Shown: positions 1 through 64,000 of the stretch, in pieces
How the letters are laid out: every line of letters begins with the position of its first letter
Numbering within the stretch: the first letter of the stretch is position 1
The notes under the pieces: model-generated
Database searches by the model: none
Told to the model about the DNA's origin: nothing
What the model saw: only the letters and a program-made list of their open reading frames with translations
NCBI RefSeq assembly: GCF_004087835.1
Contig: NZ_CP035119.1
Coordinates: 186,001-250,000, forward strand
Length of the DNA stretch: 64,000 nt
Source of the DNA: Halorussus pelagicus
Lineage (GTDB): Archaea; Halobacteriota; Halobacteria; Halobacteriales; Haladaptataceae
Reading direction: 5' to 3'
Program-made: the position numbers and the translations under genes

Positions 1-1298
1 TCCACGACGCTTCTAGCCGCCGCGAACAGTCGGTCGGTCCGCCCCTCTTCTCTCGCTTCGGCGGTCACCCTGACCAGCGGTTGGGTCCCACTCGCGCGCA
101 CGAGAAACCATCCATCGCCGGTTTCGACGCGCACGCCGTCGAGGGCGTTCACGTCGTCGTACTCCGTGCGGACTCGCTCGCGGACCCGCGCCATCGCGGC
201 GGCCTTCTCGTCGGTCTCGACCCTCCCGCGCCGGAGGGGGTAGCTTTCGACCTCGCCGACGAGTCGGTCGAGCGACCCCCGGCGAGCGACCATCTCCGCC
301 AGCCGACAGGCCGCCAGCGGGCCGTCCGGACAGAGCGTATCGTCGGGCCAGATCCACGCGCCGCTGGGTTCGCCGCCGAACGCGACCCCCGAGTCGGTCG
401 CGCGCTCGGCGACGTACACGTCACCCACGCGCGTCCGCGAGACCGACGCCCCCTGTCGTTCGAGCACGTCGGCGACTGCGAGACTCGTGTCAACCGGGAC
501 GGCCACCTCGTCGCCGGGAGTGGCGGCCTCCCGAGCGAACAGCGCGAGCAGGCAGTCGCCCGAGACGAATTCGCCAGACTCGGTGACGGCGCGCGTCCGG
601 TCGGCGTCCCCGTCGTGGGCGATACCGAGGTCGGCGTCGGTCGCGGCCACGAAGTCCGCGAGCGCCCGGCAGTTCTCGGCGGTGGGTTCGCTCGGCCGCA
701 CGGGAAACGACCCATCCGGTCGGTCGTTAAGCGTCCGCACGTCGTGGCCGAGTCGCCGGAGCGCCTCGGCCGTGACCTGCCCGACGCCGTTGCCCGCGTC
801 CACGACTATCGAGCAACTACCGGACGCCGCCGACCGCTCCAGCACCGCCGCATGGCGCTCGGTTGCGCCGTCCCACGCCTCGACCTCGCCGAGGTCATCC
901 CACGGTCGCAGGTCGTAGTTCTCCTCGCGCACGCGGGCCGCAATCGTCTCGCGCTGGCGCTCGTCGAACGCCTGCCCCGAGGGGTTCCAGAGCTTCAGCC
1001 CGTTGTCCGGGGCCGGGTTGTGGCTGGCGGTCAGCATCAGGCCCGCGTCGGCGTCGCGCCACCCGACGCTCCGGGCGACGGTCGGCGTGGCCGCCTCGCC
1101 GATTCGAATCGCGTCCGCGCCGCACTCGCGCACCCCCGAGACCGCGGCGTCGGCCAGCATCCGACCGCTCTCGCGGGCGTCTCTGCCGACGACCACCCGG
1201 TCGTAGCCCTCGCTGGCGAGCGCGCGCCCGACTGCGAGCGCGAGGTCGCAGGTCACTTCGTCGCCGATTCGTCCGCGGATGCCGCTGGTTCCGAACAT
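1..1298 (-). CDS. glmM: Phosphohexomutase, GlmM/phosphomannomutase family (3' end outside window)
   Basis: Alpha-D-phosphohexomutase family enzyme, most likely interconverting glucosamine-6-P and glucosamine-1-P; related archaeal enzymes are annotated phosphomannomutase, so substrate is inferred. From the ATG at 1298 about 432 residues are visible before the frame leaves the left edge, so only the extreme C-terminus is missing. Visible: N-terminal MFGTSGIRG, the phosphoserine loop TASHNP at residues 90-95 (Ser92), metal-binding DGDADR at 229-234 and sugar-binding GEPSG near 309-313. The ATG follows directly after the stop of the DUF7344-type gene on the same strand, so the two are probably co-transcribed. 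Together with GlmS and GlmU in this window it would complete UDP-GlcNAc synthesis feeding the uronic-acid pathway encoded divergently at 2301-7703. Confidence 0.88.
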   Translation of the reverse strand, partial: MFGTSGIRGRIGDEVTCDLALAVGRALASEGYDRVVVGRDARESGRMLADAAVSGVRECGADAIRIGEAATPTVARSVGWRDADAGLMLTASHNPAPDNGLKLWNPSGQAFDERQRETIAARVREENYDLRPWDDLGEVEAWDGATERHAAVLERSAASGSCSIVVDAGNGVGQVTAEALRRLGHDVRTLNDRPDGSFPVRPSEPTAENCRALADFVAATDADLGIAHDGDADRTRAVTESGEFVSGDCLLALFAREAATPGDEVAVPVDTSLAVADVLERQGASVSRTRVGDVYVAERATDSGVAFGGEPSGAWIWPDDTLCPDGPLAACRLAEMVARRGSLDRLVGEVESYPLRRGRVETDEKAAAMARVRERVRTEYDDVNALDGVRVETGDGWFLVRASGTQPLVRVTAEAREEGRTDRLFAAARSVV

Positions 1299-1859
1299 TC
1301 AGTTTTCCTGTCCGTTGATGTGGTGGAGTTCGGGCGGCGTGCCGACCTCGCCGCCGTGCCTGTACTCGAAGTAGTGGATGACCGCCGAGACACCGAACAC
1401 CGCGAGAATGAGCGTCGCCAACACGAGTCCCGGAATCAGCCCGAAGGGGTAGACGTTCAGCCACACCGCCGCGACCAACAGCGAACTGGCCCCGACCAGT
1501 CCGAGGTAGTATCTGTCCCACGGGAACTCCTCGCGGGAAACGTCGCCCAGATAGATGTCGAGGTCCGAGGCCCGGTCGCCGAGGCGGACGACGCCCTCGT
1601 CGCGGTCGTACTCGACGATGTTCGCCTCGTCAAGTTTCGGGAGGTGGGTCTGATACAGCGAGATGTAGACGCGCTTTCGCTGTTCGGTCGAGAGCGCCGC
1701 GGGCGTCGTCTCGTTCTCCCACGCCGCGACCTGCTCGGTCAGGTCCGAGAGTTCGGTCTCGCCGCCCTCCCGCCGGAGATAGTAGAGGGCGTACCGGCGT
1801 CGAGGACTCTTCAGCACCTCGAAGACCTCGTCCTGAGAGAGTCCGTCAGCGCGGGACAT
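1299..1859 (-). CDS. DUF7344-type winged-helix protein with C-terminal membrane helices
   Basis: 186-residue protein. The N-terminal ~90 residues look like the haloarchaeal winged-helix domain DUF7344 (LSQDEVFEVLKSPRRRYALY start, then YISLYQTHLPKLDEANIVEY as the recognition-helix/wing region). The C-terminal part has two strongly hydrophobic helices (about residues 120-160) followed by a short tail, so it is probably a membrane-tethered DNA-binding protein. I chose the ATG at 1859 because the domain begins there; an upstream start would add 37 arginine/proline-rich residues unlike a haloarchaeal protein. Its stop abuts the glmM start. Function unknown; position suggests a regulator of the glycan genes, which is inference only. 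Confidence 0.8.
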   Translation of the reverse strand: MSRADGLSQDEVFEVLKSPRRRYALYYLRREGGETELSDLTEQVAAWENETTPAALSTEQRKRVYISLYQTHLPKLDEANIVEYDRDEGVVRLGDRASDLDIYLGDVSREEFPWDRYYLGLVGASSLLVAAVWLNVYPFGLIPGLVLATLILAVFGVSAVIHYFEYRHGGEVGTPPELHHINGQEN

Positions 1860-2300
1860 GCTCCTCCGGAACTCGGTAGGTCGTCGGAGGCGATACGCGC
1901 TCGGAGCCACCGGGTCGGGAGGATGTCCGCAGGTGAGACCGCCGCATACCCTCGATATTACTACGTTCACACTTTGTTACCCAGTTGCTTGTGGCGGCTA
2001 GTCCGACTGTACGCCGGGGTTCGAGCGCGATACGGTCCCGGTAACCTCCCCGAACCCCTCGGCGTTCCGGGACGTTCCCTCGAACTCGCTATCCCGAGAA
2101 ACGGGACGTGCGGGCCGCGACAGGAGCCGTCTACTCCGGTTCAAGGGACCGTATAACAAAGAGGAACACAGGTCATTGAATCGATAACGCCCGGCCCGCC
2201 GTCCGGCGATACGGCCGGGCAATCGACTGACCGACTATGATTCCGTTACTACCTGCAAACGATACGTTGGGTCCCCGCTCGCGCGCGGAGGTGGGCCAGC
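1860..2300. promoter_or_regulatory. Divergent intergenic region between the DUF7344-glmM and uronic-acid operons
   Basis: 441 bp with no convincing gene. It must hold promoters for both directions. Two copies of the octamer TAACAAAG occur, one facing each operon: minus strand 1972-1979 and plus strand 2154-2161 (within TATAACAAAG). An AT-rich TAGTAATATCG on the minus strand near 1953-1963 could be the TATA box of the DUF7344 gene. The same octamer recurs at other glycan-gene promoters in this window. Confidence 0.45.
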
Positions 2301-2921
2301 GTGGCTAAGGCCGACTCTCGGTCCGAGCGCGAGGACCGAATCGCCCCCGAACTCGGCGACGACTGCGAAGTCGCCCCGAACGCCACGGTGGGCCACCGCC
2401 ACCGCGCTGACGCCCGACCGCCCCGAATCGGCGACCGAGCGACGATTCGCTCGGGCACCATCGTCTACGCCGACGTGGAAATCGGCGACGACTTCACCAC
2501 CGGACACGACGCGCTGGTCCGCGAGGACACCCGCGTCGGCGACGACGTGGTGGTCGGCACCAACACCGTTATCGACGGAACGACGACCGTCGGTTCGCAC
2601 GTCAGCCTTCAGACCGGCGTCTACGTGCCGACGAACACGACCATCGGCTCGGAGGTGTTCGTCGGGCCGAACGCAGTGCTGACCAACGACGCCTACCCCA
2701 TCCGCGAGGAGTACGACCTCGCCGGGCCGACGCTCGAAGACCACGTCTCAGTGGGCGCGAACGCGACCCTACTCCCCAGCGTGACGGTGGGCGAAGGCTC
2801 GTTCGTCGCGGCCGGTGCGGTCGTGACCGAGGACGTGCCCCCCGAGACGCTGGCGGTGGGCGCGCCCGCCGAGTTCCGAGAGTTGCCCGCGGCGCTGAAA
2901 GGAGGGAATCGAATCGCATGA
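2301..2921 (+). CDS. Left-handed beta-helix N-acetyltransferase (WbpD/WlbB-like)
   Basis: 206-residue hexapeptide-repeat acyltransferase. Visible are about ten rungs of the pattern [VI]GxxxxI (for example IGDRATI, VGDDVVVGTNT, IGSEVFVGPNA, VSVGANATLLPSVTVGEG) and the C-terminal AVGAPAEF seen in sugar N-acetyltransferases such as WbpD/WlbB, which acetylate the 3-amino group of UDP-2-acetamido-3-amino-2,3-dideoxyglucuronate. Start is GTG at 2301. The stop overlaps the start of the next gene as ATGA, and the downstream genes supply the other pathway steps, which is the main reason for the specific assignment; on sequence alone it is a generic NeuD/WbpD-type acetyltransferase. Confidence 0.85.
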   Translation: MAKADSRSEREDRIAPELGDDCEVAPNATVGHRHRADARPPRIGDRATIRSGTIVYADVEIGDDFTTGHDALVREDTRVGDDVVVGTNTVIDGTTTVGSHVSLQTGVYVPTNTTIGSEVFVGPNAVLTNDAYPIREEYDLAGPTLEDHVSVGANATLLPSVTVGEGSFVAAGAVVTEDVPPETLAVGAPAEFRELPAALKGGNRIA

Positions 2922-4000
2922 TTCCCATCGCCGACCCCGAGATGGGCGAACGTGAAATCGAGCGCGTGCGCGAGGTCATGGAGTCGGGGCGCATCGCCGA
3001 CGGCCCGGAGGTTCGCGCCTTCGAAGAGGAGTTCGCTGAGTTCTGCGGGACCGACCGCGGCGTCGCCACGAGCAACGGGACGACGGCGCTCCACACCGCC
3101 TTCGAGGCGCTCGGTATCGGGCCGGGCGACAAGGTGGTGACGACGCCGTTCTCGTTCGTCGCCAGCGCGAACGCGATTCGACTCGCGGGCGCAGAGCCGG
3201 TCTTCGCGGACATCGACCCCGAGACGTACAACCTCGACCCCGTGGCCGTCGAGGAAGTCGTCCGGCGCGAGGCCGACGTGGCCGCCATCCTACCGGTCCA
3301 TCTCTACGGTCTCCCCGCGGAGATGGACCACCTGCTCGATATCGCCGACGACCACGACCTCGCGGTTATCGAGGACGCCGCGCAGGCCCACGGCGCGGCG
3401 TTCCGAGACCAGCGCGTCGGGTCGCTGGGCGACGCGGCCTGCTTCTCGCTGTATCCGACCAAGAACATGACCACGGGCGAGGGCGGGGTCGTGACGACCG
3501 ACCGCGACGACGTGGCCGAGCGCGCCGAGAGCTTCGTCAACCACGGCCGCCCGCCGGAGGGCGGGTACGAACACGTCAGCGTCGGCCACAACTTCCGGCT
3601 GACCTCCATCGCGGCGGCCATCGGCCGGGTGCAGTTGGACCGTTTGCCGGACTACAACGAGGCCCGGCGGGCGAACGCGGCCTACCTCACCGACTCGCTG
3701 GTTGACGCCGACGTGACGACACCGACCGAACCCGCCGACCGAACCCACGTCTACCACCAGTACACGATTCGGACCGACGACAGGGACGGACTGGCCGCCC
3801 ACCTTGATGAGGTGGGCATCGGCACGGGCGTCTACTACCCGACGCCGATTCACGAACAGCCAGCTTACGACGACGTGATTCACGACGCACCGGTCGCCGA
3901 GCGGGCGGCCGAGCGAACCCTGTCGCTCCCGATTCACCCGAACGTCTCCGAACGAGACCTCAGAACCATCGTCTCCGCAATCAGAGAGTATGACCGATAG
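2918..4000 (+). CDS. DegT/DnrJ/EryC1/StrS PLP-dependent sugar aminotransferase (WbpE-like)
   Basis: 360-residue aminotransferase. Family signs: MIPIADPEMGERE start, substrate/PLP loop SNGTTALHTAF near 52-62, acidic IEDAAQAHG (Asp153 pairing with the PLP ring nitrogen), and the PLP Schiff-base lysine Lys182 in SLYPTKNMTTGEGG. Length is normal for the family. In the WbpE role it would transaminate UDP-2-acetamido-2-deoxy-3-oxo-glucuronate, normally with glutamate as donor. It overlaps the acetyltransferase upstream by 4 bp and the dehydrogenase downstream by 11 bp, so translation is probably coupled. Substrate is inferred from context. Confidence 0.9.
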   Translation: MIPIADPEMGEREIERVREVMESGRIADGPEVRAFEEEFAEFCGTDRGVATSNGTTALHTAFEALGIGPGDKVVTTPFSFVASANAIRLAGAEPVFADIDPETYNLDPVAVEEVVRREADVAAILPVHLYGLPAEMDHLLDIADDHDLAVIEDAAQAHGAAFRDQRVGSLGDAACFSLYPTKNMTTGEGGVVTTDRDDVAERAESFVNHGRPPEGGYEHVSVGHNFRLTSIAAAIGRVQLDRLPDYNEARRANAAYLTDSLVDADVTTPTEPADRTHVYHQYTIRTDDRDGLAAHLDEVGIGTGVYYPTPIHEQPAYDDVIHDAPVAERAAERTLSLPIHPNVSERDLRTIVSAIREYDR

Positions 4001-5012
4001 ACCGACCAATAGGACCGACCGGACCGACGACGCGGACGGCCCGACGAACGCCGCCGTCATCGGCGTCGGGAGCATGGGCAGACACCACGCGCGAGCGTAC
4101 AGCGAACTGCCGGACGTGACCCTCGTCGGCGTCTACGACGTGGACGACCAACAGGCCCGCGAGGTCGCGGCCGACCACGGCGCGAGAGTGCTGGAGATGG
4201 ACGCGCTCCTCGGGACGGCCGACGTTGTCTCCATCGCGGTGCCGACGCGGTTCCACGCCGACATCGCGCGCGACTGCATCGACAGCGGCGTGGACGTGCT
4301 GGTCGAGAAGCCCTTCGTTGACGACCCCGCGGTCGGGCGCGAACTGATAGCGCGGGCCGACGACGCGGACGTGACGATTCAGGTCGGCCACGTCGAGCGG
4401 TTCAACCCTGCGATTCGGACGCTGTCAGACATCGTGGCCGACCTCGACGTTATCGCAGTCGAGGCCGAGCGCCTCGGGCCGCCGCCCGAGGGCAGACAGA
4501 TAGACGAGAGCGCGGTGCTTGACCTGATGATTCACGACATCGACGTAGTGTTGGCGATGCTCGGCGAGGACCCCGAGAGCGTCACCGCCCACGGCGTCCG
4601 GAACAACCAGTACGCGACGGCGGACCTGACGTTCGCCGACGGGACCGTCGCCTCGCTCACCGCGAGCAGAGTGACCCAACAGCGCGTCCGGAAACTGGCC
4701 ATCACGGCAGAGAGCTGTCGGGTCAACGTCGATTACATCGACCGGTCGATAGAGATACACCGCCACTCGCTGCCGGAGTACATCGAGGACAACGGCGACG
4801 TGCGCTACCGCCACGAGAGTATCGTGGAGCGCCCGACCGTCGAGAGCGGCGAACCGCTCAAAAACGAGTTGGAGGCGTTCGTCTCGGCGGCCACCGGCGA
4901 CGCCGACCCGGTGGTCTCGGGCGAGGACGGTCTCAAGGTCCTCGAAGTCGCGCGCGAGATTCACGAGTCGGCCGCCGACGAGCGCCCCGAAACGGAGGTG
5001 AGCGTCCGGTGA
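3990..5012 (+). CDS. Gfo/Idh/MocA-family NAD-dependent sugar dehydrogenase (WbpB/WlbA-like)
   Basis: 340 residues. After a short hydrophilic leader comes the Rossmann motif VIGVGSMGRHHARAY, and further on the EKP signature in VLVEKPFVDD and IQVGHVERFNP, both typical of Gfo/Idh/MocA oxidoreductases. The family member WbpB/WlbA oxidises UDP-GlcNAcA at C3. The reading frame begins inside the previous gene and ends in a GTGA overlap with the next, in keeping with one operon. The residues before the Rossmann fold (MTDRPTNRTDRTDDADGPTN) are low complexity, so the true start could be slightly downstream. Confidence 0.88.
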   Translation: MTDRPTNRTDRTDDADGPTNAAVIGVGSMGRHHARAYSELPDVTLVGVYDVDDQQAREVAADHGARVLEMDALLGTADVVSIAVPTRFHADIARDCIDSGVDVLVEKPFVDDPAVGRELIARADDADVTIQVGHVERFNPAIRTLSDIVADLDVIAVEAERLGPPPEGRQIDESAVLDLMIHDIDVVLAMLGEDPESVTAHGVRNNQYATADLTFADGTVASLTASRVTQQRVRKLAITAESCRVNVDYIDRSIEIHRHSLPEYIEDNGDVRYRHESIVERPTVESGEPLKNELEAFVSAATGDADPVVSGEDGLKVLEVAREIHESAADERPETEVSVR

Positions 5013-6358
5013 GTCTGCGGGAGGTCGTGCGCCTCTACGGCAACGACGCCCCGGAGGCCGACCAGCGCGAGGCGTTCCTGTCGGGGCGGGTCCCCGTCGC
5101 GGTGTACGGTCTCGGCAAGATGGGCCTGCCGCTCGCAGCGGTGTACGCCGACGTGTCGGGCAACGTCGTGGGCGCGGACGTGGACCCCGCGGTCGTCGAG
5201 GCGGTCAACGCCGGGGAGTGTCACGTCGAGCGCGAACCCGGCCTGCCCGAGTTGGTCGCCGAGAGCGTCAAGTGCGGCGCGTTCGAGACCACTGACGACC
5301 CGGCGGAGGCCGCCGAGCGCGCCGCGGTCCACGTCGTTATCGTGCCGACACCCATCACCGACGAGAGGGAGGCCGACCTCTCTATCCTGCGGTCGGTCGC
5401 CGAGGATATCGGCAACGGTCTCGACCCCGGCGACCTCGTGGTCGTGGAGTGTACGGTCCCGCCGCGGACCTGCGAGGACCTGCTCGAACCCCTGCTGGCG
5501 GAGGCGGCGGGCCACGACGAGTTCGGTCTCGCGTTCTGCCCCGAACGGACCTCCAGCGGCCGGGCGCTCGAAGACATCCGCGGGGCCTACCCCAAGGTCG
5601 TCGGCGGCGTGGACGAGGAGGCCACGCGCGTCGCCGAACTCGTCTACGGCGAGATTACGGACAACGACGTACTCGCAGTCTCCGACGCGACGACCGCGGA
5701 GGCCGTGAAGGTGTTCGAGGGACTCTACCGCGACGTGAACATCGCCTTGGCCAACGAACTCGCCACGCTGACCGACGAAATGGGCATCGACGTGAACGAG
5801 GCCATCGAGACGGCCAACACCCAACCGTTCTGCGAGATTCACTCGCCGGGTCCCGGCGTCGGCGGCCACTGCATCCCCTACTACCCGTACTTCGTCATCA
5901 ACGGCTTCGAGACGGAGTCCCCACTGCTGGAAACCGCCCGCGAAGTCAACGATTCGATGCCGGAGTTCACCGTCGAGACGCTGACCCGCGAGCTCGACGC
6001 CGAGGGGAAATCGCCCGAGGAGACCACCGTGGCGATACTCGGCCTGACCTACCGGCCGGGCGTCGAGGAGACCCGCGCGACGCCCGCCGGTCCCATCGCG
6101 GAACGCCTCTCGGCGCTCGGCGCGTCCGTTCTCGCGGTTGACCCGATGGTGAACGACGCCGAGAGGTTCGGTGCGAGATTAATATCGCAACATGAGATTT
6201 ACGGGCGAGACCTCGACGCAATCGTGCTGGTGACGCCCCACGGCGAGTTCGACCACATCGAGTGGGAGCGGTTCGACCCGCTGGTGGTCGTGGACGGCCG
6301 CCAGAGCCTCGACCTCGCGGAGACCGACCACCGCGTCTACACCATCGGGAGCGGGTAG
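5009..6358 (+). CDS. Nucleotide-sugar 6-dehydrogenase (UDP-GlcNAc/ManNAc dehydrogenase, WbpA/WecC type)
   Basis: 449 residues in the UDP-glucose/GDP-mannose dehydrogenase family, normal length. NAD-binding GLGKMGLPLA at 34-43, central helix with Lys234 in EAVKVFEGLYRDVNIALANE, catalytic Cys288 in GVGGHCIPYYP, and C-terminal UDP-binding Rossmann domain with GLTYRPGVEETRATP. Such enzymes oxidise the C6 hydroxyl to a carboxylate with two NAD. In the pathway proposed here it converts UDP-GlcNAc to UDP-GlcNAcA; a UDP-ManNAc dehydrogenase is the main alternative, since a 2-epimerase is encoded next. GTG start within a GTGA overlap. Confidence 0.92.
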   Translation: MSLREVVRLYGNDAPEADQREAFLSGRVPVAVYGLGKMGLPLAAVYADVSGNVVGADVDPAVVEAVNAGECHVEREPGLPELVAESVKCGAFETTDDPAEAAERAAVHVVIVPTPITDEREADLSILRSVAEDIGNGLDPGDLVVVECTVPPRTCEDLLEPLLAEAAGHDEFGLAFCPERTSSGRALEDIRGAYPKVVGGVDEEATRVAELVYGEITDNDVLAVSDATTAEAVKVFEGLYRDVNIALANELATLTDEMGIDVNEAIETANTQPFCEIHSPGPGVGGHCIPYYPYFVINGFETESPLLETAREVNDSMPEFTVETLTRELDAEGKSPEETTVAILGLTYRPGVEETRATPAGPIAERLSALGASVLAVDPMVNDAERFGARLISQHEIYGRDLDAIVLVTPHGEFDHIEWERFDPLVVVDGRQSLDLAETDHRVYTIGSG

Positions 6359-6552
6359 CGATGGGCCGGGCGTGCCGCCGTCGCGCCAGTTTTCGACCGA
6401 CCGCTCCGAGCGGTCCGTTCGGCGCGAATCTGTCGGCACGGACCGACACCGCGAAACGACCGTCGCGGACCGACGCGCGGCGTCGGTACGCTCTCCGACG
6501 CAACTCCGACCCGCAACGTCCGAACAGAACGAAAAATCTGTCTCAAAAACGT

Positions 6553-6645
6553 ATGAACAATTTCCAAAGCATCGTACATCGTTCCGAAAGTGAACCGTCC
6601 GTCGGCGCAGAACCCGACGAATCGACCGCGGAGGGCGACTCGTGA
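6553..6645 (+). CDS. Putative 30-residue leader ORF overlapping the 2-epimerase start
   Basis: Short ATG ORF (30 residues, acidic C-terminal half) in the 283-bp gap after the dehydrogenase. Its stop codon overlaps the GTG start of the epimerase as GTGA, exactly the coupling seen between the other genes of this operon. An AT-rich stretch (GAAAAATC and CTCAAAAAC, 6530-6551) lies just before it and could be an internal promoter. No homology recognised. It could be a real small protein, a translation-coupling leader, or chance. Confidence 0.35.
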   Translation: MNNFQSIVHRSESEPSVGAEPDESTAEGDS

Positions 6646-7703
6646 AGGTCCTCACCGTCGTCGGCGCGCGGCCCCAGTTCATCAAGGCCGCCGCCGTCTC
6701 GCGCGAACTCCGTCGCCGCCACGAGGAGGTGTTGGTCCACACCGGCCAGCACTACGACGAGGAGATGTCCGACGTGTTTTTCGAGGAGTTGGCCATTCCG
6801 GAACCCGACGAAAACCTCGGCGTCGGGTCCTCAAGCCACGGCGCACAGACCGCCGAGATGCTCGCCGGGTTGGAGGAACGCATCGAACGCGTCGAACCCG
6901 ACGCGGTGCTGGTCTACGGCGACACCAACTCCACGCTCGCGGCGGCCATCGCGGCCTCGAAGATGGACACCCGACTCGCGCACGTCGAGGCGGGACTCCG
7001 GAGCTACAACCGCGAGATGCCCGAGGAGATAAACCGCGTGCTGACCGACCACGCCGCCGACGACCTCTTCGCGCCCTCCCGGCGCGCGGTGGCGAACCTC
7101 CGCGAGGAGTCGGTCGCGGGCGCGGTCCACGAGACCGGCGACGTGATGTGCGACGCCGTGTGCTGGGCGCGCGACCGCGCCGTGGACCGCTCGGAGATTC
7201 TGACCGAACTCGGCGTCGAGTCCGGCGAGTACGTGCTGGCGACGGTTCACCGCGCGAGCAACACCGACGACCCCGACCGCCTCGCGGCGATTCTGGACGC
7301 GCTCGCCGCGGAGGTCCGCGAAGTCGTCCTGCCCGCCCACCCGCGGACGATAAACCGTATGCGGGAATACGCAATGCTCGACGACGCCCGCGAGAAGTTG
7401 ACGCTCGTGGACCCCGTGGGCTATCTTGACTTCGTGCGACTGCAAGACTGCGCCGACGTAGTAGCGACCGACTCGGGGGGCGTCCAGAAGGAGGCGTTCT
7501 TCCTCGACACGCCCTGCGTCACGATGCGCGAGGAGACCGAGTGGCGCGAGACGGTCGAAGCCGGGTGGAACGAGTTGGTCGGCGCGAACAAGGCCGCCAT
7601 CCGGCGGGCGCTGGCCGACGCCGACCCGCCGGGAGAGAAACCCCAGCCCTACGGCGACGGCGACGCCGCGGCCAGAATCACCGACCTGTTGGACGATGAC
7701 TGA
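6642..7703 (+). CDS. wecB: Non-hydrolysing UDP-GlcNAc 2-epimerase family (WecB or WbpI)
   Basis: 353 residues with the family hallmarks: N-terminal VLTVVGARPQFIKAAAV, HTGQHYDEEMSD, VYGDTNSTLAAAIAA, HVEAGLRSYNREMPEEINR and C-terminal TDSGGVQKEA. It epimerises C2 of UDP-GlcNAc (WecB) or, in the Wbp pathway, of UDP-2,3-diacetamido-2,3-dideoxyglucuronate (WbpI); sequence reading cannot separate these, but the upstream WbpA/B/E/D set favours WbpI. GTG start chosen because the conserved N-terminus begins there. It overlaps the deacetylase-like gene by 8 bp. Confidence 0.92.
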   Translation: MKVLTVVGARPQFIKAAAVSRELRRRHEEVLVHTGQHYDEEMSDVFFEELAIPEPDENLGVGSSSHGAQTAEMLAGLEERIERVEPDAVLVYGDTNSTLAAAIAASKMDTRLAHVEAGLRSYNREMPEEINRVLTDHAADDLFAPSRRAVANLREESVAGAVHETGDVMCDAVCWARDRAVDRSEILTELGVESGEYVLATVHRASNTDDPDRLAAILDALAAEVREVVLPAHPRTINRMREYAMLDDAREKLTLVDPVGYLDFVRLQDCADVVATDSGGVQKEAFFLDTPCVTMREETEWRETVEAGWNELVGANKAAIRRALADADPPGEKPQPYGDGDAAARITDLLDDD

Positions 7704-8790
7704 CGAGAGTGACTTCGAGCGCGAGAGGGGGAATGGAAACAGCGACGCGCCCGCGGACCCCCGCGTCGCGGGGGTCCCCTCCGCCGTGGCCGACAGCGAG
7801 TTCGCGCTCCTGCTGACTCACGACGTGGACCGGCCGTACAAGACGGTCCAGTCGGCGTACCACGCGGTCGCGCGCCGCGACCCCCGGCAGTTGCTCGACC
7901 TGCTCCCCGGCAACAACCCGTGGTGGCAGTTCGAGGAACTGATGGCGCTGGAAGAGTCGCTAGGCGTCCGGTCGGCGTTCTACTTCCTGCGCGAGAAACA
8001 CCTGCTCGAACGGCCGCCGAGCGACTGGCTCGACCCTTTCTACTGGGTCGAGCATCTAGGGCGCTACGAGATAGAGACTCCCGAGATGTACGACCTGCTT
8101 GCCCGCCTCGACGAGGGCGGATGGGAGGTCGGACTCCACGGGTCGTACGACTCCTACGACGACCCTCATCGCCTCCGCATGGAGAAGACGACGCTGGAGG
8201 CCGCGCTCGGCGACGACGTGGTCGGCGGCCGCCAGCACCACCTGAACCGCGGGCCGGAGACGTGGGACCACCACCGCGAAATCGGCCTGCACTACGACGC
8301 CAGCCCCGGTTCGAGCGAGACGGTCGGCTTCGACCACGGCTACCTGCCGCTCCGGCCGTTCGGCGACGAGTTCGTCGTCTTCCCGCTGACCGTGATGGAG
8401 TGTGCGCTCCCGGACCCCGGCGAGGACTTCGAGCGCGCGTGGCGCGAGTGTGAGTCCCTGCTGGCGGAGGCGGCCGACAACGGCGCGGTAATGTCGGCGC
8501 TCTGGCACCCGCGGCTGTTCACGGAGACCGACTTCCCCGGCTATCGGCGACTCTACCGGAAACTGGTCGAGCGCGCGCTGGAGATGGGCGCGTGGGTCGG
8601 CCCGCCCCGCGACTACTACGAGTCGATGGCCCATCCCGGCGAGGAAGTCGTCGGTGGCGAGGGCGTCACTGACGAGGGCGTCGCTGGCGAGTCGGACGAG
8701 TCCGAGAACCGCCGCAGGGCCGACTTACGACGGCGGCAGGCGGACGATAACAAAGTGAAAACCGGACCGAACACCGAGTCAACAGGATGA
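7696..8790 (+). CDS. Polysaccharide deacetylase-like protein (NodB fold, variant motifs)
   Basis: 364 residues. After ~30 flexible residues comes FALLLTHDVDRPYKT, matching motif 1 of the NodB/CE4 fold (T-H/F-D-D/V-D), then FYFLREKH, EVGLHGSYDSYDD in place of the H-x3-H zinc motif, a Glu/His-rich middle and MSALWHPRLFTETDFPGYR near the end. Only the first histidine of motif 2 is present, so it may be a different hydrolase or catalytically altered. Haloarchaeal and bacterial exopolysaccharide loci often carry such a gene. The C-terminal ~45 residues are a low-complexity charged tail. Overlaps both neighbours, so it belongs to the same operon. Confidence 0.75.
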   Translation: MTDESDFERERGNGNSDAPADPRVAGVPSAVADSEFALLLTHDVDRPYKTVQSAYHAVARRDPRQLLDLLPGNNPWWQFEELMALEESLGVRSAFYFLREKHLLERPPSDWLDPFYWVEHLGRYEIETPEMYDLLARLDEGGWEVGLHGSYDSYDDPHRLRMEKTTLEAALGDDVVGGRQHHLNRGPETWDHHREIGLHYDASPGSSETVGFDHGYLPLRPFGDEFVVFPLTVMECALPDPGEDFERAWRECESLLAEAADNGAVMSALWHPRLFTETDFPGYRRLYRKLVERALEMGAWVGPPRDYYESMAHPGEEVVGGEGVTDEGVAGESDESENRRRADLRRRQADDNKVKTGPNTESTG

Positions 8791-9875
8791 GAGTCGAGCA
8801 ACTCGAACTTGACGAGTGGGAGTCGGCACTGCCGAGCGACGGCTTCGAGGTGTTTCACCTGCCCGACGCGCTGGAAGTGGTCGATAGACACAGCGACGCC
8901 GAGATGAAGCTGTTCGGCGGATTCAAGGGCCAACAGCCCATCGCACTGTTGCCGGTCTTCGTCCGCCGGAAGTCGGTCGGCACCGCGGTTACCTCGCCGC
9001 CACCGGGCATGGGTATCCCCCGACTAGGACCGATTCTGATGCCGACCAGCCCCAAGCGGCGCAAGCAGGAGAAGGTCAACAACGAGTTCACGGAGGCGGT
9101 CCTCCAGCGCGTCGGCACCGACCTCGACTTAGACGCGCGACTCGCCGAGGCCGGGGTCGAGTCGCCGACGGCCGAGCGCGTGCTGGACTCGCTGGACGTG
9201 GACTCGCGGCTGACACTGTTCCGCATGGAGTGCAACGCCGCCTACGGCGACCCCCGACCGTACGCGTGGGGGAACCTACAGGTCGAACCCCACTTCACGT
9301 ACTTCCTCGACTTGGCGGGCAGAGACGCCGAAGGCGTCCGCAAGTCGTTCTCCAAGAGCCTGCGGCGCGAGATTCGGGACGCCGAGGACCTCGACGTGAC
9401 CGTCGAGTGCGAGGGCGTGTCGGGTGCCCGCGCTATCTACCGAGCGACCGCCGAGCGGTTCGCCGAGCAGGACGAACCGTTCGCGCTATCGTGGGCCTAT
9501 GTCCGGAACCTCTTCGAGGCGCTGGCCGAGGAGGACCGCGCGCGGGCCTACGTCGCCCGCGACGGCGACGGCGAGTACCTCTCGGGCATCACCGCGCTCT
9601 ACTCGAACGACCACGCCTACTTCTGGCAGGGCGGCGCGAAGGCCATCTACGAGGGCACCGCGGTCAACAGTCTCATCCACTGGCGACTCCTCAAGGACAT
9701 CATCGAGGACCCGCCGGTCGAATCGGTCACGCAGTACGACCTGATGGGCGCGAACACCGAACGGCTCTGTCGCTACAAGGCGAAGTTCGGCGCAGACCTC
9801 GAACCTTACTACGTCGTGGAGTCCTCGGGCGCGGCGATGAACGTCGCCAAGCGGGCCTACGAACTGGTCCAGTAG
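8787..9875 (+). CDS. FemAB/GNAT-like acyltransferase
   Basis: 362 residues. The C-terminal half has the GNAT-type signature of the FemAB/BioF2-like family: SKSLRREIRDAEDLDV, FAEQDEPFALSWAYVRNLF, ARAYVARDGDGEYLSG, YFWQGGAKAIY and INSLIHWRLL-type helix, ending with the YKAKFGADLEPYY motif typical of this group. Bacterial relatives transfer aminoacyl groups to peptidoglycan amines, and related genes sit in exopolysaccharide clusters. Here an amino-sugar or lipid-linked glycan is a plausible acceptor, but this is inference. ATGA overlap with the previous gene; last gene of the operon. TAACAAAG occurs at 8748-8755, about 31 bp before its start. Confidence 0.75.
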   Translation: MRVEQLELDEWESALPSDGFEVFHLPDALEVVDRHSDAEMKLFGGFKGQQPIALLPVFVRRKSVGTAVTSPPPGMGIPRLGPILMPTSPKRRKQEKVNNEFTEAVLQRVGTDLDLDARLAEAGVESPTAERVLDSLDVDSRLTLFRMECNAAYGDPRPYAWGNLQVEPHFTYFLDLAGRDAEGVRKSFSKSLRREIRDAEDLDVTVECEGVSGARAIYRATAERFAEQDEPFALSWAYVRNLFEALAEEDRARAYVARDGDGEYLSGITALYSNDHAYFWQGGAKAIYEGTAVNSLIHWRLLKDIIEDPPVESVTQYDLMGANTERLCRYKAKFGADLEPYYVVESSGAAMNVAKRAYELVQ

Positions 9876-9935
9876 TCGCGGTCGTCCGGAGCGAGGGCGT
9901 CCGGCAGTCGATTTTCGAAGGTTCGAAAGAACGAG

Positions 9936-10100
9936 TCAGCGCATCGCTTCGACGGCGACCGCCGCGTCGGACTTCAACCACGCGGCGTCGTTTTTTGTGT
10001 CGTAGACGACGGTTTCGCCACCGCCGTCCTCGACGGCGGCGTAGCGGTCGGTCTCTCCCTCGGCGTCACGGCCGTTTTCGCTGTCGTATGTTTCGGTCAT
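9936..10100 (-). CDS. Small acidic haloarchaeal protein, DUF7331-like
   Basis: 54-residue protein read from ATG at 10100 to TGA at 9936. Hydrophilic acidic N-terminus, then ETVVYDTKNDAAWLKSDAAV, a pattern (V-x-YD-x-x-N/D-x-x-AW-[LI]-x-SD) I associate with the haloarchaeal DUF7331 family. Role unknown. It is convergent with the glycan operon (60 bp from the FemAB-like stop). A perfect 9-bp inverted repeat lies just upstream of its start. Confidence 0.7.
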   Translation of the reverse strand: MTETYDSENGRDAEGETDRYAAVEDGGGETVVYDTKNDAAWLKSDAAVAVEAMR

Positions 10101-10110
10101 TTGTTGAACG

Positions 10111-10133
10111 CTCACTTACGGGCAGTAAGTGAG
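10111..10133. promoter_or_regulatory. 9-bp perfect inverted repeat upstream of the DUF7331-like gene
   Basis: CTCACTTAC and GTAAGTGAG separated by GGGCA. It starts 11 bp before the ATG at 10100 on the minus strand, where a repressor site or an mRNA hairpin would act. No T-run follows on either strand, so it does not look like a terminator. Confidence 0.45.
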
Positions 10134-10358
10134 TTTCTGTCAGTTACTCGGGGGCGTACGTTGATAAGGACTAGCAAACGTTTCGGTAACTGGGTGAGCC
10201 GAACGTAACCCCCTCGACCGACCCACGAAGCGACCCCAAGCGACCCTCCGGCGTCGGGCGTTTTCGACGCCTACGGCGCGTCAGGCGGCCCATAACAAAG
10301 CCCGGAAACGGGCTTTGGAGAAGTAACGACGCGCCCGTCCGGGCGCGGTCTGATTACC

Positions 10359-12164
10359 ATGGTTTCCGACACGCAACCCTCCCAGAGACGGGAGAAAGGC
10401 GCACTCCTCGTCGGTTTCGTCTCGCTCGCGGCGGCGGTACTCGCCGCCCGCGGATCGCCGCCGGAGGCGTACGAACTCTCGATATACACCGGTACCCCAC
10501 CGGCGTTCTGGCTCGGAATCGCCGCGGCACTCCTCGTCGCGGTGTTCGTCGGACTGCGGGCCGAGGGCGTCCCGCGGCGACTCGCGCTCGTCCTCGGCGG
10601 CATCGGAATGCTCGCGGTCGCCTCCCTGCCCGTCCTGCGGTCGTACTACTTCTACGGCGCGGGCGACGCGCTGACGCACCTCGGGTGGGCGAAGGACATC
10701 GCGGCCGGGAAATTGGCCGTCGTGGACCTGCTCTACCCCGGCACCCACACCATCGCGGTCTTCCTCGCGGACGCGACCGGGATAGAACTCGCCCGCGCGA
10801 TGCTCGTGAGCGTGATGGCGTTCACGGCGACGTTCCTGCTGTTTCTCCCGCTGGCGACGTGGGCCATCACCCGCGACCGGCGCGCGACCACGCTGGCGGC
10901 GCTGTCGGGACTACTCATGCTCCCGCTGAACAACGTCAGCGTCTTCGACATGCCCCACCCGACCACGCAGGCCATCATGTTCCTGCCGCTAGTCCTCTAT
11001 CTGGCGGCGCGCTACCTGACGCGGGCCGACCGCGACGAGCAATCGGTCGGAACGCCGACCGGCGCGCTGTTGGCGGTGGCTTCGACCGCAATCGTGTTGG
11101 TCCACCCCCAGCAGGCCGCGAACGTCCTCGTCGTCTTCGCGGTAATCGCCGGGTTCCAACTGCTCGCCCGAGTCCTCGGGAAGGGGACGACCGGCCACCG
11201 AACGTTCGCGCTACAGGCGGGCTTCCTCGTCGGGGTGTTCGCGTTGTGGACGCCCCGCCACGAGCGTGCTTCGGGAGCGAGTTCCGCCCTACTGAACATG
11301 TTGGCGAGCGGCCTGCAGTTGGGGTCCGAAACCTCGCAGGCCGCGGGGTCGGTTGCCTCGGTCGGTGGCTCCATCGAGGTGCTGTTCGTCAAACTGTTCG
11401 CGGTGAGTCTGGTGTTCTGTGCGCTCGCGGGCCTGCTGGTCCTCGGCGGATTCTGGGGGCACACCGAGAGACCGGACGTGACCGCATTCGCCCGGTACTT
11501 CGGGCTGGCGCTGATTCCGCTGTTCGGACTGCTCGTGGCCTACTTCGTCGTCAGCTACGAGAAGCTCCACTTCCGGCAGTTGGGGTTCATCATGGTGTTG
11601 GTGACGATTCTCGGGAGCGTCGGACTCGCCCGCGGGATGGACCTGCTCTCGACGCGCTTCTCGCTGTCGTCGGGGACCGCGCGGACGCTCGTCGGCGTCG
11701 CGCTCGTGGTCATGCTCGCGGCGTCGGTTCCCACAGTGTACCAGTCGCCGTATATGTACCAGAGTTCCAGCCATGTCTCTGAGCGTCAGATGACTGGCTA
11801 CGAGTCCGCCATCGACCACCGTGGGTCGGTCCCGTTCGTCGGCGTTCGGGGGACCGGCGAGCGCTGGGCCGACGGCGTGTTGGGCTACGAGGAGAGCCGC
11901 GAGCGCAGACTCGGCACCGGGAGCCTCTACGCCGACGAGAGCAACCCCGCGGTCGGCGAGAACTTCACCGGGAGCTACGTCGCCCGCCACTACGCCGACC
12001 GGTATCTGGCGTACACCGACCGCGTTCGCCAGCAGGAACTCGACGTGTACGATGCGTTCCGGTTCGACGAGGCGGGCTTTCGCTCGCTCGACGCCGCGCC
12101 GGGACTGAACCGAGTGCAGGCCAACGGCGGCTTTCAGCTGTATCAGGTAAACGAGACGAGATAG
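10359..12164 (+). CDS. Large polytopic membrane protein, GT-C-like
   Basis: 601 residues. About 12 hydrophobic segments cover residues 15-475, then a soluble extracellular-type domain of ~120 residues. After the first helices there is YYFYGAGDALTHLGWAKDI, an acidic-loop motif in the position where GT-C glycosyltransferases carry their catalytic Asp, followed by LLYPGTHTI. No WWDYG-type motif, so it is not AglB. It is followed 36 bp later by the flippase gene and could be a lipid-linked sugar transferase, polymerase or ligase. The assignment to the GT-C superfamily is tentative. TAACAAAG at 10293-10300 may be part of its promoter. Confidence 0.65.
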   Translation: MVSDTQPSQRREKGALLVGFVSLAAAVLAARGSPPEAYELSIYTGTPPAFWLGIAAALLVAVFVGLRAEGVPRRLALVLGGIGMLAVASLPVLRSYYFYGAGDALTHLGWAKDIAAGKLAVVDLLYPGTHTIAVFLADATGIELARAMLVSVMAFTATFLLFLPLATWAITRDRRATTLAALSGLLMLPLNNVSVFDMPHPTTQAIMFLPLVLYLAARYLTRADRDEQSVGTPTGALLAVASTAIVLVHPQQAANVLVVFAVIAGFQLLARVLGKGTTGHRTFALQAGFLVGVFALWTPRHERASGASSALLNMLASGLQLGSETSQAAGSVASVGGSIEVLFVKLFAVSLVFCALAGLLVLGGFWGHTERPDVTAFARYFGLALIPLFGLLVAYFVVSYEKLHFRQLGFIMVLVTILGSVGLARGMDLLSTRFSLSSGTARTLVGVALVVMLAASVPTVYQSPYMYQSSSHVSERQMTGYESAIDHRGSVPFVGVRGTGERWADGVLGYEESRERRLGTGSLYADESNPAVGENFTGSYVARHYADRYLAYTDRVRQQELDVYDAFRFDEAGFRSLDAAPGLNRVQANGGFQLYQVNETR

Positions 12165-12200
12165 CGTGACACGCGACTACGACACGACATTTCGACAATC

Positions 12201-13667
12201 ATGGATTTGAAACGCTTCGCGCGCTCGTTCAAGGCGATGCTGGGTGCGCGCGCCCTCCACATGGCGGCAAGTGGCGTGCTGACCGTCGTCCTCGCGCGGT
12301 ACCTGCTGACCCAAGAGCAGTACGGACTGCTCGGGTCGGCGCTGGCCGTGCTAGGGGTCGTGCAACTGTTCACGGATCTGGGCATCGCCAAGGCGGCCGC
12401 GCGCTACGTCACGGAGTACCGCGAGACGAACCCCAAACAGGTGCCCCACGTCCTCCGGACCGCGGTGATATATCGCCTCGGGTGCGTCTTCGCCGTCGGC
12501 GGCCTGTTCGCACTTCTCGGCGGGTACGTCGCCGAACTCGTCGGCCAACCCGAGATAGCGACCCTGCTGGTCGTCGGCACGGGCTACATCGCGGCCCACT
12601 CGATGTTCACTTTCTCGCAGGTGCTGTTTCAAGGGTACAACCAGATAACCGACAGCGCGCTCATCCGGGCGGTCGGGTCGGTCGCTCGACTCGCGCTCGC
12701 GGCGGCGTTCGTCCTCATCATCGGTGGCGCGGTCGGCGCGCTGGTCGGCTACATCGTCGGCTACGGTCTCGGCGGTCTGCTCGGTCTCTACCTGCTCTAC
12801 CGGAAGTGCTACCGGGACGAGGAGAAAGCCGAGCGACCCGAGGAGGGTCTCAAGCGCCGGGTCGCCCGGTACAGCGTCCCGCTGACCGCGACCCGCGGGG
12901 CCAACATCCTCGACAAGCGCGTGGACACCATCCTCGTGGGCTACTTCATGAACCCGGTCGCGGTGGGGTATTACTACCTCTCGAAGCAGGTCGTGGGGTT
13001 TATCCACTCGCCCGCGGCCTCGCTCGGGTTCACGCTCTCGCCCGCCTACGGCGAGCACAAGGCCGGGGGCGAGACCGACCGCGCCGCCGGAATCTACGAG
13101 ACGACGCTGAAGTACATCCTGCTGCTGTACGTCCCGGCCGCGGCGGGCGTCGTCATCGTGGCCGAACCCGCATTGTCGCTCGTCTTTGGCGAGAAGTGGG
13201 TCGGTGCCGCGCCCGTCTTACAGGTGTTCGCGGCCTACGTCGTCCTCCAAGCGATTTCGTACGTCACGGGCGACACGCTCGACTTCCTCGGGCGGGCGCG
13301 CGAGCGAGCAATCGCCAAGGGCGGCGGGTCGGTCGCCAACTTCCTGTTGAACCTCGTGATGATTCCCGCGTTCGGCGTGGTCGGCGCGGCCGCCGCGACA
13401 GTAATCACCCACAGCGCCGTCCTCGCGGTCACGCTCTGGGTCATCCACGCCGAACTCTCGCTGTCGGTCGGCGCGCTCGTTCGCCACTTCCTCGCGGTCG
13501 CCGCCGTCACGGGCGCGATGTCCGTGGCGGTCCTCGCGGTCCTCACGCAGGCCGCGGGCGCGCTCGCGGTCGTGGCGTCGGTCGTCGCCGGTATCGCGGT
13601 CTGGGCGGGTCTCTCGGTCGCGGGCGGCCTGCTCGACCTGCGGCGCGTCAGAACCATCTTCACCTGA
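12201..13667 (+). CDS. Flippase for lipid-linked oligosaccharide (Wzx/RfbX, MOP superfamily)
   Basis: 488 residues with about 14 predicted membrane helices. Typical family features: N-terminal LARYLLTQEQYGLLGSALAV, DLGIAKAAARYVTEY after helix 2, the duplicated six-helix layout, and LDKRVDTILVGYFMNPVAVG at the start of the second half. These proteins move undecaprenyl- or dolichyl-linked glycans across the membrane. ATG start at 12201 lies 36 bp after the preceding membrane-protein gene, so the two are likely co-transcribed. Confidence 0.9.
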   Translation: MDLKRFARSFKAMLGARALHMAASGVLTVVLARYLLTQEQYGLLGSALAVLGVVQLFTDLGIAKAAARYVTEYRETNPKQVPHVLRTAVIYRLGCVFAVGGLFALLGGYVAELVGQPEIATLLVVGTGYIAAHSMFTFSQVLFQGYNQITDSALIRAVGSVARLALAAAFVLIIGGAVGALVGYIVGYGLGGLLGLYLLYRKCYRDEEKAERPEEGLKRRVARYSVPLTATRGANILDKRVDTILVGYFMNPVAVGYYYLSKQVVGFIHSPAASLGFTLSPAYGEHKAGGETDRAAGIYETTLKYILLLYVPAAAGVVIVAEPALSLVFGEKWVGAAPVLQVFAAYVVLQAISYVTGDTLDFLGRARERAIAKGGGSVANFLLNLVMIPAFGVVGAAAATVITHSAVLAVTLWVIHAELSLSVGALVRHFLAVAAVTGAMSVAVLAVLTQAAGALAVVASVVAGIAVWAGLSVAGGLLDLRRVRTIFT

Positions 13668-13759
13668 ATCATGACTCGGACACTACTCACTCGACGCACG
13701 ACCGTTCGGCCGACGACCGAAACCCGGCTTATTTGCCGCGCCGAATCGAGGGGAAAACC

Positions 13760-14725
13760 ATGAGCGAGGGTGCGTCAGCGAGATACGATTCGATAGCGAG
13801 CGACAGCGAGGTGTCCGACCGGACGGTGCTGATAACCGGGGGCGCTGGATTCGTCGGAAGCCACCTCGCGGAGGCACTGGTTGCAGACAACGAGGTCCGA
13901 ATCCTCGACAATCTCTCGGGAGGCGCGCGCGCCCACGTTCCCACGGGCGCGGACCTCGTGGAGGGAGACGTACGCGACACCGAAACGCTCGCCGACGCGA
14001 TGGCTGGCGTGGACCTCGTGTTCCACGAGGCCGCGCTGGTGTCGGTCGAGGAGTCGGTCGCCGACCCGCCCAAGAGCAACCGCATCAACGCCGCCGCGAC
14101 CGTGGACCTGCTCGAAGCGGCCCGCAAAGAGGACGCCCGCGTGGTGCTGGCGTCCTCTGCCGCGATTTACGGCCACCCCGATTCGGTCCCGGTCGCCGAG
14201 GGCGACTCGAAAGACCCGACCTCGCCCTACGGCATCGATAAACTGGCCCTCGACCACTACGCTCGACGGTATCACGACCTCTACGGTCTCGAAACCGTCC
14301 CACTGCGCTACTTCAACGTCTACGGCCCGCGCCAGAACCCGGAGTACAGCGCGGTCGTCAACGTCTTTTTCCAGCAGGCCGCCGACGGCGGTCCCCTCAC
14401 CGTCGAGGGCGACGGCGAACAGACCCGCGACTTCGTCCACGTCCGCGACGTGGTGCAGGCGAACCTGCTCGCGGCGACGACCGACCGCGTGGGCGAACCG
14501 TTCAACGTCGGGACGGGCCACAGCGTCACGGTGAACGAACTCGCCGAGACGGTGGTCGAGGTGACGAACTCCGAGGCCGAGATTACCCATGTCGAGACCC
14601 GTCCCGGCGACATCCGCCACAGCGAGGCCGACATCTCGACGGCGCGCGAGGAGTTGGGCTACGAACCGACGATTTCGCTGGCGGACGGACTTCGGACGTT
14701 GGCCGCGGTGAAGGGATTGCGATAG
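13760..14725 (+). CDS. NAD-dependent epimerase/dehydratase (UDP-glucose 4-epimerase type)
   Basis: 321 residues, extended short-chain dehydrogenase fold. GGAGFVG at residues 27-33 binds NAD; SSAAIYG near 132-138 and Tyr157-x3-Lys161 (SPYGIDK) form the catalytic set; RYFNVYGPRQNP and RDFVHVRDVV are characteristic of UDP-hexose 4-epimerases and related GDP-sugar enzymes. I took the ATG at 13760, about 20 residues before the fold; the frame is open much farther upstream but there it overlaps the flippase. 92 bp after the flippase gene, likely the last glycan gene of this segment. Exact sugar unknown. Confidence 0.88.
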   Translation: MSEGASARYDSIASDSEVSDRTVLITGGAGFVGSHLAEALVADNEVRILDNLSGGARAHVPTGADLVEGDVRDTETLADAMAGVDLVFHEAALVSVEESVADPPKSNRINAAATVDLLEAARKEDARVVLASSAAIYGHPDSVPVAEGDSKDPTSPYGIDKLALDHYARRYHDLYGLETVPLRYFNVYGPRQNPEYSAVVNVFFQQAADGGPLTVEGDGEQTRDFVHVRDVVQANLLAATTDRVGEPFNVGTGHSVTVNELAETVVEVTNSEAEITHVETRPGDIRHSEADISTAREELGYEPTISLADGLRTLAAVKGLR

Positions 14726-14800
14726 GTCGGCGTTTGCGACTCTCAGAATAGAACAGAACAATACGAATCAGCAGTCGAACGTCCGCCTTTCCCCGTAGCG

Positions 14801-15670
14801 TCACTTCTCGTTGATGGACTCGCTGGCGATGTTGCGTCCGCGAGTCTTCAGACTCACTTCGCGCCGTTTGCGCACTTCTTCGAGGACATCGACCTCGACG
14901 AGTCGCTCGAAGATGCGCTCGACTTCGTCCACGTCCATCCCGAGGAAGTCGGGAATCTCGAACGACGAGACGCCCGAGTAGAGCGCCATCAGCACCTCTT
15001 TCTCGGTCTCGTCGAGTTCGACTCCGCCCTCGTTCTTGCGCTCGCCTTTCTTCAACAGCGACTCCAACAGGGCACACCGTCGCGTCTCGCCCGAGATGTA
15101 CGTCTGAACGCTGGTGTCGCCCTGCGTGTGTTCGACCTCCAGCACGGTTCGCTGTTCGCCCTTGACGGTCCGGGTCGCCCTGTCAACCCCGCCGATGTCG
15201 TCGAGTTCGATGCCGACGAAGGTGCCCGAGGCGATGGCGACGTTGACCATCTCCTCGGTGATTTTGATGCGGGCTTTCTCCCAGTCGGTGTCCTGAATGA
15301 CGCCTCCTTCGACGGCGGGGTGCTTGGTCAGGATCATCTCCTGATTGAGCAGGGCCCCGTACACGTCGGTCTCGAACTCGTCGATGTCCATGCTCGTGCC
15401 GAGCAGGACGACGTTGTTTCCGAACTCGATGCTCAGGTAGTCCGAGACCGAAGCGACGGCCTGATTCACGTCGTAGCGGCCCTTCAGCCCCTTGATATTC
15501 GAAAGGGGAATCGACCGCTTACCCTGATTGCCCGCCAACACGATTCGCTTGTTCGACAGGAGGATGCGACCGCTGGTCCAGTCGGGGTCGTTGAGTTTGC
15601 GACCCTTCTTGACGACCTGCAGGAACTTCCCCTTCGTATCGGTTATCTTGTGCTCGCCTTCCTTGCTCAT
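14801..15670 (-). CDS. cheF: Archaeal chemotaxis adaptor CheF (copy 1)
   Basis: 289 residues, CheF (DUF439) family. It starts with a PH-like region (GRILLSNKRIVLAG, IPLSNIKGLKGRY), repeats a similar module, and ends in a winged-helix-like region (ETEKEVLMALYSGVSSFEIP). In Halobacterium, CheF proteins link CheY to the archaellum and bind CheY, CheD, CheC and HEAT-repeat proteins. A second copy lies at 28683-29537. A clear TATA box (ATTTAAACG, minus strand near 15713-15721) lies 47 bp before the ATG, giving a leader of about 20 nt. It is followed upstream by the transducer and HEAT-repeat genes on the same strand. Confidence 0.88.
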   Translation of the reverse strand: MSKEGEHKITDTKGKFLQVVKKGRKLNDPDWTSGRILLSNKRIVLAGNQGKRSIPLSNIKGLKGRYDVNQAVASVSDYLSIEFGNNVVLLGTSMDIDEFETDVYGALLNQEMILTKHPAVEGGVIQDTDWEKARIKITEEMVNVAIASGTFVGIELDDIGGVDRATRTVKGEQRTVLEVEHTQGDTSVQTYISGETRRCALLESLLKKGERKNEGGVELDETEKEVLMALYSGVSSFEIPDFLGMDVDEVERIFERLVEVDVLEEVRKRREVSLKTRGRNIASESINEK

Positions 15671-15747
15671 GCGTGGTGTCTACGTTCTCGGCGCGGTCGT
15701 TCGCGTCGGGGGCGTTTAAATGCGCTCATGGCAGGCGCGGATGGTGG

Positions 15748-17685
15748 TCAGTCGTTCTGCATGTCGTCAACGCGCGCCGACAGTTCGTCGATGGCGCGGG
15801 TCTGCTCGCGGGTCGCCGACACGATGTCGTCGGTCGCGCTCTCGACCTGTCGGGTCTGGTCGCGCACGTCTTCGACGGTCGCCATCACCTGTTCGACGTT
15901 GGCGGCCTGCTCGTCGTTGGCCTGCGCGACCTCGGTCACGCCGGTCGCGGCCTCCTCGACCGCGTCGGCGATCTCTTCGAGCGCCACCAGCGCGTCCTCG
16001 ATCTCGTCGCCAGCGTACTTGACCTGCTCGTTGGACTCCTCGACGGCGACCACGGTCTCGTTGGCTTGGGACTGAATCTCCTCGATGCGCTGGGCGATCT
16101 CCTCGGTGTGTTCGCGGGTCTCGTTGGCGAGTTCCTTAACCTCGTCGGCGACGACTTCGAAGCCGCTTCCGGCCTCGCCAGCGCGGGCGGCCTCGATGTT
16201 GGCGTTGAGCGCCAGCAGGTTCGTCTGGTCGGCGACTTCGGCGATGACTTCGACCACGTCCTCTATCTCGTTCATCTGGGACTCGAGTTCGGTCACGGTA
16301 TCCACGAGGTCGTCGCTCATCTCGATGACTTCGTCGGTGGCCTCGCGCGCGCCCTGACTGGATTCCAGTCCACTGTCGGCTGACGCTTTGGCCTGCTCGG
16401 CCGCGGAAGCAACCTCGTCGGAACTGGCCGCGACTTCCTCCATGCTGGCCGAGAAGTTCTCCATCTGCGTGGCGACCTCCGAAAGCTGTTCAGTCTGAGC
16501 GTCAACGCGCTTGTCGATGACCTGCGCCGACTCGGAGGCCTGTTCGACCGACGTTTCGAGTTCGTCGGCCTTCTCGCCGACTCGATTGGCCAGCGCCTCG
16601 AAGCGCTCGGCCATGTCGTTGACTTGATCGACGACTTCAACCAGCGAATCGTCAACGACATCGTACTCGTCTTCGAAGGAGGCCCGCGCCGAGAGGTCGC
16701 CCATCTCCATCGCGGTCAGCGTGCCGATGAGTTCCTCAACCAGCGAGGTGACGCCCTCCTGTCGGTGGATGTCCTCGGTGCGGTCCCGGACAGTCTCGAC
16801 CACCGCGATGAGGTCGTCGTCGTCGTACAGCGGCATCGCCGAGAACTCTATTTTCCGCTCCTCGCCGTCGCGGCTTACCATCGTCCCTTCGTCGGTGTAC
16901 AGCGTTTGGGTGGAGTCGGCCTTCTCCACGTCGAACTCGGTGTGCGCGGACTCGGGGGCCTCGGCTACCTTGTCGGCCAGCGTCTTTACCCGGCGGCCGT
17001 CGGGATAGAACGCCTCGCTGACGTTTTCGAGACCGAGCGCGTCCTCGGACGTGACGCCGGTGAGGTCCGCGAGTGCGGAGTTCCACGCCGCGACCTTCTT
17101 GCGCTCCGTGTCGAGCATGAACACCGGGACGCCGATACCGTCGAGCAACTCGTCGTCCTCGACGTTGAGTTCCTCTTCTTCCTCGCCCGACCCGGCCGAC
17201 TGGTAGGCGTCGAGTCCGGACTGCATGTCGGCCATCGTGGCCGACAGCGCAGACTGGAGTTCGTCCTCGGCCCGAGAGAGTTCCTCGGCGACCGCCTCGT
17301 TGTCCGCCCCGAGTCGGTGTTCGAGTCGCTCGAACGTCTCGCTGACCAGTTGCTCGACGCCGACACCGTAGGTACCGGCGAACGTTCCCGCCGAAACCGA
17401 CGCGTCGGCGTGGCGTCGCCCGAGGTCGGCGGCGTCGCCCGCCGCGGCCTCGGGGTCGTCGAGTACGTGCCCGAGGTGAACCGCTTGGGCCTGTTGCAGG
17501 TCGTCGCTCACGTCGGTGTCCCGATACGTCCCAGAGAGTGCCGAGCGCGTGATAGTTCCCCCCGACGAGACGGACACGTCACCGGTCTGGGTACCGCCGT
17601 CGAACGTCACGTTTCGCTGTCGTTCGCCGTCGTTCTCCACATTACGTAAACTTGTTAAAATTTTCAGTAGCCTGTCCCGGACCAT
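15748..17685 (-). CDS. Soluble methyl-accepting chemotaxis transducer (Htr) with PAS domain
   Basis: 645 residues from ATG at 17685. No transmembrane helix, so cytosolic. Domains: an N-terminal ~165-residue region ending in a helix-rich segment (RRHADASVSAGTFAGTY), a PAS domain from about 180 (GVPVFMLDTERKKVAAWNSA), one HAMP-like linker (LTAMEMGDLSARASF), and the long coiled-coil signalling domain whose hairpin tip is DQTNLLALNANIEAARAG with Glu/Gln methylation-type heptads on both sides. It would control CheA through CheW. The upstream in-frame Met at 17730 is rejected because the TATA box (TTTATATCC, 17711-17719) lies downstream of it and 26-34 bp before 17685, fitting a nearly leaderless mRNA. 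Confidence 0.9.
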   Translation of the reverse strand: MVRDRLLKILTSLRNVENDGERQRNVTFDGGTQTGDVSVSSGGTITRSALSGTYRDTDVSDDLQQAQAVHLGHVLDDPEAAAGDAADLGRRHADASVSAGTFAGTYGVGVEQLVSETFERLEHRLGADNEAVAEELSRAEDELQSALSATMADMQSGLDAYQSAGSGEEEEELNVEDDELLDGIGVPVFMLDTERKKVAAWNSALADLTGVTSEDALGLENVSEAFYPDGRRVKTLADKVAEAPESAHTEFDVEKADSTQTLYTDEGTMVSRDGEERKIEFSAMPLYDDDDLIAVVETVRDRTEDIHRQEGVTSLVEELIGTLTAMEMGDLSARASFEDEYDVVDDSLVEVVDQVNDMAERFEALANRVGEKADELETSVEQASESAQVIDKRVDAQTEQLSEVATQMENFSASMEEVAASSDEVASAAEQAKASADSGLESSQGAREATDEVIEMSDDLVDTVTELESQMNEIEDVVEVIAEVADQTNLLALNANIEAARAGEAGSGFEVVADEVKELANETREHTEEIAQRIEEIQSQANETVVAVEESNEQVKYAGDEIEDALVALEEIADAVEEAATGVTEVAQANDEQAANVEQVMATVEDVRDQTRQVESATDDIVSATREQTRAIDELSARVDDMQND

Positions 17686-17710
17686 CTTATTCCGGAAAGA
17701 GACACCAACC

Positions 17711-17746
17711 GGATATAAAGCTTTACTCAAATTTCACGCGCGATAA
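17711..17746 (-). promoter_or_regulatory. Transducer promoter: TATA box plus upstream motility-type palindrome
   Basis: On the minus strand TTATCG-CGCG-TGAAAT (17746-17731) is followed after 11 bp by TTTATATCC (17719-17711) and the start at 17685. Spacing matches the elements before arlB, arlCE and cheY (10-12 bp). The half-sites deviate from TTATCA/TGATAA, so this is the weakest match among the four, but it agrees in 13 of 16 positions with the element in the HTH gene promoter at 20545-20560. Confidence 0.5.
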
Positions 17747-17752
17747 CCCCGA

Positions 17753-18973
17753 CTATCCGCGGCCACCGAGTTTCGACAGCGCGGAGAACGCCCGCTTTCG
17801 AACTTCCTCGTCGTCGGTGTCGTCGATGATTTCGTTGAGTCGTCTGCGCGCCCGCTCGCCGCCAACCTTGCCGAGCGTGAACGCCGCCTTGGCGCGCGCA
17901 TCGCTGCTCGCCTCCGTGTCGTCCAACACATCGAGCAGCGCATCCTCGGCCGCTTCGCCGCCGACCTCCGCGATGCTCGTCGCGGCGAACTGCGCGGTCA
18001 TCCCGTCCTTGTCGTCCAGCACCGACGCCAACGCCTCGATGGCCGCCTCGCGGTTGTCGTCGCCCGCGACTCGCCCGAGCAACCACGCCGCGTTCCGACG
18101 TTGGTGGGCCTGCGTGCCCTCTTCGAGAATATCGACCAGCGAGTCCACGACGCTCCGGTGGTCGGTGGCGCTCAACTTCTCGACCATTCGCTCGCGGAGG
18201 TCGTGGCTCTGTTGGCCCGGCGCGTTCGACAGGAGTTCGATGAGCGAGAACACCGCTGCTCGCCGAACCGCCTCGATTTCGTCGGAGAGCAGCGACACCA
18301 ACGCGTCCAGCGGTTTCGCGCTCCCGAAGTTGCCCAGCGAGTTGGCCGCGATTCGCCGAACCGTCTCGCTCTCGTCGTCCAGCAGGTCCAACAGCGCCGA
18401 CAGCGCCTCGTCGCCGCCGATGCGCCCGAGCGAGTCGGCGGACTCCCGACGGACCTCAACGCTCTCGTCGCCCAGTCGCTTCCGAAGTGCGGCGACAGCC
18501 CGCGGGTCCTCGATGCGGCCGAGCGCGCGCGCTGCCCGCGCCCGAACCCGCGGGTCGGGGTCGCCGAGTCGCTTGACCAGCGCCTTCGTCCCGGCCTTGT
18601 TGCCGATGCGCCCGAGAGCGTTGGCCGACGCCATGCGAAGTTCGGGTTGGTCGGCAGAAAGCGTCTCGGCCAGCGCCTCGGCCCGCGCCCACTCGGCGCC
18701 GTCGGTCGGAATCTCCTCACCAGTCAGCGCGGCGACGAGTCGCTCGACGGCGTGGCGCTGGTCGAGCGCGTCGATGGCCGCCGCGCGAACAGCCTCGCTG
18801 TCGTCGTTCTGGACGGCCGTCACCAGCGGGTCCAACACTTCGTGGTCCTCGGCCTCCACCTCGCCGAGGATGTCGGCCGCGCGCCGACGGACCGGCTCGC
18901 TGTTGCTCTTGGCCAACAGCGAGGTGAGTTGGTCCACATCGCCCGTCTTCTCCAGTTCGAACAGCGAAGTCAC
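17753..18973 (-). CDS. HEAT/PBS-lyase repeat protein
   Basis: 406 residues made almost entirely of 30-32-residue HEAT repeats, at least ten, with the pattern VRRRAADILGxx, VRAAAIDAL, LRMASANALGRIGN, VRARAARALGRIED, VRRESADSLGRIGG, VRRIAANSLGNFG, VRRAAVFSLIELL, RNAAWLLGRVAG. Schlesner and colleagues described a HEAT_PBS protein encoded beside cheF in Halobacterium that interacts with CheF and Che proteins; location next to transducer and CheF here suggests the same. I chose GTG at 18973 (VTSLFELEKTGD) because upstream residues are arginine-rich and unlike a haloarchaeal protein. Confidence 0.85.
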   Translation of the reverse strand: MTSLFELEKTGDVDQLTSLLAKSNSEPVRRRAADILGEVEAEDHEVLDPLVTAVQNDDSEAVRAAAIDALDQRHAVERLVAALTGEEIPTDGAEWARAEALAETLSADQPELRMASANALGRIGNKAGTKALVKRLGDPDPRVRARAARALGRIEDPRAVAALRKRLGDESVEVRRESADSLGRIGGDEALSALLDLLDDESETVRRIAANSLGNFGSAKPLDALVSLLSDEIEAVRRAAVFSLIELLSNAPGQQSHDLRERMVEKLSATDHRSVVDSLVDILEEGTQAHQRRNAAWLLGRVAGDDNREAAIEALASVLDDKDGMTAQFAATSIAEVGGEAAEDALLDVLDDTEASSDARAKAAFTLGKVGGERARRRLNEIIDDTDDEEVRKRAFSALSKLGGRG

Positions 18974-19058
18974 GACTGTTCGAAAGAGTCGCGCCGAGAA
19001 AAAACGTGGTGTTACGCGGTCGAAACGGAGAGGAAGGTCAGTTTGCGAGCGATGCGGC

Positions 19059-19640
19059 TTAGACCGTGACTGCGCTCTCTTGGGAGAGCGACTGCGGCAC
19101 GTTGGCACGGTACTGAGTCACAGCGCCGTACTGGGTGGTGAGCTTGAGTTTGACCTCTTCGCCCTCACCGAGTGCGCTGGAAATCTTGGTAGCGTTCATC
19201 GAGACCTTGAACCGGTCGTCCTGCGTGTTGAGGACCGGCGAGGAGCCGTCGGGGTCCTTGATGGGACTGACCGAGAAGCTGCTGTCGTCCGCAGTCTCGT
19301 TGTACGTCAGCGTCTTGGCTTCCTCTGGCCCGATCCACTCGATGGTGGCCGCCGAGAGGTTGATGTCGTCCGACCCGGAGCCACGCATGACCGTCAGGTT
19401 AACCTGTTCGACTTCCTCGTTACCGACGACGCCGAACGCACTGACGACCTGCACGCGGTTCGAGACCTGTGCACTACTCTCCTGACCAGTCTGCTCGGAT
19501 TTGGTCTGGAGGAACCCAGCCGTGTTGATGAGCACGCCCGCTGCGATTGCTGCGACGAGCACCATCGCGATGAACACGATGAGCGTACCGATACCGACCT
19601 GACCTCTGTCAGTTAGCCGCTCTTTGATTTTCTCTTTCAT
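19059..19640 (-). CDS. arlB: Archaellin (type IV pilin-like filament protein)
   Basis: 193 residues. Class III signal peptide [13 protein letters not shown] with prepilin-peptidase cleavage expected after Gly13, before [19 protein letters not shown], the hydrophobic N-terminal helix that forms the filament core. The surface domain has four N-glycosylation sequons (NLT, NLS, NET, NAT), so it is a likely substrate of the AglB pathway and of the glycan genes in this window. Only one archaellin gene is seen. Its stop and the HEAT gene start are 85 bp apart on the same strand. The promoter carries two palindromes, listed separately. No archaeal prepilin peptidase gene is in the window. Confidence 0.96.
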
Positions 19641-19661
19641 TGTTTCACGTCCTGTCCGAAC

Positions 19662-19678
19662 GTCAATGTGACATTGAC
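19662..19678. promoter_or_regulatory. 17-bp perfect palindrome in the archaellin 5' leader
   Basis: GTCAATGT-G-ACATTGAC, perfect 8-bp arms around one base. It lies between the TATA box (near 19709-19720) and the ATG at 19640, so it is within or at the start of the mRNA leader of about 45-50 nt. It could be a repressor operator or an RNA hairpin next to the ribosome binding region. Confidence 0.55.
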
Positions 19679-19708
19679 TACGGACTCTATGCGGAACGAA
19701 ACGAAGCT

Positions 19709-19748
19709 CCGTAATAAATCTACGGCCTCGATTATCAGTCCTGATATT
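19709..19748 (-). promoter_or_regulatory. Archaellin promoter: TATA box plus upstream palindrome
   Basis: Minus strand: ATATCA-GGAC-TGATAA (19748-19733), 12 bp, then GATTTATTACGG (19720-19709) as TATA box. The palindrome (plus strand TATCAG-TC-CTGATA inside) sits where BRE-adjacent activators bind in haloarchaea. The same arrangement is found before arlCE and cheY. Confidence 0.65.
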
Positions 19749-19832
19749 AGGTAGGCGGACAGTAACGAAATACGATACGTGACCTCTCAGGCGGTAAAGC
19801 CCTGCAAATATCGGACATTCTCCCGTCGTGAC

Positions 19833-20114
19833 TCATTCGTCGCCGGTGATACTGTAGATGACGAACAGATAGCCGATAGTGGTGATAAGATAGTTGACCG
19901 ACAGCAGCATTCGGGTCTGTTCGAAGCGAGTCACGAAGGCACTCACAGTCGTCGCTATCGCGGCGGCGACGATGAGCGTAAACCCTATCGAGAGATGGAA
20001 CATCGCCTGTCTGGAGGTCCGACTATACGCGCGGACCGCGATTCCGACCATCGAGAGACCGGCAGTTGCCAACGTGGCGCTGAACACGACGTACAGCAGT
20101 TCTATCGTTTGCAT
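19833..20114 (-). CDS. Small three-helix membrane protein, DUF7521-like
   Basis: 93 residues with three hydrophobic helices (about 5-27, 38-60 and 70-90) and an acidic end (SITGDE). Resembles the haloarchaeal DUF7521 family, often next to small HTH genes; here the HTH gene lies 88 bp upstream on the same strand, so the pair may be an operon in which the membrane protein modulates the regulator. Function unknown. Confidence 0.65.
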   Translation of the reverse strand: MQTIELLYVVFSATLATAGLSMVGIAVRAYSRTSRQAMFHLSIGFTLIVAAAIATTVSAFVTRFEQTRMLLSVNYLITTIGYLFVIYSITGDE

Positions 20115-20202
20115 GGTTTTCCTGAGCTGAGAGGCCGCCCGTCCGCGAGCGGGAACCGAATCGCCGACGGACGCCGCCGGGGTTCTCCGGAATCGATTCG
20201 GT

Positions 20203-20541
20203 TCATTCTGCTTTCAGGTCGCGCCACACGTCTGCCAGCGAGTTGTCCACGTCCGGGCGGTCATCGACGGACACGTCGATGTTCTTTTCCTCGAAGGTGA
20301 ACTCGAGCGCGTCCACGTTGCGTCGGTACACTTTGGTGCGCCGCCCCTCGTCGGAAAACTCCCTGCCCGACAGTTCGAGCAGGTCAACCTCGGTGAGTTC
20401 CTCGATACGGCGATAGCTCGTCGCTATCGGGATTTCGAGTTCGTCACTCAACTCCTGAGCCGACATCGGCTCGTTCGTGGCGCGGAGTATCTCGGCGTTG
20501 TACTTGTTGCCGAGCACTCGGAGCAGTTCCACGGCCTCCAT
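20203..20541 (-). CDS. ArsR-type winged-helix regulator, candidate motility regulator
   Basis: 112 residues. N-terminal winged helix: LLRVLGNKYNAEILRATNE, SAQELSDELEIPIATSYRRI as helix-turn-helix, LLELSGREFSDEGRRTKVYRRN as wing; acidic C-terminal tail. ATG at 20541 preferred over TTG at 20544. TTTTTAACC on the minus strand (about 20566-20575) is the TATA box, so the mRNA is probably leaderless. TTATCG-CGTT-TGAAAA at 20545-20560 sits between TATA box and start, the position of a repressor site, and matches the element upstream of the transducer promoter in 13 of 16 bases. It lies between arlB and cheW. Confidence 0.85.
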   Translation of the reverse strand: MEAVELLRVLGNKYNAEILRATNEPMSAQELSDELEIPIATSYRRIEELTEVDLLELSGREFSDEGRRTKVYRRNVDALEFTFEEKNIDVSVDDRPDVDNSLADVWRDLKAE

Positions 20542-20544
20542 CAA

Positions 20545-20560
20545 TTATCGCGTTTGAAAA
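20545..20560. promoter_or_regulatory. Possible autoregulatory site in the HTH gene core promoter
   Basis: Plus strand TTATCG-CGTT-TGAAAA, immediately upstream of the ATG at 20541 (minus) and downstream of its TATA box. A protein bound here would block transcription. See the finding on the shared motility motif. Confidence 0.45.
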
Positions 20561-20653
20561 CACGGGTTAAAAAGGTACCGTAGCCGACCCATCAGCGGGA
20601 CCAAACTGGTCGGCGTCGGAACAGTAAAGTAGTATCCGCGGGACCCTCCGAAC

Positions 20654-21073
20654 ATGCCAGAGACAGTCGGCGACGTTCAGGTCCTCGAATTCCGTCTGGA
20701 GGACCGGAAATACTGCATCGACATCGCCCATGTGGACGAGATCGTGGACAAGGACGAACTGACACCACTTCCGAACTCCGACCCTCGTGTCGAAGGGGTG
20801 ATGGACCTCCGGGGTATCACGACGACGATCATCAACCCCAAGCGGGTGCTCGACCTCGAAGAGACCGAGACCGGCGAGCGCGTCGTCGTCCTCGAAAGCG
20901 ACGACGGCGACGAGGACGGAAGCGTCGGGTGGCTCATCGACGCGGTGAATCAGGTCGTCAGCATCGACACCGACGACGTGGACGAGAGCGTCGAAAGCGG
21001 CTCGGTCCGGGGAATCATCCGGCAGGACGACGACTTCGTGGTCTGGGTCAAGCCCGAAGAGATCAACAACTGA
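20654..21073 (+). CDS. cheW: Chemotaxis coupling protein CheW (copy 1)
   Basis: 139 residues, a single CheW/SH3-like domain: VLEFRLEDRKYCIDIAHVDEIV, VEGVMDLRGITTTIINPKRVL (the conserved DLRG-x5-IN/D motif) and RGIIRQDDDFVVWVKPEE. It couples transducers to CheA. It stands alone on the plus strand, divergent from the HTH gene; CAGTAAAGTAG near 20622 may be its TATA box. A second, longer CheW is encoded at 43478. Confidence 0.93.
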   Translation: MPETVGDVQVLEFRLEDRKYCIDIAHVDEIVDKDELTPLPNSDPRVEGVMDLRGITTTIINPKRVLDLEETETGERVVVLESDDGDEDGSVGWLIDAVNQVVSIDTDDVDESVESGSVRGIIRQDDDFVVWVKPEEINN

Positions 21074-21158
21074 GCCGTCGGATTCCGCTCGTCACGTTTT
21101 CTATCGGCCGCGCGTGACAGTTCGGTATTTTCTATCGGTCGCTCGTGACGGACCGACC

Positions 21159-22355
21159 TCACCGGTCACGAGTCACGGTCTCGCCCGGCACGATTCCGAC
21201 GCGCGGCGAGAGTATCGTGCCCGCGTCGAGCGCGACGTTGATACCGGTTTTCGCGTCGTCGCCGACGACGACGCCGAACTTCCGGCGGCCCGTCGAGACG
21301 CGTTCGCCCTTGACAGTGATTTTTACGGGGGCGTCGTCGTGGCGGAGGTTCGCCACGGTCGTCCCCGCGCCGAAGTTCACGTCTCGGCCCAGCACGCTGT
21401 CGCCGACGTAACTGAGGTGGCCGACGGTCGCGCCCGCCATTAGGACGCTGTTTTTTATCTCGACGCCGTGGCCGACCGTTGCGTCCTCGCCGACCAGCGT
21501 CGCACCGCGGACGTAGGCGTTCGGGCCGACGCTCGCGCCCGAGCGAATCAGCGCGGGACCCTCGACGACGACTCCCGAATCCACGGCCGCGCCCTCCTCG
21601 ACCACGACCGCACCCCGGAGGTCGGCGTCCTCGTGGACGGACCCGCGGACGGCGCGGTCGAGGGCGGCGAGTTTCCACTCGTTGGCCTCCAACAGTTCCC
21701 ACGGGCGGCCAACGTCGAGCCAGCGGTCGATTTCGACCGCCGTGACCTCGTGTTCGCGGACGGTGCGCGCCAGCACGTCGGTAATCTCGCGCTCGCCGCG
21801 CTCGCTGGCGGGTACGTCCAGCCACTCGCGGGCCTCCGCGGGGAAGACGTAGGCACCGGTGTTGGCGAGGTCAGTCTGCGGCTCGGCGGGTTTCTCCGTG
21901 ATGTCGGTGACGGAGTCGCCCGCCGTTGAGAGGACCCCGTAGCTCGTCGGGTCCTCGACGCGGTGCGCGCCGACGCTGGGCCCGGCCTCGAAGAGTCGTT
22001 CGACGCCCGCGGGGTCGTAGAGGTTGTCACCGTTCAGCACCGCGAACTCGCCGTCTAGATGCTCGCGGGCCGCGCGCACCGCGTCGGCGGTCCCCGCCTG
22101 CTCGCGCTGGACCGCGTAGGTTACCGGGACGCCCGCGTACTCCTCGCCGAAGTATTCGCGGACCGTCTCGGCCTCGTAGCCGACGACGAGTATCAGTTCG
22201 TCAGCGCCCGCGCTCACCGCCGCGTCCGCGGCGTGGGCGGCCAGCGGTCGGTCGGCAACCGGGAGCATCGGTTTCGGGAGCGACGCCGACAGCGGCCGAA
22301 TTCGGGTGCCCTCACCGGCGGCGAGGACGACTGCCTGAATCTGCTCGGCTGTCAT
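21159..22355 (-). CDS. glmU: Bifunctional sugar-1-phosphate nucleotidyltransferase/acetyltransferase (GlmU type)
   Basis: 398 residues. N-terminal nucleotidyltransferase: AVVLAAGEGTRIRPLSASLPKPMLPV with the Mg/NTP motif, then VLNGDNLYD and DVGRPWELLEAN; C-terminal left-handed beta-helix with repeats such as VGPNAYVRGATLVGEDATVGHG and the GlmU-like KFGVVVGDDAKTGINVALDAGT. In archaea such proteins (Sulfolobus ST0452 type) acetylate GlcN-1-P and uridylylate GlcNAc-1-P. Start at 22355 fits a leaderless transcript: TAACAAAG on the minus strand lies at 22387-22380, about 25 bp upstream. Separated from glmS by a divergent intergenic region. Confidence 0.9.
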   Translation of the reverse strand: MTAEQIQAVVLAAGEGTRIRPLSASLPKPMLPVADRPLAAHAADAAVSAGADELILVVGYEAETVREYFGEEYAGVPVTYAVQREQAGTADAVRAAREHLDGEFAVLNGDNLYDPAGVERLFEAGPSVGAHRVEDPTSYGVLSTAGDSVTDITEKPAEPQTDLANTGAYVFPAEAREWLDVPASERGEREITDVLARTVREHEVTAVEIDRWLDVGRPWELLEANEWKLAALDRAVRGSVHEDADLRGAVVVEEGAAVDSGVVVEGPALIRSGASVGPNAYVRGATLVGEDATVGHGVEIKNSVLMAGATVGHLSYVGDSVLGRDVNFGAGTTVANLRHDDAPVKITVKGERVSTGRRKFGVVVGDDAKTGINVALDAGTILSPRVGIVPGETVTRDR

Positions 22356-22734
22356 TGGAGAGACGTGTCCGGGAGCGAGCTTTGTTACCACCCGCTTGAC
22401 CCGGCGTAAGTGTGAGCTATCGGTCGGATTTCTCGGTCTGTTCTCGGTTCACGCGTCGCCGGACGCTCCTGCGAACGTCGATACGGACGGGAAACCGAGA
22501 CGGTCGTTTCCGGATAAGTGTCGCCTACAGGCCGCGTATCGTTCCCTACCGAGCGGTCAGCGAGCGTATAACAAAGGGGACCGGACGCAATCTGTCGAGT
22601 ATCACCCGCTTCCCGCACGTCGGGGCGGTCAGAACGGTACAATGCCCGATGGAGTAGCCCGGACGAACGATAGGCGCGGATTATGCGGCGGTCGGCGCCG
22701 TCCCGGACGAATATCGCATTACCACGCTCTAACC
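22356..22734. promoter_or_regulatory. Divergent glmU/glmS intergenic region with paired TAACAAAG motifs
   Basis: No convincing gene in about 380 bp. TAACAAAG occurs on the minus strand at 22387-22380 (just before glmU) and on the plus strand at 22569-22576 (in GTATAACAAAGGGG, facing glmS), mirroring the arrangement between the glmM and uronic-acid operons. A second AT-rich element, GAATATCGCATT near 22709-22720, lies about 25 bp before the leader ORF at 22735. Confidence 0.45.
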
Positions 22735-22788
22735 ATGATAATTACCAACGCGAAGCTTGCGACCGAGACGACGGGGGTGTCCCGCTGA
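22735..22788 (+). CDS. Putative 17-residue leader ORF overlapping the glmS start
   Basis: MIITNAKLATETTGVSR, ending in TGATG so that its stop and the glmS ATG share one base. GAATATCGCATT 15-26 bp upstream could be a TATA box for a short or absent leader. In the same frame an upstream ATG at 22642 would give 48 residues. Small coupled leaders appear twice in this window, both before amino-sugar genes. May be chance. Confidence 0.35.
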   Translation: MIITNAKLATETTGVSR

Positions 22789-24611
22789 TGTGTGGCATCA
22801 TCGCGCGAATCGGCGGTGACGACGACAGCGCGGTCGATGAACTGCTCACGGGACTCGAAAATCTGGAGTACCGCGGGTACGACTCGGCCGGGGTGGCCAT
22901 CAAGAACGGCGGCGGTCCGGAGGTGTTCAAGCGCCAAGGCGAAATCTCGCACCTGAAAGACGCCCTCGCTGACGACGTTCCCGAGGGCGGCCTCGGCATC
23001 GGTCACACCCGCTGGAGCACCCACGGACCGCCGAGCGACGCGAACGCCCACCCCCACACCGACTGCACCGGCGAGGTTGCAGTCGTCCACAACGGCATCA
23101 TCGAGAACTACGACGAACTGAAAGCCGAGTTGCAGTCCCGCGGCCACGCTTTCGAGAGCGACACCGACACCGAGGTCATTCCCCACCTCGTGGAAGAGCA
23201 GTTGGCCGAGGGGACCGACCCCGAGACCGCGTTCCGCGAGACCATCGAGAAGCTCTCGGGGAGCTACGCGGTGGCGATGATAACGAAACACGACCACGCG
23301 GTGTACGCCACTCGACGCGGGTCCCCGCTGGTGCTGGGCGTGGACGAGGGCGAATACTTCCTCGCCAGCGACGTGCCCGCGTTTCTCGATTTCACCGACG
23401 ACGTGATATATCTGGACGACGGCGACGTGGTCGTCGTGAACCCCGACGGCCACCGCATCTCGACTACCGAGGGCGAGACGGTCGAACGCTCGGTCCAGAC
23501 GGTCGATTGGGACCCCGAAGACGCCGGAAAGGGCGGTTACGACCACTACATGCTCAAGGAGATTCACGAGCAACCCGCCGCGCTCCGCCAGACCCTCCGC
23601 GGCCGGGCCGACCCCCCAACCGGCGACATCCACCTCGAAGAGTTCCCGGAGGGGACCTTCGCGGGCGTGAACCGGGTCCAGTTCGTCGCCTGCGGGACCT
23701 CCTACCACGCAGGTCTCGTTGGGTCCCAGTTCCTCTCTTCGGGCGGCGTGCCCGCCCAAGCGTTCCTCGCCAGCGAGTACGCGACCGCTCAACCGCCGGT
23801 CGATGAGAACACCCTCGTTGTCGGCGTGACCCAGAGCGGCGAGACCGCCGACACCTTGAGCGCGCTCCGGCGGGCCAACGCCTCCGGCGCGCGAACGCTG
23901 GCGGTGACGAACGTCGTCGGTTCGACTGCGGCCCGCGAGTGCGACGACGCGCTGTTCATCCGGGCCGGGCCGGAGATCGGCGTCGCGGCGACCAAGACCT
24001 TCTCCTCGCAGGTCGTCTCGCTCGCCCTGCTGGCCGAGCGCCTCGTCCGCGACGCGACGGGGTCGCGCACCGACGACGCCCGCGAGCGTCTCGAAGCCCT
24101 CTCGGACCTGCCGGGTCACGTCCAGCAGATTCTCGACTACACGAGCGCCCGCAGAGTCGCCGAAAGCTACCGCGACAGCGAGGCGTACTTCTTCATCGGC
24201 CGGGGCGCGGTCCGACCGGTCGCGCTGGAAGGGGCCTTGAAGTTCAAGGAAATCTCCTACGAACACGCCGAGGGGTTCGCGGCGGGCGAGTTGAAACACG
24301 GCCCGCTCGCGCTCGTCACGCCCGAGACGCCCGTCTTCGCGGTGTTCACCGGCCGCAACGACGAGAAGACGCTGGGCAACGTCAAGGAGGCCGAGGCGCG
24401 GGGCGCGCCCGTGGTCGCGGTCGCCAGCCCCGAGCAGGAGATGGTCCACCAGTACGCCGACGAGGTGCTGACGATTCCCGAGACGCACCCCGACGTGGCG
24501 GGCGTGCTGGCCAACGTCCAGTTGCAACTGCTGTCGTACCACGCCGCCGACCTGCTCGGGCGCGCCATCGACAAGCCGAGAAACCTCGCCAAGAGCGTGA
24601 CCGTCGAGTAG
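22788..24611 (+). CDS. glmS: Glutamine:fructose-6-phosphate aminotransferase (GlmS)
   Basis: 607 residues, standard length. N-terminal Ntn-type glutaminase with nucleophile Cys2 (MCGIIARIGG), YRGYDSAGVA, GHTRWSTHGPPSDANAHPH; then two SIS domains (VACGTSYHAG and TQSGETADT; YFFIGRGAVRPVALEGALK) and the C-terminal ending PRNLAKSVTVE shared by all GlmS. It makes glucosamine-6-P from fructose-6-P and glutamine. Start fixed by Cys2. Divergent from glmU. No glmS ribozyme is expected in archaea and none was seen. Confidence 0.97.
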   Translation: MCGIIARIGGDDDSAVDELLTGLENLEYRGYDSAGVAIKNGGGPEVFKRQGEISHLKDALADDVPEGGLGIGHTRWSTHGPPSDANAHPHTDCTGEVAVVHNGIIENYDELKAELQSRGHAFESDTDTEVIPHLVEEQLAEGTDPETAFRETIEKLSGSYAVAMITKHDHAVYATRRGSPLVLGVDEGEYFLASDVPAFLDFTDDVIYLDDGDVVVVNPDGHRISTTEGETVERSVQTVDWDPEDAGKGGYDHYMLKEIHEQPAALRQTLRGRADPPTGDIHLEEFPEGTFAGVNRVQFVACGTSYHAGLVGSQFLSSGGVPAQAFLASEYATAQPPVDENTLVVGVTQSGETADTLSALRRANASGARTLAVTNVVGSTAARECDDALFIRAGPEIGVAATKTFSSQVVSLALLAERLVRDATGSRTDDARERLEALSDLPGHVQQILDYTSARRVAESYRDSEAYFFIGRGAVRPVALEGALKFKEISYEHAEGFAAGELKHGPLALVTPETPVFAVFTGRNDEKTLGNVKEAEARGAPVVAVASPEQEMVHQYADEVLTIPETHPDVAGVLANVQLQLLSYHAADLLGRAIDKPRNLAKSVTVE

Positions 24612-24689
24612 AAACCGACGATTACCGTGCAGAACGCACCTGAACGGTCGGTCCGATTTACTCACCGACCGCCCGAACGAAGCGACACG

Positions 24690-25637
24690 ATGGGTTCTGT
24701 CGTACTCTCCCTCGACGCCGAACTCGCGTGGGGGTTCCACGACCGCGAGACGATGCCAGAAGACCGGGTGACCACGGCCCGCGAGTCGTGGCTTCGCCTG
24801 CTCGACCTGTTCGACGACCACGGGATTCCGGCGACATGGGCAGTCGTGGGTCACCTGTTCCACGACTCCTGCGACGGCGACCACGAGGCGCATCCGACAC
24901 CCGAAGGGTGGTTCGACCGCGACCCCGGTACGTGGGAGGGCCGCGACGAACAGTGGTACGGCGCGAAGCTAATCGACGCCATCGAGGACGCCGACGCCGA
25001 CCACGAAATCGGCTCCCACACCTACTCGCACGTCGAGATGGGCCACACCACGCGGGAAATCGCGTCGGCGGAGATGCGCGAGTGCGTCGAACTCGCCGAG
25101 GACCGAGGTCTCTCGGTCGATTCGGTCGTCTTCCCGAGAAACTACGTCGGCCACCGCGACGTGCTGGCGGCCTACGGCGTCAAGAGCTACCGGGGAACCC
25201 AACCCCGGCAGTGGTACGACCGCGGCCCGCTCGGGGCGCTGAGCAAGCTACTGGGGTGGCCTACGGGCGCGGTTTCGCCGACGCTGGTCACCCCCGAGGA
25301 GGACGAGTACGGACTGGTCAACATCCCGGCCTCGCTCTATCTGTTCTGCTTCGAGGGCCGACCGCGGGCCGCCGTCGAGCGCGTGACCGACGACCCCGTC
25401 GTCAGCGTGGCCAAGCGCGGCATCGACCGCGCGAGCGCCGAGAACGGCGTGTTCCACATGTGGCTCCATCCGAACAACCTGACCGACGAGCGGGACTTCG
25501 ACCGACTCGACGCTATCCTCTCGTACCTCGCGCAGGTTCGGGACACGACCCCGCTTTCGGTCGAGACGATGGGGTCCATCGCGGCCGACATCAAGGACGA
25601 CGAACCGCTCCCGCGCGAGCCTATCGGCCCGCGCTAA
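24690..25637 (+). CDS. Polysaccharide deacetylase family protein (NodB/CE4 fold)
   Basis: 315 residues. Motif 1 is VLSLDAELAWGFHD, with an Asp in the metal position; motif 2 HTYSHVEMG has the full H-x3-H zinc pair; VFPRNYVGHRDVLAAYG is motif 3. C-terminal HMWLHPNNLTDERDF carries the motif 5 His. It could remove N-acetyl groups from a glycan, matching the amino-sugar theme. ATG at 24690 selected because the fold begins within three residues. It starts 78 bp after glmS and may be co-transcribed. Confidence 0.85.
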   Translation: MGSVVLSLDAELAWGFHDRETMPEDRVTTARESWLRLLDLFDDHGIPATWAVVGHLFHDSCDGDHEAHPTPEGWFDRDPGTWEGRDEQWYGAKLIDAIEDADADHEIGSHTYSHVEMGHTTREIASAEMRECVELAEDRGLSVDSVVFPRNYVGHRDVLAAYGVKSYRGTQPRQWYDRGPLGALSKLLGWPTGAVSPTLVTPEEDEYGLVNIPASLYLFCFEGRPRAAVERVTDDPVVSVAKRGIDRASAENGVFHMWLHPNNLTDERDFDRLDAILSYLAQVRDTTPLSVETMGSIAADIKDDEPLPREPIGPR

Positions 25638-25740
25638 TCGGGCTTTGCCGCGATTCCGGCCGACGATACTGACCGTTTCTCGGCTCGTTCGATTCGACTT
25701 CTGACGGTGGATGACTGAGCGACCGGAGGGAGGGAAAAGA

Positions 25741-25777
25741 GGTTGGGGAGGCGTGAGGCTGACGCGGTGCTGTGCGG
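25741..25777 (-). repeat. Dispersed intergenic repeat, copy 4 (inverted)
   Basis: Read on the minus strand: CCGCACAGCACCGC, then TCAGCCTCACGCCTCCCCAACC. Same core as copies at 52818, 60375 and 62001. It lies in the 419-bp gap between the deacetylase gene (stop 25637) and the tRNA-like gene (26057). The rest of this gap holds the tRNA-end duplication at 25893 and GC-rich hairpins, and no gene. Confidence 0.6.
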
Positions 25778-25892
25778 GGCGGATGCGGTATGATTGGCTC
25801 ACGCCTGAAGCCAGCTCTCCCGACGAAGTTCTATCAGATGGTTCAGGAAGTAGCGAACAGGTGAACTGCTTACCGTCTGTTCGTCGCAAAAG

Positions 25893-25913
25893 CGGAAGGG
25901 GCGGGAGTCGAAC
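25893..25913. repeat. 21-bp exact duplicate of the tRNA-like gene's 3' end
   Basis: CGGAAGGGGCGGGAGTCGAAC occurs here and again at 26057-26077, where it forms the acceptor/T-arm end of the tRNA-like gene. 164 bp apart, same orientation. Between them is a GC-rich hairpin-forming stretch (GGCGC-TTC-GCGCC near 25939-25951) and CCCTTCA at 25980-25986, which could pair as a degenerate acceptor stem, so 25893-25986 may itself be a decayed tRNA copy. Confidence 0.5.
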
Positions 25914-26056
25914 TCGCCGAGACGGTCCGGGCGTGCGGCGCTTCGCGCCGTTCCGGGCTTGCGACTCGTCTGCTCGACTCCCTTCAGAACTCCGTTCGTG
26001 GCTCGCAGTGTGGCGAGGACACGCTACGCGGTGCTCGCCGGTTGCTCGCCACAGAA

Positions 26057-26143
26057 CGGAAGGGGCGGGAGTCGAACCACGCGAAGCCTGTAAGGCTGCC
26101 ACCGGTACCGCCCGGTGGCACTCTACCACTGAGCTACCCTTCC
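26057..26143 (-). tRNA. Atypical or degenerate tRNA-like gene
   Basis: Minus strand, 87 nt: a perfect 7-bp acceptor stem (GGAAGGG/CCCTTCC), a D-arm (GCTC-AGTGGTA-GAGT), a T-arm with loop TTCGACT whose stem pairs only with one bulged U (GCG-U-GG/CCCGC), and a variable-arm-like hairpin (AGCC-TTACA-GGCT). The anticodon position is a 20-nt hairpin (CCACCGG-GCGGTA-CCGGTGG) that cannot form a 7-nt loop with U33, so no anticodon can be assigned with confidence. It is either a decayed tRNA, one with an unusual intron, or a tRNA-like remnant used as an integration target. Confidence 0.5.
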
Positions 26144-26224
26144 TCGTCCGGCAGTTCGGTCCAGACCGACTTCGTTACGAACTGCCTGAACGCTTGCACT
26201 CGGAGTGTGAGTCCCGGACCCCAA

Positions 26225-28579
26225 TCAACGTTCCGACGCCGATTTGTCCCGGACGGGGGCGCGAGAGAACTCGAAGCGCGCGCCGTCGCAGTCGCTGCCG
26301 GTCTCCTCGCTGGAGTCGCAGTCCACGGCCTCGACGTTCCAGCCGTGAGCGTTTGCGATGGAAGAGACGATAGCGAGACCGAAGCCGGTGCCCTCCTCGT
26401 CGGTCGTGAACCCGTGGTCGAATATCCTCTCGCGCTCGTGTTCGGGGATTCCCGGCCCGTCGTCGGCAACGTAGAAGCCGCGGCCGTCGTCCAGCACGCC
26501 GACCTCCACGACGAGTTCCGAATCGGCGCGGTCCACGACGACACCGTTCGCGGAGTCGCGTTCCGCGTCGTCGTCGGCACGACGACTGCTCGCAGACCCG
26601 TGTTCGACCGCGTTTCGGAACAGGTTCTCCAGCAGTTCCCGGAACCGGGCGGCGTCGGCGTCCACCACGGCGTCGTCGTTTATCGATAGCGACGCCTCGC
26701 CGGTATCGACGGTCTCCCACGCTTGCCGGGCGGCCGCCGAGAGTTCGACGGGTTGGGGGTCGTCCACGACCTGTCCCTGCCGGGCGAGCGTGAGCAGGTC
26801 CTCGACGAGACCGTCCATCCGGTCGAGTGACCGGGCGATGGGCGGAAGGTGTTCGCTCTCGACTTCTTCGGCGAGCAGGTCGAACCGGCCAAGGGCGACA
26901 TTGAGCGGATTGCGGAGGTCGTGACTGACGACGCTGGCGAACTCCTCCAGTCGCGCGTTCTGGCGGGCCAGTTGGCGCTCGCGCTCCTTCTGCTCGCTGA
27001 TGTCCACGTAGATGGCGAACGCCTCGTCGTCGCCGTCGCCCGCCGGTGCGGTGTGGAGCAGGAAGTCCCGTCCGCCGTCGCGGGTCCGGCGATGGACCTC
27101 CTCCCCTTCGATGCGCTGGCCGTGGCTCACTCGCTCGTTGAGGGCTTCGGCCTCCTCGCGCTGGTCGTCCGACAGGATGTAGTCGTCCACGGGGCTGTCA
27201 ACGATTTCGTCCTCGGGCCAGCCGAACACGTCCTCGAACGCCGGATTCACCGACCGGCAAATCGCGTCGGTGCCGTCGATTTCGTAGCGCACGACCGCGT
27301 TGGGAACGTTCTCGAACAGCGCGGCGAAGCGGTCGCGCTCGGCCCGGAGTTCGGTCTCGGTCCGGATGCGGGCCAGCGCCTCCGAGATGTGGGCCGCGAG
27401 CAGTTCGGCGAGTTCGCGGTCGCCGTAGTTGAAGCCGTCCACGTCCTTCGAGACCGCTTGAAACACCGCGAGGTCGCCTATCGGAACCGTCAGCGCCGAC
27501 CGGTACTCGCTCTCGGCGGGCACCATGTTCGTCGCGTGGAGGTCTTCGACCAGCGAGGTCTCGCCCTCGCGGAAGACCGTCGCCGCGAGATTGTCCTCGG
27601 TGTCTAACGGGGTGCGGTCGTAGTAGCCGTCCGTCGAGACCACCTTCGAGACGGCCCTCGTGACCAGTTCGTCGCTCTCCACGGCGTCCACTGTGCAGAG
27701 GTCGAACGCCAGAATCTCCTCGGCGGCCTCGATGGCGAGGTCGTAAATCTCTTGTTCGGACGTGCAGGCGACCGCTCGGGCGGCAACGTCGTGAAGGGCC
27801 TCTATCTTCTGTTTGGTCTCGCGGAGTTCCATCTGGACACCGCGACGCTCGGTGACGTTCCGGAAGTACACCGACAGGCCGTCCTCTGCGGGGTAGACCC
27901 GAACTTCCAGCCACGTTCCGGGCTGAAACGTCGATTCGGCTTCGAGCGTGACCGGTTCCTGCACGTCGAAGGCCTTCCGATAGGCCGCGTGAAACTGCTC
28001 GCCCAAGTCCTTCGAGAACGCCTCTCGGATGTCCTCGCCGAGGAGGTCGTCGGCGTCGCGGCCGAAGAAGTCGGCCGCGCGCTCGTTGACGTGGGTGAAC
28101 CGCCACTCGTCGTCCAGCGCGAAGAAGGCATCCGTGATTCGCTCGAAGATGCGGCGAATCCGTTCGTCGGCCTCCTCGGCTTCTCGCTCTGCGCGGAACT
28201 GAGCGACGGCGTTCTCGACGCGGTTGGCCAGCACAGCGTACTGGTCGGAGCCGGTCGCCTTCTGGAGGTAGTCGGTGACGCCCGCCGAGATGGCCTCGGA
28301 GGCGATTTCCTCGCTCCCTCGTCCAGTGAACAGGATAAACGGAAGCGACGGAGCGGTCTCGCGGACCGCGTCCAGAAACTCGAGACCGTCCATCTCGGGC
28401 ATCTCGTAGTCGCTGACCACGCAGTCGATACTCTGGCGGGTTACGTGGTCGAGGGCCGCATCCGGACTGGTTTCGACGACCGTCTCGATGCGGTCGCTCG
28501 CCCGCTCCAGATACGTGGCAGTCAGGTCCGCGATGGCCGGATCATCGTCCACCAACAAGACGCGGATGGCGTGCCCCAT
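26225..28579 (-). CDS. Hybrid sensor histidine kinase (REC-PAS-GAF-PAS-HisKA-HATPase)
   Basis: 784 residues. N-terminal receiver domain (VLLVDDDPAIADL, phospho-Asp in CVVSDYEMPEMDGL, Lys in YLQKATG), PAS 1 (AFFALDDEWRFTHVNERAADFFG), a GAF domain (ACTSEQEIYDLAIEAAEEI to AAHISEALARI), PAS 2 (NAVVRYEIDGTDAICRSVNP), HisKA with His in FASVVSHDLRNPLNV, and HATPase (FRNAVEHG, DDGRGFYVADDGPGIP, GFGLAIV). No membrane helix. ATG at 28579 chosen because GATTTTTATGC (about 28607-28617) is a TATA box 30 bp upstream. A signal is unknown; it lies between CheF2 and the tRNA-like gene. Confidence 0.9.
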   Translation of the reverse strand: MGHAIRVLLVDDDPAIADLTATYLERASDRIETVVETSPDAALDHVTRQSIDCVVSDYEMPEMDGLEFLDAVRETAPSLPFILFTGRGSEEIASEAISAGVTDYLQKATGSDQYAVLANRVENAVAQFRAEREAEEADERIRRIFERITDAFFALDDEWRFTHVNERAADFFGRDADDLLGEDIREAFSKDLGEQFHAAYRKAFDVQEPVTLEAESTFQPGTWLEVRVYPAEDGLSVYFRNVTERRGVQMELRETKQKIEALHDVAARAVACTSEQEIYDLAIEAAEEILAFDLCTVDAVESDELVTRAVSKVVSTDGYYDRTPLDTEDNLAATVFREGETSLVEDLHATNMVPAESEYRSALTVPIGDLAVFQAVSKDVDGFNYGDRELAELLAAHISEALARIRTETELRAERDRFAALFENVPNAVVRYEIDGTDAICRSVNPAFEDVFGWPEDEIVDSPVDDYILSDDQREEAEALNERVSHGQRIEGEEVHRRTRDGGRDFLLHTAPAGDGDDEAFAIYVDISEQKERERQLARQNARLEEFASVVSHDLRNPLNVALGRFDLLAEEVESEHLPPIARSLDRMDGLVEDLLTLARQGQVVDDPQPVELSAAARQAWETVDTGEASLSINDDAVVDADAARFRELLENLFRNAVEHGSASSRRADDDAERDSANGVVVDRADSELVVEVGVLDDGRGFYVADDGPGIPEHERERIFDHGFTTDEEGTGFGLAIVSSIANAHGWNVEAVDCDSSEETGSDCDGARFEFSRAPVRDKSASER

Positions 28580-28682
28580 TGTATGTTGTTGTTTACCAAA
28601 CGGCTGCATAAAAATCCATAGGAGATTTGCGTCGGTGAATACTTTGGAATATATTATTTACAAGTTGAAATGACAAAATTTC

Positions 28683-29537
28683 CTAAGTGTTGACCGACTC
28701 GATGCGGTCGCTGACGAGAAGTTGGCCCTGCGCGGTCAGCGACAGGCCCTTCTGGCCCTCGTCGATAAGGCCCTTCTCCCGAAGGTCGTTGAGCAGCATC
28801 GTGACTCGACTCGAATCGACGCCGAGCGTTCCGGCGAGGTCGCCGCTTCGCGCCCCCGAGTAGATGGCGACCAGCGCCTCCATCTCGTCCTCGGAGGTCG
28901 TCACCTCCTCGACCTCTTGGGCGAGTTCCGAGTATTCGAGGCGGAGATACCGCCCGAGAAGGTTGAGTTTCCGGTCGCTCTCGATGGCGAACTCCGAGGT
29001 GACTGACTGACCCTCGTCGGCGTGACGGACTGCGAGGACCGACCCGCGCTCGCGGGTCTCCTTCTGGAAGTGGGTGACGTTGGCGAGGTTGACCGTCACC
29101 GACTCGCTCCCGACGAACTCGACCTCGCCGGGTCGAATCTTGAGCTTCGAGGGCCGGAACGATGCGCCGGTCACGCGGCCGCCGACCCGCGAGGGATGTT
29201 TGACTTTCGCCTTCGAGCCGTTGAGTTGGGCCTTGAACAGCACGGTTTTGAACCGGGTCACCTCCTCGCTTCCGGCCTCGACGACCGCGGTCCGGCGACG
29301 GTCGTCTTTCCGATACGCGATGGTGATCGTGTCCTGAAAGAACGATTCGAGGTCGCCGGGGACCTGTCCGACGTTGATATCGAAGATAGACGAGAGCGGC
29401 ACCGTCGTCTTCGAGTCGCCGGACGCCAGCACCAGACGCTTCCGACTGAGGACGATTCGACCTTTGACCGGCTCCGGCGAGTCGAACGTATCGAGGCTGA
29501 AACGTGCGACGAAGTCGGCGATTACCTTTTCGGACAT
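28683..29537 (-). CDS. cheF: Archaeal chemotaxis adaptor CheF (copy 2)
   Basis: 284 residues, same family as the gene at 14801: GRIVLSRKRLVLAS, VPLSSIFDINVG, second module (KLKIRPGEVEFVG, VTVNLANVTHFQKE) and a C-terminal winged helix (SEDEMEALVAIYSGARSGDL ... TMLLNDLREKGLI). ATG at 29537 preferred to an upstream start at 29588 that adds 17 residues rich in Arg/Pro. AAAAAATATTTACC (29601-29614, minus) is a strong TATA box; a start at 29537 would leave a leader of about 40 nt. It lies directly downstream of arlJ, 118 bp away. Confidence 0.9.
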   Translation of the reverse strand: MSEKVIADFVARFSLDTFDSPEPVKGRIVLSRKRLVLASGDSKTTVPLSSIFDINVGQVPGDLESFFQDTITIAYRKDDRRRTAVVEAGSEEVTRFKTVLFKAQLNGSKAKVKHPSRVGGRVTGASFRPSKLKIRPGEVEFVGSESVTVNLANVTHFQKETRERGSVLAVRHADEGQSVTSEFAIESDRKLNLLGRYLRLEYSELAQEVEEVTTSEDEMEALVAIYSGARSGDLAGTLGVDSSRVTMLLNDLREKGLIDEGQKGLSLTAQGQLLVSDRIESVNT

Positions 29538-29655
29538 AGTAGACGGGACCGAGGGCGCTCGCTGTCCGCGCGCCTCTTTGCAATGCAATTCTCAGTCGGG
29601 GTAAATATTTTTTCGGTCCTGTATCCGTCCTCGGGCGGTCCGAGGAACACAACAC

Positions 29656-31392
29656 TCAGACGTTCAGGAACGACCCGACGACGATGCGGGTGAATACCGC
29701 AATGACGCTCGAAGACCACGTCAAGAGGACGAAGTGCATGTAGGCGTTGACTTTGTGGCCGCCGTCGGCGATGCGAATCATCAGCGACGACAGCACGGCG
29801 TTGAGCAGGATGATGATGACCAGCAGGTACTCGATAGTCGGGATGTCGTAGACGTTGGTGTGGATGATGGTCGTGATGTCGAGTTGGTTACTGTTGAGAC
29901 CGATTGACATCTGGGACAGCACCTCGACGATTTCAAGACCGATGAAGAACGCGAACGTCGAGGCCGCGGTAATCCCGTAGAGGACCCCAATGAGCGTCAC
30001 CGTCGATTGGGCGCGGCGCTCGCGGAGTTGCAACACCTCGTTCATGTTGGCGGAGATGAGTTCGCCGAGTTTCTTCGGGTCGCCGCCCATCTGTCGCCCG
30101 ATGAGGAACATCTCGCTGAACTTCTGGATGAGGTACGACCGCGATTCGGCGGTGAAATGTCGCCACGCCATCGACGGTTCGATGCGCATGTTCAGACGCT
30201 TATAGAGGTCATCGACGTTGTCCGTCAGCGCGCCGAAGTTCTTCCCGCGGAGGCTCTGGAGGACCTTGGTGGTGGTACTCTGCTTTGCGGTCTCGGTCGC
30301 GCCGAGCGCCCGGATGAAACTCGTGAACTCCTCGTCGCGCTCCTTGATGTCTTCCTCCTCGCGGCGCGCGACGATGCCGGGAATCAACAGCGGCGTCGTC
30401 GGAATCGCGGCGTAGATGGGGAGCGGAATGGAGTTGGGGTCGATTCCAGTCTGGCCCATCAACACCAGCAGGCAGGCGACGATGAGCGCAACCGTGAGGA
30501 CGAACCCGACCGCGACCGAGATGCGGATGCGCCACTCCGTATCCGTGGTCTGTCCCTCGGGGTGGAACCACACCGGGTCGTAGGGCGCGGTGTTGCGAAT
30601 CAGGACGATGAACCCGGTCTGGACGAACGCGAACAGCATCACGACTGCACCGACCGTCATCGTGGGGTTGCTCCCGGTCAGAATCGGCAACACTGTAGCG
30701 AACACCAGCGCGAACGTCACGGACAGCACCATCGAGAGATAAAGGTCCTTCATCACTTCGAGGTTCTGTAAGGACCCCTCGTAGATGGTGACGTAGTTCT
30801 GAATCACCACGTCCTGCTCGCTCAACAGGAAGTCCTGAATCTCCTGTCCGGCGTTGATGGTGTAGGCCAGTCGGTCCAGAAAGTCGGCGAACGGCTTGCT
30901 CGGGGACTTGTTCGCCCGAATACGCAGGGCGTCGTCGAGGCTCTGGTTCCACGTATCCACGAGTTGCGTGATGCGCCGCATCTCCTCGGCCAGCGCCCCG
31001 TACTCCTCCTCCTCGCCGAGCGTCCGGAACACCTCGACGCGGTCGATGTTCGCGGTCGAGAGGATGGTCATGTGGGTAATGAACAGGTGGAGACTGTCCT
31101 CTATCTCCTTGCGCTTCTGGTCGCGCAGAATCTTCGGGTAGACGACCGCGACCCCGACCGACAGTAGACCGAGCAGCGGAATCGGCGCGGCGATGAGCAT
31201 CGGCAGGTCGGTGACGACGTAGACCACCACGGTGAACAGGAAGAACACGACCGCGGGAGCCACGACCAGCGTGAGATATCTGGAGACGGGCGTCTCCATG
31301 TGCTGGTAGGACTCGATGGTCGAGGACGCGAAGCCCGAAACGAGGTCTTTCACGTCCTTGGGAGCGTCCTCTGATTGTTCGTTGGTCGCCAT
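29656..31392 (-). CDS. arlJ: Archaellum membrane platform protein ArlJ (FlaJ)
   Basis: 578 residues, TadC/FlaJ-type platform protein with about nine membrane helices in clusters near residues 45-105, 225-275, 300-345 and 470-565, separated by cytoplasmic loops rich in Arg/Glu (FRTLGEEEEYGALAEEMRRI; ARREEEDIKERDEEFTSFIRALG). It anchors the archaellar motor and interacts with ArlI. It follows arlI after a 143-bp gap, the largest within the arl gene set; no strong TATA box was seen there. Confidence 0.95.
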   Translation of the reverse strand: MATNEQSEDAPKDVKDLVSGFASSTIESYQHMETPVSRYLTLVVAPAVVFFLFTVVVYVVTDLPMLIAAPIPLLGLLSVGVAVVYPKILRDQKRKEIEDSLHLFITHMTILSTANIDRVEVFRTLGEEEEYGALAEEMRRITQLVDTWNQSLDDALRIRANKSPSKPFADFLDRLAYTINAGQEIQDFLLSEQDVVIQNYVTIYEGSLQNLEVMKDLYLSMVLSVTFALVFATVLPILTGSNPTMTVGAVVMLFAFVQTGFIVLIRNTAPYDPVWFHPEGQTTDTEWRIRISVAVGFVLTVALIVACLLVLMGQTGIDPNSIPLPIYAAIPTTPLLIPGIVARREEEDIKERDEEFTSFIRALGATETAKQSTTTKVLQSLRGKNFGALTDNVDDLYKRLNMRIEPSMAWRHFTAESRSYLIQKFSEMFLIGRQMGGDPKKLGELISANMNEVLQLRERRAQSTVTLIGVLYGITAASTFAFFIGLEIVEVLSQMSIGLNSNQLDITTIIHTNVYDIPTIEYLLVIIILLNAVLSSLMIRIADGGHKVNAYMHFVLLTWSSSVIAVFTRIVVGSFLNV

Positions 31393-31535
31393 GGTGGAGG
31401 CCGTCGGTGTTCGCGGGGTTTACGTTCCACCCTCAATTCTCTTTCCCTCGGAATATTCCTACTGATACTCGGCGACGGCGTCGCCGGAGTCGCCGAGTCC
31501 GGAGAAAATACGGGCGACGAGCGCGCTACCGGTCG

Positions 31536-33326
31536 CTAGTCGATAGAGCGGTGGATGTCGAAGGGCAACCCGTCCACGCCGTCGCGCTGGAACGACTCGA
31601 TGGTCTCGTTGACCTCGTGATAGCCGAGAATGTTCTCCTCTATCATCCGCTCGAATATCTCCGCTCGGAAGTCGAGTTCGTTGTAGATGTCGCGGGTGTT
31701 TTCGTACCCGAGCAGGGTCGCAATCTGCTCTTCGAGGACGTAGGAGTTGTTCATGCCTTGGAAGACGATTTCGTCCTCGACGGGGTCCCAGTAGAACGAC
31801 TGGCGGGTGACAACCCCGCCCATCTCCTTGGAGTAGCCCTCGATTTCCTGCACCGAGGTCACGCGACGAAGCACGTCGTCGCCCTGCTTGACCCGGTTCT
31901 GGAACAGCGCCACGTCGGCGTTGTCCATGAACGTCTCAGGGATGTTGATGGGGTCACCGGTGAAACGCTGAATCATCGAAACGATGTCGCTCGCGTGGAA
32001 CGTCAGCATCACGGGGTGGCCGGTCTGGGCGGCTTGGAAGGCCATGCGACCCTCCTCGCCACGGACCTCACCCACGACGATGTAGTCGGGGCGCGAACGG
32101 AGCGCGGCCGCCACGAGGTCGAACATGTCCACGTCGGTGCTGTCCTCGCCGCCGCCCTCGCGGGTCAGGAGCTGTTGCCACGTATCGTGTGGCGGCAGGA
32201 CCTCGGCGGTGTCCTCCGCGGTGTAAATCTTCGAGTCGCGGGGGATGAACGACATGATACAGTTCAGGGTCGTCGTCTTCCCGGACGCCGTCTCCCCGAC
32301 CACGAACACGGTCTGTTCGTTCTCCAGACAGAGCCAGAGGTACGCCGCCAGTTTGGGCGACAGCGTACCCCACTTGGTAATCTGGGCGACCGACAGCGGC
32401 GTCCCCTCGCCCTGACGGATGGTGAGGCTCGGTCCCTTCAGACTCACGTCGTCGGAGTAGATGATGTTGATACGCGACCCGTCGGGTAGCGTCGAGTCCA
32501 CGATGGGGTCGGAGTCGCTCACGGGGTCGCCGATTCGTTCGCCCATGTTGCGCAGCCAGTTGTCGAAGCGGTCGGGCGACCCGAAGTCCACGCTGGTCCC
32601 GAGCATGCCGAACGTGCCGTGGTCCACGTACGTCTCGTGGGGACCGATGACGTGAATGTCCTCGTTGGCAGGGTCGCGCATGATGGGTTCGAGCGGACCG
32701 AAGCCGACGATGTCCCGATTGAGCCGATAGCGGATGTTCTCGTAGGTCTGTTCGGACACTTCGTAGGTGCCGATGTTGGTGAAGTCCTTGACGTACTGCA
32801 CGATGTCGTCGGTCGAGAACCCGCGAACGCCCTGCTTGAAGTCGTTGTACGAGATGTTCTTTATCCAGTCGAGAATCCGGCCAGCCGAGACGTTTTCGAG
32901 GTTAGCCCTCCCACCGCCGCCGCCGTTGTTGCCGTTGTTGACCAACACCGTGTCGTCGAGCAGTTCCTCGATGCGGTCGTCGTACTCCGCCTCGTCTTGG
33001 GGAGCGGGCTTCTTGACGCTCTTTTCGAGAATCTCGCCACGGACCTTGCCGAACAACTCCTGTTCGGTGCCGGATAGCTCCGGTTCGACCGCGTAATACT
33101 CGGTGTCCTGTCCCACGTCGCCGTAGACGTGGCAGTAGATGGGACCGCCGACCGGGTAAATGACGTTGGGCTTATCGACCTCCCACTCGTCGCCCGGTTC
33201 GTCGATGAGTCTCGGGAACTCGCCGGTGAACTGTTTGAACCGCTTGAGATAGTCCCGCAGGTGGGGTCGCCGCATGGCGACTTCCCGAAGGTCGTCCTGA
33301 ATCTGTGCGGTCCCGTGCTCTGTCAT
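31536..33326 (-). CDS. arlI: Archaellum motor ATPase ArlI (FlaI)
   Basis: 596 residues, secretion-superfamily hexameric ATPase. Walker A GETASGKTT at 344-352, Asp box RDSKIYTAEDTAEV, Walker B DYIVVGEVRGEE near 414-425, His box FQAAQTGHPVMLTFHASD. The N-terminal domain contains an unusual Asn/Gly-rich loop (NNGNNGGGGG, about 130-139) where other FlaI proteins have a short linker. It powers assembly and rotation. Start 10 bp after the arlH stop, so co-transcribed. Confidence 0.97.
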   Translation of the reverse strand: MTEHGTAQIQDDLREVAMRRPHLRDYLKRFKQFTGEFPRLIDEPGDEWEVDKPNVIYPVGGPIYCHVYGDVGQDTEYYAVEPELSGTEQELFGKVRGEILEKSVKKPAPQDEAEYDDRIEELLDDTVLVNNGNNGGGGGRANLENVSAGRILDWIKNISYNDFKQGVRGFSTDDIVQYVKDFTNIGTYEVSEQTYENIRYRLNRDIVGFGPLEPIMRDPANEDIHVIGPHETYVDHGTFGMLGTSVDFGSPDRFDNWLRNMGERIGDPVSDSDPIVDSTLPDGSRINIIYSDDVSLKGPSLTIRQGEGTPLSVAQITKWGTLSPKLAAYLWLCLENEQTVFVVGETASGKTTTLNCIMSFIPRDSKIYTAEDTAEVLPPHDTWQQLLTREGGGEDSTDVDMFDLVAAALRSRPDYIVVGEVRGEEGRMAFQAAQTGHPVMLTFHASDIVSMIQRFTGDPINIPETFMDNADVALFQNRVKQGDDVLRRVTSVQEIEGYSKEMGGVVTRQSFYWDPVEDEIVFQGMNNSYVLEEQIATLLGYENTRDIYNELDFRAEIFERMIEENILGYHEVNETIESFQRDGVDGLPFDIHRSID

Positions 33327-33336
33327 AATGAGGTCG

Positions 33337-34104
33337 TTACGCGACGCTACGGCTCTCGATGACGATTCCGGCGTCGGCCCGCACCGAGAATCCGATGGTG
33401 TCGCCGACCTGCTCGCCCATCCCGGCGAAACGCTTCACGGAGATGTTTCGGCGCACGTCGTTCCCGACTTCGACCATCTGGAGTTCCATGAACACGTCAG
33501 CGATGGCTCGGAACGGCCCGATGGCTTCCTCGTCAACCGTCGAGGGGTCAACCGTCAGGACGATAACTTTCCCTTGCGAGACCAGATCGCGGAAGAACGA
33601 GATGATTTCGAGGGCGGCTTGGCGCTCCTCGTTCTGACGGATCAGCGCCTCGAACATGGGGTCGTTGCGGAGGATGGCGTCGAAGGTGTCGATGACGACC
33701 ACGTCCGCGTTCCACATCGCCTCGGCGTTCATCAGGCGGTTGAGCAGTTCCTTGCGGTTGCCTTCTTCGTCCTCGTCTGGCTTGGTGAGGCGACGACCGC
33801 TACCGGTGTCCACGTCGGCGTGGAGGAACAACAGGCGCTCGTCCAGCAGGTGGTCCTCGATGCCGTACGACAGCGAGTGCATCTGGTCGATGAACCCGCC
33901 GATGGTGAGTTCGGTCGAAAGTAGCGTGACCGAGTGGTCGGTCTCGCAAAGCCCGTAACTGAACCGCTGGCTTATCGCGGACTTGCCCGCGCCGTAGTCG
34001 CCCTCGATGAGGACGATGGACCCTCTGGGGACGCCGCCGCCGAGTTCGTGATTCAATCGGTCGTGGTCTTCGAGGCCGAGGGAGTAGAGATTGTCTTGAC
34101 TCAT
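33337..34104 (-). CDS. arlH: Archaellum RecA/KaiC-like ATP-binding protein ArlH (FlaH)
   Basis: 255 residues. Walker A GDYGAGKS at 35-42, Walker B-like [11 protein letters not shown], RecA-like ATP-binding core; ArlH binds ATP and associates with ArlI at the motor base. ATG at 34104 forms an ATGA overlap with the arlG stop; the alternative upstream start would add 38 basic residues inside arlG. Confidence 0.96.
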
Positions 34105-34553
34105 GTTCGGAACTGAAGCACCTCCTCGTCGCCGTTGACGATAATCTTCACGCGATGGTCGGTACCGGTGTCGAGCGACTGATCGATTTCGAGTCTGGCG
34201 ACGTTGCCGACGCGCCACGCCGACCCGTCGAGAACGGTGACACCGACGTTCGTCTGATACCTCCCGTCTACGAGCACTTCAATTTGGTCACTCTCCGCAG
34301 GGAGCGGACGTGACCCAGTATTCTTTACCAACACCGTTACGTTCTCGTTCCCAGATGCGTTGTACACCGCGCCGCTTCCGGGGTCGCTGATGATGGTGAT
34401 ATCGGTACGGATGTCGCCGCTCACGTCAACGCTCCTGTCGCCGAGCGCCGAGGAGAGTCGTTGAACGCCCTGCGTGAACGTTCCCGCCACGCTCGCGGCG
34501 ATGATGAGACTGGCGATGAACAGGATGAGATGGGAACTGGAGACGCTCGCCAC
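34101..34553 (-). CDS. arlG: Archaellum stator protein ArlG (FlaG)
   Basis: 150 residues: one N-terminal membrane helix ([19 protein letters not shown]) and a beta-sandwich domain exposed to the pseudoperiplasm ([19 protein letters not shown] ... [13 protein letters not shown]). ArlF and ArlG together anchor the motor to the S-layer. Overlaps arlH by 4 bp; its start lies directly at the arlF stop. Confidence 0.92.
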
Positions 34554-35003
34554 TCAGACCACCTCCGAGTCGGCGATACCTGGCCCGGCAACGACTTTCA
34601 CACGGTCGGGGGCGGCGTCAACGGAGACGTTGAACCGCAACGTCTCTCCGGGAAGCCAGAGGTCCGTCTCGGCCGCGCCCGCTACTTCCAATGTCTCCAT
34701 GTTCGGACTCGTGTGATTGGTGTAATTTCCACCTATAAGTATGTCCGTGTCATTTATCGATAATGTCGTGGAGCCGGTGTTGTTGACTGTCACGTTTACG
34801 TAGCGCTGCCCGCCCACGTCGGTCGTCGAAGCGTTACCGATGTCTATCGCGGTGTTTTGACGCGTGAGTTCGTCGTCCGCGTTCGCCTCGTAAGCCTTGT
34901 TAACCCGTTCGAGACCGTTGCTCCCCGCTGAGAAGGCGATGCCGAAGCTGATGAAGATACCGAGGAACAGGACGACGGTCCCGCCGCTAACGCTGAATCC
35001 CAT
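34554..35003 (-). CDS. arlF: Archaellum stator protein ArlF (FlaF)
   Basis: 149 residues with an N-terminal membrane helix (VVLFLGIFISFGIAFSAG) and a beta-sandwich domain carrying NVTVNNTGSTTLSINDTD, the immunoglobulin-like core typical of FlaF, which binds the S-layer. ATG at 35003 chosen because the helix starts there; the gene overlaps the arlCE end by 17 bp. Several Asn-X-Ser/Thr sequons suggest it could be glycosylated. Confidence 0.92.
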   Translation of the reverse strand: MGFSVSGGTVVLFLGIFISFGIAFSAGSNGLERVNKAYEANADDELTRQNTAIDIGNASTTDVGGQRYVNVTVNNTGSTTLSINDTDILIGGNYTNHTSPNMETLEVAGAAETDLWLPGETLRFNVSVDAAPDRVKVVAGPGIADSEVV

Positions 35004-36510
35004 CGCGCCCACCTCGAATCTGCGCACAGTGTTCGACAATCTTCCGCTGGGCAGCGTCGCCGGTCAGCTGACTCAGGAAGGTGAGACTCTGGATATGGTC
35101 GTCAACTTCGAGCGTCGCGGGACCGGTCTCCTCGGTATCGACCGACTCCACGTCGGCGAATCCGCTCACGAACGCCAGCAGCTCCTCCTCGACCGACTCG
35201 CTTATCCACCCGATGTCGTTGTAATACTCGATGGTTCGGACGGCGTCCTCGGGACCGAACTCGGTGACGAGGAACTCCAACCACTCCATCACCACGAGGT
35301 CCGAGACGTAGCCGTTGGGGAGCTGTGCGAGGTACGGCTTGCCGCCCCGACCCCTCGCGGGCGTGGCCGTCTCGGTCGTCGCGGGTTCGGTATCGGACGG
35401 TTCCTCGAACTCGAAATCACCGTCTTCGGGTTCGTCGGGAGTCGGATCGGTCTCGATAGCCGGTTCGGGGTCCGGCTCTGGCTCCGGTTCCGGCTCGCCC
35501 TCGGCTCCTTCCTCCTCCGCCCAGTCGGCGTCGCCCGACTCGTACTCCTCTTTGAGTTCCTCGAACGTCGAGCCACCGGCCTGTCCGCCTCCGTCATCGG
35601 TGTCGGTCTCAGTTTCGGTGTCGTCCATGGATGGTCCCTCGTCGTCGAGCGCCTCGTCGGGTGACTCGAAGCCGAGGTCGTCTGCCGCGTCGTCCTCGAA
35701 ATCGTCGGCGAACTCGTCGTCTGCCGCGTCGTCCTCGAAGTCGTCGGCGAACTCGTCGCCGTCTTCCATCTCGTCGTCCGCATCCTCGAACTCCTCGCCG
35801 CCCTCCTCCTCCTCAAAGTCATCCTCGAAGTCGTCGTCGAAGAAACTCTCGGCCTCGGCGTCGGCGACATCCTCGCTGAGGTCTTCGTCGTCTTCCTCCT
35901 CCTCTTCCTCGTCGAAGAGACCGAAGCCACCGCCGCCACCGCCCATGCCGCCACCACCGCCACCGCCCATACCGCCCTGCTGTACGTCGTCCACGAAGGG
36001 GTTGACGCCGCGAGTCACCATCTCGTAGATTTCGAGGAGTTTGCGGACGTTCTCCTCGGTCTCATCGACTTTCGAGGATATCTGTTCGTTCTCGCTCCGA
36101 ACCGTGCCGACCGTCGAGGAGATTTCGGCGACCTCGTTTTCCAGTTCGTCGATCCGGTTTTCGAGTTCTTGGGTCGGTCCGCTCCCGCCGCCACCGCCCA
36201 TGGCGAACTCGTCGTCACCGCCGCCACCGCCGTCGGCCCAGTCGTCCATCTCCCCGTCCATCCCCATTCCGTCGTCCATTCCCATCCCGTCGTCCATGCC
36301 GCCGAAGTCGTCGTCCATCTCCCCGCCCATCTCGCCACCCATATCGTCGCCCATACCGTCGCCGAAGAGGTCGTCATCGCCACCGTCGCCGTTGCCGTCA
36401 GCGTCGGCGCTCTCGCCCTCCTCTTCGTCCATGAAATCCATGATTCCCATGCCGACCAAGCCCGTCCCGAGGAGGTAGACGAACTGGTCGCTGAGACCGA
36501 TAAGTTTCAT
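34987..36510 (-). CDS. arlCE: Fused archaellum cytoplasmic-ring protein ArlCE
   Basis: 507 residues. N-terminal part: short hydrophobic segment, Met/Gly/Asp-rich repeats (DDGMGMDDGMGM), and a coiled coil with the ArlC-type LENRIDELENEVAEISSTVG. Middle: ~230 residues extremely rich in Asp/Glu with a Gly-rich patch. C-terminus: ArlD/E domain (PYLAQLPNGYVSDLVVMEWLEFLV ... NDIGWISESVEEELLAF). ArlC/D/E form the ring that binds CheF-CheY and switches rotation. No separate arlD is seen. ATG at 36510 preferred to TTG at 36519. Confidence 0.93.
   Translation of the reverse strand: MKLIGLSDQFVYLLGTGLVGMGIMDFMDEEEGESADADGNGDGGDDDLFGDGMGDDMGGEMGGEMDDDFGGMDDGMGMDDGMGMDGEMDDWADGGGGGDDEFAMGGGGGSGPTQELENRIDELENEVAEISSTVGTVRSENEQISSKVDETEENVRKLLEIYEMVTRGVNPFVDDVQQGGMGGGGGGGMGGGGGGFGLFDEEEEEEDDEDLSEDVADAEAESFFDDDFEDDFEEEEGGEEFEDADDEMEDGDEFADDFEDDAADDEFADDFEDDAADDLGFESPDEALDDEGPSMDDTETETDTDDGGGQAGGSTFEELKEEYESGDADWAEEEGAEGEPEPEPEPDPEPAIETDPTPDEPEDGDFEFEEPSDTEPATTETATPARGRGGKPYLAQLPNGYVSDLVVMEWLEFLVTEFGPEDAVRTIEYYNDIGWISESVEEELLAFVSGFADVESVDTEETGPATLEVDDHIQSLTFLSQLTGDAAQRKIVEHCAQIRGGRDGIQR
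35681..35758. repeat. 39-bp tandem duplication inside arlCE
   Basis: Two adjacent 39-bp units differing at one position, encoding the repeated acidic block DEFADDFEDDAAD within the ArlCE linker. In-frame, so it lengthens the linker by 13 residues per unit; a likely source of length variation between strains. Confidence 0.8.
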
Positions 36511-36534
36511 TATCGACAACAGCGAACTTCCAGC

Positions 36535-36570
36535 ACATTAATCTTCCCCCTGAGTTATCAGCGTTGATAC
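36535..36570 (-). promoter_or_regulatory. arlCE operon promoter: TATA box plus upstream palindrome
   Basis: Minus strand: GTATCA-ACGC-TGATAA (36570-36555), 11 bp, then GATTAATGT (36543-36535) as TATA box, 25-33 bp before the ATG at 36510. Same layout as at arlB and cheY. It would drive arlCE-F-G-H-I(-J). Confidence 0.65.
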
Positions 36571-36632
36571 TCGCCGTCTGACACTCAAAAAATCGGGACA
36601 GATGGCCGCTATGTGTCGTTTTCTCCGGACTT

Positions 36633-37457
36633 CTACTGGACGGATGTACTGTCCGTTTTCTTGTATATCCGGAGTCGTCGGGCCACCGGTTCGAAGGCTG
36701 GTTTGAGCGTGTCGGGAAGCGTCTCGGTCTTCCCGATGACGAGGTAGCCGCCCACCGACAGCGACTTCGAGACCGTCTCCAGAATCGGGAGTTTGTGTTC
36801 GGCGTCGATGTAGATAAACAGGTTGCGACAGACCACGAGGTCGAAGTCCGACTTCGGGTCGCCGTTGATGAGGTCGTGGCGCTCGAACGAGACGAGGTCC
36901 TTGACCGCGTCGGTCACGGCGAACTGATCCTCGTCGCGCTTGACGTACCGCTCGTACTCGTCGAGAGGGGCGAGTTGCTCGCCGATATCGGTCGTTCGGG
37001 TGTTCTCGTAGACGCCCTGTCGGGCCGCCGCCAGAATCTCGCGGTCGATGTCGGTCGCGGTTATCTCGACGTTCGCGTCCGCGACTTCGGGGTCGTCCAG
37101 CGCGAGCATCGACATCGAGTAGGGTTCTCGGCCGTCCGAGCAGGCCGCGCTCCAGAGCCGAATCCGGTCGTGCTCGGCCGAGAGCGCCCGGAGGACGGTC
37201 CGAACTTCCTCCCAGACTTCTGGGTTGCGGAAGAAGCTGGTGACGTTGACCGAGAAGGCGTCGAGGAGGGCTTCCTGTTCGCTCTCGTCGTCTCTCAGCA
37301 GGTCGAGATACTGGGCGTACCCCTCGGTGTCGCTCCGGCGCATCCGCGAGGAGACCCGCCGGTCGAGATACGAATCGTCGTAGTAGCTAGTGGCGAAGCC
37401 GAGTTCGGCTTCGACGTACTCCAACAGTCGGTCGAACGCTTCGTCGTCAGGTTTCAT
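36633..37457 (-). CDS. cheR: Chemotaxis methyltransferase CheR
   Basis: 274 residues. N-terminal helical domain ([21 protein letters not shown]) and SAM-binding methyltransferase domain: [61 protein letters not shown]. It methylates transducer glutamates. Its ATG overlaps the cheD stop (ATGA). Last gene of the che operon, 123 bp before arlCE. Confidence 0.96.
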
Positions 37458-37963
37458 AGATTCTTAACTCCCTGATGGGTACTCGACACTTTCAACGTCC
37501 ACGTCTCGGGGGTCAACTCCACCGAGCGCCCGTAGTCGCCGCCGACATCCTCGGCCACGACCGAGATGTCGCGGTCGGCGAGCGTGGCGTGAATTCGCTC
37601 GACGTTCCGTTCGCCGACGGCTTCGCTGATGCCAGAGAAATCGAACATCTGACTCCCGCCCGCGAGTTTGGCCTCGACGCGTTCGAGGTCGGCCCCTTCG
37701 TCTTCGAGTTCTGTCAACAGGACTTTGATGCCCTGTTCGACCGACTTGGCGGGCTTTCCCCGGTCGTCGTCGGGTGCGTCCGGGAGCATGACGTGAGCCA
37801 ACCCGGCGACGGCAGCGGTCGGGTCCGCAAGCGCGATGCCGACACAGGAGCCGAGTCCGCTGGTCGTGAGTCGGGTGTCGCCGCTGGCGACCGCGAACTC
37901 TGCGACGCCGACCCGCGTTCGTTCGGGCGATTCGTCGGTAAACGGTGTTCGTTCCGCGGTCAT
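37454..37963 (-). CDS. cheD: Chemoreceptor glutamine deamidase CheD
   Basis: 169 residues. [31 protein letters not shown] contains the catalytic Cys in GLGSCVG, followed by [10 protein letters not shown] with the catalytic His; [13 protein letters not shown] and [14 protein letters not shown] are conserved. It deamidates transducer Gln residues and binds CheC. Two consecutive ATGs (37966 and 37963) are possible starts. Overlaps the cheC stop and the cheR start. Confidence 0.95.
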
Positions 37964-39135
37964 CATAGCGACCCTGCCTTCGTCGTCCGTTCGGCCGTCG
38001 CGTCCGGGTCGAGGTCGTCCAGCACGGTTCTGAGGTCCGTCTCGTCCGGAAGCGCGTATATTTCGCAGTCGAACTCAGTGTCGTCGGCCCGAAGCGTCGC
38101 GTCGAAGAGGAACGCGAACGCCTGTTTGCGACCGAGGCGCGCGACGACCGACTCGGCGACTGCGGGACCCACGTCGTGGACGAACTGGGGCGGCGAGATG
38201 TCGATACTCGCGTCGAGGACGTTCGCCCATCCGTCGATGAAACTGCTGGTCATCACGTTGCCGATTTCCTCCATCGCGGACTTGGCCTGCCCCTCGAACG
38301 CCGTCACCTCGTCGGTACCGGGAACGAGCGATGCGACCACCTCGCGGGCTGACGGTTCGTCGAACAGCACGAGGACGTACCCGCCGAGCGGGTTGTTGGT
38401 TTCGAGGACGACGCCGACGTAGGGTCGGTAGTCCAACTCCGCGGGAACGTCTTCGACGGGGACGAAACTCAGCGACGTGATATCGACGCCTGTGGCGATG
38501 CCGGTCATCGCCGAGACGCTCTCGGAAGCGGTCGCCGCGCCGGACTTGGCCATCTCGCGGAGCGCCGTCAGCTTCTCGACGGAGATGGGGTCGTCGCCCC
38601 CCGATAGCATCTCTTCCATCGAGGAGCGGTCGGGGAACATGTGAAACTCCACGTCCAACTCCTCGCCGACCGCGCTGACCTGACTCCGGAAGACGAACGC
38701 ACGGTCGCGCTCGAATCCGGCCGTGTCGAGCAGTTCCTCGCCGGTCCCTTCGACGTACTCGGGCGGTGCGATGTCGATGGTCGCGTCGAGTTGGTCGGCC
38801 CACCCCTCCACGAACCCGCTGGTCACGATGTTGCCGACCTCCGCGATAGCGCTCTCCTCGACGCCGTCGCCCGGCAGGAGCGTGTCCAACAGGACTTCGA
38901 CGGCCTCCGGCGAAAACGAGAGGAGACTCGTTCCGTCGATGCCGCCCTCGAAGTCGATGGCGACGCCGACCCGCCGGTCGTGTCGCGCGAGGTCTGCCGC
39001 CGACGCCAACGTCACCTCGGTCACGTCTACCGCGGTCTCGATGCCGGTCATCCCGGTGAGATTCTCCGCCGCCCGCTCGGCACCCGCTTGGGCGGTGCGG
39101 TTGAACGTTCCCAGTGATTCGATGTCGACGTTCAT
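37963..39135 (-). CDS. cheC: CheC-type phosphatase with two CheC modules
   Basis: 390 residues made of two tandem CheC-like modules. Each has the phosphatase-type signature E-x2-N with a following PP: AEVGNIVTSGFVEGWADQLD in the first and EEIGNVMTSSFIDGWANVLD in the second, so both may be active on CheY-P. The usual CheC is about 200 residues. Start 22 bp after the single-module CheC gene stop. Confidence 0.92.
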   Translation of the reverse strand: MNVDIESLGTFNRTAQAGAERAAENLTGMTGIETAVDVTEVTLASAADLARHDRRVGVAIDFEGGIDGTSLLSFSPEAVEVLLDTLLPGDGVEESAIAEVGNIVTSGFVEGWADQLDATIDIAPPEYVEGTGEELLDTAGFERDRAFVFRSQVSAVGEELDVEFHMFPDRSSMEEMLSGGDDPISVEKLTALREMAKSGAATASESVSAMTGIATGVDITSLSFVPVEDVPAELDYRPYVGVVLETNNPLGGYVLVLFDEPSAREVVASLVPGTDEVTAFEGQAKSAMEEIGNVMTSSFIDGWANVLDASIDISPPQFVHDVGPAVAESVVARLGRKQAFAFLFDATLRADDTEFDCEIYALPDETDLRTVLDDLDPDATAERTTKAGSL

Positions 39136-39157
39136 AGTTCTGACCTCGGGGCAGTCC

Positions 39158-39772
39158 TCATATATCTATCTGCTGCATCAGCGAGACGAGCTCTTCCAGT
39201 TCGGGGAACGTGTACACCTTGACCTCCACGTTGGCCTCCCTCGCGTGGACCCGAGAGTCGAAGACGAGCGCCATCTCGTCGGGACTCGGCGCGATGAGGT
39301 TCTCGACCATCTTCGAACCCGGCCCGTAGGTGAACTTCGGCGTCGAGATGTCGATGGTCGTGTCCAACACGTTGGCCCACCCGTCGATGAAGCCGCTGGT
39401 CATGATGTTGCCGATCTCCTGCACCGCGGACCGCTCCATGTCCGAAAAGCCCTTCGAGGAGGGGTCGGCGCTGCCGGGGAGCATCCCCGTAGCGAGTTTC
39501 TTCGCGCTGCTCGCGCTGAACAGGAACAGGATGTAGCCGTAGGGCGGTTCCACGAGTTCGATGTGGGTGCCGACCTGCTTCTCGTGGCCGACGTGGGTCT
39601 TGATGTCCTCGATGTCGAGGAAGTTGATCTTCGTGATCTCCATCTCGGTCTCCATGCCCGTCATCTGGTTGAGATGGTTGGCGACCGTGTTCGCGCCCTC
39701 CTTGGCCATCTGGTTGAACAGGTTCAGTTTTCGTATATCGATGTGCAAGTTTCTATCGTCACCTCGGCTCAT
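39158..39772 (-). CDS. cheC: Single-module CheC phosphatase
   Basis: 204 residues: LFNQMAKEGANTVANHLNQMTG, then QEIGNIMTSGFIDGWANVLD with the E-x2-N motif and ISTPKF, then RVHAREANVEVKVYTFPE. One CheC module; dephosphorylates CheY-P and binds CheD. 13 bp after cheA. An alternative start a few residues downstream is possible because the first ~8 residues are weakly conserved. Confidence 0.94.
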   Translation of the reverse strand: MSRGDDRNLHIDIRKLNLFNQMAKEGANTVANHLNQMTGMETEMEITKINFLDIEDIKTHVGHEKQVGTHIELVEPPYGYILFLFSASSAKKLATGMLPGSADPSSKGFSDMERSAVQEIGNIMTSGFIDGWANVLDTTIDISTPKFTYGPGSKMVENLIAPSPDEMALVFDSRVHAREANVEVKVYTFPELEELVSLMQQIDI

Positions 39773-39785
39773 ATCTCGTCACCTC

Positions 39786-41960
39786 TCAAAGTGTCTCCAC
39801 GTCTAGAATCGTCACTACGTCGCCCTCGCCGAGGACCGCGGCACCCGACAGTCCGGGGATGCCGCTGAGGATGCCCTCGAACGGTTTGACGACGACCTCT
39901 TCTTGTCGGCTCACGGCGTCGCAGTGGATGGCGACCTTCCGCTCGGACTCCTTGACCCGAACGAGCATGCCGTCGCCGTTCTTGGTCTCGCCAGGCACGC
40001 CGAGCGCGTCACCGAGTCGCACGAGGGGGTAGACCGTGTCGTCGTGCGTGACGACTTCCTCGCCCTCGACGGTCTGTACGTCCTCCATCCGGCGAATCTC
40101 ATCGACGTTCTTGATGGGGACGCCGTACTCCTCGTCGCCCGACTGGACGAAGAGGACCTTCACGATGGCGACCGTGACGGGCAGCGAGAGGCTGATAGTC
40201 GTGCCCTCGCCGGACGTGCTGTCCACGCGAATCTCACCGTCGAGTCGGGAGACGGTGTCTTGGACCACGTCCATCCCGACTCCGCGACCGCTCACGTCGG
40301 TCACCTCGTCGTTGGTCGAGAACCCGGCGTGGAAGACCAACTTCTGGGCCTCCTCCTCGCTGAGTGCATCGACCTCCTCGCGGGACATGACGCCCTTCTC
40401 GACGGCCTTCGTCCGGATGCCGTCGGCGTCGATGCCCTGTCCGTCGTCCTCGACCTCGATGGTCACTCGGTCGCGCTCGCGGAACCCGCGGAGTCGAATC
40501 GTCCCCTCGCGGGACTTGCCCGCGGCCTCGCGCTCCTCGGGAGGTTCGATGCCGTGGTCCACCGCGTTCCGAAGCAGATGCATCAGCGGGTCGCTGATTT
40601 CGTCGAGGATGGTGCGGTCCAACTCGATGTCGGTCCCCTCCATCCGGAAGTCAACCTCCTTCTCCTGCTCGCGCGCGAGGTCCCGGACGAGTCGCGGGAA
40701 CTTGTTGACCACCTTCTTGAGCGGGACTAGCCGCATGTCCATCACGGTGTCCTGCAAGCTGGAGGTTATCTTGTCCAACTCGTCTAAGTGGTCCTCGGCG
40801 CTGTCGAGTTGGGCCTGCTCGACCGACCGCCGAAGCTTGATTCGGCTGGTCACGAGCTGTTCGACCTGCCCGTGGAGGTCGTCCAGTTGGTCCACGTCCA
40901 CGCGGACCGACTGAATCTCCTCTATTTCCTCGGCGTCGGAACTGTCCGACCCCGAGGAGGACGATGACGAAGACGACGAGGACGAACCGCTGTCGTCGCT
41001 CTCCTCGGAGCCACCGTCGTCGGCGTCCGCCTCGGCTGTCTCGGCCACGTCGGCGGAGTCGTCGCTCGCGTCGTTGGCGTCCGAACCGGACGCCGACGAC
41101 CCTGAGTCGGCTTCGACCGTCTCGTCGGGCGAACCGCCGGATTCGCTCGCGTCGGAAGCGGCGTCCGTTTCGTCGGGCGCGTCGCTCCCGCTGGCCGCGC
41201 CCGCCGCGTCGATTTCCTCGGCGTCGAGCGCGGTCACGGTCCCGCCGGTTATCTTGCCGACCGAGGCGACGGCCGACTCCACCTCGCCCGCGTCGTCGGC
41301 CGAGACGAAGGCGTCGAAGCCGTCCTCGTACTCGCCGTCGTTGACCGCGTCCACGTCGGGGACGGTCCCGAGCAGGTCGATACCCTCGTTCAGTCCTTCG
41401 AGCGCGAACATGCCATCGACGCCCTTCATCTGGGGGTCGCCCATGTCCACGTCGATGTGGAAGAGTTCGCCGTCGGCGTTCGAGAGCGCCGCGGGGTCGT
41501 CGAGTTCCTCGACCGGAATTTCGGCGAGCGACGCGTCGGCGTCGCTCTCGCCGTCGGTTTCCTCGCTCTCGGCGTCACCCTCCTCGTCGCCCTCGATGAC
41601 GCTCCGGATGTCGGCGATGATGTCGTCGGGGTCGATGTTCGATTCGCCGTCCTCCTCGATTTGGCCGAGCGCGTGGTCTATCTCATCGACGCCCGCGAAC
41701 ACGAGGTCCATGACCTCGGGCGTGACCTCCATCCGGCCCTGCCGAATCTCGTCGAGCAAGTCCTCGATGGCGTGCGCGAGGTCGCTCTCGTCCTGAAAGC
41801 CCATCGCGCCGAAGTTACCCTTCAGCGTGTGGGCCGTCCGGAAGATGGAGTCCATCGCGGCCTCGTTGCTCGGGTCGTCTTCCAGTTCGAGCAGGGAGTT
41901 GTTCAACTCCGTGACGTTCTCTTCGCTCTCACGTATGAAATCCTGAATGTAGTCTTCCAT
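39786..41960 (-). CDS. cheA: Chemotaxis histidine kinase CheA
   Basis: 724 residues. P1 Hpt domain with phospho-His44 in FRTAHTLKGNFGAMGF; P2-like CheY-binding region and an Asp/Ser-rich low-complexity linker including a run of Ser (SSSSSSSSSSS); P3 dimerisation (VDQLDDLHGQVEQLVTSR); P4 ATPase (LLRNAVDHGIEPPEER, VEDDGQGID, GRGVGMDVV); P5 CheW-like C-terminus (SGDEEYGVPIKNVDEI). Six bp after cheB; central kinase of the operon. Confidence 0.97.
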   Translation of the reverse strand: MEDYIQDFIRESEENVTELNNSLLELEDDPSNEAAMDSIFRTAHTLKGNFGAMGFQDESDLAHAIEDLLDEIRQGRMEVTPEVMDLVFAGVDEIDHALGQIEEDGESNIDPDDIIADIRSVIEGDEEGDAESEETDGESDADASLAEIPVEELDDPAALSNADGELFHIDVDMGDPQMKGVDGMFALEGLNEGIDLLGTVPDVDAVNDGEYEDGFDAFVSADDAGEVESAVASVGKITGGTVTALDAEEIDAAGAASGSDAPDETDAASDASESGGSPDETVEADSGSSASGSDANDASDDSADVAETAEADADDGGSEESDDSGSSSSSSSSSSSGSDSSDAEEIEEIQSVRVDVDQLDDLHGQVEQLVTSRIKLRRSVEQAQLDSAEDHLDELDKITSSLQDTVMDMRLVPLKKVVNKFPRLVRDLAREQEKEVDFRMEGTDIELDRTILDEISDPLMHLLRNAVDHGIEPPEEREAAGKSREGTIRLRGFRERDRVTIEVEDDGQGIDADGIRTKAVEKGVMSREEVDALSEEEAQKLVFHAGFSTNDEVTDVSGRGVGMDVVQDTVSRLDGEIRVDSTSGEGTTISLSLPVTVAIVKVLFVQSGDEEYGVPIKNVDEIRRMEDVQTVEGEEVVTHDDTVYPLVRLGDALGVPGETKNGDGMLVRVKESERKVAIHCDAVSRQEEVVVKPFEGILSGIPGLSGAAVLGEGDVVTILDVETL

Positions 41961-41966
41961 ATCGGT

Positions 41967-43007
41967 TCACCTGTTGTCTCGTATCGTGTCGAGAATCGCC
42001 TTGCCCATCTCGTCGGCCGAATGCACGCCGTCCACGCATCCGGTCTCGATTGCGCGGGCCGGAATGCCGAACACCGAACAGCTCTCCTCGTCCTGCGCGA
42101 GCGTGGCACCGCCAGCACCGGCGATGGCTTCGATTCCCTTCGCGCCGTCCGAACCCATGCCGGTGAGGACGACGCCGGTCAGCGGCCCGTCAACCGTCTC
42201 AGCGGCCGTCTCCATCGTCACGTCGATTGCCGGGCGGACGCCGTGGAGCGGTTCGTCCTGCGTCAGGCGCAGGCGCAGCCGACCGTTACCGTAGCCCGCG
42301 ACCGCCATGTGGTAGTCGCCCTTCGCCACGACGGCCTCGCCCCCGCCGATGCGGATGCCGTCCTCGGCCTCCCGAACGTCGTACTCGCTCCGGCGGTCCA
42401 GTCGCTCGGCGAACCGACCGGTGAAGCCGTCGGGCATGTGCTGGACGACCAGCACCCGGAAGTCGGCCTCCCGCGGCAGACTCGACAGCACGCGCTCGAC
42501 CACTCGCGGGCCACCCGTCGAGGCTCCGACGACGAGCGTCGGGTTCTCGACGTAGCCGTGGTCGGTGTCGAGCGTGTCGGAACTCGACGTGTCCACGTCC
42601 TCAACGGAGTCGGGGTCGGCCCGCGTCGCCGACTCGGCTTTCTCGACCAGTGCGTCGCCGTGGGCCGAAATCTCGGTCGAGACCTCGCCGCCCGGTTTGG
42701 CGAGGAAGTCAACCGCACCCTTTTCGAGCGCCTCGAAAGTCGCCTCCGCGCCGTCTTCTGTGTGGGCCGACAGCATCAGAATCGGGGTCGGATTCGTCGC
42801 CATAATCTCTTCGACGGCCTCGATGCCGTTCATCTGGGGCATCTCCACGTCCATCGTCACCACGTCCGGGTCGTGGGTGGCGACGGCTTCGACGCCCTCT
42901 CTGCCGTTGTTGGCCTGCGCGACGACTTCGATGCCGCCGTCTTCGAGGATATCAGAGATAACGGTCCGCATGAAATGGGAGTCGTCCACGACGACTGCCC
43001 GCGTCAT
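41967..43007 (-). CDS. cheB: Chemotaxis methylesterase/response regulator CheB
   Basis: 346 residues. Receiver domain with phospho-Asp53 (VTMDVEMPQMNG) and Lys in LAKPGG; linker ~120-155; methylesterase domain with catalytic Ser163 (VVGASTGGP), His190 (LVVQHMPDG) and Asp287 (TGMGSDG). ATGA overlap with the cheY stop. Confidence 0.97.
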   Translation of the reverse strand: MTRAVVVDDSHFMRTVISDILEDGGIEVVAQANNGREGVEAVATHDPDVVTMDVEMPQMNGIEAVEEIMATNPTPILMLSAHTEDGAEATFEALEKGAVDFLAKPGGEVSTEISAHGDALVEKAESATRADPDSVEDVDTSSSDTLDTDHGYVENPTLVVGASTGGPRVVERVLSSLPREADFRVLVVQHMPDGFTGRFAERLDRRSEYDVREAEDGIRIGGGEAVVAKGDYHMAVAGYGNGRLRLRLTQDEPLHGVRPAIDVTMETAAETVDGPLTGVVLTGMGSDGAKGIEAIAGAGGATLAQDEESCSVFGIPARAIETGCVDGVHSADEMGKAILDTIRDNR

Positions 43008-43366
43008 GCTGAGATAACGTCCTCGATGGCGTCCATCACACTGGGTTTCTGGAAGGGTTTGGTGATGTAGCCGTCAGCGCCCGCCTTGATGGCGGCCTTC
43101 ATTTTCTCTTCCTGTCCGATACTGGTACACATAATGATGTTCGAGTCGGGGTTCTCTTCTTTGATTTCGGAGGTCGCCTCGATACCGTCGCGGATGGGCA
43201 TCACGATGTCCATCATCACGAGGTTCGGACTGTGTTCCTCGTAGAGTTCGATTGCCTCGACGCCGTTCTCGGCCTCGCCAGCGATTTCGAACTCCTCTTC
43301 CAGTATCTCCCGAAGTAGATTCCGCATAAATTCGGAGTCGTCTACGATGAGTACGTTCTTAGCCAT
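43004..43366 (-). CDS. cheY: Chemotaxis response regulator CheY
   Basis: 120 residues, single receiver domain: acidic pair Asp9/Asp10, phospho-Asp53 (VMMDIVMP), Ser82 region and Lys103 (GYITKPF). In archaea CheY-P acts on ArlCE through CheF. ATG at 43366 preferred; upstream residues are not part of the fold. First gene of the che operon; promoter element at 43402-43438. Confidence 0.97.
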   Translation of the reverse strand: MAKNVLIVDDSEFMRNLLREILEEEFEIAGEAENGVEAIELYEEHSPNLVMMDIVMPIRDGIEATSEIKEENPDSNIIMCTSIGQEEKMKAAIKAGADGYITKPFQKPSVMDAIEDVISA

Positions 43367-43401
43367 GCGATAGTCACCAAGGGGTTGATTTGAAACGGGG
43401 T

Positions 43402-43438
43402 GAAATAAATTCTCCCCTCTGATTATCACGATTGATGC
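43402..43438 (-). promoter_or_regulatory. cheY operon promoter: TATA box plus upstream palindrome
   Basis: Minus strand: GCATCA-ATCG-TGATAA (43438-43423), 10 bp, then GAATTTATTTC (43412-43402) as TATA box, about 36-46 bp before the ATG at 43366, leaving a short leader. Same layout as at arlB and arlCE. Confidence 0.65.
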
Positions 43439-43477
43439 TGATTCCGTGGCGTTTTCGACGGAAGGAACTGTCCCGAT

Positions 43478-44005
43478 TCATTTCAGCTGATCTATTATCG
43501 CGTCGATATCTATCCAGACAACGAGGTCGAGTCCGTCGCCGTTGGGCTTGCGAATGATGCCCCGCGAGACCTGTTCTTCGATGCCCCGCGTTTCGAGGTC
43601 CGAGAGGTCGTCGTCGGTGTCGATTTTGCTCTCGGGGTAGGTCGTGACCTCCAGCACCTCGTCAACCCGGATGCCGATTTTCTGCTTGTCGTCGGCCCGG
43701 TCCAACACGAGGACGTTCTGTTCCTCGCGCGTCGGTTGGTCGCCGTCGATGCCGAGGAACGTCCGGGGATTGATGATGGCGGTGGTCTCGCCCCGAAGGT
43801 CCATCACGCCGTCGATGGAGTCGGGCGTCCGGGGGATGCGCGTCACCTTCTTTATTTCCACGATGCTATCGACTTCCTCGATGTCGATAGCGCAGTAGTC
43901 CTCGCCGAGGCGGAACTCTACGACCTGTCGCGTCGGTCCCTCGGCGACCTCTGGCGAGTCGGTCTCGTCGGTTCCGTCACTAGCGTCGGTCTCCTGAACC
44001 TCCAT
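43478..44005 (-). CDS. cheW: Chemotaxis coupling protein CheW (copy 2)
   Basis: 175 residues, a CheW domain after an acidic ~20-residue N-terminus: VVEFRLGEDYCAIDIEEVDSIV, DGVMDLRGETTAIINPRTFL, SRGIIRKPNGDGLDLVVWID. ATG at 44005 preferred over 44026 because TTTTACA (about 44039-44045, minus) is the likely TATA box, placing the transcript start between them. A single TTATCA half-site lies at 44072-44067. 111 bp upstream of cheY, transcribed the same way but with its own promoter. Confidence 0.93.
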   Translation of the reverse strand: MEVQETDASDGTDETDSPEVAEGPTRQVVEFRLGEDYCAIDIEEVDSIVEIKKVTRIPRTPDSIDGVMDLRGETTAIINPRTFLGIDGDQPTREEQNVLVLDRADDKQKIGIRVDEVLEVTTYPESKIDTDDDLSDLETRGIEEQVSRGIIRKPNGDGLDLVVWIDIDAIIDQLK

Positions 44006-44156
44006 AGCAGTCTCTAATATGAACATCGAACCCTAGCATGTAAAACCCACCCTCGTCTCTCGGATTTGATAATCGGCCGCGAGACGACGACGGGAGTCTC
44101 GCGCCGTCGCGGCGCGCAGGAGAAACCTACTTGTCACAGGAGTGTAATGACGGCGT

Positions 44157-45494
44157 ATGGCTCGCGCCCTCCACCTCGTCGTCTGCGCGCTCGTCGTCGT
44201 CTCTGTTCTCGGCGTCGTCGCGCCCGGTACCGCCGCGCCACCGCCGCGACCGCTCTGTGACGCCTGCGGGGAGTCGTTCGAGGAGACCGCCGCCGCTGAC
44301 GGCGTCGATATCACCGTCGAACGAAGCACCGCCACCGTCTCCGTCGCCCGGAACGGAACCGCGACGTGGGTCGTCCGGAACCGTCTCGCCGACTCCGCGG
44401 GCGTCGAGCGCCTGCGCGCGGACGCCACGCTCCGGGCGGAAATCGCCGACCGCGCGATGTGGGACACCGAGTTCGTCGCCGCGAACGTCTCCGGGAGCGT
44501 CCTGACGATGCGCTACCGCGAACCCCATTTCGCCGAGCGCTCGGTCGGCGGAACGCTCCGCTCCGGCGAGTTCACCGACAGTTACGGCTACCGAAACCTC
44601 CACGGTCTCGGTGCCGACCGCCTCGTCGTCGTCGCGCCCGAGGGGACGCGGGTCGGGTGGTCGGTGCCCGGCGCGACCGTTTCCGACGACGGCCGCCGGA
44701 TGACGCTCACGGAGTTCGAGAACCGCGGATTCGTCACGTTCGTCCCGGACAAGACGGCGCTCGGTCCCCTACTGAGTCTGCTCGCCGTCGGGTCGCGGGT
44801 CGGTCCCGCGATGGGGACGAGTCTCCTCTTCTCGGTGCTGTTCCCGACCGGCGTCTTCGCACTCTCGGTCGGCGTCCTCGGGGGCGGACTCGCCCGCGTT
44901 GGCGGAACGTTCGAGCGCGTCGCCGAGCGCGCCGGAATCGTTCTCGCCGGATTCGGCGTCCTCCTGACGGGCGGGGCGCTCCTCGCCGGAGGCGTCTCTC
45001 TGCTCGGCGGGGTCGTCGCACCAGTGTTCGGCATCGGCGCGACCGCAGTTATTTTCGGCGCGTTGCTCGCGCGCCCCGGCGTCCGAGCGCGAGTGACGTA
45101 TCGCCGACTCCTTGCGGCCGGAGCGCTCGGCGTCGTCCTCGCCGCGGGGACCACGCTGGTCGGTGCACTCGCGTTCGACCAGAACGGACTCACGCGCTCG
45201 CTACTGACCAGCTTTCCGCCACTGGTTGCGGTGTTCGCGCTGTTCCCGGCCGGATACGCGTTCGGCCGCGACAACTGGTCGCTCGCCGTGGCGACGGCGG
45301 CGGCCGGGTTCGCGCTCTCGGTGCTTCCGTTCGGGACGCTAATTACACCGACCTCGTGGTTCAGCTTGTTTATCGCTGTCCTCGTTGTCGCGTACGCGCT
45401 CGCGTTGACAGTCGTGGGAGCGCCGCTGCTCGTCGTCGGGATGTCGCTCGCGGGACCGTCCCCGGACGAGAAGCGACCGCCGGGAGAGAACTGA
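44157..45494 (+). CDS. Secreted/membrane protein: signal peptide, ectodomain, nine-helix membrane domain
   Basis: 445 residues, family not recognised. Signal peptide-like start (LHLVVCALVVVSVLGVVAPGTA), then a ~170-residue ectodomain beginning with a C-x2-C pair (LCDACGESFEE) and containing beta-rich segments and two sequons, then about nine membrane helices from residue ~195 to the end with Gly/Ala/Val-rich composition. Divergent from the cheW gene with a 151-bp gap. No catalytic motif seen. Confidence 0.6.
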   Translation: MARALHLVVCALVVVSVLGVVAPGTAAPPPRPLCDACGESFEETAAADGVDITVERSTATVSVARNGTATWVVRNRLADSAGVERLRADATLRAEIADRAMWDTEFVAANVSGSVLTMRYREPHFAERSVGGTLRSGEFTDSYGYRNLHGLGADRLVVVAPEGTRVGWSVPGATVSDDGRRMTLTEFENRGFVTFVPDKTALGPLLSLLAVGSRVGPAMGTSLLFSVLFPTGVFALSVGVLGGGLARVGGTFERVAERAGIVLAGFGVLLTGGALLAGGVSLLGGVVAPVFGIGATAVIFGALLARPGVRARVTYRRLLAAGALGVVLAAGTTLVGALAFDQNGLTRSLLTSFPPLVAVFALFPAGYAFGRDNWSLAVATAAAGFALSVLPFGTLITPTSWFSLFIAVLVVAYALALTVVGAPLLVVGMSLAGPSPDEKRPPGEN

Positions 45495-45586
45495 GTCGGG
45501 AGCGCGCACCGCGCGCCGCTGACGAACTTGGCGAGTCGAAACGGACCTCGGCGAGTCGAACCGGAGAGAACGAAAAGAACGACCAG

Positions 45587-45664
45587 TTAGTCACCGAACA
45601 GGCGGCCCTTGGGACTTCGCTTGTGGGCGCGCTCGATGGCTTGCTCCGCGTCGAGAATTTCACG
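45587..45664 (-). other. In-frame coding-like extension after the DUF7500-like stop codon
   Basis: After the TGA at 45665-45667 the same frame continues for 25 sense codons to a TAA at 45587-45589, encoding REILDAEQAIERAHKRSPKG then RLFGD, an amphipathic helix of typical haloarchaeal composition with 18 of 25 codons ending in G or C. There is no in-frame start codon between the two stops. Confidence 0.5.
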
Positions 45665-46303
45665 TCACCTCACGTTCTCGGGCGGGAACACCATCCCACG
45701 GTCGTCCTGCACGGCCTCGAAAAGGTCCGCAATGGTGTCGTCGGGACCGAGGTCGTAGGTCTCCAAAATCGCTTGCAGGCACGACGGCGAGTAGCGCACC
45801 CGGACGTTCGACTCGGTGAGCAGGATTCCCAACACGTCCTCGACCGCGGTCTCGGTGGTCAACTGCTGGGCGTACCACCGCAGGAGACTGTCGAAGACCG
45901 CGCCCACGTCGTCGGAGAACATCTGCTGGTGGCTGATGGCGTCGTCGGATTTCGCGGTGACGTGGAAGCCGTATTTGGCCCGCACGCTGTCGAGGTCGTC
46001 TTCGAGCCACTCCTTGACCGCGCCCGAGTCCATCGGCCCGGCGGCGACCGTCTGCTCGCTAGACTCGGACGCTCTAGCGCCGCCGTCGCCGGACTGGGAG
46101 CCGTCGGACCCGGAATCGCCAGCGTCCTCGGGGACGGTGGGCCGCTGGTCGGTGCCGATGACGTATCGGTCCTGATCGAGCGAGACGACGTTCTCCTCGC
46201 TCTCGATGTCGAGTTCGTCGGGGGAGACCGCGCCGTCGTCGCTCGCGTGGTCGGTCGGGTCGAGGGCCGACCGCTCCTCGGGGTCCCGACCGTCGTCGGG
46301 CAT
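45665..46303 (-). CDS. Acidic haloarchaeal protein, DUF7500-like
   Basis: 212 residues. N-terminal LDIESEENVVSLDQDRYVIGTD matches the L-D-I-x-x-D/E-x-x-V-x-x-L-x-x-DRYV pattern of a haloarchaeal family I know as DUF7500; an acidic Ser/Gly linker follows, then a folded domain (WLEDDLDSVRAKYGFHVTAK ... DDVGAVFDSLLRWYAQQ ... YDLGPDDTIADLFEAVQDD). ATG at 46303 preferred (MPDDGRD). Function unknown. The frame continues past the stop, see the extension entry; an intact relative may include that helix. Confidence 0.65.
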   Translation of the reverse strand: MPDDGRDPEERSALDPTDHASDDGAVSPDELDIESEENVVSLDQDRYVIGTDQRPTVPEDAGDSGSDGSQSGDGGARASESSEQTVAAGPMDSGAVKEWLEDDLDSVRAKYGFHVTAKSDDAISHQQMFSDDVGAVFDSLLRWYAQQLTTETAVEDVLGILLTESNVRVRYSPSCLQAILETYDLGPDDTIADLFEAVQDDRGMVFPPENVR

Positions 46304-46529
46304 CGGACACATTGGGAGTGAATACCGTTCGATTTCACATAAACCCACCGCCTACACTGACGTGCGGTGCGGTCTCGGGCGTCTCGCCGCCGATTCGAAC
46401 CGCTCGGTTCGCCGAGAACTCTCGTTCGGTTCCCCAATCGAGCGACGATTCGTTCGGGAGGACGCAATTTTTGCTACGTCCCGCCGGATTTTCGACGATT
46501 GTTGTAGAGTGGATTTATTATCGTCGAAC

Positions 46530-46544
46530 TACTCGTCACGAGTA
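46530..46544. promoter_or_regulatory. Palindrome at the transcription start of the 74-residue HTH gene
   Basis: TACTCGT-C-ACGAGTA, perfect 7-bp arms. GATTTATTATCG at 46512-46523 is the TATA box, so the palindrome overlaps the expected start site 6-20 bp before the ATG at 46550: a likely autorepression operator. The outer TACT...GAGTA resembles the TrmB-type site reported in haloarchaea, but the spacing is shorter by one or two bases. Confidence 0.55.
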
Positions 46545-46549
46545 TCCAA

Positions 46550-46774
46550 ATGAGCGTTCAACGTCCGACGACACGCATCGAGGAACTGCCGAGCGAACTG
46601 GAGTCGCCGCGCGCGAAACTGGTCTATCTCTATCTGCGGACCGCCGAGGCGTCGATAGACGAACTCCAGTCGGGTCTCGGCGTCAAGAAGATCACGCTGT
46701 ACAGCATCCTGCGAACGCTTCGTGAGCGAGAACTCGTAGAGAAGCGGGACGGACGGTTCGCGGTAGCCGAGTAA
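46550..46774 (+). CDS. Small winged-helix DNA-binding protein, TrmB-like
   Basis: 74 residues: SPRAKLVYLYLRTAEASIDELQSGLGVKKITLYSILRTL is a helix-turn-helix of the TrmB/MarR type, RELVEKRDGRFAVAE the wing. It consists of the DNA-binding domain alone, no sensor domain. Preceded by a palindrome in its own promoter. Its stop is directly adjacent to the stop of the 34-residue gene on the other strand. Confidence 0.8.
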   Translation: MSVQRPTTRIEELPSELESPRAKLVYLYLRTAEASIDELQSGLGVKKITLYSILRTLRERELVEKRDGRFAVAE

Positions 46775-46879
46775 CTACTCCTCGTCGTCTTCGGGGCAGA
46801 GCTGGTCGGGTGTGCGCTGATAGCGCGGCGTGGCGACGAACTGCTGGATGCGCTCGCGTTCTTCTTTCGAGAGAGCCAT
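46775..46879 (-). CDS. 34-residue conserved-looking micro-protein
   Basis: MALSKEERERIQQFVATPRY then QRTPDQLCPEDDEE, read from ATG at 46879 to TAG at 46775. Strong third-position GC and an amphipathic N-terminal helix; I recall similar small haloarchaeal proteins with TPRYxRTPxxL next to HTH genes. It is convergent with the HTH gene, stop to stop. Function unknown. Confidence 0.65.
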   Translation of the reverse strand: MALSKEERERIQQFVATPRYQRTPDQLCPEDDEE

Positions 46880-47098
46880 AGGCGAAGGGACTCACGGCAA
46901 GACCAAAAAGACAGCGGCCGTCTCGACCGTTCGAGCAATCGCCTCTAGAGGGGCAGTAACAGGAGAAATCGGGGAGCGCACCGCGGTCGGGAAGCCGGGT
47001 CGAGGACCCCCGACAGCCATTTTAGCGCAGAAGCCTACTGTCCTTCGAGGGGGTTCGCATGTCTGGCAGTAACACGGCCACAGTTAGGGGGAGCAGCG

Positions 47099-47953
47099 AT
47101 GTCTGAACCGGAGGACAAGTATCCCGAGGAGTCGGGACGACGGCGGTTCGTCAAGGGCGTCGTCGGGAGCGCGTCGCTCGCGGGTCTCGGCACCGTGGCC
47201 GCCACGGGTGTCGAGACGACGACGGCACCGACCGGGGCGGGTGGGGGCATCACCCAGTTCTACGGTCCGGAGAACACCGCGGGACCAGCGCCGCGGGCGA
47301 TGCCCCAGATTCCGATAGAGATAGACGACGACGGGTTCGTCAAGGGCATCTGGCCCGAGCCGGAGACGGTCACCGAACAGGGTCGAGAAGTGACGGTGTC
47401 CAGAATGCAACTGGGCGACATCACCTACACCAGCGAGTGGTTCCAATACTGCGGGGTCCAGACCTACCCCGGCGTGGCGCCAGAGGCAGACCAGGATAAC
47501 TTCTTCCGGTACGCGAGTTCGCCGCCCTACGAGTGGCAACAGGAGGCAGTGGAAGGCGGCGAAAAGGTCAACATCGAGCATTTCGAGGATTACGAGACGT
47601 GGAGCAACGGTATCGGCGAGGGCGGCCTCGGCAAGCCCGCGCTGGCGACGTGGCGCTCCCAAGACGTGCCGCCGAGCGGAACGCTCCCGATACAGATAAT
47701 CCGGAGTACGCGCATCCGCGACATGGCCGAGCAGGGCAACGAATGGCTCTCGGCCAGCACTCAGGAGGGGTTCGTCGCCAACCTGAACAAGTGTACCCAC
47801 TTCTGTTGCGTGCCGGGGTACAAGGCGCTGGCGTCCAGCGCCCGATTCGGCGCGGCCGACGAAATCTACTGTCAGTGTCATCAGTCGGTGTACGACCCGT
47901 TCAACATCGTCCAGACCTCGTTCGTCGCACTGCCGCGACCCGACGAGGAGTGA
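47099..47953 (+). CDS. Rieske iron-sulfur protein of a cytochrome bc-type complex
   Basis: 284 residues. Tat signal with RRRFVKG at 14-20 and a hydrophobic segment; Rieske ligands Cys232-x-His234 (KCTHFCCVPGY) and Cys258-x2-His261 (CQCHQSVYDP), with Cys237 and Cys260 placed for the structural disulfide of bc-type Rieske proteins. An insertion of about 100 residues separates the signal from the cluster domain. No cytochrome b gene is adjacent in this window. ATG just after a GGGGAG-like Shine-Dalgarno (AGGGGGAGCAGCG). Confidence 0.9.
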   Translation: MSEPEDKYPEESGRRRFVKGVVGSASLAGLGTVAATGVETTTAPTGAGGGITQFYGPENTAGPAPRAMPQIPIEIDDDGFVKGIWPEPETVTEQGREVTVSRMQLGDITYTSEWFQYCGVQTYPGVAPEADQDNFFRYASSPPYEWQQEAVEGGEKVNIEHFEDYETWSNGIGEGGLGKPALATWRSQDVPPSGTLPIQIIRSTRIRDMAEQGNEWLSASTQEGFVANLNKCTHFCCVPGYKALASSARFGAADEIYCQCHQSVYDPFNIVQTSFVALPRPDEE

Positions 47954-48050
47954 CCGCACTCGGTCGCATCGCCACCGCGAACGTGTCAGTTACAGCACCT
48001 CACGACAAACGTTTTATAGCCCCAGTAATCATTCACAAGCGTTGAAACGT

Positions 48051-48245
48051 ATGCTCTCGGCAGTCCTCGACAGGCTCAGGCGAATGGCGGGGTCCGCAGA
48101 GTCGAGTCCCGACGAGGAAGGAACTGCGCGCGAGGACGGTCCGGACCTCTACGAGTGCGAGGGCTGTGGGTCGGTGTTCATCTCGAAACCCGACCAGTGT
48201 TCGAGTTGCGAAGACGACGACTTCTCGAACGTCGGGACGTTCTAG
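48051..48245 (+). CDS. Small zinc-ribbon protein
   Basis: 64 residues: basic N-terminal helix (LSAVLDRLRRMAG), acidic linker, then YECEGCGSVFISKPDQCSSCEDDDFSNVGTF, a C-x2-C...C-x2-C zinc ribbon of a common haloarchaeal type. GTTTTATAGC (48011-48020) is the TATA box; both TTG 48042 and ATG 48051 are possible starts, the ATG chosen. Function unknown. Confidence 0.75.
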   Translation: MLSAVLDRLRRMAGSAESSPDEEGTAREDGPDLYECEGCGSVFISKPDQCSSCEDDDFSNVGTF

Positions 48246-48407
48246 CGAGCGATTCGGCGAGAAGTCGAACTCGAACGCAACCGCTCTGTCTACGGTTACA
48301 CCCGGCCGCTCGTGGCGAACTTCACGGGCGACGCCGACTCGGAGGTTGTCATCGTGGACGTTCGAGGCACAGTAACACATCAGAATAAAAATCGGCAACA
48401 GGATTAA
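48246..48407 (+). pseudogene. Gene-remnant-like open frame directly after the zinc-ribbon stop
   Basis: In frame with the zinc-ribbon gene, beyond its TAG, the frame stays open 53 codons to TAA: RAIRREVELERNRSVYGYTR followed by PLVANFTGDADSEVVIVDVR, GC-rich in third positions, then an AT-rich end. There is no start codon. It looks like the C-terminal fragment of a lost gene; I do not recognise the family. The remaining sequence to 48466 holds nothing clear. Confidence 0.4.
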
Positions 48408-48466
48408 TTAACTTCGAGGCAAGTGAGTTGAACACCGGCACGCAACCCCAGCGTGCCTCGCCACCC

Positions 48467-48814
48467 ATGGAATCCGAAACCGCGTTCGACCTGCTGAGCA
48501 ACGAGTACCGACGCGCCATCGTCGCCCTCCTCGACGAGCGAGGGTCGGTCCCCCGCGAGCAACTGCCGAGTCTCCTGCTCCCCCGCGACGGTTCCGACGA
48601 GGACGACGAGACCGACCGGCGTCAGTTGCGCATCGCGCTCCACCACAACCACCTGCCCCGCTTGGTCGATGCGGGCGTCGTCGCCGACGACGGCGAGACC
48701 GTTATTGCCACCGAAAAGTTGGCGTTCGTCGCGTCGCTGCTGGACGAGTCGGAGTGGGGTTTCCCGTCCGTGCAGACTGACCTCAACGAACAGATAATGG
48801 CGTTTTACGCGTAG
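48467..48814 (+). CDS. DUF7344-type winged-helix protein (short form)
   Basis: 115 residues: AFDLLSNEYRRAIVALLDER, LRIALHHNHLPRLVDAGVVADD, like the N-terminal domain of the gene at 1299 but without the membrane helices; a linker of Asp/Glu lies in the middle. ATG at 48467 preferred because the domain starts there. Probable DNA-binding regulator of unknown target. A GC-rich hairpin follows. Confidence 0.75.
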   Translation: MESETAFDLLSNEYRRAIVALLDERGSVPREQLPSLLLPRDGSDEDDETDRRQLRIALHHNHLPRLVDAGVVADDGETVIATEKLAFVASLLDESEWGFPSVQTDLNEQIMAFYA

Positions 48815-48829
48815 GTGCGCGCTCCCTCC

Positions 48830-48853
48830 GCGCCTCCGGCAGGCCGGAGGCGC
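48830..48853. terminator. GC-rich hairpin after the DUF7344-type gene
   Basis: GCGCCTCCGGC-AG-GCCGGAGGCGC, perfect 11-bp arms 15 bp after the stop at 48814 and before the convergent tRNA-Thr. No T-run follows, so termination is only suggested. Confidence 0.35.
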
Positions 48854-48906
48854 GAAGTCGTTGGCAAACTACCGGACTACTGCCGTCGCTGTCGAAGGTG
48901 AGAGGA

Positions 48907-48980
48907 AGCCAGGGGTGGGATTTGAACCCACGAACTCCCGATTACAAGTCGGGTGCTTGAACCGCCCAAGCTCCCCTGGC
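48907..48980 (-). tRNA. tRNA-Thr (anticodon UGU)
   Basis: Minus strand, 74 nt: 7-bp acceptor GCCAGGG/CCCTGGC, anticodon arm CCCGA-CTTGTAA-TCGGG (anticodon UGU after U33), T-arm GTGGG-TTCAAAT-CCCAC, discriminator U. Complete cloverleaf, no intron. CCA not encoded. Confidence 0.95.
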
Positions 48981-48998
48981 GCGTACCGGCACTTCTGG

Positions 48999-49622
48999 CT
49001 ACTCCTTTGTGAGCGTATCGTTTTCGACCGATTTTTCCAGTTCGATTCGGTGGGGAGCGTAGCCGTGGCGGCGGTAGAACCGCCGGGCGTCGGCGTTGTC
49101 GGCCATCACTTCCAGCGAGACGGCGTCCGCGCCCGCGTCGGATAGTTCGGACTCGGCGGCGTCGAGCAGGGCCGACCCGACCCCCTCGCTTCGGCGCTCG
49201 GAGACGACGTAGAGGTTCTGGACGATACCGCGGAGCGTGTCCTGTTCGTAGCTGTTCGACTCGATGCCGAAGGTTACGAACCCGACGAGTGGGGCGTCGT
49301 CCGTCTCGCTCGTGTCGGGTTCGGCCGCCGCATCGTCGGTCTCGTCGCCGCCGGTTTCGTCGGTCTCGCCACCGGCGTTTGCGTCCTCCGGTTCGTCGTC
49401 CGCGTTCTTCGAGTTATCGTCCGTCTCCCTCGACTCATCGTCCGCGCGGGCGACGAGGAGTTCGTCGGCGACCGCGCGCTGTGCGATGGTCTCCCGGAGC
49501 GTCTGGCGGTTCTGTTCGGCTAGCAGGTGCGAGTCGAACTCGCGCTGGCCGTCCGCGAGTGCTACCCACAGGTCGGCGACGGCGTCGGCGTCCGCCGTCG
49601 TGCCGACTTCGATACCGACCAT
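48999..49622 (-). CDS. GNAT acetyltransferase with acidic insertion
   Basis: 207 residues, GCN5-related N-acetyltransferase: acetyl-CoA loop RRSEGVGSALLDAAESEL and motif B SLEVMADNADARRFYRRHGY. Between strands 3 and 4 (about residues 60-110) lies a ~50-residue run almost wholly Asp/Glu/Thr/Gly, absent in usual GNATs (~150 residues). Substrate unknown. It is directly upstream of pgk in the other gene's opposite end: its start is adjacent to the pgk stop on the same strand, so they may be co-transcribed. Confidence 0.85.
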   Translation of the reverse strand: MVGIEVGTTADADAVADLWVALADGQREFDSHLLAEQNRQTLRETIAQRAVADELLVARADDESRETDDNSKNADDEPEDANAGGETDETGGDETDDAAAEPDTSETDDAPLVGFVTFGIESNSYEQDTLRGIVQNLYVVSERRSEGVGSALLDAAESELSDAGADAVSLEVMADNADARRFYRRHGYAPHRIELEKSVENDTLTKE

Positions 49623-50822
49623 TCAGTTCCGGAGCGCCTCGACGGCGGGCAGGTCCTCGCCGGTCAGCATGTTGAGCGCCGCGCCGCCGCCGGTGCTGAC
49701 GTGGTCGAAGCCCTCGATGTCGAACTTCCGGATGGCCGCGGCGGTGTCGCCGCCGCCGACGATGCTGTACTCGGCCGCCGTCGCAGTGGTGAACAGTTCG
49801 CGGGTGCCGCGAGCGAACGTCTCGTCCTCGAAGACGCCCGCCGGGCCGTTGAGGATGACCGTTCCCGAATCGCGGATTACCTCGCCGTACTCCGCAATTG
49901 TCGCGGACCCCACGTCCATCACGGTCTCGCCCTCTCGGGGCGGTAGGTCCTCGACCGCGATTTCGCGGCGCTCGCCGTCGCGTTCGACCGCTAAATCGAC
50001 CGGGAGGCGGATGCGGTCGCCGTACTCCGCCAGCACGTCGGCCGCGCGGTCGATTTCGTCCCAGTAGCCCTGCTCGTAGACGAAGTCGGCGCTGGCGTCG
50101 CCGAGATCGGTCTCGTCGGCGAGCAAAAAGACGTTGGCGACGACGCCGGTCGTCAGCACTTCGTCGGCGAGACCGCGTTCGAGGACGCTCTCGGCGACGG
50201 CCAGCGAGTCGGGCACCTTCGCGCCGCCGACGACGTAGGTCCGCGGTTCGGGCGTCGCCTCGATGTCGCCCAGCACGTCGAGTTCCGCCTCCATGACGCG
50301 GCCCGCGTACCCCGGAATCCGGGTCGGAAAGCCGACGATGGAGGGTTGGGAACGATGCGCCGCCGCGAAGGCGTCGTTGACGTAGGCGTCCAGAACAGGT
50401 GCGAGTTTGTCCACGAGTTCGGTCTCCCCGGCGCGGTCGGCGGAAAACTCCATGTACTCCTCGCTGTAGAATCGGGTGTTTTCCAGCACGACCGCCTGTC
50501 CGTCGTCCAGACCTTCGACCGCGCGGCGGGCCTCTCCCGAGAAGGTGCCGTCGGCGTACCCGACCGGCGCGTCGAGCAGTTCGTCGAGTCGTCGCGCGTG
50601 CGGGCGGAGGTCCCTGAACTCCTCGCCGCCCGGTCGGCCCTGATGGGCGAGGACAGCCACGCGACCGCCGCGGTCGAGCAGTTCCGAGAGAGTCTCGACG
50701 TGGGCACGGAGGCGGGCGTCGTCGGCGAGCGCGCCCTCCTCGGTCAGGGGGCTGTTGATGTCGATACGCACTCCCAGCGTGGTCCCTCGGACGGCGAGGT
50801 CGTCGAGGGTCTCTATCGCCAT
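49623..50822 (-). CDS. pgk: Phosphoglycerate kinase
   Basis: 399 residues, standard length. LGVRIDINSPLTEEGALADD with the conserved D-N/INSP loop, LAHQGRPGG, GGAKVPDSL, NGPAGVFEDE and nucleotide-binding GGGDTAAAIRKF-type end. Transfers phosphate between 1,3-bisphosphoglycerate and ADP. Only pgk is present; no other glycolytic gene adjacent. The GNAT gene follows without a gap. Confidence 0.96.
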   Translation of the reverse strand: MAIETLDDLAVRGTTLGVRIDINSPLTEEGALADDARLRAHVETLSELLDRGGRVAVLAHQGRPGGEEFRDLRPHARRLDELLDAPVGYADGTFSGEARRAVEGLDDGQAVVLENTRFYSEEYMEFSADRAGETELVDKLAPVLDAYVNDAFAAAHRSQPSIVGFPTRIPGYAGRVMEAELDVLGDIEATPEPRTYVVGGAKVPDSLAVAESVLERGLADEVLTTGVVANVFLLADETDLGDASADFVYEQGYWDEIDRAADVLAEYGDRIRLPVDLAVERDGERREIAVEDLPPREGETVMDVGSATIAEYGEVIRDSGTVILNGPAGVFEDETFARGTRELFTTATAAEYSIVGGGDTAAAIRKFDIEGFDHVSTGGGAALNMLTGEDLPAVEALRN

Positions 50823-50968
50823 GTACGTGTGTCCAACATCGGGAGGGAAATATGTGTCGGGCCATCCGACAAATAAAAATTCGTTTTCGAGTGAATTTTC
50901 AGCGAGTATGTGATATCTTCACAATCAACAGACGTTTTTATACCCCGTCAGAGAGATTTTGGAAGACT

Positions 50969-51019
50969 ATGACAACCACGGCGACGATTCCGCACTCGGA
51001 GTTCGAAAGCGAACTCTGA
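50969..51019 (+). CDS. Possible 16-residue ORF behind a strong promoter
   Basis: MTTTATIPHSEFESEL. GTTTTTATACCCC (about 50933-50945) is a near-consensus TATA box 26-30 bp before this ATG, so a leaderless transcript would start here. The remaining ~145 bp to the binding-protein gene show no other gene, and there is a second TATA-like element before that gene. It may be a leader peptide, an RNA start or a decayed gene end. Confidence 0.35.
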   Translation: MTTTATIPHSEFESEL

Positions 51020-51139
51020 CTGCGACGACGAGCCGGACGACGACGAACCGCGCTCGAACGCCGCTTTCTCCCGCGTCAGTTCTCGGGGCGATTGAACTAT
51101 CAGGACGCGCCGCGGGAATCATACATAATAGTTTATTGC

Positions 51140-51156
51140 TATCACGTCGTGTGATA
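51140..51156. promoter_or_regulatory. Palindrome before the ABC binding-protein gene
   Basis: TATCAC-GTCGT-GTGATA, 6-bp arms, just after the TATA-like TAATAGTTTATT (51126-51137) and 9 bp before the ATG at 51165. Position suits a repressor of the solute-binding protein gene. Confidence 0.5.
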
Positions 51157-51164
51157 CGTCGGAG

Positions 51165-52463
51165 ATGTCAGAGAAATATCGAACGACGCGACGGGTGTAT
51201 TTAAAAGGCGCGACGGCCGCGGGGGTGGCCGGGCTGACCGGACTGTCAACGTCGGCGGGTGCCCGACAGGGCGGAGCCATCCAGATGGGGTCGATTCTCC
51301 CCATCACGGGGAACTTGAGCGCGTACGGAAGCGGGATGCAGAAAGCGGTCAACATTGCCGTCCAAGACGTGAACGACGCGGGCGGGCCGTTGGACCGCCA
51401 GATAAACGTGACCAACACCGACAGCCAGACCCAACCGTCTCGGGCCATCCAGCAGTACAACACGCTGGTCAACGAGCAGAACATCATCGGATTCGTCGGC
51501 GCGGCGTCCAGCGGCGTCTCGGTCCCGCTGGCTCAGAACGTCGCCGCCGACCAAGTGATGCAGATGAGCAACGCCAGCACCTCGCCTGCCCTCTCAGAAA
51601 TCGGTTACAACGAGGACGAGAGTATCAAGTATTTCGGCCGGACAGCGCCCAACGACGCCCAGCAGGGCATCGTGATGGGTCGCATCCTAAGCGACGACCA
51701 GTACATCGGGGCGGACAGAGCGGCGTTTCTCTTCGTGGACAACCCCTACGGGCAGGGTCTCGCCGAGCGCGCCCGCGAGCAGTTCCAAGGCGAAACCGTC
51801 GGGATGGTCGGCTACAGCCAGCGGGCCAGCGACTACACCTCGACGCTCGACTCGCTGTTCCAGAACGACCCCGACGCAATCGGGTTCATCGGCTACCCCG
51901 GTAACGGTCGGACCATCCTCAACCAGTGGAACAACGGGGGCTACGGCGGCGAGTGGGTCCTCAGCGAGGGCCTGAACTCCACGGAGTTCCTGAGCGGTCT
52001 GAGCAACATCACGTCGGGGATGTATCTCGCCTCACCCGACCCCGAAGAGACGCAGGGCCGGACCACCTTTGAGGAGAAGATGGGCGACCAAGCCGGAACG
52101 CTGTTCGCCCCGCACGCGTACGACGGCCTGTTCCTACAGGCGCTAGCCATGGAGACCGCGGGCGAGGCGTCCGGAACCGCCATCGCACAGAACATCCGGT
52201 CGGTCTCGCAGGAGGGTGAGACGGTCACCGTCGGCGAGTTCCAGCGAGCCAAGGACCTGCTCGCCAACGGCGAGGACATCAACTATCAGGGCGCGTCGAG
52301 TCCCGTCAACCTCAACGAGGCGCTCGAACCGCTCAACCAGTTCGCAATCCTGCAGGTTCAGGACGACGGTTCGACCGAGGTGCTGGAGACGATTCCCCGG
52401 AGCTTCTTCCAAGGCCGACTCGGCGGCGGCAGTGGCGGCACGACCACGACGACCCAAGGGTAG
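51165..52463 (+). CDS. ABC transporter substrate-binding protein, branched-chain amino acid (LivK/HAAT) type
   Basis: 432 residues. Tat-type signal TTRRVYLKGATAAGVAGLTG, then a type I periplasmic-binding fold: GSILPITGNLSAYGSGMQKA, FVGAASSGVSVPLAQ, FVDNPYGQGLAERAREQF. C-terminal Gly/Ser/Thr tail may be an anchor or linker. Substrate could be branched-chain amino acids, urea or amides. It is transcribed toward livF, which with the other transport genes lies on the opposite strand, stop to stop. Confidence 0.88.
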   Translation: MSEKYRTTRRVYLKGATAAGVAGLTGLSTSAGARQGGAIQMGSILPITGNLSAYGSGMQKAVNIAVQDVNDAGGPLDRQINVTNTDSQTQPSRAIQQYNTLVNEQNIIGFVGAASSGVSVPLAQNVAADQVMQMSNASTSPALSEIGYNEDESIKYFGRTAPNDAQQGIVMGRILSDDQYIGADRAAFLFVDNPYGQGLAERAREQFQGETVGMVGYSQRASDYTSTLDSLFQNDPDAIGFIGYPGNGRTILNQWNNGGYGGEWVLSEGLNSTEFLSGLSNITSGMYLASPDPEETQGRTTFEEKMGDQAGTLFAPHAYDGLFLQALAMETAGEASGTAIAQNIRSVSQEGETVTVGEFQRAKDLLANGEDINYQGASSPVNLNEALEPLNQFAILQVQDDGSTEVLETIPRSFFQGRLGGGSGGTTTTTQG

Positions 52464-52861
52464 GACCGCGACGAGCGAGCATATTTTTCCACTCGAAGCG
52501 ACCGACGACCAGCGACGCCAGAGTTTAAACCCGAAGACGGGACGAAGGTTGCTCGGACGTCTCGTGCGGTTCCGGCCGTGGTCGGGTCGGGACCGCCAGT
52601 CCGACTACCCTGAGAGAGGGCTGAGCCACGCGAGAGCATCAGATGGGCGTACGTCGGGAGTGACGACCGCCGAGCCGGTAAAGTTAGCGACGACCGACAG
52701 GATAGGGACAGAACAGCTAGCTTCGGCCTCGAACACAGGTGTCGCCGCCACCGCATAGCACCGCGAGCGCCACTGCACAGCACTGCAATCGCTACTGCAC
52801 AGCACTGCGACCGCCACCGTACAGCGAGACCTCACGCCCCCAACAGTCGAAAAACGTGGCG
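52464..52861. other. Convergent intergenic region with tandem repeats
   Basis: 398 bp between the converging binding-protein and livF genes. No gene seen. It contains the 22-bp tandem array at 52746-52833 whose last unit runs into a diverged copy of the dispersed repeat (52818-52845, ACAGCGAGACCTCACGCCCC). Confidence 0.6.
52746..52833. repeat. Four 22-bp tandem repeats
   Basis: Units begin CGCCACCGCATAGCACCGCG, CGCCACTGCACAGCACTGCA, CGCTACTGCACAGCACTGCG and CGCCACCGTACAGCGAGACC, each 22 bp, at 52746, 52768, 52790 and 52812. Units 2 and 3 differ at three positions. Two helical turns per unit. Confidence 0.75.
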
Positions 52862-53605
52862 CTAGTCGTCCGTCGCCGCCTCGCCGGTGTCGCCGCCGCC
52901 ACCGGCACCGAGGTACAGCTCCGTCACCTCGTCGTTGTCCAGCAGGGCCTCGCCCGAATCCTCGAAGCGGTTCTCGCCCATCTCCAGCACGTAGCCCCGG
53001 TCGGAGTTCCGCAGGGCCTTCCGGGCGTTCTGCTCGACCATCAGGATGGCCGTGCCCGACTCGTTGATCTCGATTATCTTCTCGAACACCTCGTCCACGA
53101 GGTCGGGTGCGAGACCGGCCGAGGGTTCGTCCACCAGCATCAGGTCCGGGTCCACCATCAGCCCGCGGCCCATCGCCAGCATCTGCTGTTGGCCGCCGGA
53201 CATGGTGCCCGCCTTCTGGTTCTGGCGCTCTTCCAGAATCGGGAACCGGTCGAACACCTCCTGAAGGGCATCCTCAGGCATCGAGTCGAGGATGTACGCG
53301 CCCATCTCCAAGTTCTCCCGGACGGTGAGATTCGGGAAGACGTTGTCCACCTGCGGGACGTAACACATCCCCTCGCGGGTGATTTCGTCCGGTCGGAGGT
53401 CAGTGATGGCCGCGCCGTCGAACGTGACCGACCCCTCCCAGCAGTCGATGAGACCGAACACAGCCTTCATCAACGTGGACTTCCCGGCACCGTTCGGGCC
53501 GATGATGCAGACGATTTCGTCGTCTGCCACATCCATCGAGACGCCGTGGAGGATTTGGGCGTCGCCGTAGCCCGAGACGATGTCACGGGCTTCGAGTAGC
53601 GCCAC
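52862..53605 (-). CDS. livF: Branched-chain amino acid-type ABC transporter ATPase LivF
   Basis: 247 residues. Walker A GPNGAGKST, Q-loop region YVPQVDNVFPNLTVRENLEMG, signature MSGGQQQMLAMGRGLM, Walker B LMLVDEPSAGLAP, H-loop replaced region VEQNARKALRNSDRGYVLE, all as in LivF (the SGGEQQMLAIGRALM-type signature). 3 bp after livG. Confidence 0.95.
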   Translation of the reverse strand: MALLEARDIVSGYGDAQILHGVSMDVADDEIVCIIGPNGAGKSTLMKAVFGLIDCWEGSVTFDGAAITDLRPDEITREGMCYVPQVDNVFPNLTVRENLEMGAYILDSMPEDALQEVFDRFPILEERQNQKAGTMSGGQQQMLAMGRGLMVDPDLMLVDEPSAGLAPDLVDEVFEKIIEINESGTAILMVEQNARKALRNSDRGYVLEMGENRFEDSGEALLDNDEVTELYLGAGGGGDTGEAATDD

Positions 53606-53608
53606 GAG

Positions 53609-54613
53609 TTATCCCCCCAAGTAGGCGTCCACAACCCGTTGGTCGTTCTGTACCTCTTGTGGCGTCCCTTGCATGAGCTTCTTGCCTTGGTCCATGACGA
53701 TGATGGTGTCCGAGAGGTTCATGATGACCTCCATGTCGTGTTCGACGATGCAGAACGTGTAGCCCTGCTCACGCAGGCTCTCGATTCGTTCGAGCAACTT
53801 CTCGGTCAGCGCGGGGTTGACCCCGGCGACTGGCTCGTCCAGCAGGATGAGGTCGGGGTCGGTCATCAGCACCCGGCCGAGTTCCAGCAGTTTGCGCTGG
53901 CCGCCCGAGAGGTTGCCCGCATACTCGTTGGTGAGGTGGTCGATTTCGAGGAACTCCAACATCTCGACGGCGCGCTCGCGCACGTCGTTTTCTTCGTCTT
54001 CGACCGCGCCGCGGCGGAACCACGCGCTCGTCAGACGCTCACCGCGCTGGTCTTGGGGTGCGAGCATCAGGTTCTCCAGCACGGTCATCCCCTGTAGCTC
54101 GCGGGTTAACTGGAACGTCCGCGAGAGACCCGCCTGCGAGACCCGGAACGGGCGCTTGTTCTTCACGTCGAGGTAGTCGTTCTTCACCTTCTCCTCGGCC
54201 TGATAGACCCCAGCGCCCAGTCCCGCACCGACGAGCGCCGCGCCGCCGAGTCCGAGCGTCGAGACCCCGGCCGAGGCGGCGGCCGCGAGGCCGACGCCGC
54301 CGAAAGTCATCCCGGACGCGCTCATCCAGATTCCCTGTTCGGTCCCGCTCGCGCGCATGATGTCTTGGAGGTCGGTGTCCCGATACCGGATATCACCGCT
54401 GTCGGGTTCGTAGAACCCGCTGATGAGGTTGAACGTCGTCGTCTTCCCGGCCCCGTTGGGACCGATGAGACCCGTGACGGTGCCCTCCTCGACCTCGAAA
54501 GTCGCGCCGTCAACCGCGGTGATGCCGCCGAAAGTCTTGCGCAGGCCCTCGACTTCGAGTATCGATTCGCCGGTGCCGTGGGTTTCGCGGTCGGATTCGG
54601 CTGTTTCGCTCAT
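53609..54613 (-). CDS. livG: Branched-chain amino acid-type ABC transporter ATPase LivG with Gly/Ala insertion
   Basis: 334 residues; LivG is usually ~250-260. Walker A GPNGAGKT at 51-58, GLSRTFQLTRELQGMTVLEN, LSGGQ at 235-239, LILLDEPVAGVNP, VEHDMEVIMNLSDTIIVMDQG. Between residues ~90 and 155, just before the SRTFQ region, lies an insertion with a ~35-residue hydrophobic Gly/Ala stretch (GMTFGGVGLAAAASAGVSTL and following), like a membrane hairpin or glycine zipper. ATG at 54613 overlaps the livM stop (ATGA). Confidence 0.92.
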   Translation of the reverse strand: MSETAESDRETHGTGESILEVEGLRKTFGGITAVDGATFEVEEGTVTGLIGPNGAGKTTTFNLISGFYEPDSGDIRYRDTDLQDIMRASGTEQGIWMSASGMTFGGVGLAAAASAGVSTLGLGGAALVGAGLGAGVYQAEEKVKNDYLDVKNKRPFRVSQAGLSRTFQLTRELQGMTVLENLMLAPQDQRGERLTSAWFRRGAVEDEENDVRERAVEMLEFLEIDHLTNEYAGNLSGGQRKLLELGRVLMTDPDLILLDEPVAGVNPALTEKLLERIESLREQGYTFCIVEHDMEVIMNLSDTIIVMDQGKKLMQGTPQEVQNDQRVVDAYLGG

Positions 54614-56532
54614 TCTTCTGCCACCTCCGCGACCGTTCGTTTCTCGCCCCACAGCCCTTCGGGGCGGTAGTAGAGGATGATTATCAGGAGCGCGCCGATG
54701 AAGGCGAGTCGGAGCGCCTGCACCGACGACCTCGCCGCAGTCGGGAAGAACCCGGCGATGTCGGCGGTCGCCTTCTGGAAGGCCCAGTAGATGGTCGCGC
54801 CCAGAATCATTCCCTTGTTGTTGGCGGTGCCGCCGATGATGAGCGCGAGGAACGCGATGAACGTCACCCGCGGCGCGAACATCGTGTGGACGAGACTCTG
54901 GAAGTAGATGGCGGTCAGGCCACCGGCGAACCCGGCCAGCGCCGACCCGAGCATCATGCTCTGGACCTTGTAGGCGAAGGTGTTCTTGCCAAGCGAGGTC
55001 GCCACGTCCTCGTCCTCGCGGATGGCCTTCAGCACCCGGCCGAACGGCGACTCGACCGTAATCTCCGCGAGGTAGTACAGCATCCCGAGCGACGCCAGCG
55101 TCAGCACCAGCAGGAATCGCGCGTAGTCGAACTCCGCGCTTCCGGCTTGGAACTTCAACAGCCAGAGCAGGTTCTGAATAGTATTGTCCGCGACCGCACC
55201 CGCGCCCGCGCGTTGGAACGGCGTGATGCTCGCCATCACGAAGTACCGGATGGCAAACAACCAAATCGCGCCGACGCCGACGATGCGGACGAACTCGACG
55301 CCCGACCCGAACCGGTTCCAGTTCGACCCGAGGTAGTAGACGGCGTAGAGGAACGCGACGAGCATTCCGACCGTCCCGAACAGACCGACGCCGCTCATCG
55401 CGTCACCCGACCCGCCACCGAGGACGATGAGCGGGACGAAACACGCGACGAAGACGACCGCGAGACCGAGCGCGACGCCGAAGTCGCGCGCCGAGAGGTC
55501 GCTGTACCGTCGGACGACGGCGACTGCGCCGAAGACCCATGTGAACAGCGAGAACGCCGCGAGGAAGACGAACGCGATCATCGGCGAGTCGCCCGCGAGG
55601 AACGCACCACCGAAGGCGGCCACCGCGGTGACGGCCCCGGCCATCGGCGCATAGCGGCGGTTCGCGCCGTAGAAGCCAGTGGTAATGGCTCCGAAGACGA
55701 CGACCCCGAACAGCCAGTCGAGGTTCACGCCGAGGAGCGTCCACCACTCGAAGGCCTGCCACGCGACGGCTCCGGCCGCGAGACCGAAGACCGCGCCGCC
55801 GCCGAGCAGGAGTCGCTGTTCGGACGCGCCGGTCTCCGTGCGCGAGCGGCGGGCCGCGACGTAACCGACACCGAGCGTCGTCAGCGCGAGCAGGCCATCG
55901 ACGACCCACCCGCCGACGCCCGGCGTCCCCGAAATGGTGCGGCCCGCGGCGACGCCGCCGTCGGCCTTCGGCTCACCGCCGTCAGACGCGAGTTCCGAGT
56001 CGCGCCCGGTACCGACTTGCGCGAGCAGGTAGGTCGCCGCCGTCCAGAGGACGAGGACGACGAATCCGAGGAGCGCGGCGGCCTGCAACGTGTCGGCCGG
56101 GAGCGGGAAGTGGCTCCGAAACGGCTGGCTGAAGCCGCGGAGCGAACCGGGACCGTTGGCCAGCCAGCCCTCCGACTGGACGATGCGCTTCAGGATAACC
56201 GAGATGCCGAGGACGGCGATTGCTAGATAGTCCTCCCGGAGACGTATCGCCGGGAGCGCGACCAGCATTCCGAGGAGTCCGGCCACGACCGTCCCGACCG
56301 CGATGGCCGGGAGCCACGGCCAACTCCACCCCAGAATGTACGTGGCGAACTGCTGTTCGCTGGCTGGCGGAAGGACCAGCAACGCGGTGACGTACGCACC
56401 CATCAAATAGAACGCCACATGGCCAATGTCGAGCAGGCCGGTGTAGCCGAACTTAATGTTCAGTCCGAGCGCGAGTATCGCGTAGATGCCCACGATGGTG
56501 CCGAGCGAAACCAGACTGGATGACAGTGCCAT
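54610..56532 (-). CDS. livM: Branched-chain amino acid-type ABC permease LivM, enlarged
   Basis: 640 residues, roughly 1.5-2 times the usual LivM. N-terminal part (IYAILALGLNIKFGYTGLLDIGHVAFYLMGAY) and C-terminal part (PFGRVLKAIREDEDVATSLGKNTFAYKVQ, the EAA-type loop; FIAFLALIIGGTANNKG) are standard; between them (about residues 180-470) is an insertion with about eight extra membrane helices. ATG at 56532 chosen, 1 bp after the livH stop. Confidence 0.92.
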   Translation of the reverse strand: MALSSSLVSLGTIVGIYAILALGLNIKFGYTGLLDIGHVAFYLMGAYVTALLVLPPASEQQFATYILGWSWPWLPAIAVGTVVAGLLGMLVALPAIRLREDYLAIAVLGISVILKRIVQSEGWLANGPGSLRGFSQPFRSHFPLPADTLQAAALLGFVVLVLWTAATYLLAQVGTGRDSELASDGGEPKADGGVAAGRTISGTPGVGGWVVDGLLALTTLGVGYVAARRSRTETGASEQRLLLGGGAVFGLAAGAVAWQAFEWWTLLGVNLDWLFGVVVFGAITTGFYGANRRYAPMAGAVTAVAAFGGAFLAGDSPMIAFVFLAAFSLFTWVFGAVAVVRRYSDLSARDFGVALGLAVVFVACFVPLIVLGGGSGDAMSGVGLFGTVGMLVAFLYAVYYLGSNWNRFGSGVEFVRIVGVGAIWLFAIRYFVMASITPFQRAGAGAVADNTIQNLLWLLKFQAGSAEFDYARFLLVLTLASLGMLYYLAEITVESPFGRVLKAIREDEDVATSLGKNTFAYKVQSMMLGSALAGFAGGLTAIYFQSLVHTMFAPRVTFIAFLALIIGGTANNKGMILGATIYWAFQKATADIAGFFPTAARSSVQALRLAFIGALLIIILYYRPEGLWGEKRTVAEVAEE

Positions 56533-56533
56533 G

Positions 56534-57979
56534 CTACCCACCCCCCGTGATGCCTTCCGGCTTGACCAGCAACACGACGAACAAGATGGCGAACGCGATG
56601 GGGATGCGGTACGTCGAGCCGATGTTCGGAATCGCGTAGATACCCACGTCCATCGACAGCCCAACGATGTAACTCCCGAGAATCGCGCCGTACACCGACT
56701 GAAGTCCGCCGAGGATGACTCCGGCGAACATCGGGAGCAAGAGGAAAAAGCCCATGTTGACCGTCAGTTGGCTGAACAGCACGCCGAGCATGACGCCGCC
56801 GACAGCGGCGAACGCCCCGGCGATTATCCACGTCGCCATCATCACGCGGTCGGTGTTGATGCCCGTAATCTTGGCGAGGTCGATGTTGTCGCTGGACGCC
56901 CGCATCGCCTTCCCGAGTTTGGTCTCCTGTAACAGGAAGTGCAGGAACCCCATCATCCCGACGGCGATGAACAGGACCGAGGCCCGCATCACCGAGAGGC
57001 GGACGCGGGTCGAGAGCGACGACGACTCGGGCACTGTCCCGCCGCCCCCGAGGACGGACAGAAGCGCGACGAAAGTCACGACGCCGCCGAGCGCAGCGGT
57101 GAGTTTCGGACCGACGGTGTGACTCGCGCCGTATCCCTCCGCGCCGCCGCGCCGCCAGCGGTAGGCCGCCGCCGCGACGCCGATGGTCAGGCCGACCAGC
57201 GCGACGATTGCGAGCCACGAGTAAGTCGCGGTGAACATCGTCTGGTTCGTCTCCGGCCCGGTGTCGATGACGTGCATCGTCAGCCCGCCGCCAGCGACGT
57301 AGAAGTCGAAGAACTTCGCCGCCGACAGGCCGATGTCGTAGCCGAACACCGTGCCGACCTGCGGGACGACGTAGGTCCGGACCTGCCCCCCGTAGAACGC
57401 CTGCGTGCCGAACCGAAGCACGAACGAGAGACCGAGGGTGACGATAAGCATCGTCGCCAGCGAGGCCTCCTTCGCGCGGAACTTCTGGAAGATTACCTTC
57501 TCGAGGAACGGCGCTATCCACGCCAGCATCAGCGCCGAGAGCAACAGTCCGGCCCAAATCGACGGGAACCCGAGCGTGACGACGAGACCCAGCGCGGCCG
57601 CGGCGACGGCGTGGACCCCGACCGCGAGCGCCGGAGCGAGGTCGCCGGGCCACCACGACCCCTTCAGCGCCGGTACTCCCCCGAGTAAGTACACCGCGGT
57701 GAGCGCCGACCCCGCGGCAAGGACGAACAGAACCGCCATCCCGAGACCACTGAGTTCACGGGTCGTCGCGTCCGTTAGCTGTTCGAAGACCGGTACAGTC
57801 GCCGGTTTGTTGACGAACAGCGCCATGTACGCCCCGAGCATCAGCAGTTCTCCGTGCGCGAAGTTCGGGACTTCGGCGATGTTGTACACCAGCGCCAACC
57901 CGATAGCGCCCAGCGCGACGATGCTCCCGGTGACTAACCCGGTCATGACCGCGTTTGCCAACCCCGTACTAGGTGGCAT
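56534..57979 (-). CDS. livH: Branched-chain amino acid-type ABC permease LivH, enlarged
   Basis: 481 residues; usual LivH is ~290-300. Start GSIVALGAIGLALVYNIAEVPNFAHGELLMLGAYMAL is typical, as are TKLGKAMRASSDNIDLAKITGINTDRV (EAA-type loop) and LGGLQSVYGAILGSYIVGLS. Extra helices and soluble loops are inserted around residues 60-130 and 200-310. First gene of the livH-M-G-F operon; region upstream (57980-58153) contains its promoter. Confidence 0.93.
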   Translation of the reverse strand: MPPSTGLANAVMTGLVTGSIVALGAIGLALVYNIAEVPNFAHGELLMLGAYMALFVNKPATVPVFEQLTDATTRELSGLGMAVLFVLAAGSALTAVYLLGGVPALKGSWWPGDLAPALAVGVHAVAAAALGLVVTLGFPSIWAGLLLSALMLAWIAPFLEKVIFQKFRAKEASLATMLIVTLGLSFVLRFGTQAFYGGQVRTYVVPQVGTVFGYDIGLSAAKFFDFYVAGGGLTMHVIDTGPETNQTMFTATYSWLAIVALVGLTIGVAAAAYRWRRGGAEGYGASHTVGPKLTAALGGVVTFVALLSVLGGGGTVPESSSLSTRVRLSVMRASVLFIAVGMMGFLHFLLQETKLGKAMRASSDNIDLAKITGINTDRVMMATWIIAGAFAAVGGVMLGVLFSQLTVNMGFFLLLPMFAGVILGGLQSVYGAILGSYIVGLSMDVGIYAIPNIGSTYRIPIAFAILFVVLLVKPEGITGGG

Positions 57980-58153
57980 GTGAAATCACCCCCATGGTTG
58001 AATGCCACACCATACCATACACCGTACCTCGCAATGCCGACCTATTTGTGTCTTGTGCTTTTTCACATCCACTAAGCGAGCGGATAGCCCGCTCTCAGAG
58101 CGTCAGCCGAAAGAGTCAGCATTCCCGACCGGCGAGTCTCCGGTCCGCGCCGA

Positions 58154-58771
58154 CTACACTTCCCGGCAGTCCGCGCAGATTAGCTGTCCGTTGACGTTGG
58201 CGAGTTCCCGACTCAGCGTCCCGCATGTCTCGCAGATGCTACGGTCGGAATACTCGCCGCTCTCGGCGGTGACCTCGGCCGGTTCGGACGGCCGGTCGTC
58301 CGTCATCGGGTCGCCGCCCAGTCGCTGCTCGCCCATCGGCCCGCCGCCGACGCCCGGAGGCGAGTCGCCGCGGAGCGACGGCACAGCCGACAGCGACGCC
58401 GAGGCCGAAATCACGTCGCGCTCCGAGAGGACTCCGATAAGTTCGTCCGCGTTCGTGACGAGGAGTCGCCGGATGTCCTCGCGGGACATCGTGGCCGCGG
58501 CGTCCGAGAGTTCGCGCTCAGCGTCCACCGAGACAACGGGGTCGGACATCACCGCAGACACCTCGGTCTCGGCGGGGTCGCGCTCCTCGGCGACCAGCGC
58601 GAGCACGTCCGACTCGGTTACGATGCCGACCGGTTCGCTCCCGTGCAGGACGACCACGCAACCGGTTCCCTCCTCGCGCATGAGTCTGACTGCTCCGAGA
58701 ACCGTATCAGACTCGTTGACACCGACGTACTCTCGGGACATCACGTCCCGAACGGTCACTTCGCCTTCCAT
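58154..58771 (-). CDS. CBS-domain protein with C-terminal zinc ribbon
   Basis: 205 residues: two CBS motifs (VRDVMSREYVGVNESDTVLG ... CVVVLHGSEPVGIVTESDVL; VSAVMSDPVVSVDAERELSD ... RLLVTNADELIGVLSERDVI), a Gly/Pro-rich linker and a zinc ribbon (CETCGTLSRELANVNGQLICADC). CBS pairs bind adenine nucleotides. Possibly a regulator. No operon partner. Confidence 0.88.
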   Translation of the reverse strand: MEGEVTVRDVMSREYVGVNESDTVLGAVRLMREEGTGCVVVLHGSEPVGIVTESDVLALVAEERDPAETEVSAVMSDPVVSVDAERELSDAAATMSREDIRRLLVTNADELIGVLSERDVISASASLSAVPSLRGDSPPGVGGGPMGEQRLGGDPMTDDRPSEPAEVTAESGEYSDRSICETCGTLSRELANVNGQLICADCREV

Positions 58772-58925
58772 GTGAGAACGATTGTCACAGGTTCTCTAAA
58801 AAGTATCCCCGGCAACTTTATCCCCGTAAGAGACCAACGCTAGAAGTTAACTATCTCACTGCGGGCAAATGGAGGACGAACTGGTAGTGCGGAACGGTCG
58901 TCGCTCGCAGAAATCGGTCCGCGAG

Positions 58926-59684
58926 TCAGTCGATGACGACGCGGTCGCCGTCGTCGCGGCAGTCTTCGAGCGCGTGCTTGGCCGCCATCCCCGCCGTCTG
59001 GGCGTTCGCGGCCTGTCCGACCCCGACTTTGAGTTCGACCTCCGCGGTCTCTTGGACGTGTCGGACGGTGTCCTCGTAAGCCGCCGCGTCGAGGTCGGGT
59101 GCCAGCGCGATGACGTTGTCTCCACCGACGAAAAAGGAGAGACCGTCGTGGGCCTTGCGGAAGTACCGCATCAGTTCGGCGTACCCTTGCTCGATGTGGA
59201 TGAACGAGTCGAAGGCGTTCATCCGGTCGGTGTACTTCCCGGTGGCGTCGTTCACGTCAAAGTGTGCGATTTGCACGTCGTCGTCCGCGCGCTCGTCGGG
59301 GTCGAGCGTCGCCCCCCGGAGGATTTCGGTCCGGTCGGCCGCTTGGGCGCTCCCGGCGTCCTGAATGTGTTCGGTCGCCGTCGAGAGCGCATCGACCGGG
59401 TTCGGGTCCACGCCGACGCCGAAGCTGACGGTCACGGGGTAGCGGTTGGCGACCGACTCCTGCATCAGCGCGTGGTCGGCCTCGTCGATTCCGTTCGTGA
59501 CCGCAATCATGTTGTCGAACCGGGTGAAGAAGACGTACCCCTCGCGGTTGCCGACCAGTTGGGCGAGGTCGGCGTACAGCCGCGACTGGAGCGTCTGGAG
59601 GTCCACTTCCCGGCGCGGTTCGGGCGTCACGGTCCACGGTCCGTAGTTGTCGATCTGAATCAGGGTGACCTGCGCGTTCGTCAC
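58926..59684 (-). CDS. gch3: GTP cyclohydrolase III
   Basis: 252 residues, standard for the archaeal enzyme: MTNAQVTLIQIDNYGPWTVT, YVFFTRFDNMIAVTNGID, ITVSFGVGVDPNPVDAL-type motif (VTVSFGVGVDPNP), and LSFFVGGDNVIALAP. It converts GTP to a formylaminopyrimidine nucleotide, the first step of archaeal riboflavin and F420 synthesis. Monocistronic. Confidence 0.93.
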   Translation of the reverse strand: MTNAQVTLIQIDNYGPWTVTPEPRREVDLQTLQSRLYADLAQLVGNREGYVFFTRFDNMIAVTNGIDEADHALMQESVANRYPVTVSFGVGVDPNPVDALSTATEHIQDAGSAQAADRTEILRGATLDPDERADDDVQIAHFDVNDATGKYTDRMNAFDSFIHIEQGYAELMRYFRKAHDGLSFFVGGDNVIALAPDLDAAAYEDTVRHVQETAEVELKVGVGQAANAQTAGMAAKHALEDCRDDGDRVVID

Positions 59685-59976
59685 TGTTGGGCGTTTATTC
59701 GTAGCGACGGGTTATAAGTTATCCTAATTGTGGTAGCGTTTCCAGAACTGAGAACGGAATCAGCGCGAAACGAGGAATTTCTCTCGGGCAATTGTCGATA
59801 CGGACAGAATACTATCGAGAGGGCCGGAATCCGCGTCGATACGGAACCGAAGTGACTGTACGGTCGGACTCTGACGATATTCAGCCGAAATCGGAAAATA
59901 TCTGTCCACATTTGACGCCGTTTCGTAGACGTATCTCACAATACTTATCCGTGCGGCGGACATTCGTTAATTTGCT

Positions 59977-60171
59977 ATGGCAGAAGGAACCGTTGACTTC
60001 TTCAACGACACAGGCGGCTACGGCTTCATCGACACTGAGGACGCGGACGAGGACGTTTTCTTCCACATGGAAGATATCGGCGGCCCCGACCTCGAGGAAG
60101 GCACTGACGTAGAGTTCGAGATCGAGCAAGCGGACAAGGGTCCGCGCGCGACGAATCTTACGCGACTTTAA
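59977..60171 (+). CDS. cspA: Cold-shock domain protein
   Basis: 64 residues, single cold-shock domain: GTVDFFNDTGGYGFIDTED with RNP1-like GYGFI and RNP2 VFFHMEDI, C-terminal ATNLTRL. Acts as a nucleic-acid chaperone. Possible TATA box ACTTATCC at 59943-59950, giving a short leader. In the 292-bp gap before it (59685-59976) nothing else was seen. Confidence 0.95.
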   Translation: MAEGTVDFFNDTGGYGFIDTEDADEDVFFHMEDIGGPDLEEGTDVEFEIEQADKGPRATNLTRL

Positions 60172-60374
60172 ATTAGCGCAGTTGTCCGCTTGACGGCGGT
60201 ACGACTCGTGATTTTCTCTGGAAACCGCTCGTGAGTAGCGATAGGTGTCCGTAACGACGTACTACTCGGAGACTCACGCGCAACAGTAGCATGCCGCGAC
60301 GACACTACAATTGCTACAGCACCGCGACCGCACAGCGGACTAGAGCCGACTCCTATCATACCGCCAACCGCCCT

Positions 60375-60480
60375 GCACAGCAACCGCGAGCCTCACGCCT
60401 CCCCAACCGCCTGCGGTCCTCGCTTCGCTGCGGTCCTCAGCCCTCGCGCGGAAGGGCGCGACGCCCGCGGCGTCGCGCCC
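60375..60480 (+). repeat. Dispersed intergenic repeat, copy 2, with downstream hairpin
   Basis: GCACAGCAACCGCGAGCCTC then ACGCCTCCCCAACC, followed by CTGCGGTCCTCGCTTCGCTG, CCTCGCGCGGA and a perfect 12-bp hairpin GGGCGCGACGCC-CGC-GGCGTCGCGCCC (60454-60480). Same order as copy 3. The 475-bp gap between the cold-shock and kinase genes (60172-60646) holds this repeat and no gene. Confidence 0.7.
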
Positions 60481-60646
60481 GCACGCGCCGAGGTGAAAGA
60501 GAGGAGGAAGTCAAAGAACGGAACGACAGTCGAGTTTCGCCCTCGCCGAACTGCGCTCTACTCACGATACTCCAACATTTCCCACAGATAGCACGAAGAA
60601 TCCGAATCCGGGAGATTCAAACCGCAGTCCGCCCTGCACCACATCA

Positions 60647-61504
60647 ATGACCATTCCGTCGTTCGTCGTCGGCATCGCGGGGGGCACCGGGGCCGGAAAG
60701 ACGACGGTCGCCCGCGAAATCACCGAGGAAGTCGAGGACTCCGTGACACGCATTCCCATGGACAACTACTACAAAGACCTCAGTCACATGGACTACGAGG
60801 AGCGCACGGAGGTCAACTACGACCACCCCTCGGCGTTCGAGTGGGACCTCCTGCGCGAACACATGGACGCACTGCTCTCGGGCCAGACCATCGAGATGCC
60901 CCAGTACGACTTCGAGATACACAACCGGAAAGACGAGACCGTCACGGTCGAACCGACCGACGTTATCGTGCTGGAGGGCATCTTCGCGCTCTACGACGAG
61001 GAACTCAATGAGATGCTCGACATCCGGGTCTACGTCGAGACCGACGCCGACGTGCGCATCCTCCGGCGCATCGAGCGCGACGTGGTCGAGCGCGGCCGGG
61101 ACTTGGAGGGAGTCATCGACCAGTACCTCTCGACGGTCAAGCCGATGCACGAGCAGTTCGTCGCGCCGAGCAAGAAGCGCGCCGACCTCATCATTCCCGA
61201 GGGTGCCAACGCCGTCGCCGTGAACCTGTTGGAGGAGAAGGTCCGCGCGGAGACCTACACCGACTCGGGGTCGGCGTGGACCCTGAGCGACGAGGGCGTC
61301 GAGCGCGAGGACGCCGAACGACTCACGGTGACGAACACGGGCGCGGCGGACGCAGAGCGGAGTAGGGACGACGCGGAGCGAACCGCCGCCAACTCCGACG
61401 CCAGCGACGCCGAGCGCGGGGCGCGCGAGGGCGACGGACGCGCGACTGGGGAGTCCGACGCGGACTCCGAGAAGTGGAACGACGAGAACGCGAACGCGGA
61501 GTAG
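60647..61504 (+). CDS. udk: Uridine kinase
   Basis: 285 residues, about 210 of which form the P-loop kinase: Walker A GGTGAGKTT at 12-20, MDNYYKDLSHM, NYDHPSAFEWDLL, VIVLEGIFALYD, RRIERDVVERGRDLEG, LIIPEGANAVAVNLL. The last ~75 residues (from ~EREDAERLTV) are a disordered acidic tail (Ala/Asp/Glu/Arg). Phosphorylates uridine and cytidine. Confidence 0.92.
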   Translation: MTIPSFVVGIAGGTGAGKTTVAREITEEVEDSVTRIPMDNYYKDLSHMDYEERTEVNYDHPSAFEWDLLREHMDALLSGQTIEMPQYDFEIHNRKDETVTVEPTDVIVLEGIFALYDEELNEMLDIRVYVETDADVRILRRIERDVVERGRDLEGVIDQYLSTVKPMHEQFVAPSKKRADLIIPEGANAVAVNLLEEKVRAETYTDSGSAWTLSDEGVEREDAERLTVTNTGAADAERSRDDAERTAANSDASDAERGAREGDGRATGESDADSEKWNDENANAE

Positions 61505-61521
61505 TACCGAAAAAAGCCGAC

Positions 61522-61842
61522 TCAGGCGCTCTTCTTCTCGGGCGACTCGCCCTGCGGGTGGTAGTCCCAGAACCCGCCGCGGCGCATCCCCGCGCCGACG
61601 GCCTTGTGGAAGTCCACGATGGTCTCGAACTGCTCGCCCTCGACGTACTCGAAGATGTCTTCGACGCTGACGACGCGCTGGTAGTTGATGCGAATCGGTT
61701 CGTCGGCGTGGTCCTCAACGAACTCCCGCTTGTCGAGCGGGAAGTCCGCCTCGTCGTCGAGTTTCTTGGCGAGAATCGCCATGCCGTACTTGCGTCCGCC
61801 TTCGCTCCCTTCTTCGCCGTCGGGGTCGTGGGGCCAGTCCAT
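61522..61842 (-). CDS. Conserved haloarchaeal protein, DUF5785-like
   Basis: 106 residues: MDWPHDPDGEEGSEGGRKYG, MAILAKKLDDEADFPLDKREFVEDH in part, RVVSVEDIFEYVEGEQFE, GAGMRRGGFWDYHPQGE. I recognise it as the haloarchaeal family annotated DUF5785. ATG at 61842 chosen since the conserved region starts there. Convergent with the uridine kinase. Confidence 0.8.
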   Translation of the reverse strand: MDWPHDPDGEEGSEGGRKYGMAILAKKLDDEADFPLDKREFVEDHADEPIRINYQRVVSVEDIFEYVEGEQFETIVDFHKAVGAGMRRGGFWDYHPQGESPEKKSA

Positions 61843-62000
61843 GTGCGAACCGTTGGGTGGGTAGAGGAAAAGGATTTCTCTCTCGCGTAGGTGTCCTTCT
61901 CGGTCTCGGTCGGTTCGGCCCCGTAAATCGGACAGTAATTCGTACGAACACGACAAGTCGGACAGCGAGACTAGCTTCAGGCTTGAGCCAAGGAGTCACC

Positions 62001-62163
62001 GCACAGCACCGCAACCGCGGGCCACACGCCTCCCCAACCGACTGCGGTCCTCACTCCGTTGCGGTCCTCGTCCACCGGCGGACAAACCGCGTCCGCCGAG
62101 CCGTCGTTCGCATCCGCTCACGACGACCTCGCGCGGATGGGCGTGACCACTTGCGGGTCACGC
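62001..62163 (+). repeat. Dispersed intergenic repeat, copy 3, with downstream hairpin
   Basis: GCACAGCACCGCAACCGCGG then GCCACACGCCTCCCCAACC, then CTGCGGTCCTC, CCTCGCGCGGAT and hairpin GCGTGACC/GGTCACGC (62141-62163). Lies in the 380-bp gap between the DUF5785-like gene and tRNA-Ser; no gene there. Confidence 0.7.
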
Positions 62164-62222
62164 TCGCACGCGCCGGAGTTCGAAGTAAAAATATCGCTAC
62201 TGAGTAAAGTTTCGTCAGAATA

Positions 62223-62305
62223 CGGTGGGATTGGGATTTGAACCCAAGAGGCATGACGCCACCTGCTTTCAAGGCAGGCGCAATAGGCCGCTCTGCCATC
62301 CCACC
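62223..62305 (-). tRNA. tRNA-Ser (anticodon UGA)
   Basis: Minus strand, 83 nt, class II: acceptor GGTGGGA/TCCCACC, anticodon arm CCTGC-CTTGAAA-GCAGG (anticodon UGA), long variable arm GGCGTCATGCCTC, T-arm TTGGG-TTCAAAT-CCCAA, discriminator G as expected for Ser. Complete. Confidence 0.95.
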
Positions 62306-62333
62306 GCGCACTCGCACGTAGCGACTCGCGCGT

Positions 62334-63110
62334 CTAAGAACTGTCGGTCTGCCTTCGAACCAGTTCGAGACCGGCGTCGCCGTCCTCCACGCGGAGACTC
62401 CACTCCCGAAGCAGGGTCGCGGTGTGGCCCGGAACGATGCGCCCGGCGGCGGCGCGGGCGTTCAGTTCGGGCACGAGCGAGACCAAATCGGCCCCCGTGG
62501 CCACGCTGGTCGCGGTCGGCAGGAACCCGACCTCGTGGCCCGCATCGACGCCGCGGTTGGTCAGGGTCTCGACCTCGGGCGCGGCGTAGGCATCCTCGAA
62601 GTCCACCGTTTCGGTGAACCCCGCGAAGTGGACCCGACCGCGCTCGCTCGGGCCGAGAACGACCTCGTTGCGCCGGAGTTTCATCGCGGCGCTGTCTATC
62701 TCCTTACGAGTCAGCATCGGCGCAGTGGCCCGCACCACCGCGGCCGACTGCGCGCCCTCCTCGTTGAGCAGGTGCGAGACGGTGTTGCCAGCACGCGCGG
62801 CGAACGTCGAGCCGACCTGCACCTCGAAGCGCGCGTCGTCGGGGTCTTCGAGGGCGTCGGCGACGAGCGCCCGGACCTCCGCCTCGGCGCTCGGGTCGCC
62901 CGCGTCGGCGTGTTCGTCGGGAAGCGACTCCTCGTTGCGATAGTTGACCAGCAGTTCGCCGCCGCTCCGCTCTACCGCCCGGACGGTGTCTTTCAGCGTC
63001 GCGGCGTAGAGGTCGGCCGCCTCCTGCTCGGAGAGCGGCGACGACTCGGCGAGTTCCGGCAGTACCAGTCCCGGCCGCGGCGGATCCGCAAAGACGGCGA
63101 TGACAGTCAT
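62334..63110 (-). CDS. DUF2064-like (GT-A fold) protein
   Basis: 258 residues. MTVIAVFADPPRPGLVLPEL, LYAATLKDTVRAVERSG, RFEVQVGSTFAARAGNTVSHLL, AAVVRATAPMLTRKEID, RNEVVLGPSERGRVHFAGFT resemble the DUF2064/selenodomain-associated transferase 1 family (GT-A-like nucleotide-sugar fold, APxPG-x-AKTRL motif diverged here). Activity unknown; could be a nucleotidyltransferase-like enzyme. Monocistronic, convergent with the small gene at 63292? no, divergent from it. Confidence 0.65.
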   Translation of the reverse strand: MTVIAVFADPPRPGLVLPELAESSPLSEQEAADLYAATLKDTVRAVERSGGELLVNYRNEESLPDEHADAGDPSAEAEVRALVADALEDPDDARFEVQVGSTFAARAGNTVSHLLNEEGAQSAAVVRATAPMLTRKEIDSAAMKLRRNEVVLGPSERGRVHFAGFTETVDFEDAYAAPEVETLTNRGVDAGHEVGFLPTATSVATGADLVSLVPELNARAAAGRIVPGHTATLLREWSLRVEDGDAGLELVRRQTDSS

Positions 63111-63291
63111 ACCTCACTCTGGGTGGGCCGCGGCCTTGAAAGTCGTCATTCTCCGCTCGGCGACCCCGAGCGGTCGGCGAACCCCGAGCAGTAGGCGAAC
63201 CCCGAGTCTTCGACAACACCGGAGCGCTCTCGGCGACCCCGCCATTCGACGCGGCGGTCCCTTTTTGTCACCGGCGACCCTCCCCTCGCGT

Positions 63292-63498
63292 ATGAACTGG
63301 GTAAAAGCGCTGGCGACGCTGGCGGTCCTGACGGTGACGTTCGTCGCGGTCGGCGCGCTCGTCGGACTAATCGCCGCGGTCCTCGACAGCGTCGCGGCGC
63401 TCGCGGTCGTTGTCTTGTTGCTCGCGGCACTCCTCGGAGCGAGCAAGGCGGGCGCGTCGCCGAACCGCTTGCTATCGAACCCCTACTGGGGTCGCTGA
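63292..63498 (+). CDS. Small two-helix membrane protein
   Basis: 68 residues, two hydrophobic helices (about 5-30 and 32-52, Ala/Val/Leu-rich) and a basic C-terminus (ASPNRLLSNPYWGR). ATG at 63292 chosen; CTTTTTG at about 63261 may be the TATA box. Family not recognised. Confidence 0.65.
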   Translation: MNWVKALATLAVLTVTFVAVGALVGLIAAVLDSVAALAVVVLLLAALLGASKAGASPNRLLSNPYWGR

Positions 63499-63515
63499 CC
63501 CACTCAGACCGGAAT

Positions 63516-64000
63516 TCAGCGACTCCGCCGCCCCTTCGTCTGGCGGTAGTCCCGACTCATCAGCGACGAGAAGTGGTCGAGAAACGCCTCGCGCTCGGCG
63601 TCCGAGAGCGCGAGCGGGTCGCGCATGGGGACGATTTCGAAGCCCCGGCCCCGAATCGTCGTCGCGTGGTCGTCGTTCGCGTCGAACTCCGCGGCCGGGG
63701 TCGTGGTGTACTCCGTCGCAATCTCGGTCAGCGCGCGCTGGCCGACCGGCACCAGAATCTCGGGGTTTATCATCCTCACCTCGGCGTTGAGGTAGGGTTC
63801 GCAAGTCCGAATCTCCTCGTCGGTCGGCGACCGGTCAGGGTCTCGACAGCGCGCGAGATAGGTCACAAAGGCGTTGTCGAGTTCCGGTTCCGGGTCGCTC
63901 GGCAGGGAGTTGTTGAGACCGAGCAGGCCCAAGACGTGCTGGAGGGCTTCGCCTCGCTCGTCGCCCGTGAAGGGGACGCCCGTCCGGTCGGCCCCGGAAC
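63516..64000 (-). CDS. Uracil-DNA glycosylase superfamily protein (5' end outside window)
   Basis: Frame enters from the right edge; visible residues begin SGADRTGVPFTGDERGEALQ then HVLGLLGLNN, continue AFVTYLARCRDPDRSPTDEE, NPEILVPVGQRALTEI and RDPLALSDAEREAFLDHF. GADRTGVPFTGD and the Asn-rich NPE-VGxxA pattern are typical of haloarchaeal UDG-superfamily genes. Roughly 40-50 N-terminal residues are probably missing. The Met at 63932 is internal. Confidence 0.8.
   Translation of the reverse strand, partial: SGADRTGVPFTGDERGEALQHVLGLLGLNNSLPSDPEPELDNAFVTYLARCRDPDRSPTDEEIRTCEPYLNAEVRMINPEILVPVGQRALTEIATEYTTTPAAEFDANDDHATTIRGRGFEIVPMRDPLALSDAEREAFLDHFSSLMSRDYRQTKGRRSR

Follow-up and report, generated by a model that had tools for sequence, protein, structure and literature searches.

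The promoter of csmR in Halorussus pelagicus carries, between its TATA box and its start codon, a predicted binding site for the protein that the gene itself encodes, and from this position CsmR probably represses its own synthesis. The gene lies in a stretch of 64,000 nucleotides that was analyzed as a whole (the window). CsmR was described in Haloferax volcanii as a regulator of motility and cell shape (HVO_1209; PLoS Genet, June 2026, PMC13286277); the regulator and its motif are thus already published, and what is new relative to that work is the self-operator, its distribution among lineages, and the set of boxes in Halorussus. We consider the following model, taken as a whole, likely. 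A CsmR dimer would bind palindromic TATCA-N4-TGATA boxes, which at archaellum, chemotaxis and chemoreceptor promoters are located 11-14 bp upstream of BRE/TATA, a position compatible with recruitment of TBP/TFB. In the csmR promoter the box is instead located between the TATA box and a leaderless start codon, and therefore bound CsmR should block RNA polymerase there and hold its own level down, which would constitute negative autoregulation. The features around csmR are as follows.

20203-20541, minus strand: csmR ortholog, a 112-residue winged-helix regulator (Pfam HTH_20, E 8.6e-12), stop codon included.
20545-20560 (core 20546-20559), no strand assigned: predicted self-operator of the csmR promoter, TTATCGCGTTTGAAAA on the plus strand and TTTCAAACGCGATA on the coding strand.
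20567-20573, minus strand: TATA box of csmR, TTTTTAA, recognized by sequence, with a BRE-like GGTACC at 20574-20579.
20654-21073, plus strand: cheW, the divergent neighbor (CheW, E 1.2e-25), with no CsmR box beside its TATA.
19833-20114, minus strand: a small membrane-protein-like gene (DUF7521, E 1.2e-07).
19059-19640, minus strand: arlB, archaellin gene (Arch_flagellin, E 2.1e-37).

The original prediction held that the small helix-turn-helix gene in this region might be the motility regulator, and it was right in this: by sequence comparison the gene is the Halorussus ortholog of CsmR, an experimentally established motility regulator in H. volcanii with the ChIP-seq motif TATCA(N4)TGATA. 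It is flanked by cheW (20654, plus strand) on one side and by DUF7521 and arlB on the other, in the order csmR-DUF7521-arlB, two genes upstream of the archaellin. While the mechanical open reading frame begins at a TTG (20544), the ATG at 20541 is the start conserved in relatives. The protein is 58.7% identical over 109 residues to the CsmR candidates of genomes assigned to Haloferax by their PCNA; the comparison used the loci of these genomes in place of HVO_1209 itself. The PCNA of genome G238 is identical at 245 of 247 positions (two differences) to the sequence of PDB 3hi8, which we take to be the H. volcanii protein. The Haloferax loci have boxes matching at 9-10 of 10 positions in the arlA1, cheY and arlC regions, and their gene order (csmR, arlA1, arlA2, and the KaiC-like gene cirA) agrees with the published one, in which a 13 kDa winged-helix protein is encoded upstream of arlA1/arlA2 (PMC13286277). 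Because locus order, sequence identity and the Haloferax boxes all agree, we regard the window gene as the CsmR ortholog and the element in its promoter as a CsmR box. At E<=1e-20, one or two csmR matches per genome were present in 227 of the 293 genomes of the order.

Several observations concern the neighborhood. The gene immediately downstream of csmR is DUF7521 in Halorussus, Haladaptatus, Halomicrococcus, Halobacterium and also in family f11; in Halegenticoccus and family f4 it stands beside csmR. In the Haloferax locus L134, a homology search found no DUF7521. The DUF7521 product may be a functional partner of CsmR or supply its input signal. Positions 1-14000 of the window, read by eye, hold genes of nucleotide-sugar and sugar-transfer type (mutase, aminotransferase, dehydrogenase, epimerase-like) that adjoin the motility cluster and possibly serve archaellin glycosylation.

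An AlphaFold2 model of CsmR predicted a winged helix (pLDDT 82) with Phr of P. furiosus as the closest fold (PDB 2p4w; Z 11.7, rmsd 3.1, 98 residues) and ArsR-type repressors as the next-best structural matches (Z 9-10); as modeled, the protein has the ArsR-type winged-helix fold. Searching the PDB by sequence with a CsmR profile gave no match. CsmR has been classified as an Lrp/AsnC protein (PMC13286277), a label that derives from its DNA-binding part. Beyond the winged helix the model contains only two strands and one helix, and therefore the RAM domain (beta-alpha-beta-beta-alpha-beta) that defines Lrp/AsnC proteins is absent from it; a Pfam scan likewise found HTH_20 and no AsnC effector domain.

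On the coding strand the csmR promoter reads GGTACC-TTTTTAA-CCCGTGT-TTTCAAACGCGATAA-TTG-ATG. The element had been described as TTATCG-CGTT-TGAAAA, located between the TATA box and the start codon and sharing 13 of 16 bases with an element of a transducer gene (17732-17745), and both coordinates and sequence bear this out. Across the 3.49 Mb of the genome there are just two perfect copies of TTATCG-N4-TGAAA, both in this cluster and 2.8 kb apart. Chance does not account for the match, but the reading of the element as a one-directional word was dropped in favor of the palindrome TATCA-N4-TGATA; the element is a near-palindrome, TATCR-N4-YGAWA, so its orientation means little. It matches the CsmR ChIP-seq motif with two-fold symmetry at 8-9 of 10 positions. 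That it might instead be a control element of the divergent cheW was ruled out, given that it does not lie beside the cheW TATA. Given the TATA box at -32 to -26, transcription of csmR is expected to start at the ATG or right beside it, giving a leaderless mRNA, and the CsmR box would then cover the region that RNA polymerase must occupy. The gene thus has the site arrangement of a negative autoregulator, a predicted site for its own product in its own promoter, downstream of TATA.

A scan of the window for TATCA-N4-TGATA gave 11 sites with 8 or more of the 10 positions matched, where a Markov model expects 2.45. The predicted boxes at motility genes, none with a strand assigned, are these.

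19733-19746: box of arlB, TATCAGTCCTGATA, 14 bp upstream of the TATA at 19712-19718.
36556-36569: box of the arlC-led operon, TATCAGCGTTGATA, 14 bp upstream of a TATA-like TTAATG.
43424-43437: box of cheY, TATCACGATTGATG, 14 bp upstream of TATA.
17732-17745: box of a chemoreceptor (MCP) gene, TATCGCGCGTGAAA on the coding strand, 12 bp upstream of TATA.
44058-44071: variant box, the weakest of the set, TATCAAATCCGAGA on the coding strand, 8/10 in the window scan.

The arlB, arlC and cheY copies score higher against TATCA-N4-TGATA than the csmR copy does. Most relatives have a box ahead of the archaellin gene, as at arlB; in the six relatives for which arlC was aligned, the arlC box matches at 10/10 and its spacing is unchanged; and the cheY box matches at 8/10 or 9/10 in 16 of 16 relatives. 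The gene behind the box at 17732-17745 encodes an MCP domain, and the gene at 43478-44026, a putative second CheW-like gene, has a TATA-like TTTTACA that the variant box precedes by about 12 bp. The remaining sites (29489, 31454, 41927, 46164 and 51117) lie inside coding sequence or lack a suitable TATA and were treated as chance, though the one at 31454, upstream of arlJ, may be a genuine box. Outside the window the upstream geometry recurs at two distant archaellin genes (C1:21228, C1:116225), a HAMP/Cache receptor gene (C1:589773), a protoglobin (HemAT-type) transducer (C1:2996650), a gene of unknown function (C1:720787), and a DUF7858 gene (C1:1105711) whose box also lies upstream of a TFB (TFIIB) gene. 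At this last locus (L085, G000:C1:1104212-1107211, site 1500) the box lies between the TFB and DUF7858 genes, 13 bp from the TATA that faces DUF7858; a TFB variant is mentioned in the CsmR network of Haloferax (PMC13286277). The predicted contrast, with sites upstream of TATA at motility promoters and downstream of it at csmR, therefore holds: in this Halorussus genome csmR is the one exception, and all the other boxes precede a TATA-like sequence by 11-14 bp.

A precedent for reading sign from such positions is TrmBL1 of P. furiosus, which when bound downstream of TATA blocks polymerase recruitment and when bound upstream activates; in vitro, downstream binding repressed nine of nine templates and upstream binding activated two of three (PMC4706686). 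Applied to CsmR, this rule predicts repression of csmR itself and a favorable effect on the motility genes, and the first half is our main proposal: from the geometry and the TrmBL1 precedent, we infer that CsmR binds its self-site and represses there. The sign of its control at the Halorussus motility genes is likewise inferred, and it is here that published work cuts both ways. In Haloferax, CsmR is required for motility and occupies its motif at arl and che promoters; ChIP-seq gave 65 peaks, 50 of them with TATCA(N4)TGATA next to TATA, and positive regulation was deduced from site position with the question left open (PMC13286277). Deletion of csmR renders cells non-motile and overexpression makes them hypermotile and rod-locked, yet in the deletion strain arl, che, sph3 and rdfA transcripts rise, the most so for genes with motif-bearing promoter-proximal peaks (PMC13286277). 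The motility-gene half of the TrmBL1 rule, activation of arl and che genes by CsmR, is thus contested by the RNA-seq data, though it agrees with the deletion and overexpression phenotypes. The same transcripts are what speaks for CsmR being mainly a repressor at all of its sites, with repression from the upstream box at motility genes in addition to repression of its own gene. We think this unlikely, though it deserves serious weight, given that the deletion abolishes motility and overexpression enhances it, and that sites upstream of BRE usually activate in archaea.

Autorepression by CsmR from the downstream box agrees with how the self-site is conserved. When the csmR promoters of 26 loci of the same family were aligned, a footprint, GTTWTCAAANNCGATAA, was found at -20 to -4, with a variable flank between it and the TATA region, where a T-run at -32 to -29 is kept in nearly all loci. 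Counting matches of at least 8/10 between TATA and ATG in these related, and hence not phylogenetically independent, genomes, a self-site was present in 14 of 18 Halorussus (expected 0.02) and in all 8 Haladaptatus and Halomicrococcus (expected 0.07), or 22 of 26 loci in the family against 0.09 expected. A stronger argument for a self-site than these counts is that its position is fixed while the central NN varies. In the Haloferax family, 11 of 20 genomes outside Haloferax have it (expected 0.13); no csmR promoter box was found between TATA and ATG in the 3 Haloferax genomes, or in any of the 11 of Halobacteriaceae and family f11. Family f4 has the self-site between TATA and ATG in 3 of 14, and a box immediately upstream of the csmR TATA in 7 of 14 (expected 0.24).

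Two Halorussus genomes (G005 and G008) have degenerate self-sites while keeping csmR and its TATA. Neither has an archaellin beside csmR or a strong archaellin match elsewhere in the genome; cheY boxes remain in both, and each keeps a 10/10 box besides, located at arlC in G005 and, unassigned to a gene, in the G008 cluster. Decay of the self-site together with archaellin loss fits a motility-linked role, for which it is weak support since there are only two genomes and the tree cannot tell two events from one. Short archaellin-domain genes of the arl cluster are kept in both (L015/L162 in G005, L022 in G008), and in G008 a transposase-like sequence follows DUF7521, at the expected place of arlB.

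These data also bear on the alternative that the element is no CsmR operator but a basal promoter or initiator element whose resemblance to the motility boxes is partly coincidental. Its placement where the transcription bubble forms and its AT-richness within a GC-rich genome speak for this, and part of the conservation at -20 to -4 could reflect a basal promoter element. Against this stand the two-fold symmetric match to the CsmR ChIP-seq motif, conservation of the right half along with the left, orthologs in Haloferax and Halobacteriaceae that have normal TATA boxes and no element, and its decay in the two archaellin-less genomes that keep csmR and TATA, and as a full explanation we judge it improbable. 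Very improbable is occupation of the Halorussus sites by a different regulator with a similar palindrome, such as a TrmB-type protein: Pyrococcus TrmBL1 does recognize a similar TATCAC-N5-GTGATA, but its spacing is N5 where CsmR ChIP-seq itself gives N4, and the boxes center on motility and chemotaxis genes and on csmR.

The expected geometry of an autorepressed activator, proposed at the outset as a model of archaellum control, therefore stands as regards a conserved self-site at a repressor-type position, but not as a general model, the Haloferax csmR promoter being without the site. For the same reason the published Haloferax work cannot test autorepression; it reports a csmR transcript that is stable across conditions and makes no mention of CsmR autoregulation (PMC13286277). 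A more tentative reading, which we hold somewhat less probable than not, is that the autoregulatory sign has been rewired between families, the loop being self-limiting, self-enhancing or open according to lineage. On this reading the box downstream of TATA would denote self-repression in Halorussus, Haladaptatus, Halomicrococcus and part of the Haloferax family; half of the f4 csmR promoters tested, with a box immediately upstream of TATA, would resemble activated promoters; and Haloferax and Halobacteriaceae, which have no box at csmR, would run an open loop.

Two further groups of loci were considered. Halobacterium CsmR proteins (L071, L073, L074, L075) show 64-66% identity, and their putative recognition helix is almost unchanged; yet no TATCA-N4-TGATA box of at least 9/10 was found in 16-20 kb of flanking sequence, even though three of the four loci have arlI nearby. 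The best helix-turn-helix matches in families f7, f8 and f3 form a separate tree branch and were excluded from the csmR counts. Proteins of this CsmR-like branch (L048, L049, L050, L052, L053) have 118-121 residues, and a TTATCA-N4-TGAA-like element lies about 15-40 bp upstream of the assigned starts, possibly marking another autoregulated branch; the f8 locus L050 has no archaellin within 6 kb.

The self-operator matters in light of the paradoxical published phenotype of the csmR deletion, no swimming and more archaellum mRNA. A lineage with a conserved self-operator offers a direct readout of the sign of CsmR action, and if CsmR represses csmR and activates arlB through the same box, it is position relative to TATA that decides. 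The self-operator also predicts feedback control of motility that differs between haloarchaeal families, and thus Haloferax results may not transfer to relatives.

Among known systems, Phr of P. furiosus is the closest solved fold to the predicted CsmR model, and it is an autorepressor that binds near its own transcription start; it differs in having 198 residues, with an extra C-terminal part that CsmR lacks, and a heat-shock regulon. EarA, the euryarchaeal archaellum activator, is like CsmR a helix-turn-helix regulator of archaellum genes. The two have no sequence or structural similarity (PMC13286277). TrmBL1, a single factor, combines activation from sites upstream of TATA with repression from sites downstream of it, acting through the palindrome TATCAC-N5-GTGATA (PMC4706686), but it is a different protein, a global sugar regulator, with different spacing and no site in its own P. 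furiosus promoter. Haloferax CsmR is an ortholog of the same size in a like archaellin and chemotaxis neighborhood, with the same palindrome upstream of TATA at arl and che promoters; Halorussus, Haladaptatus and others differ from it in the additional box between the csmR TATA and ATG.
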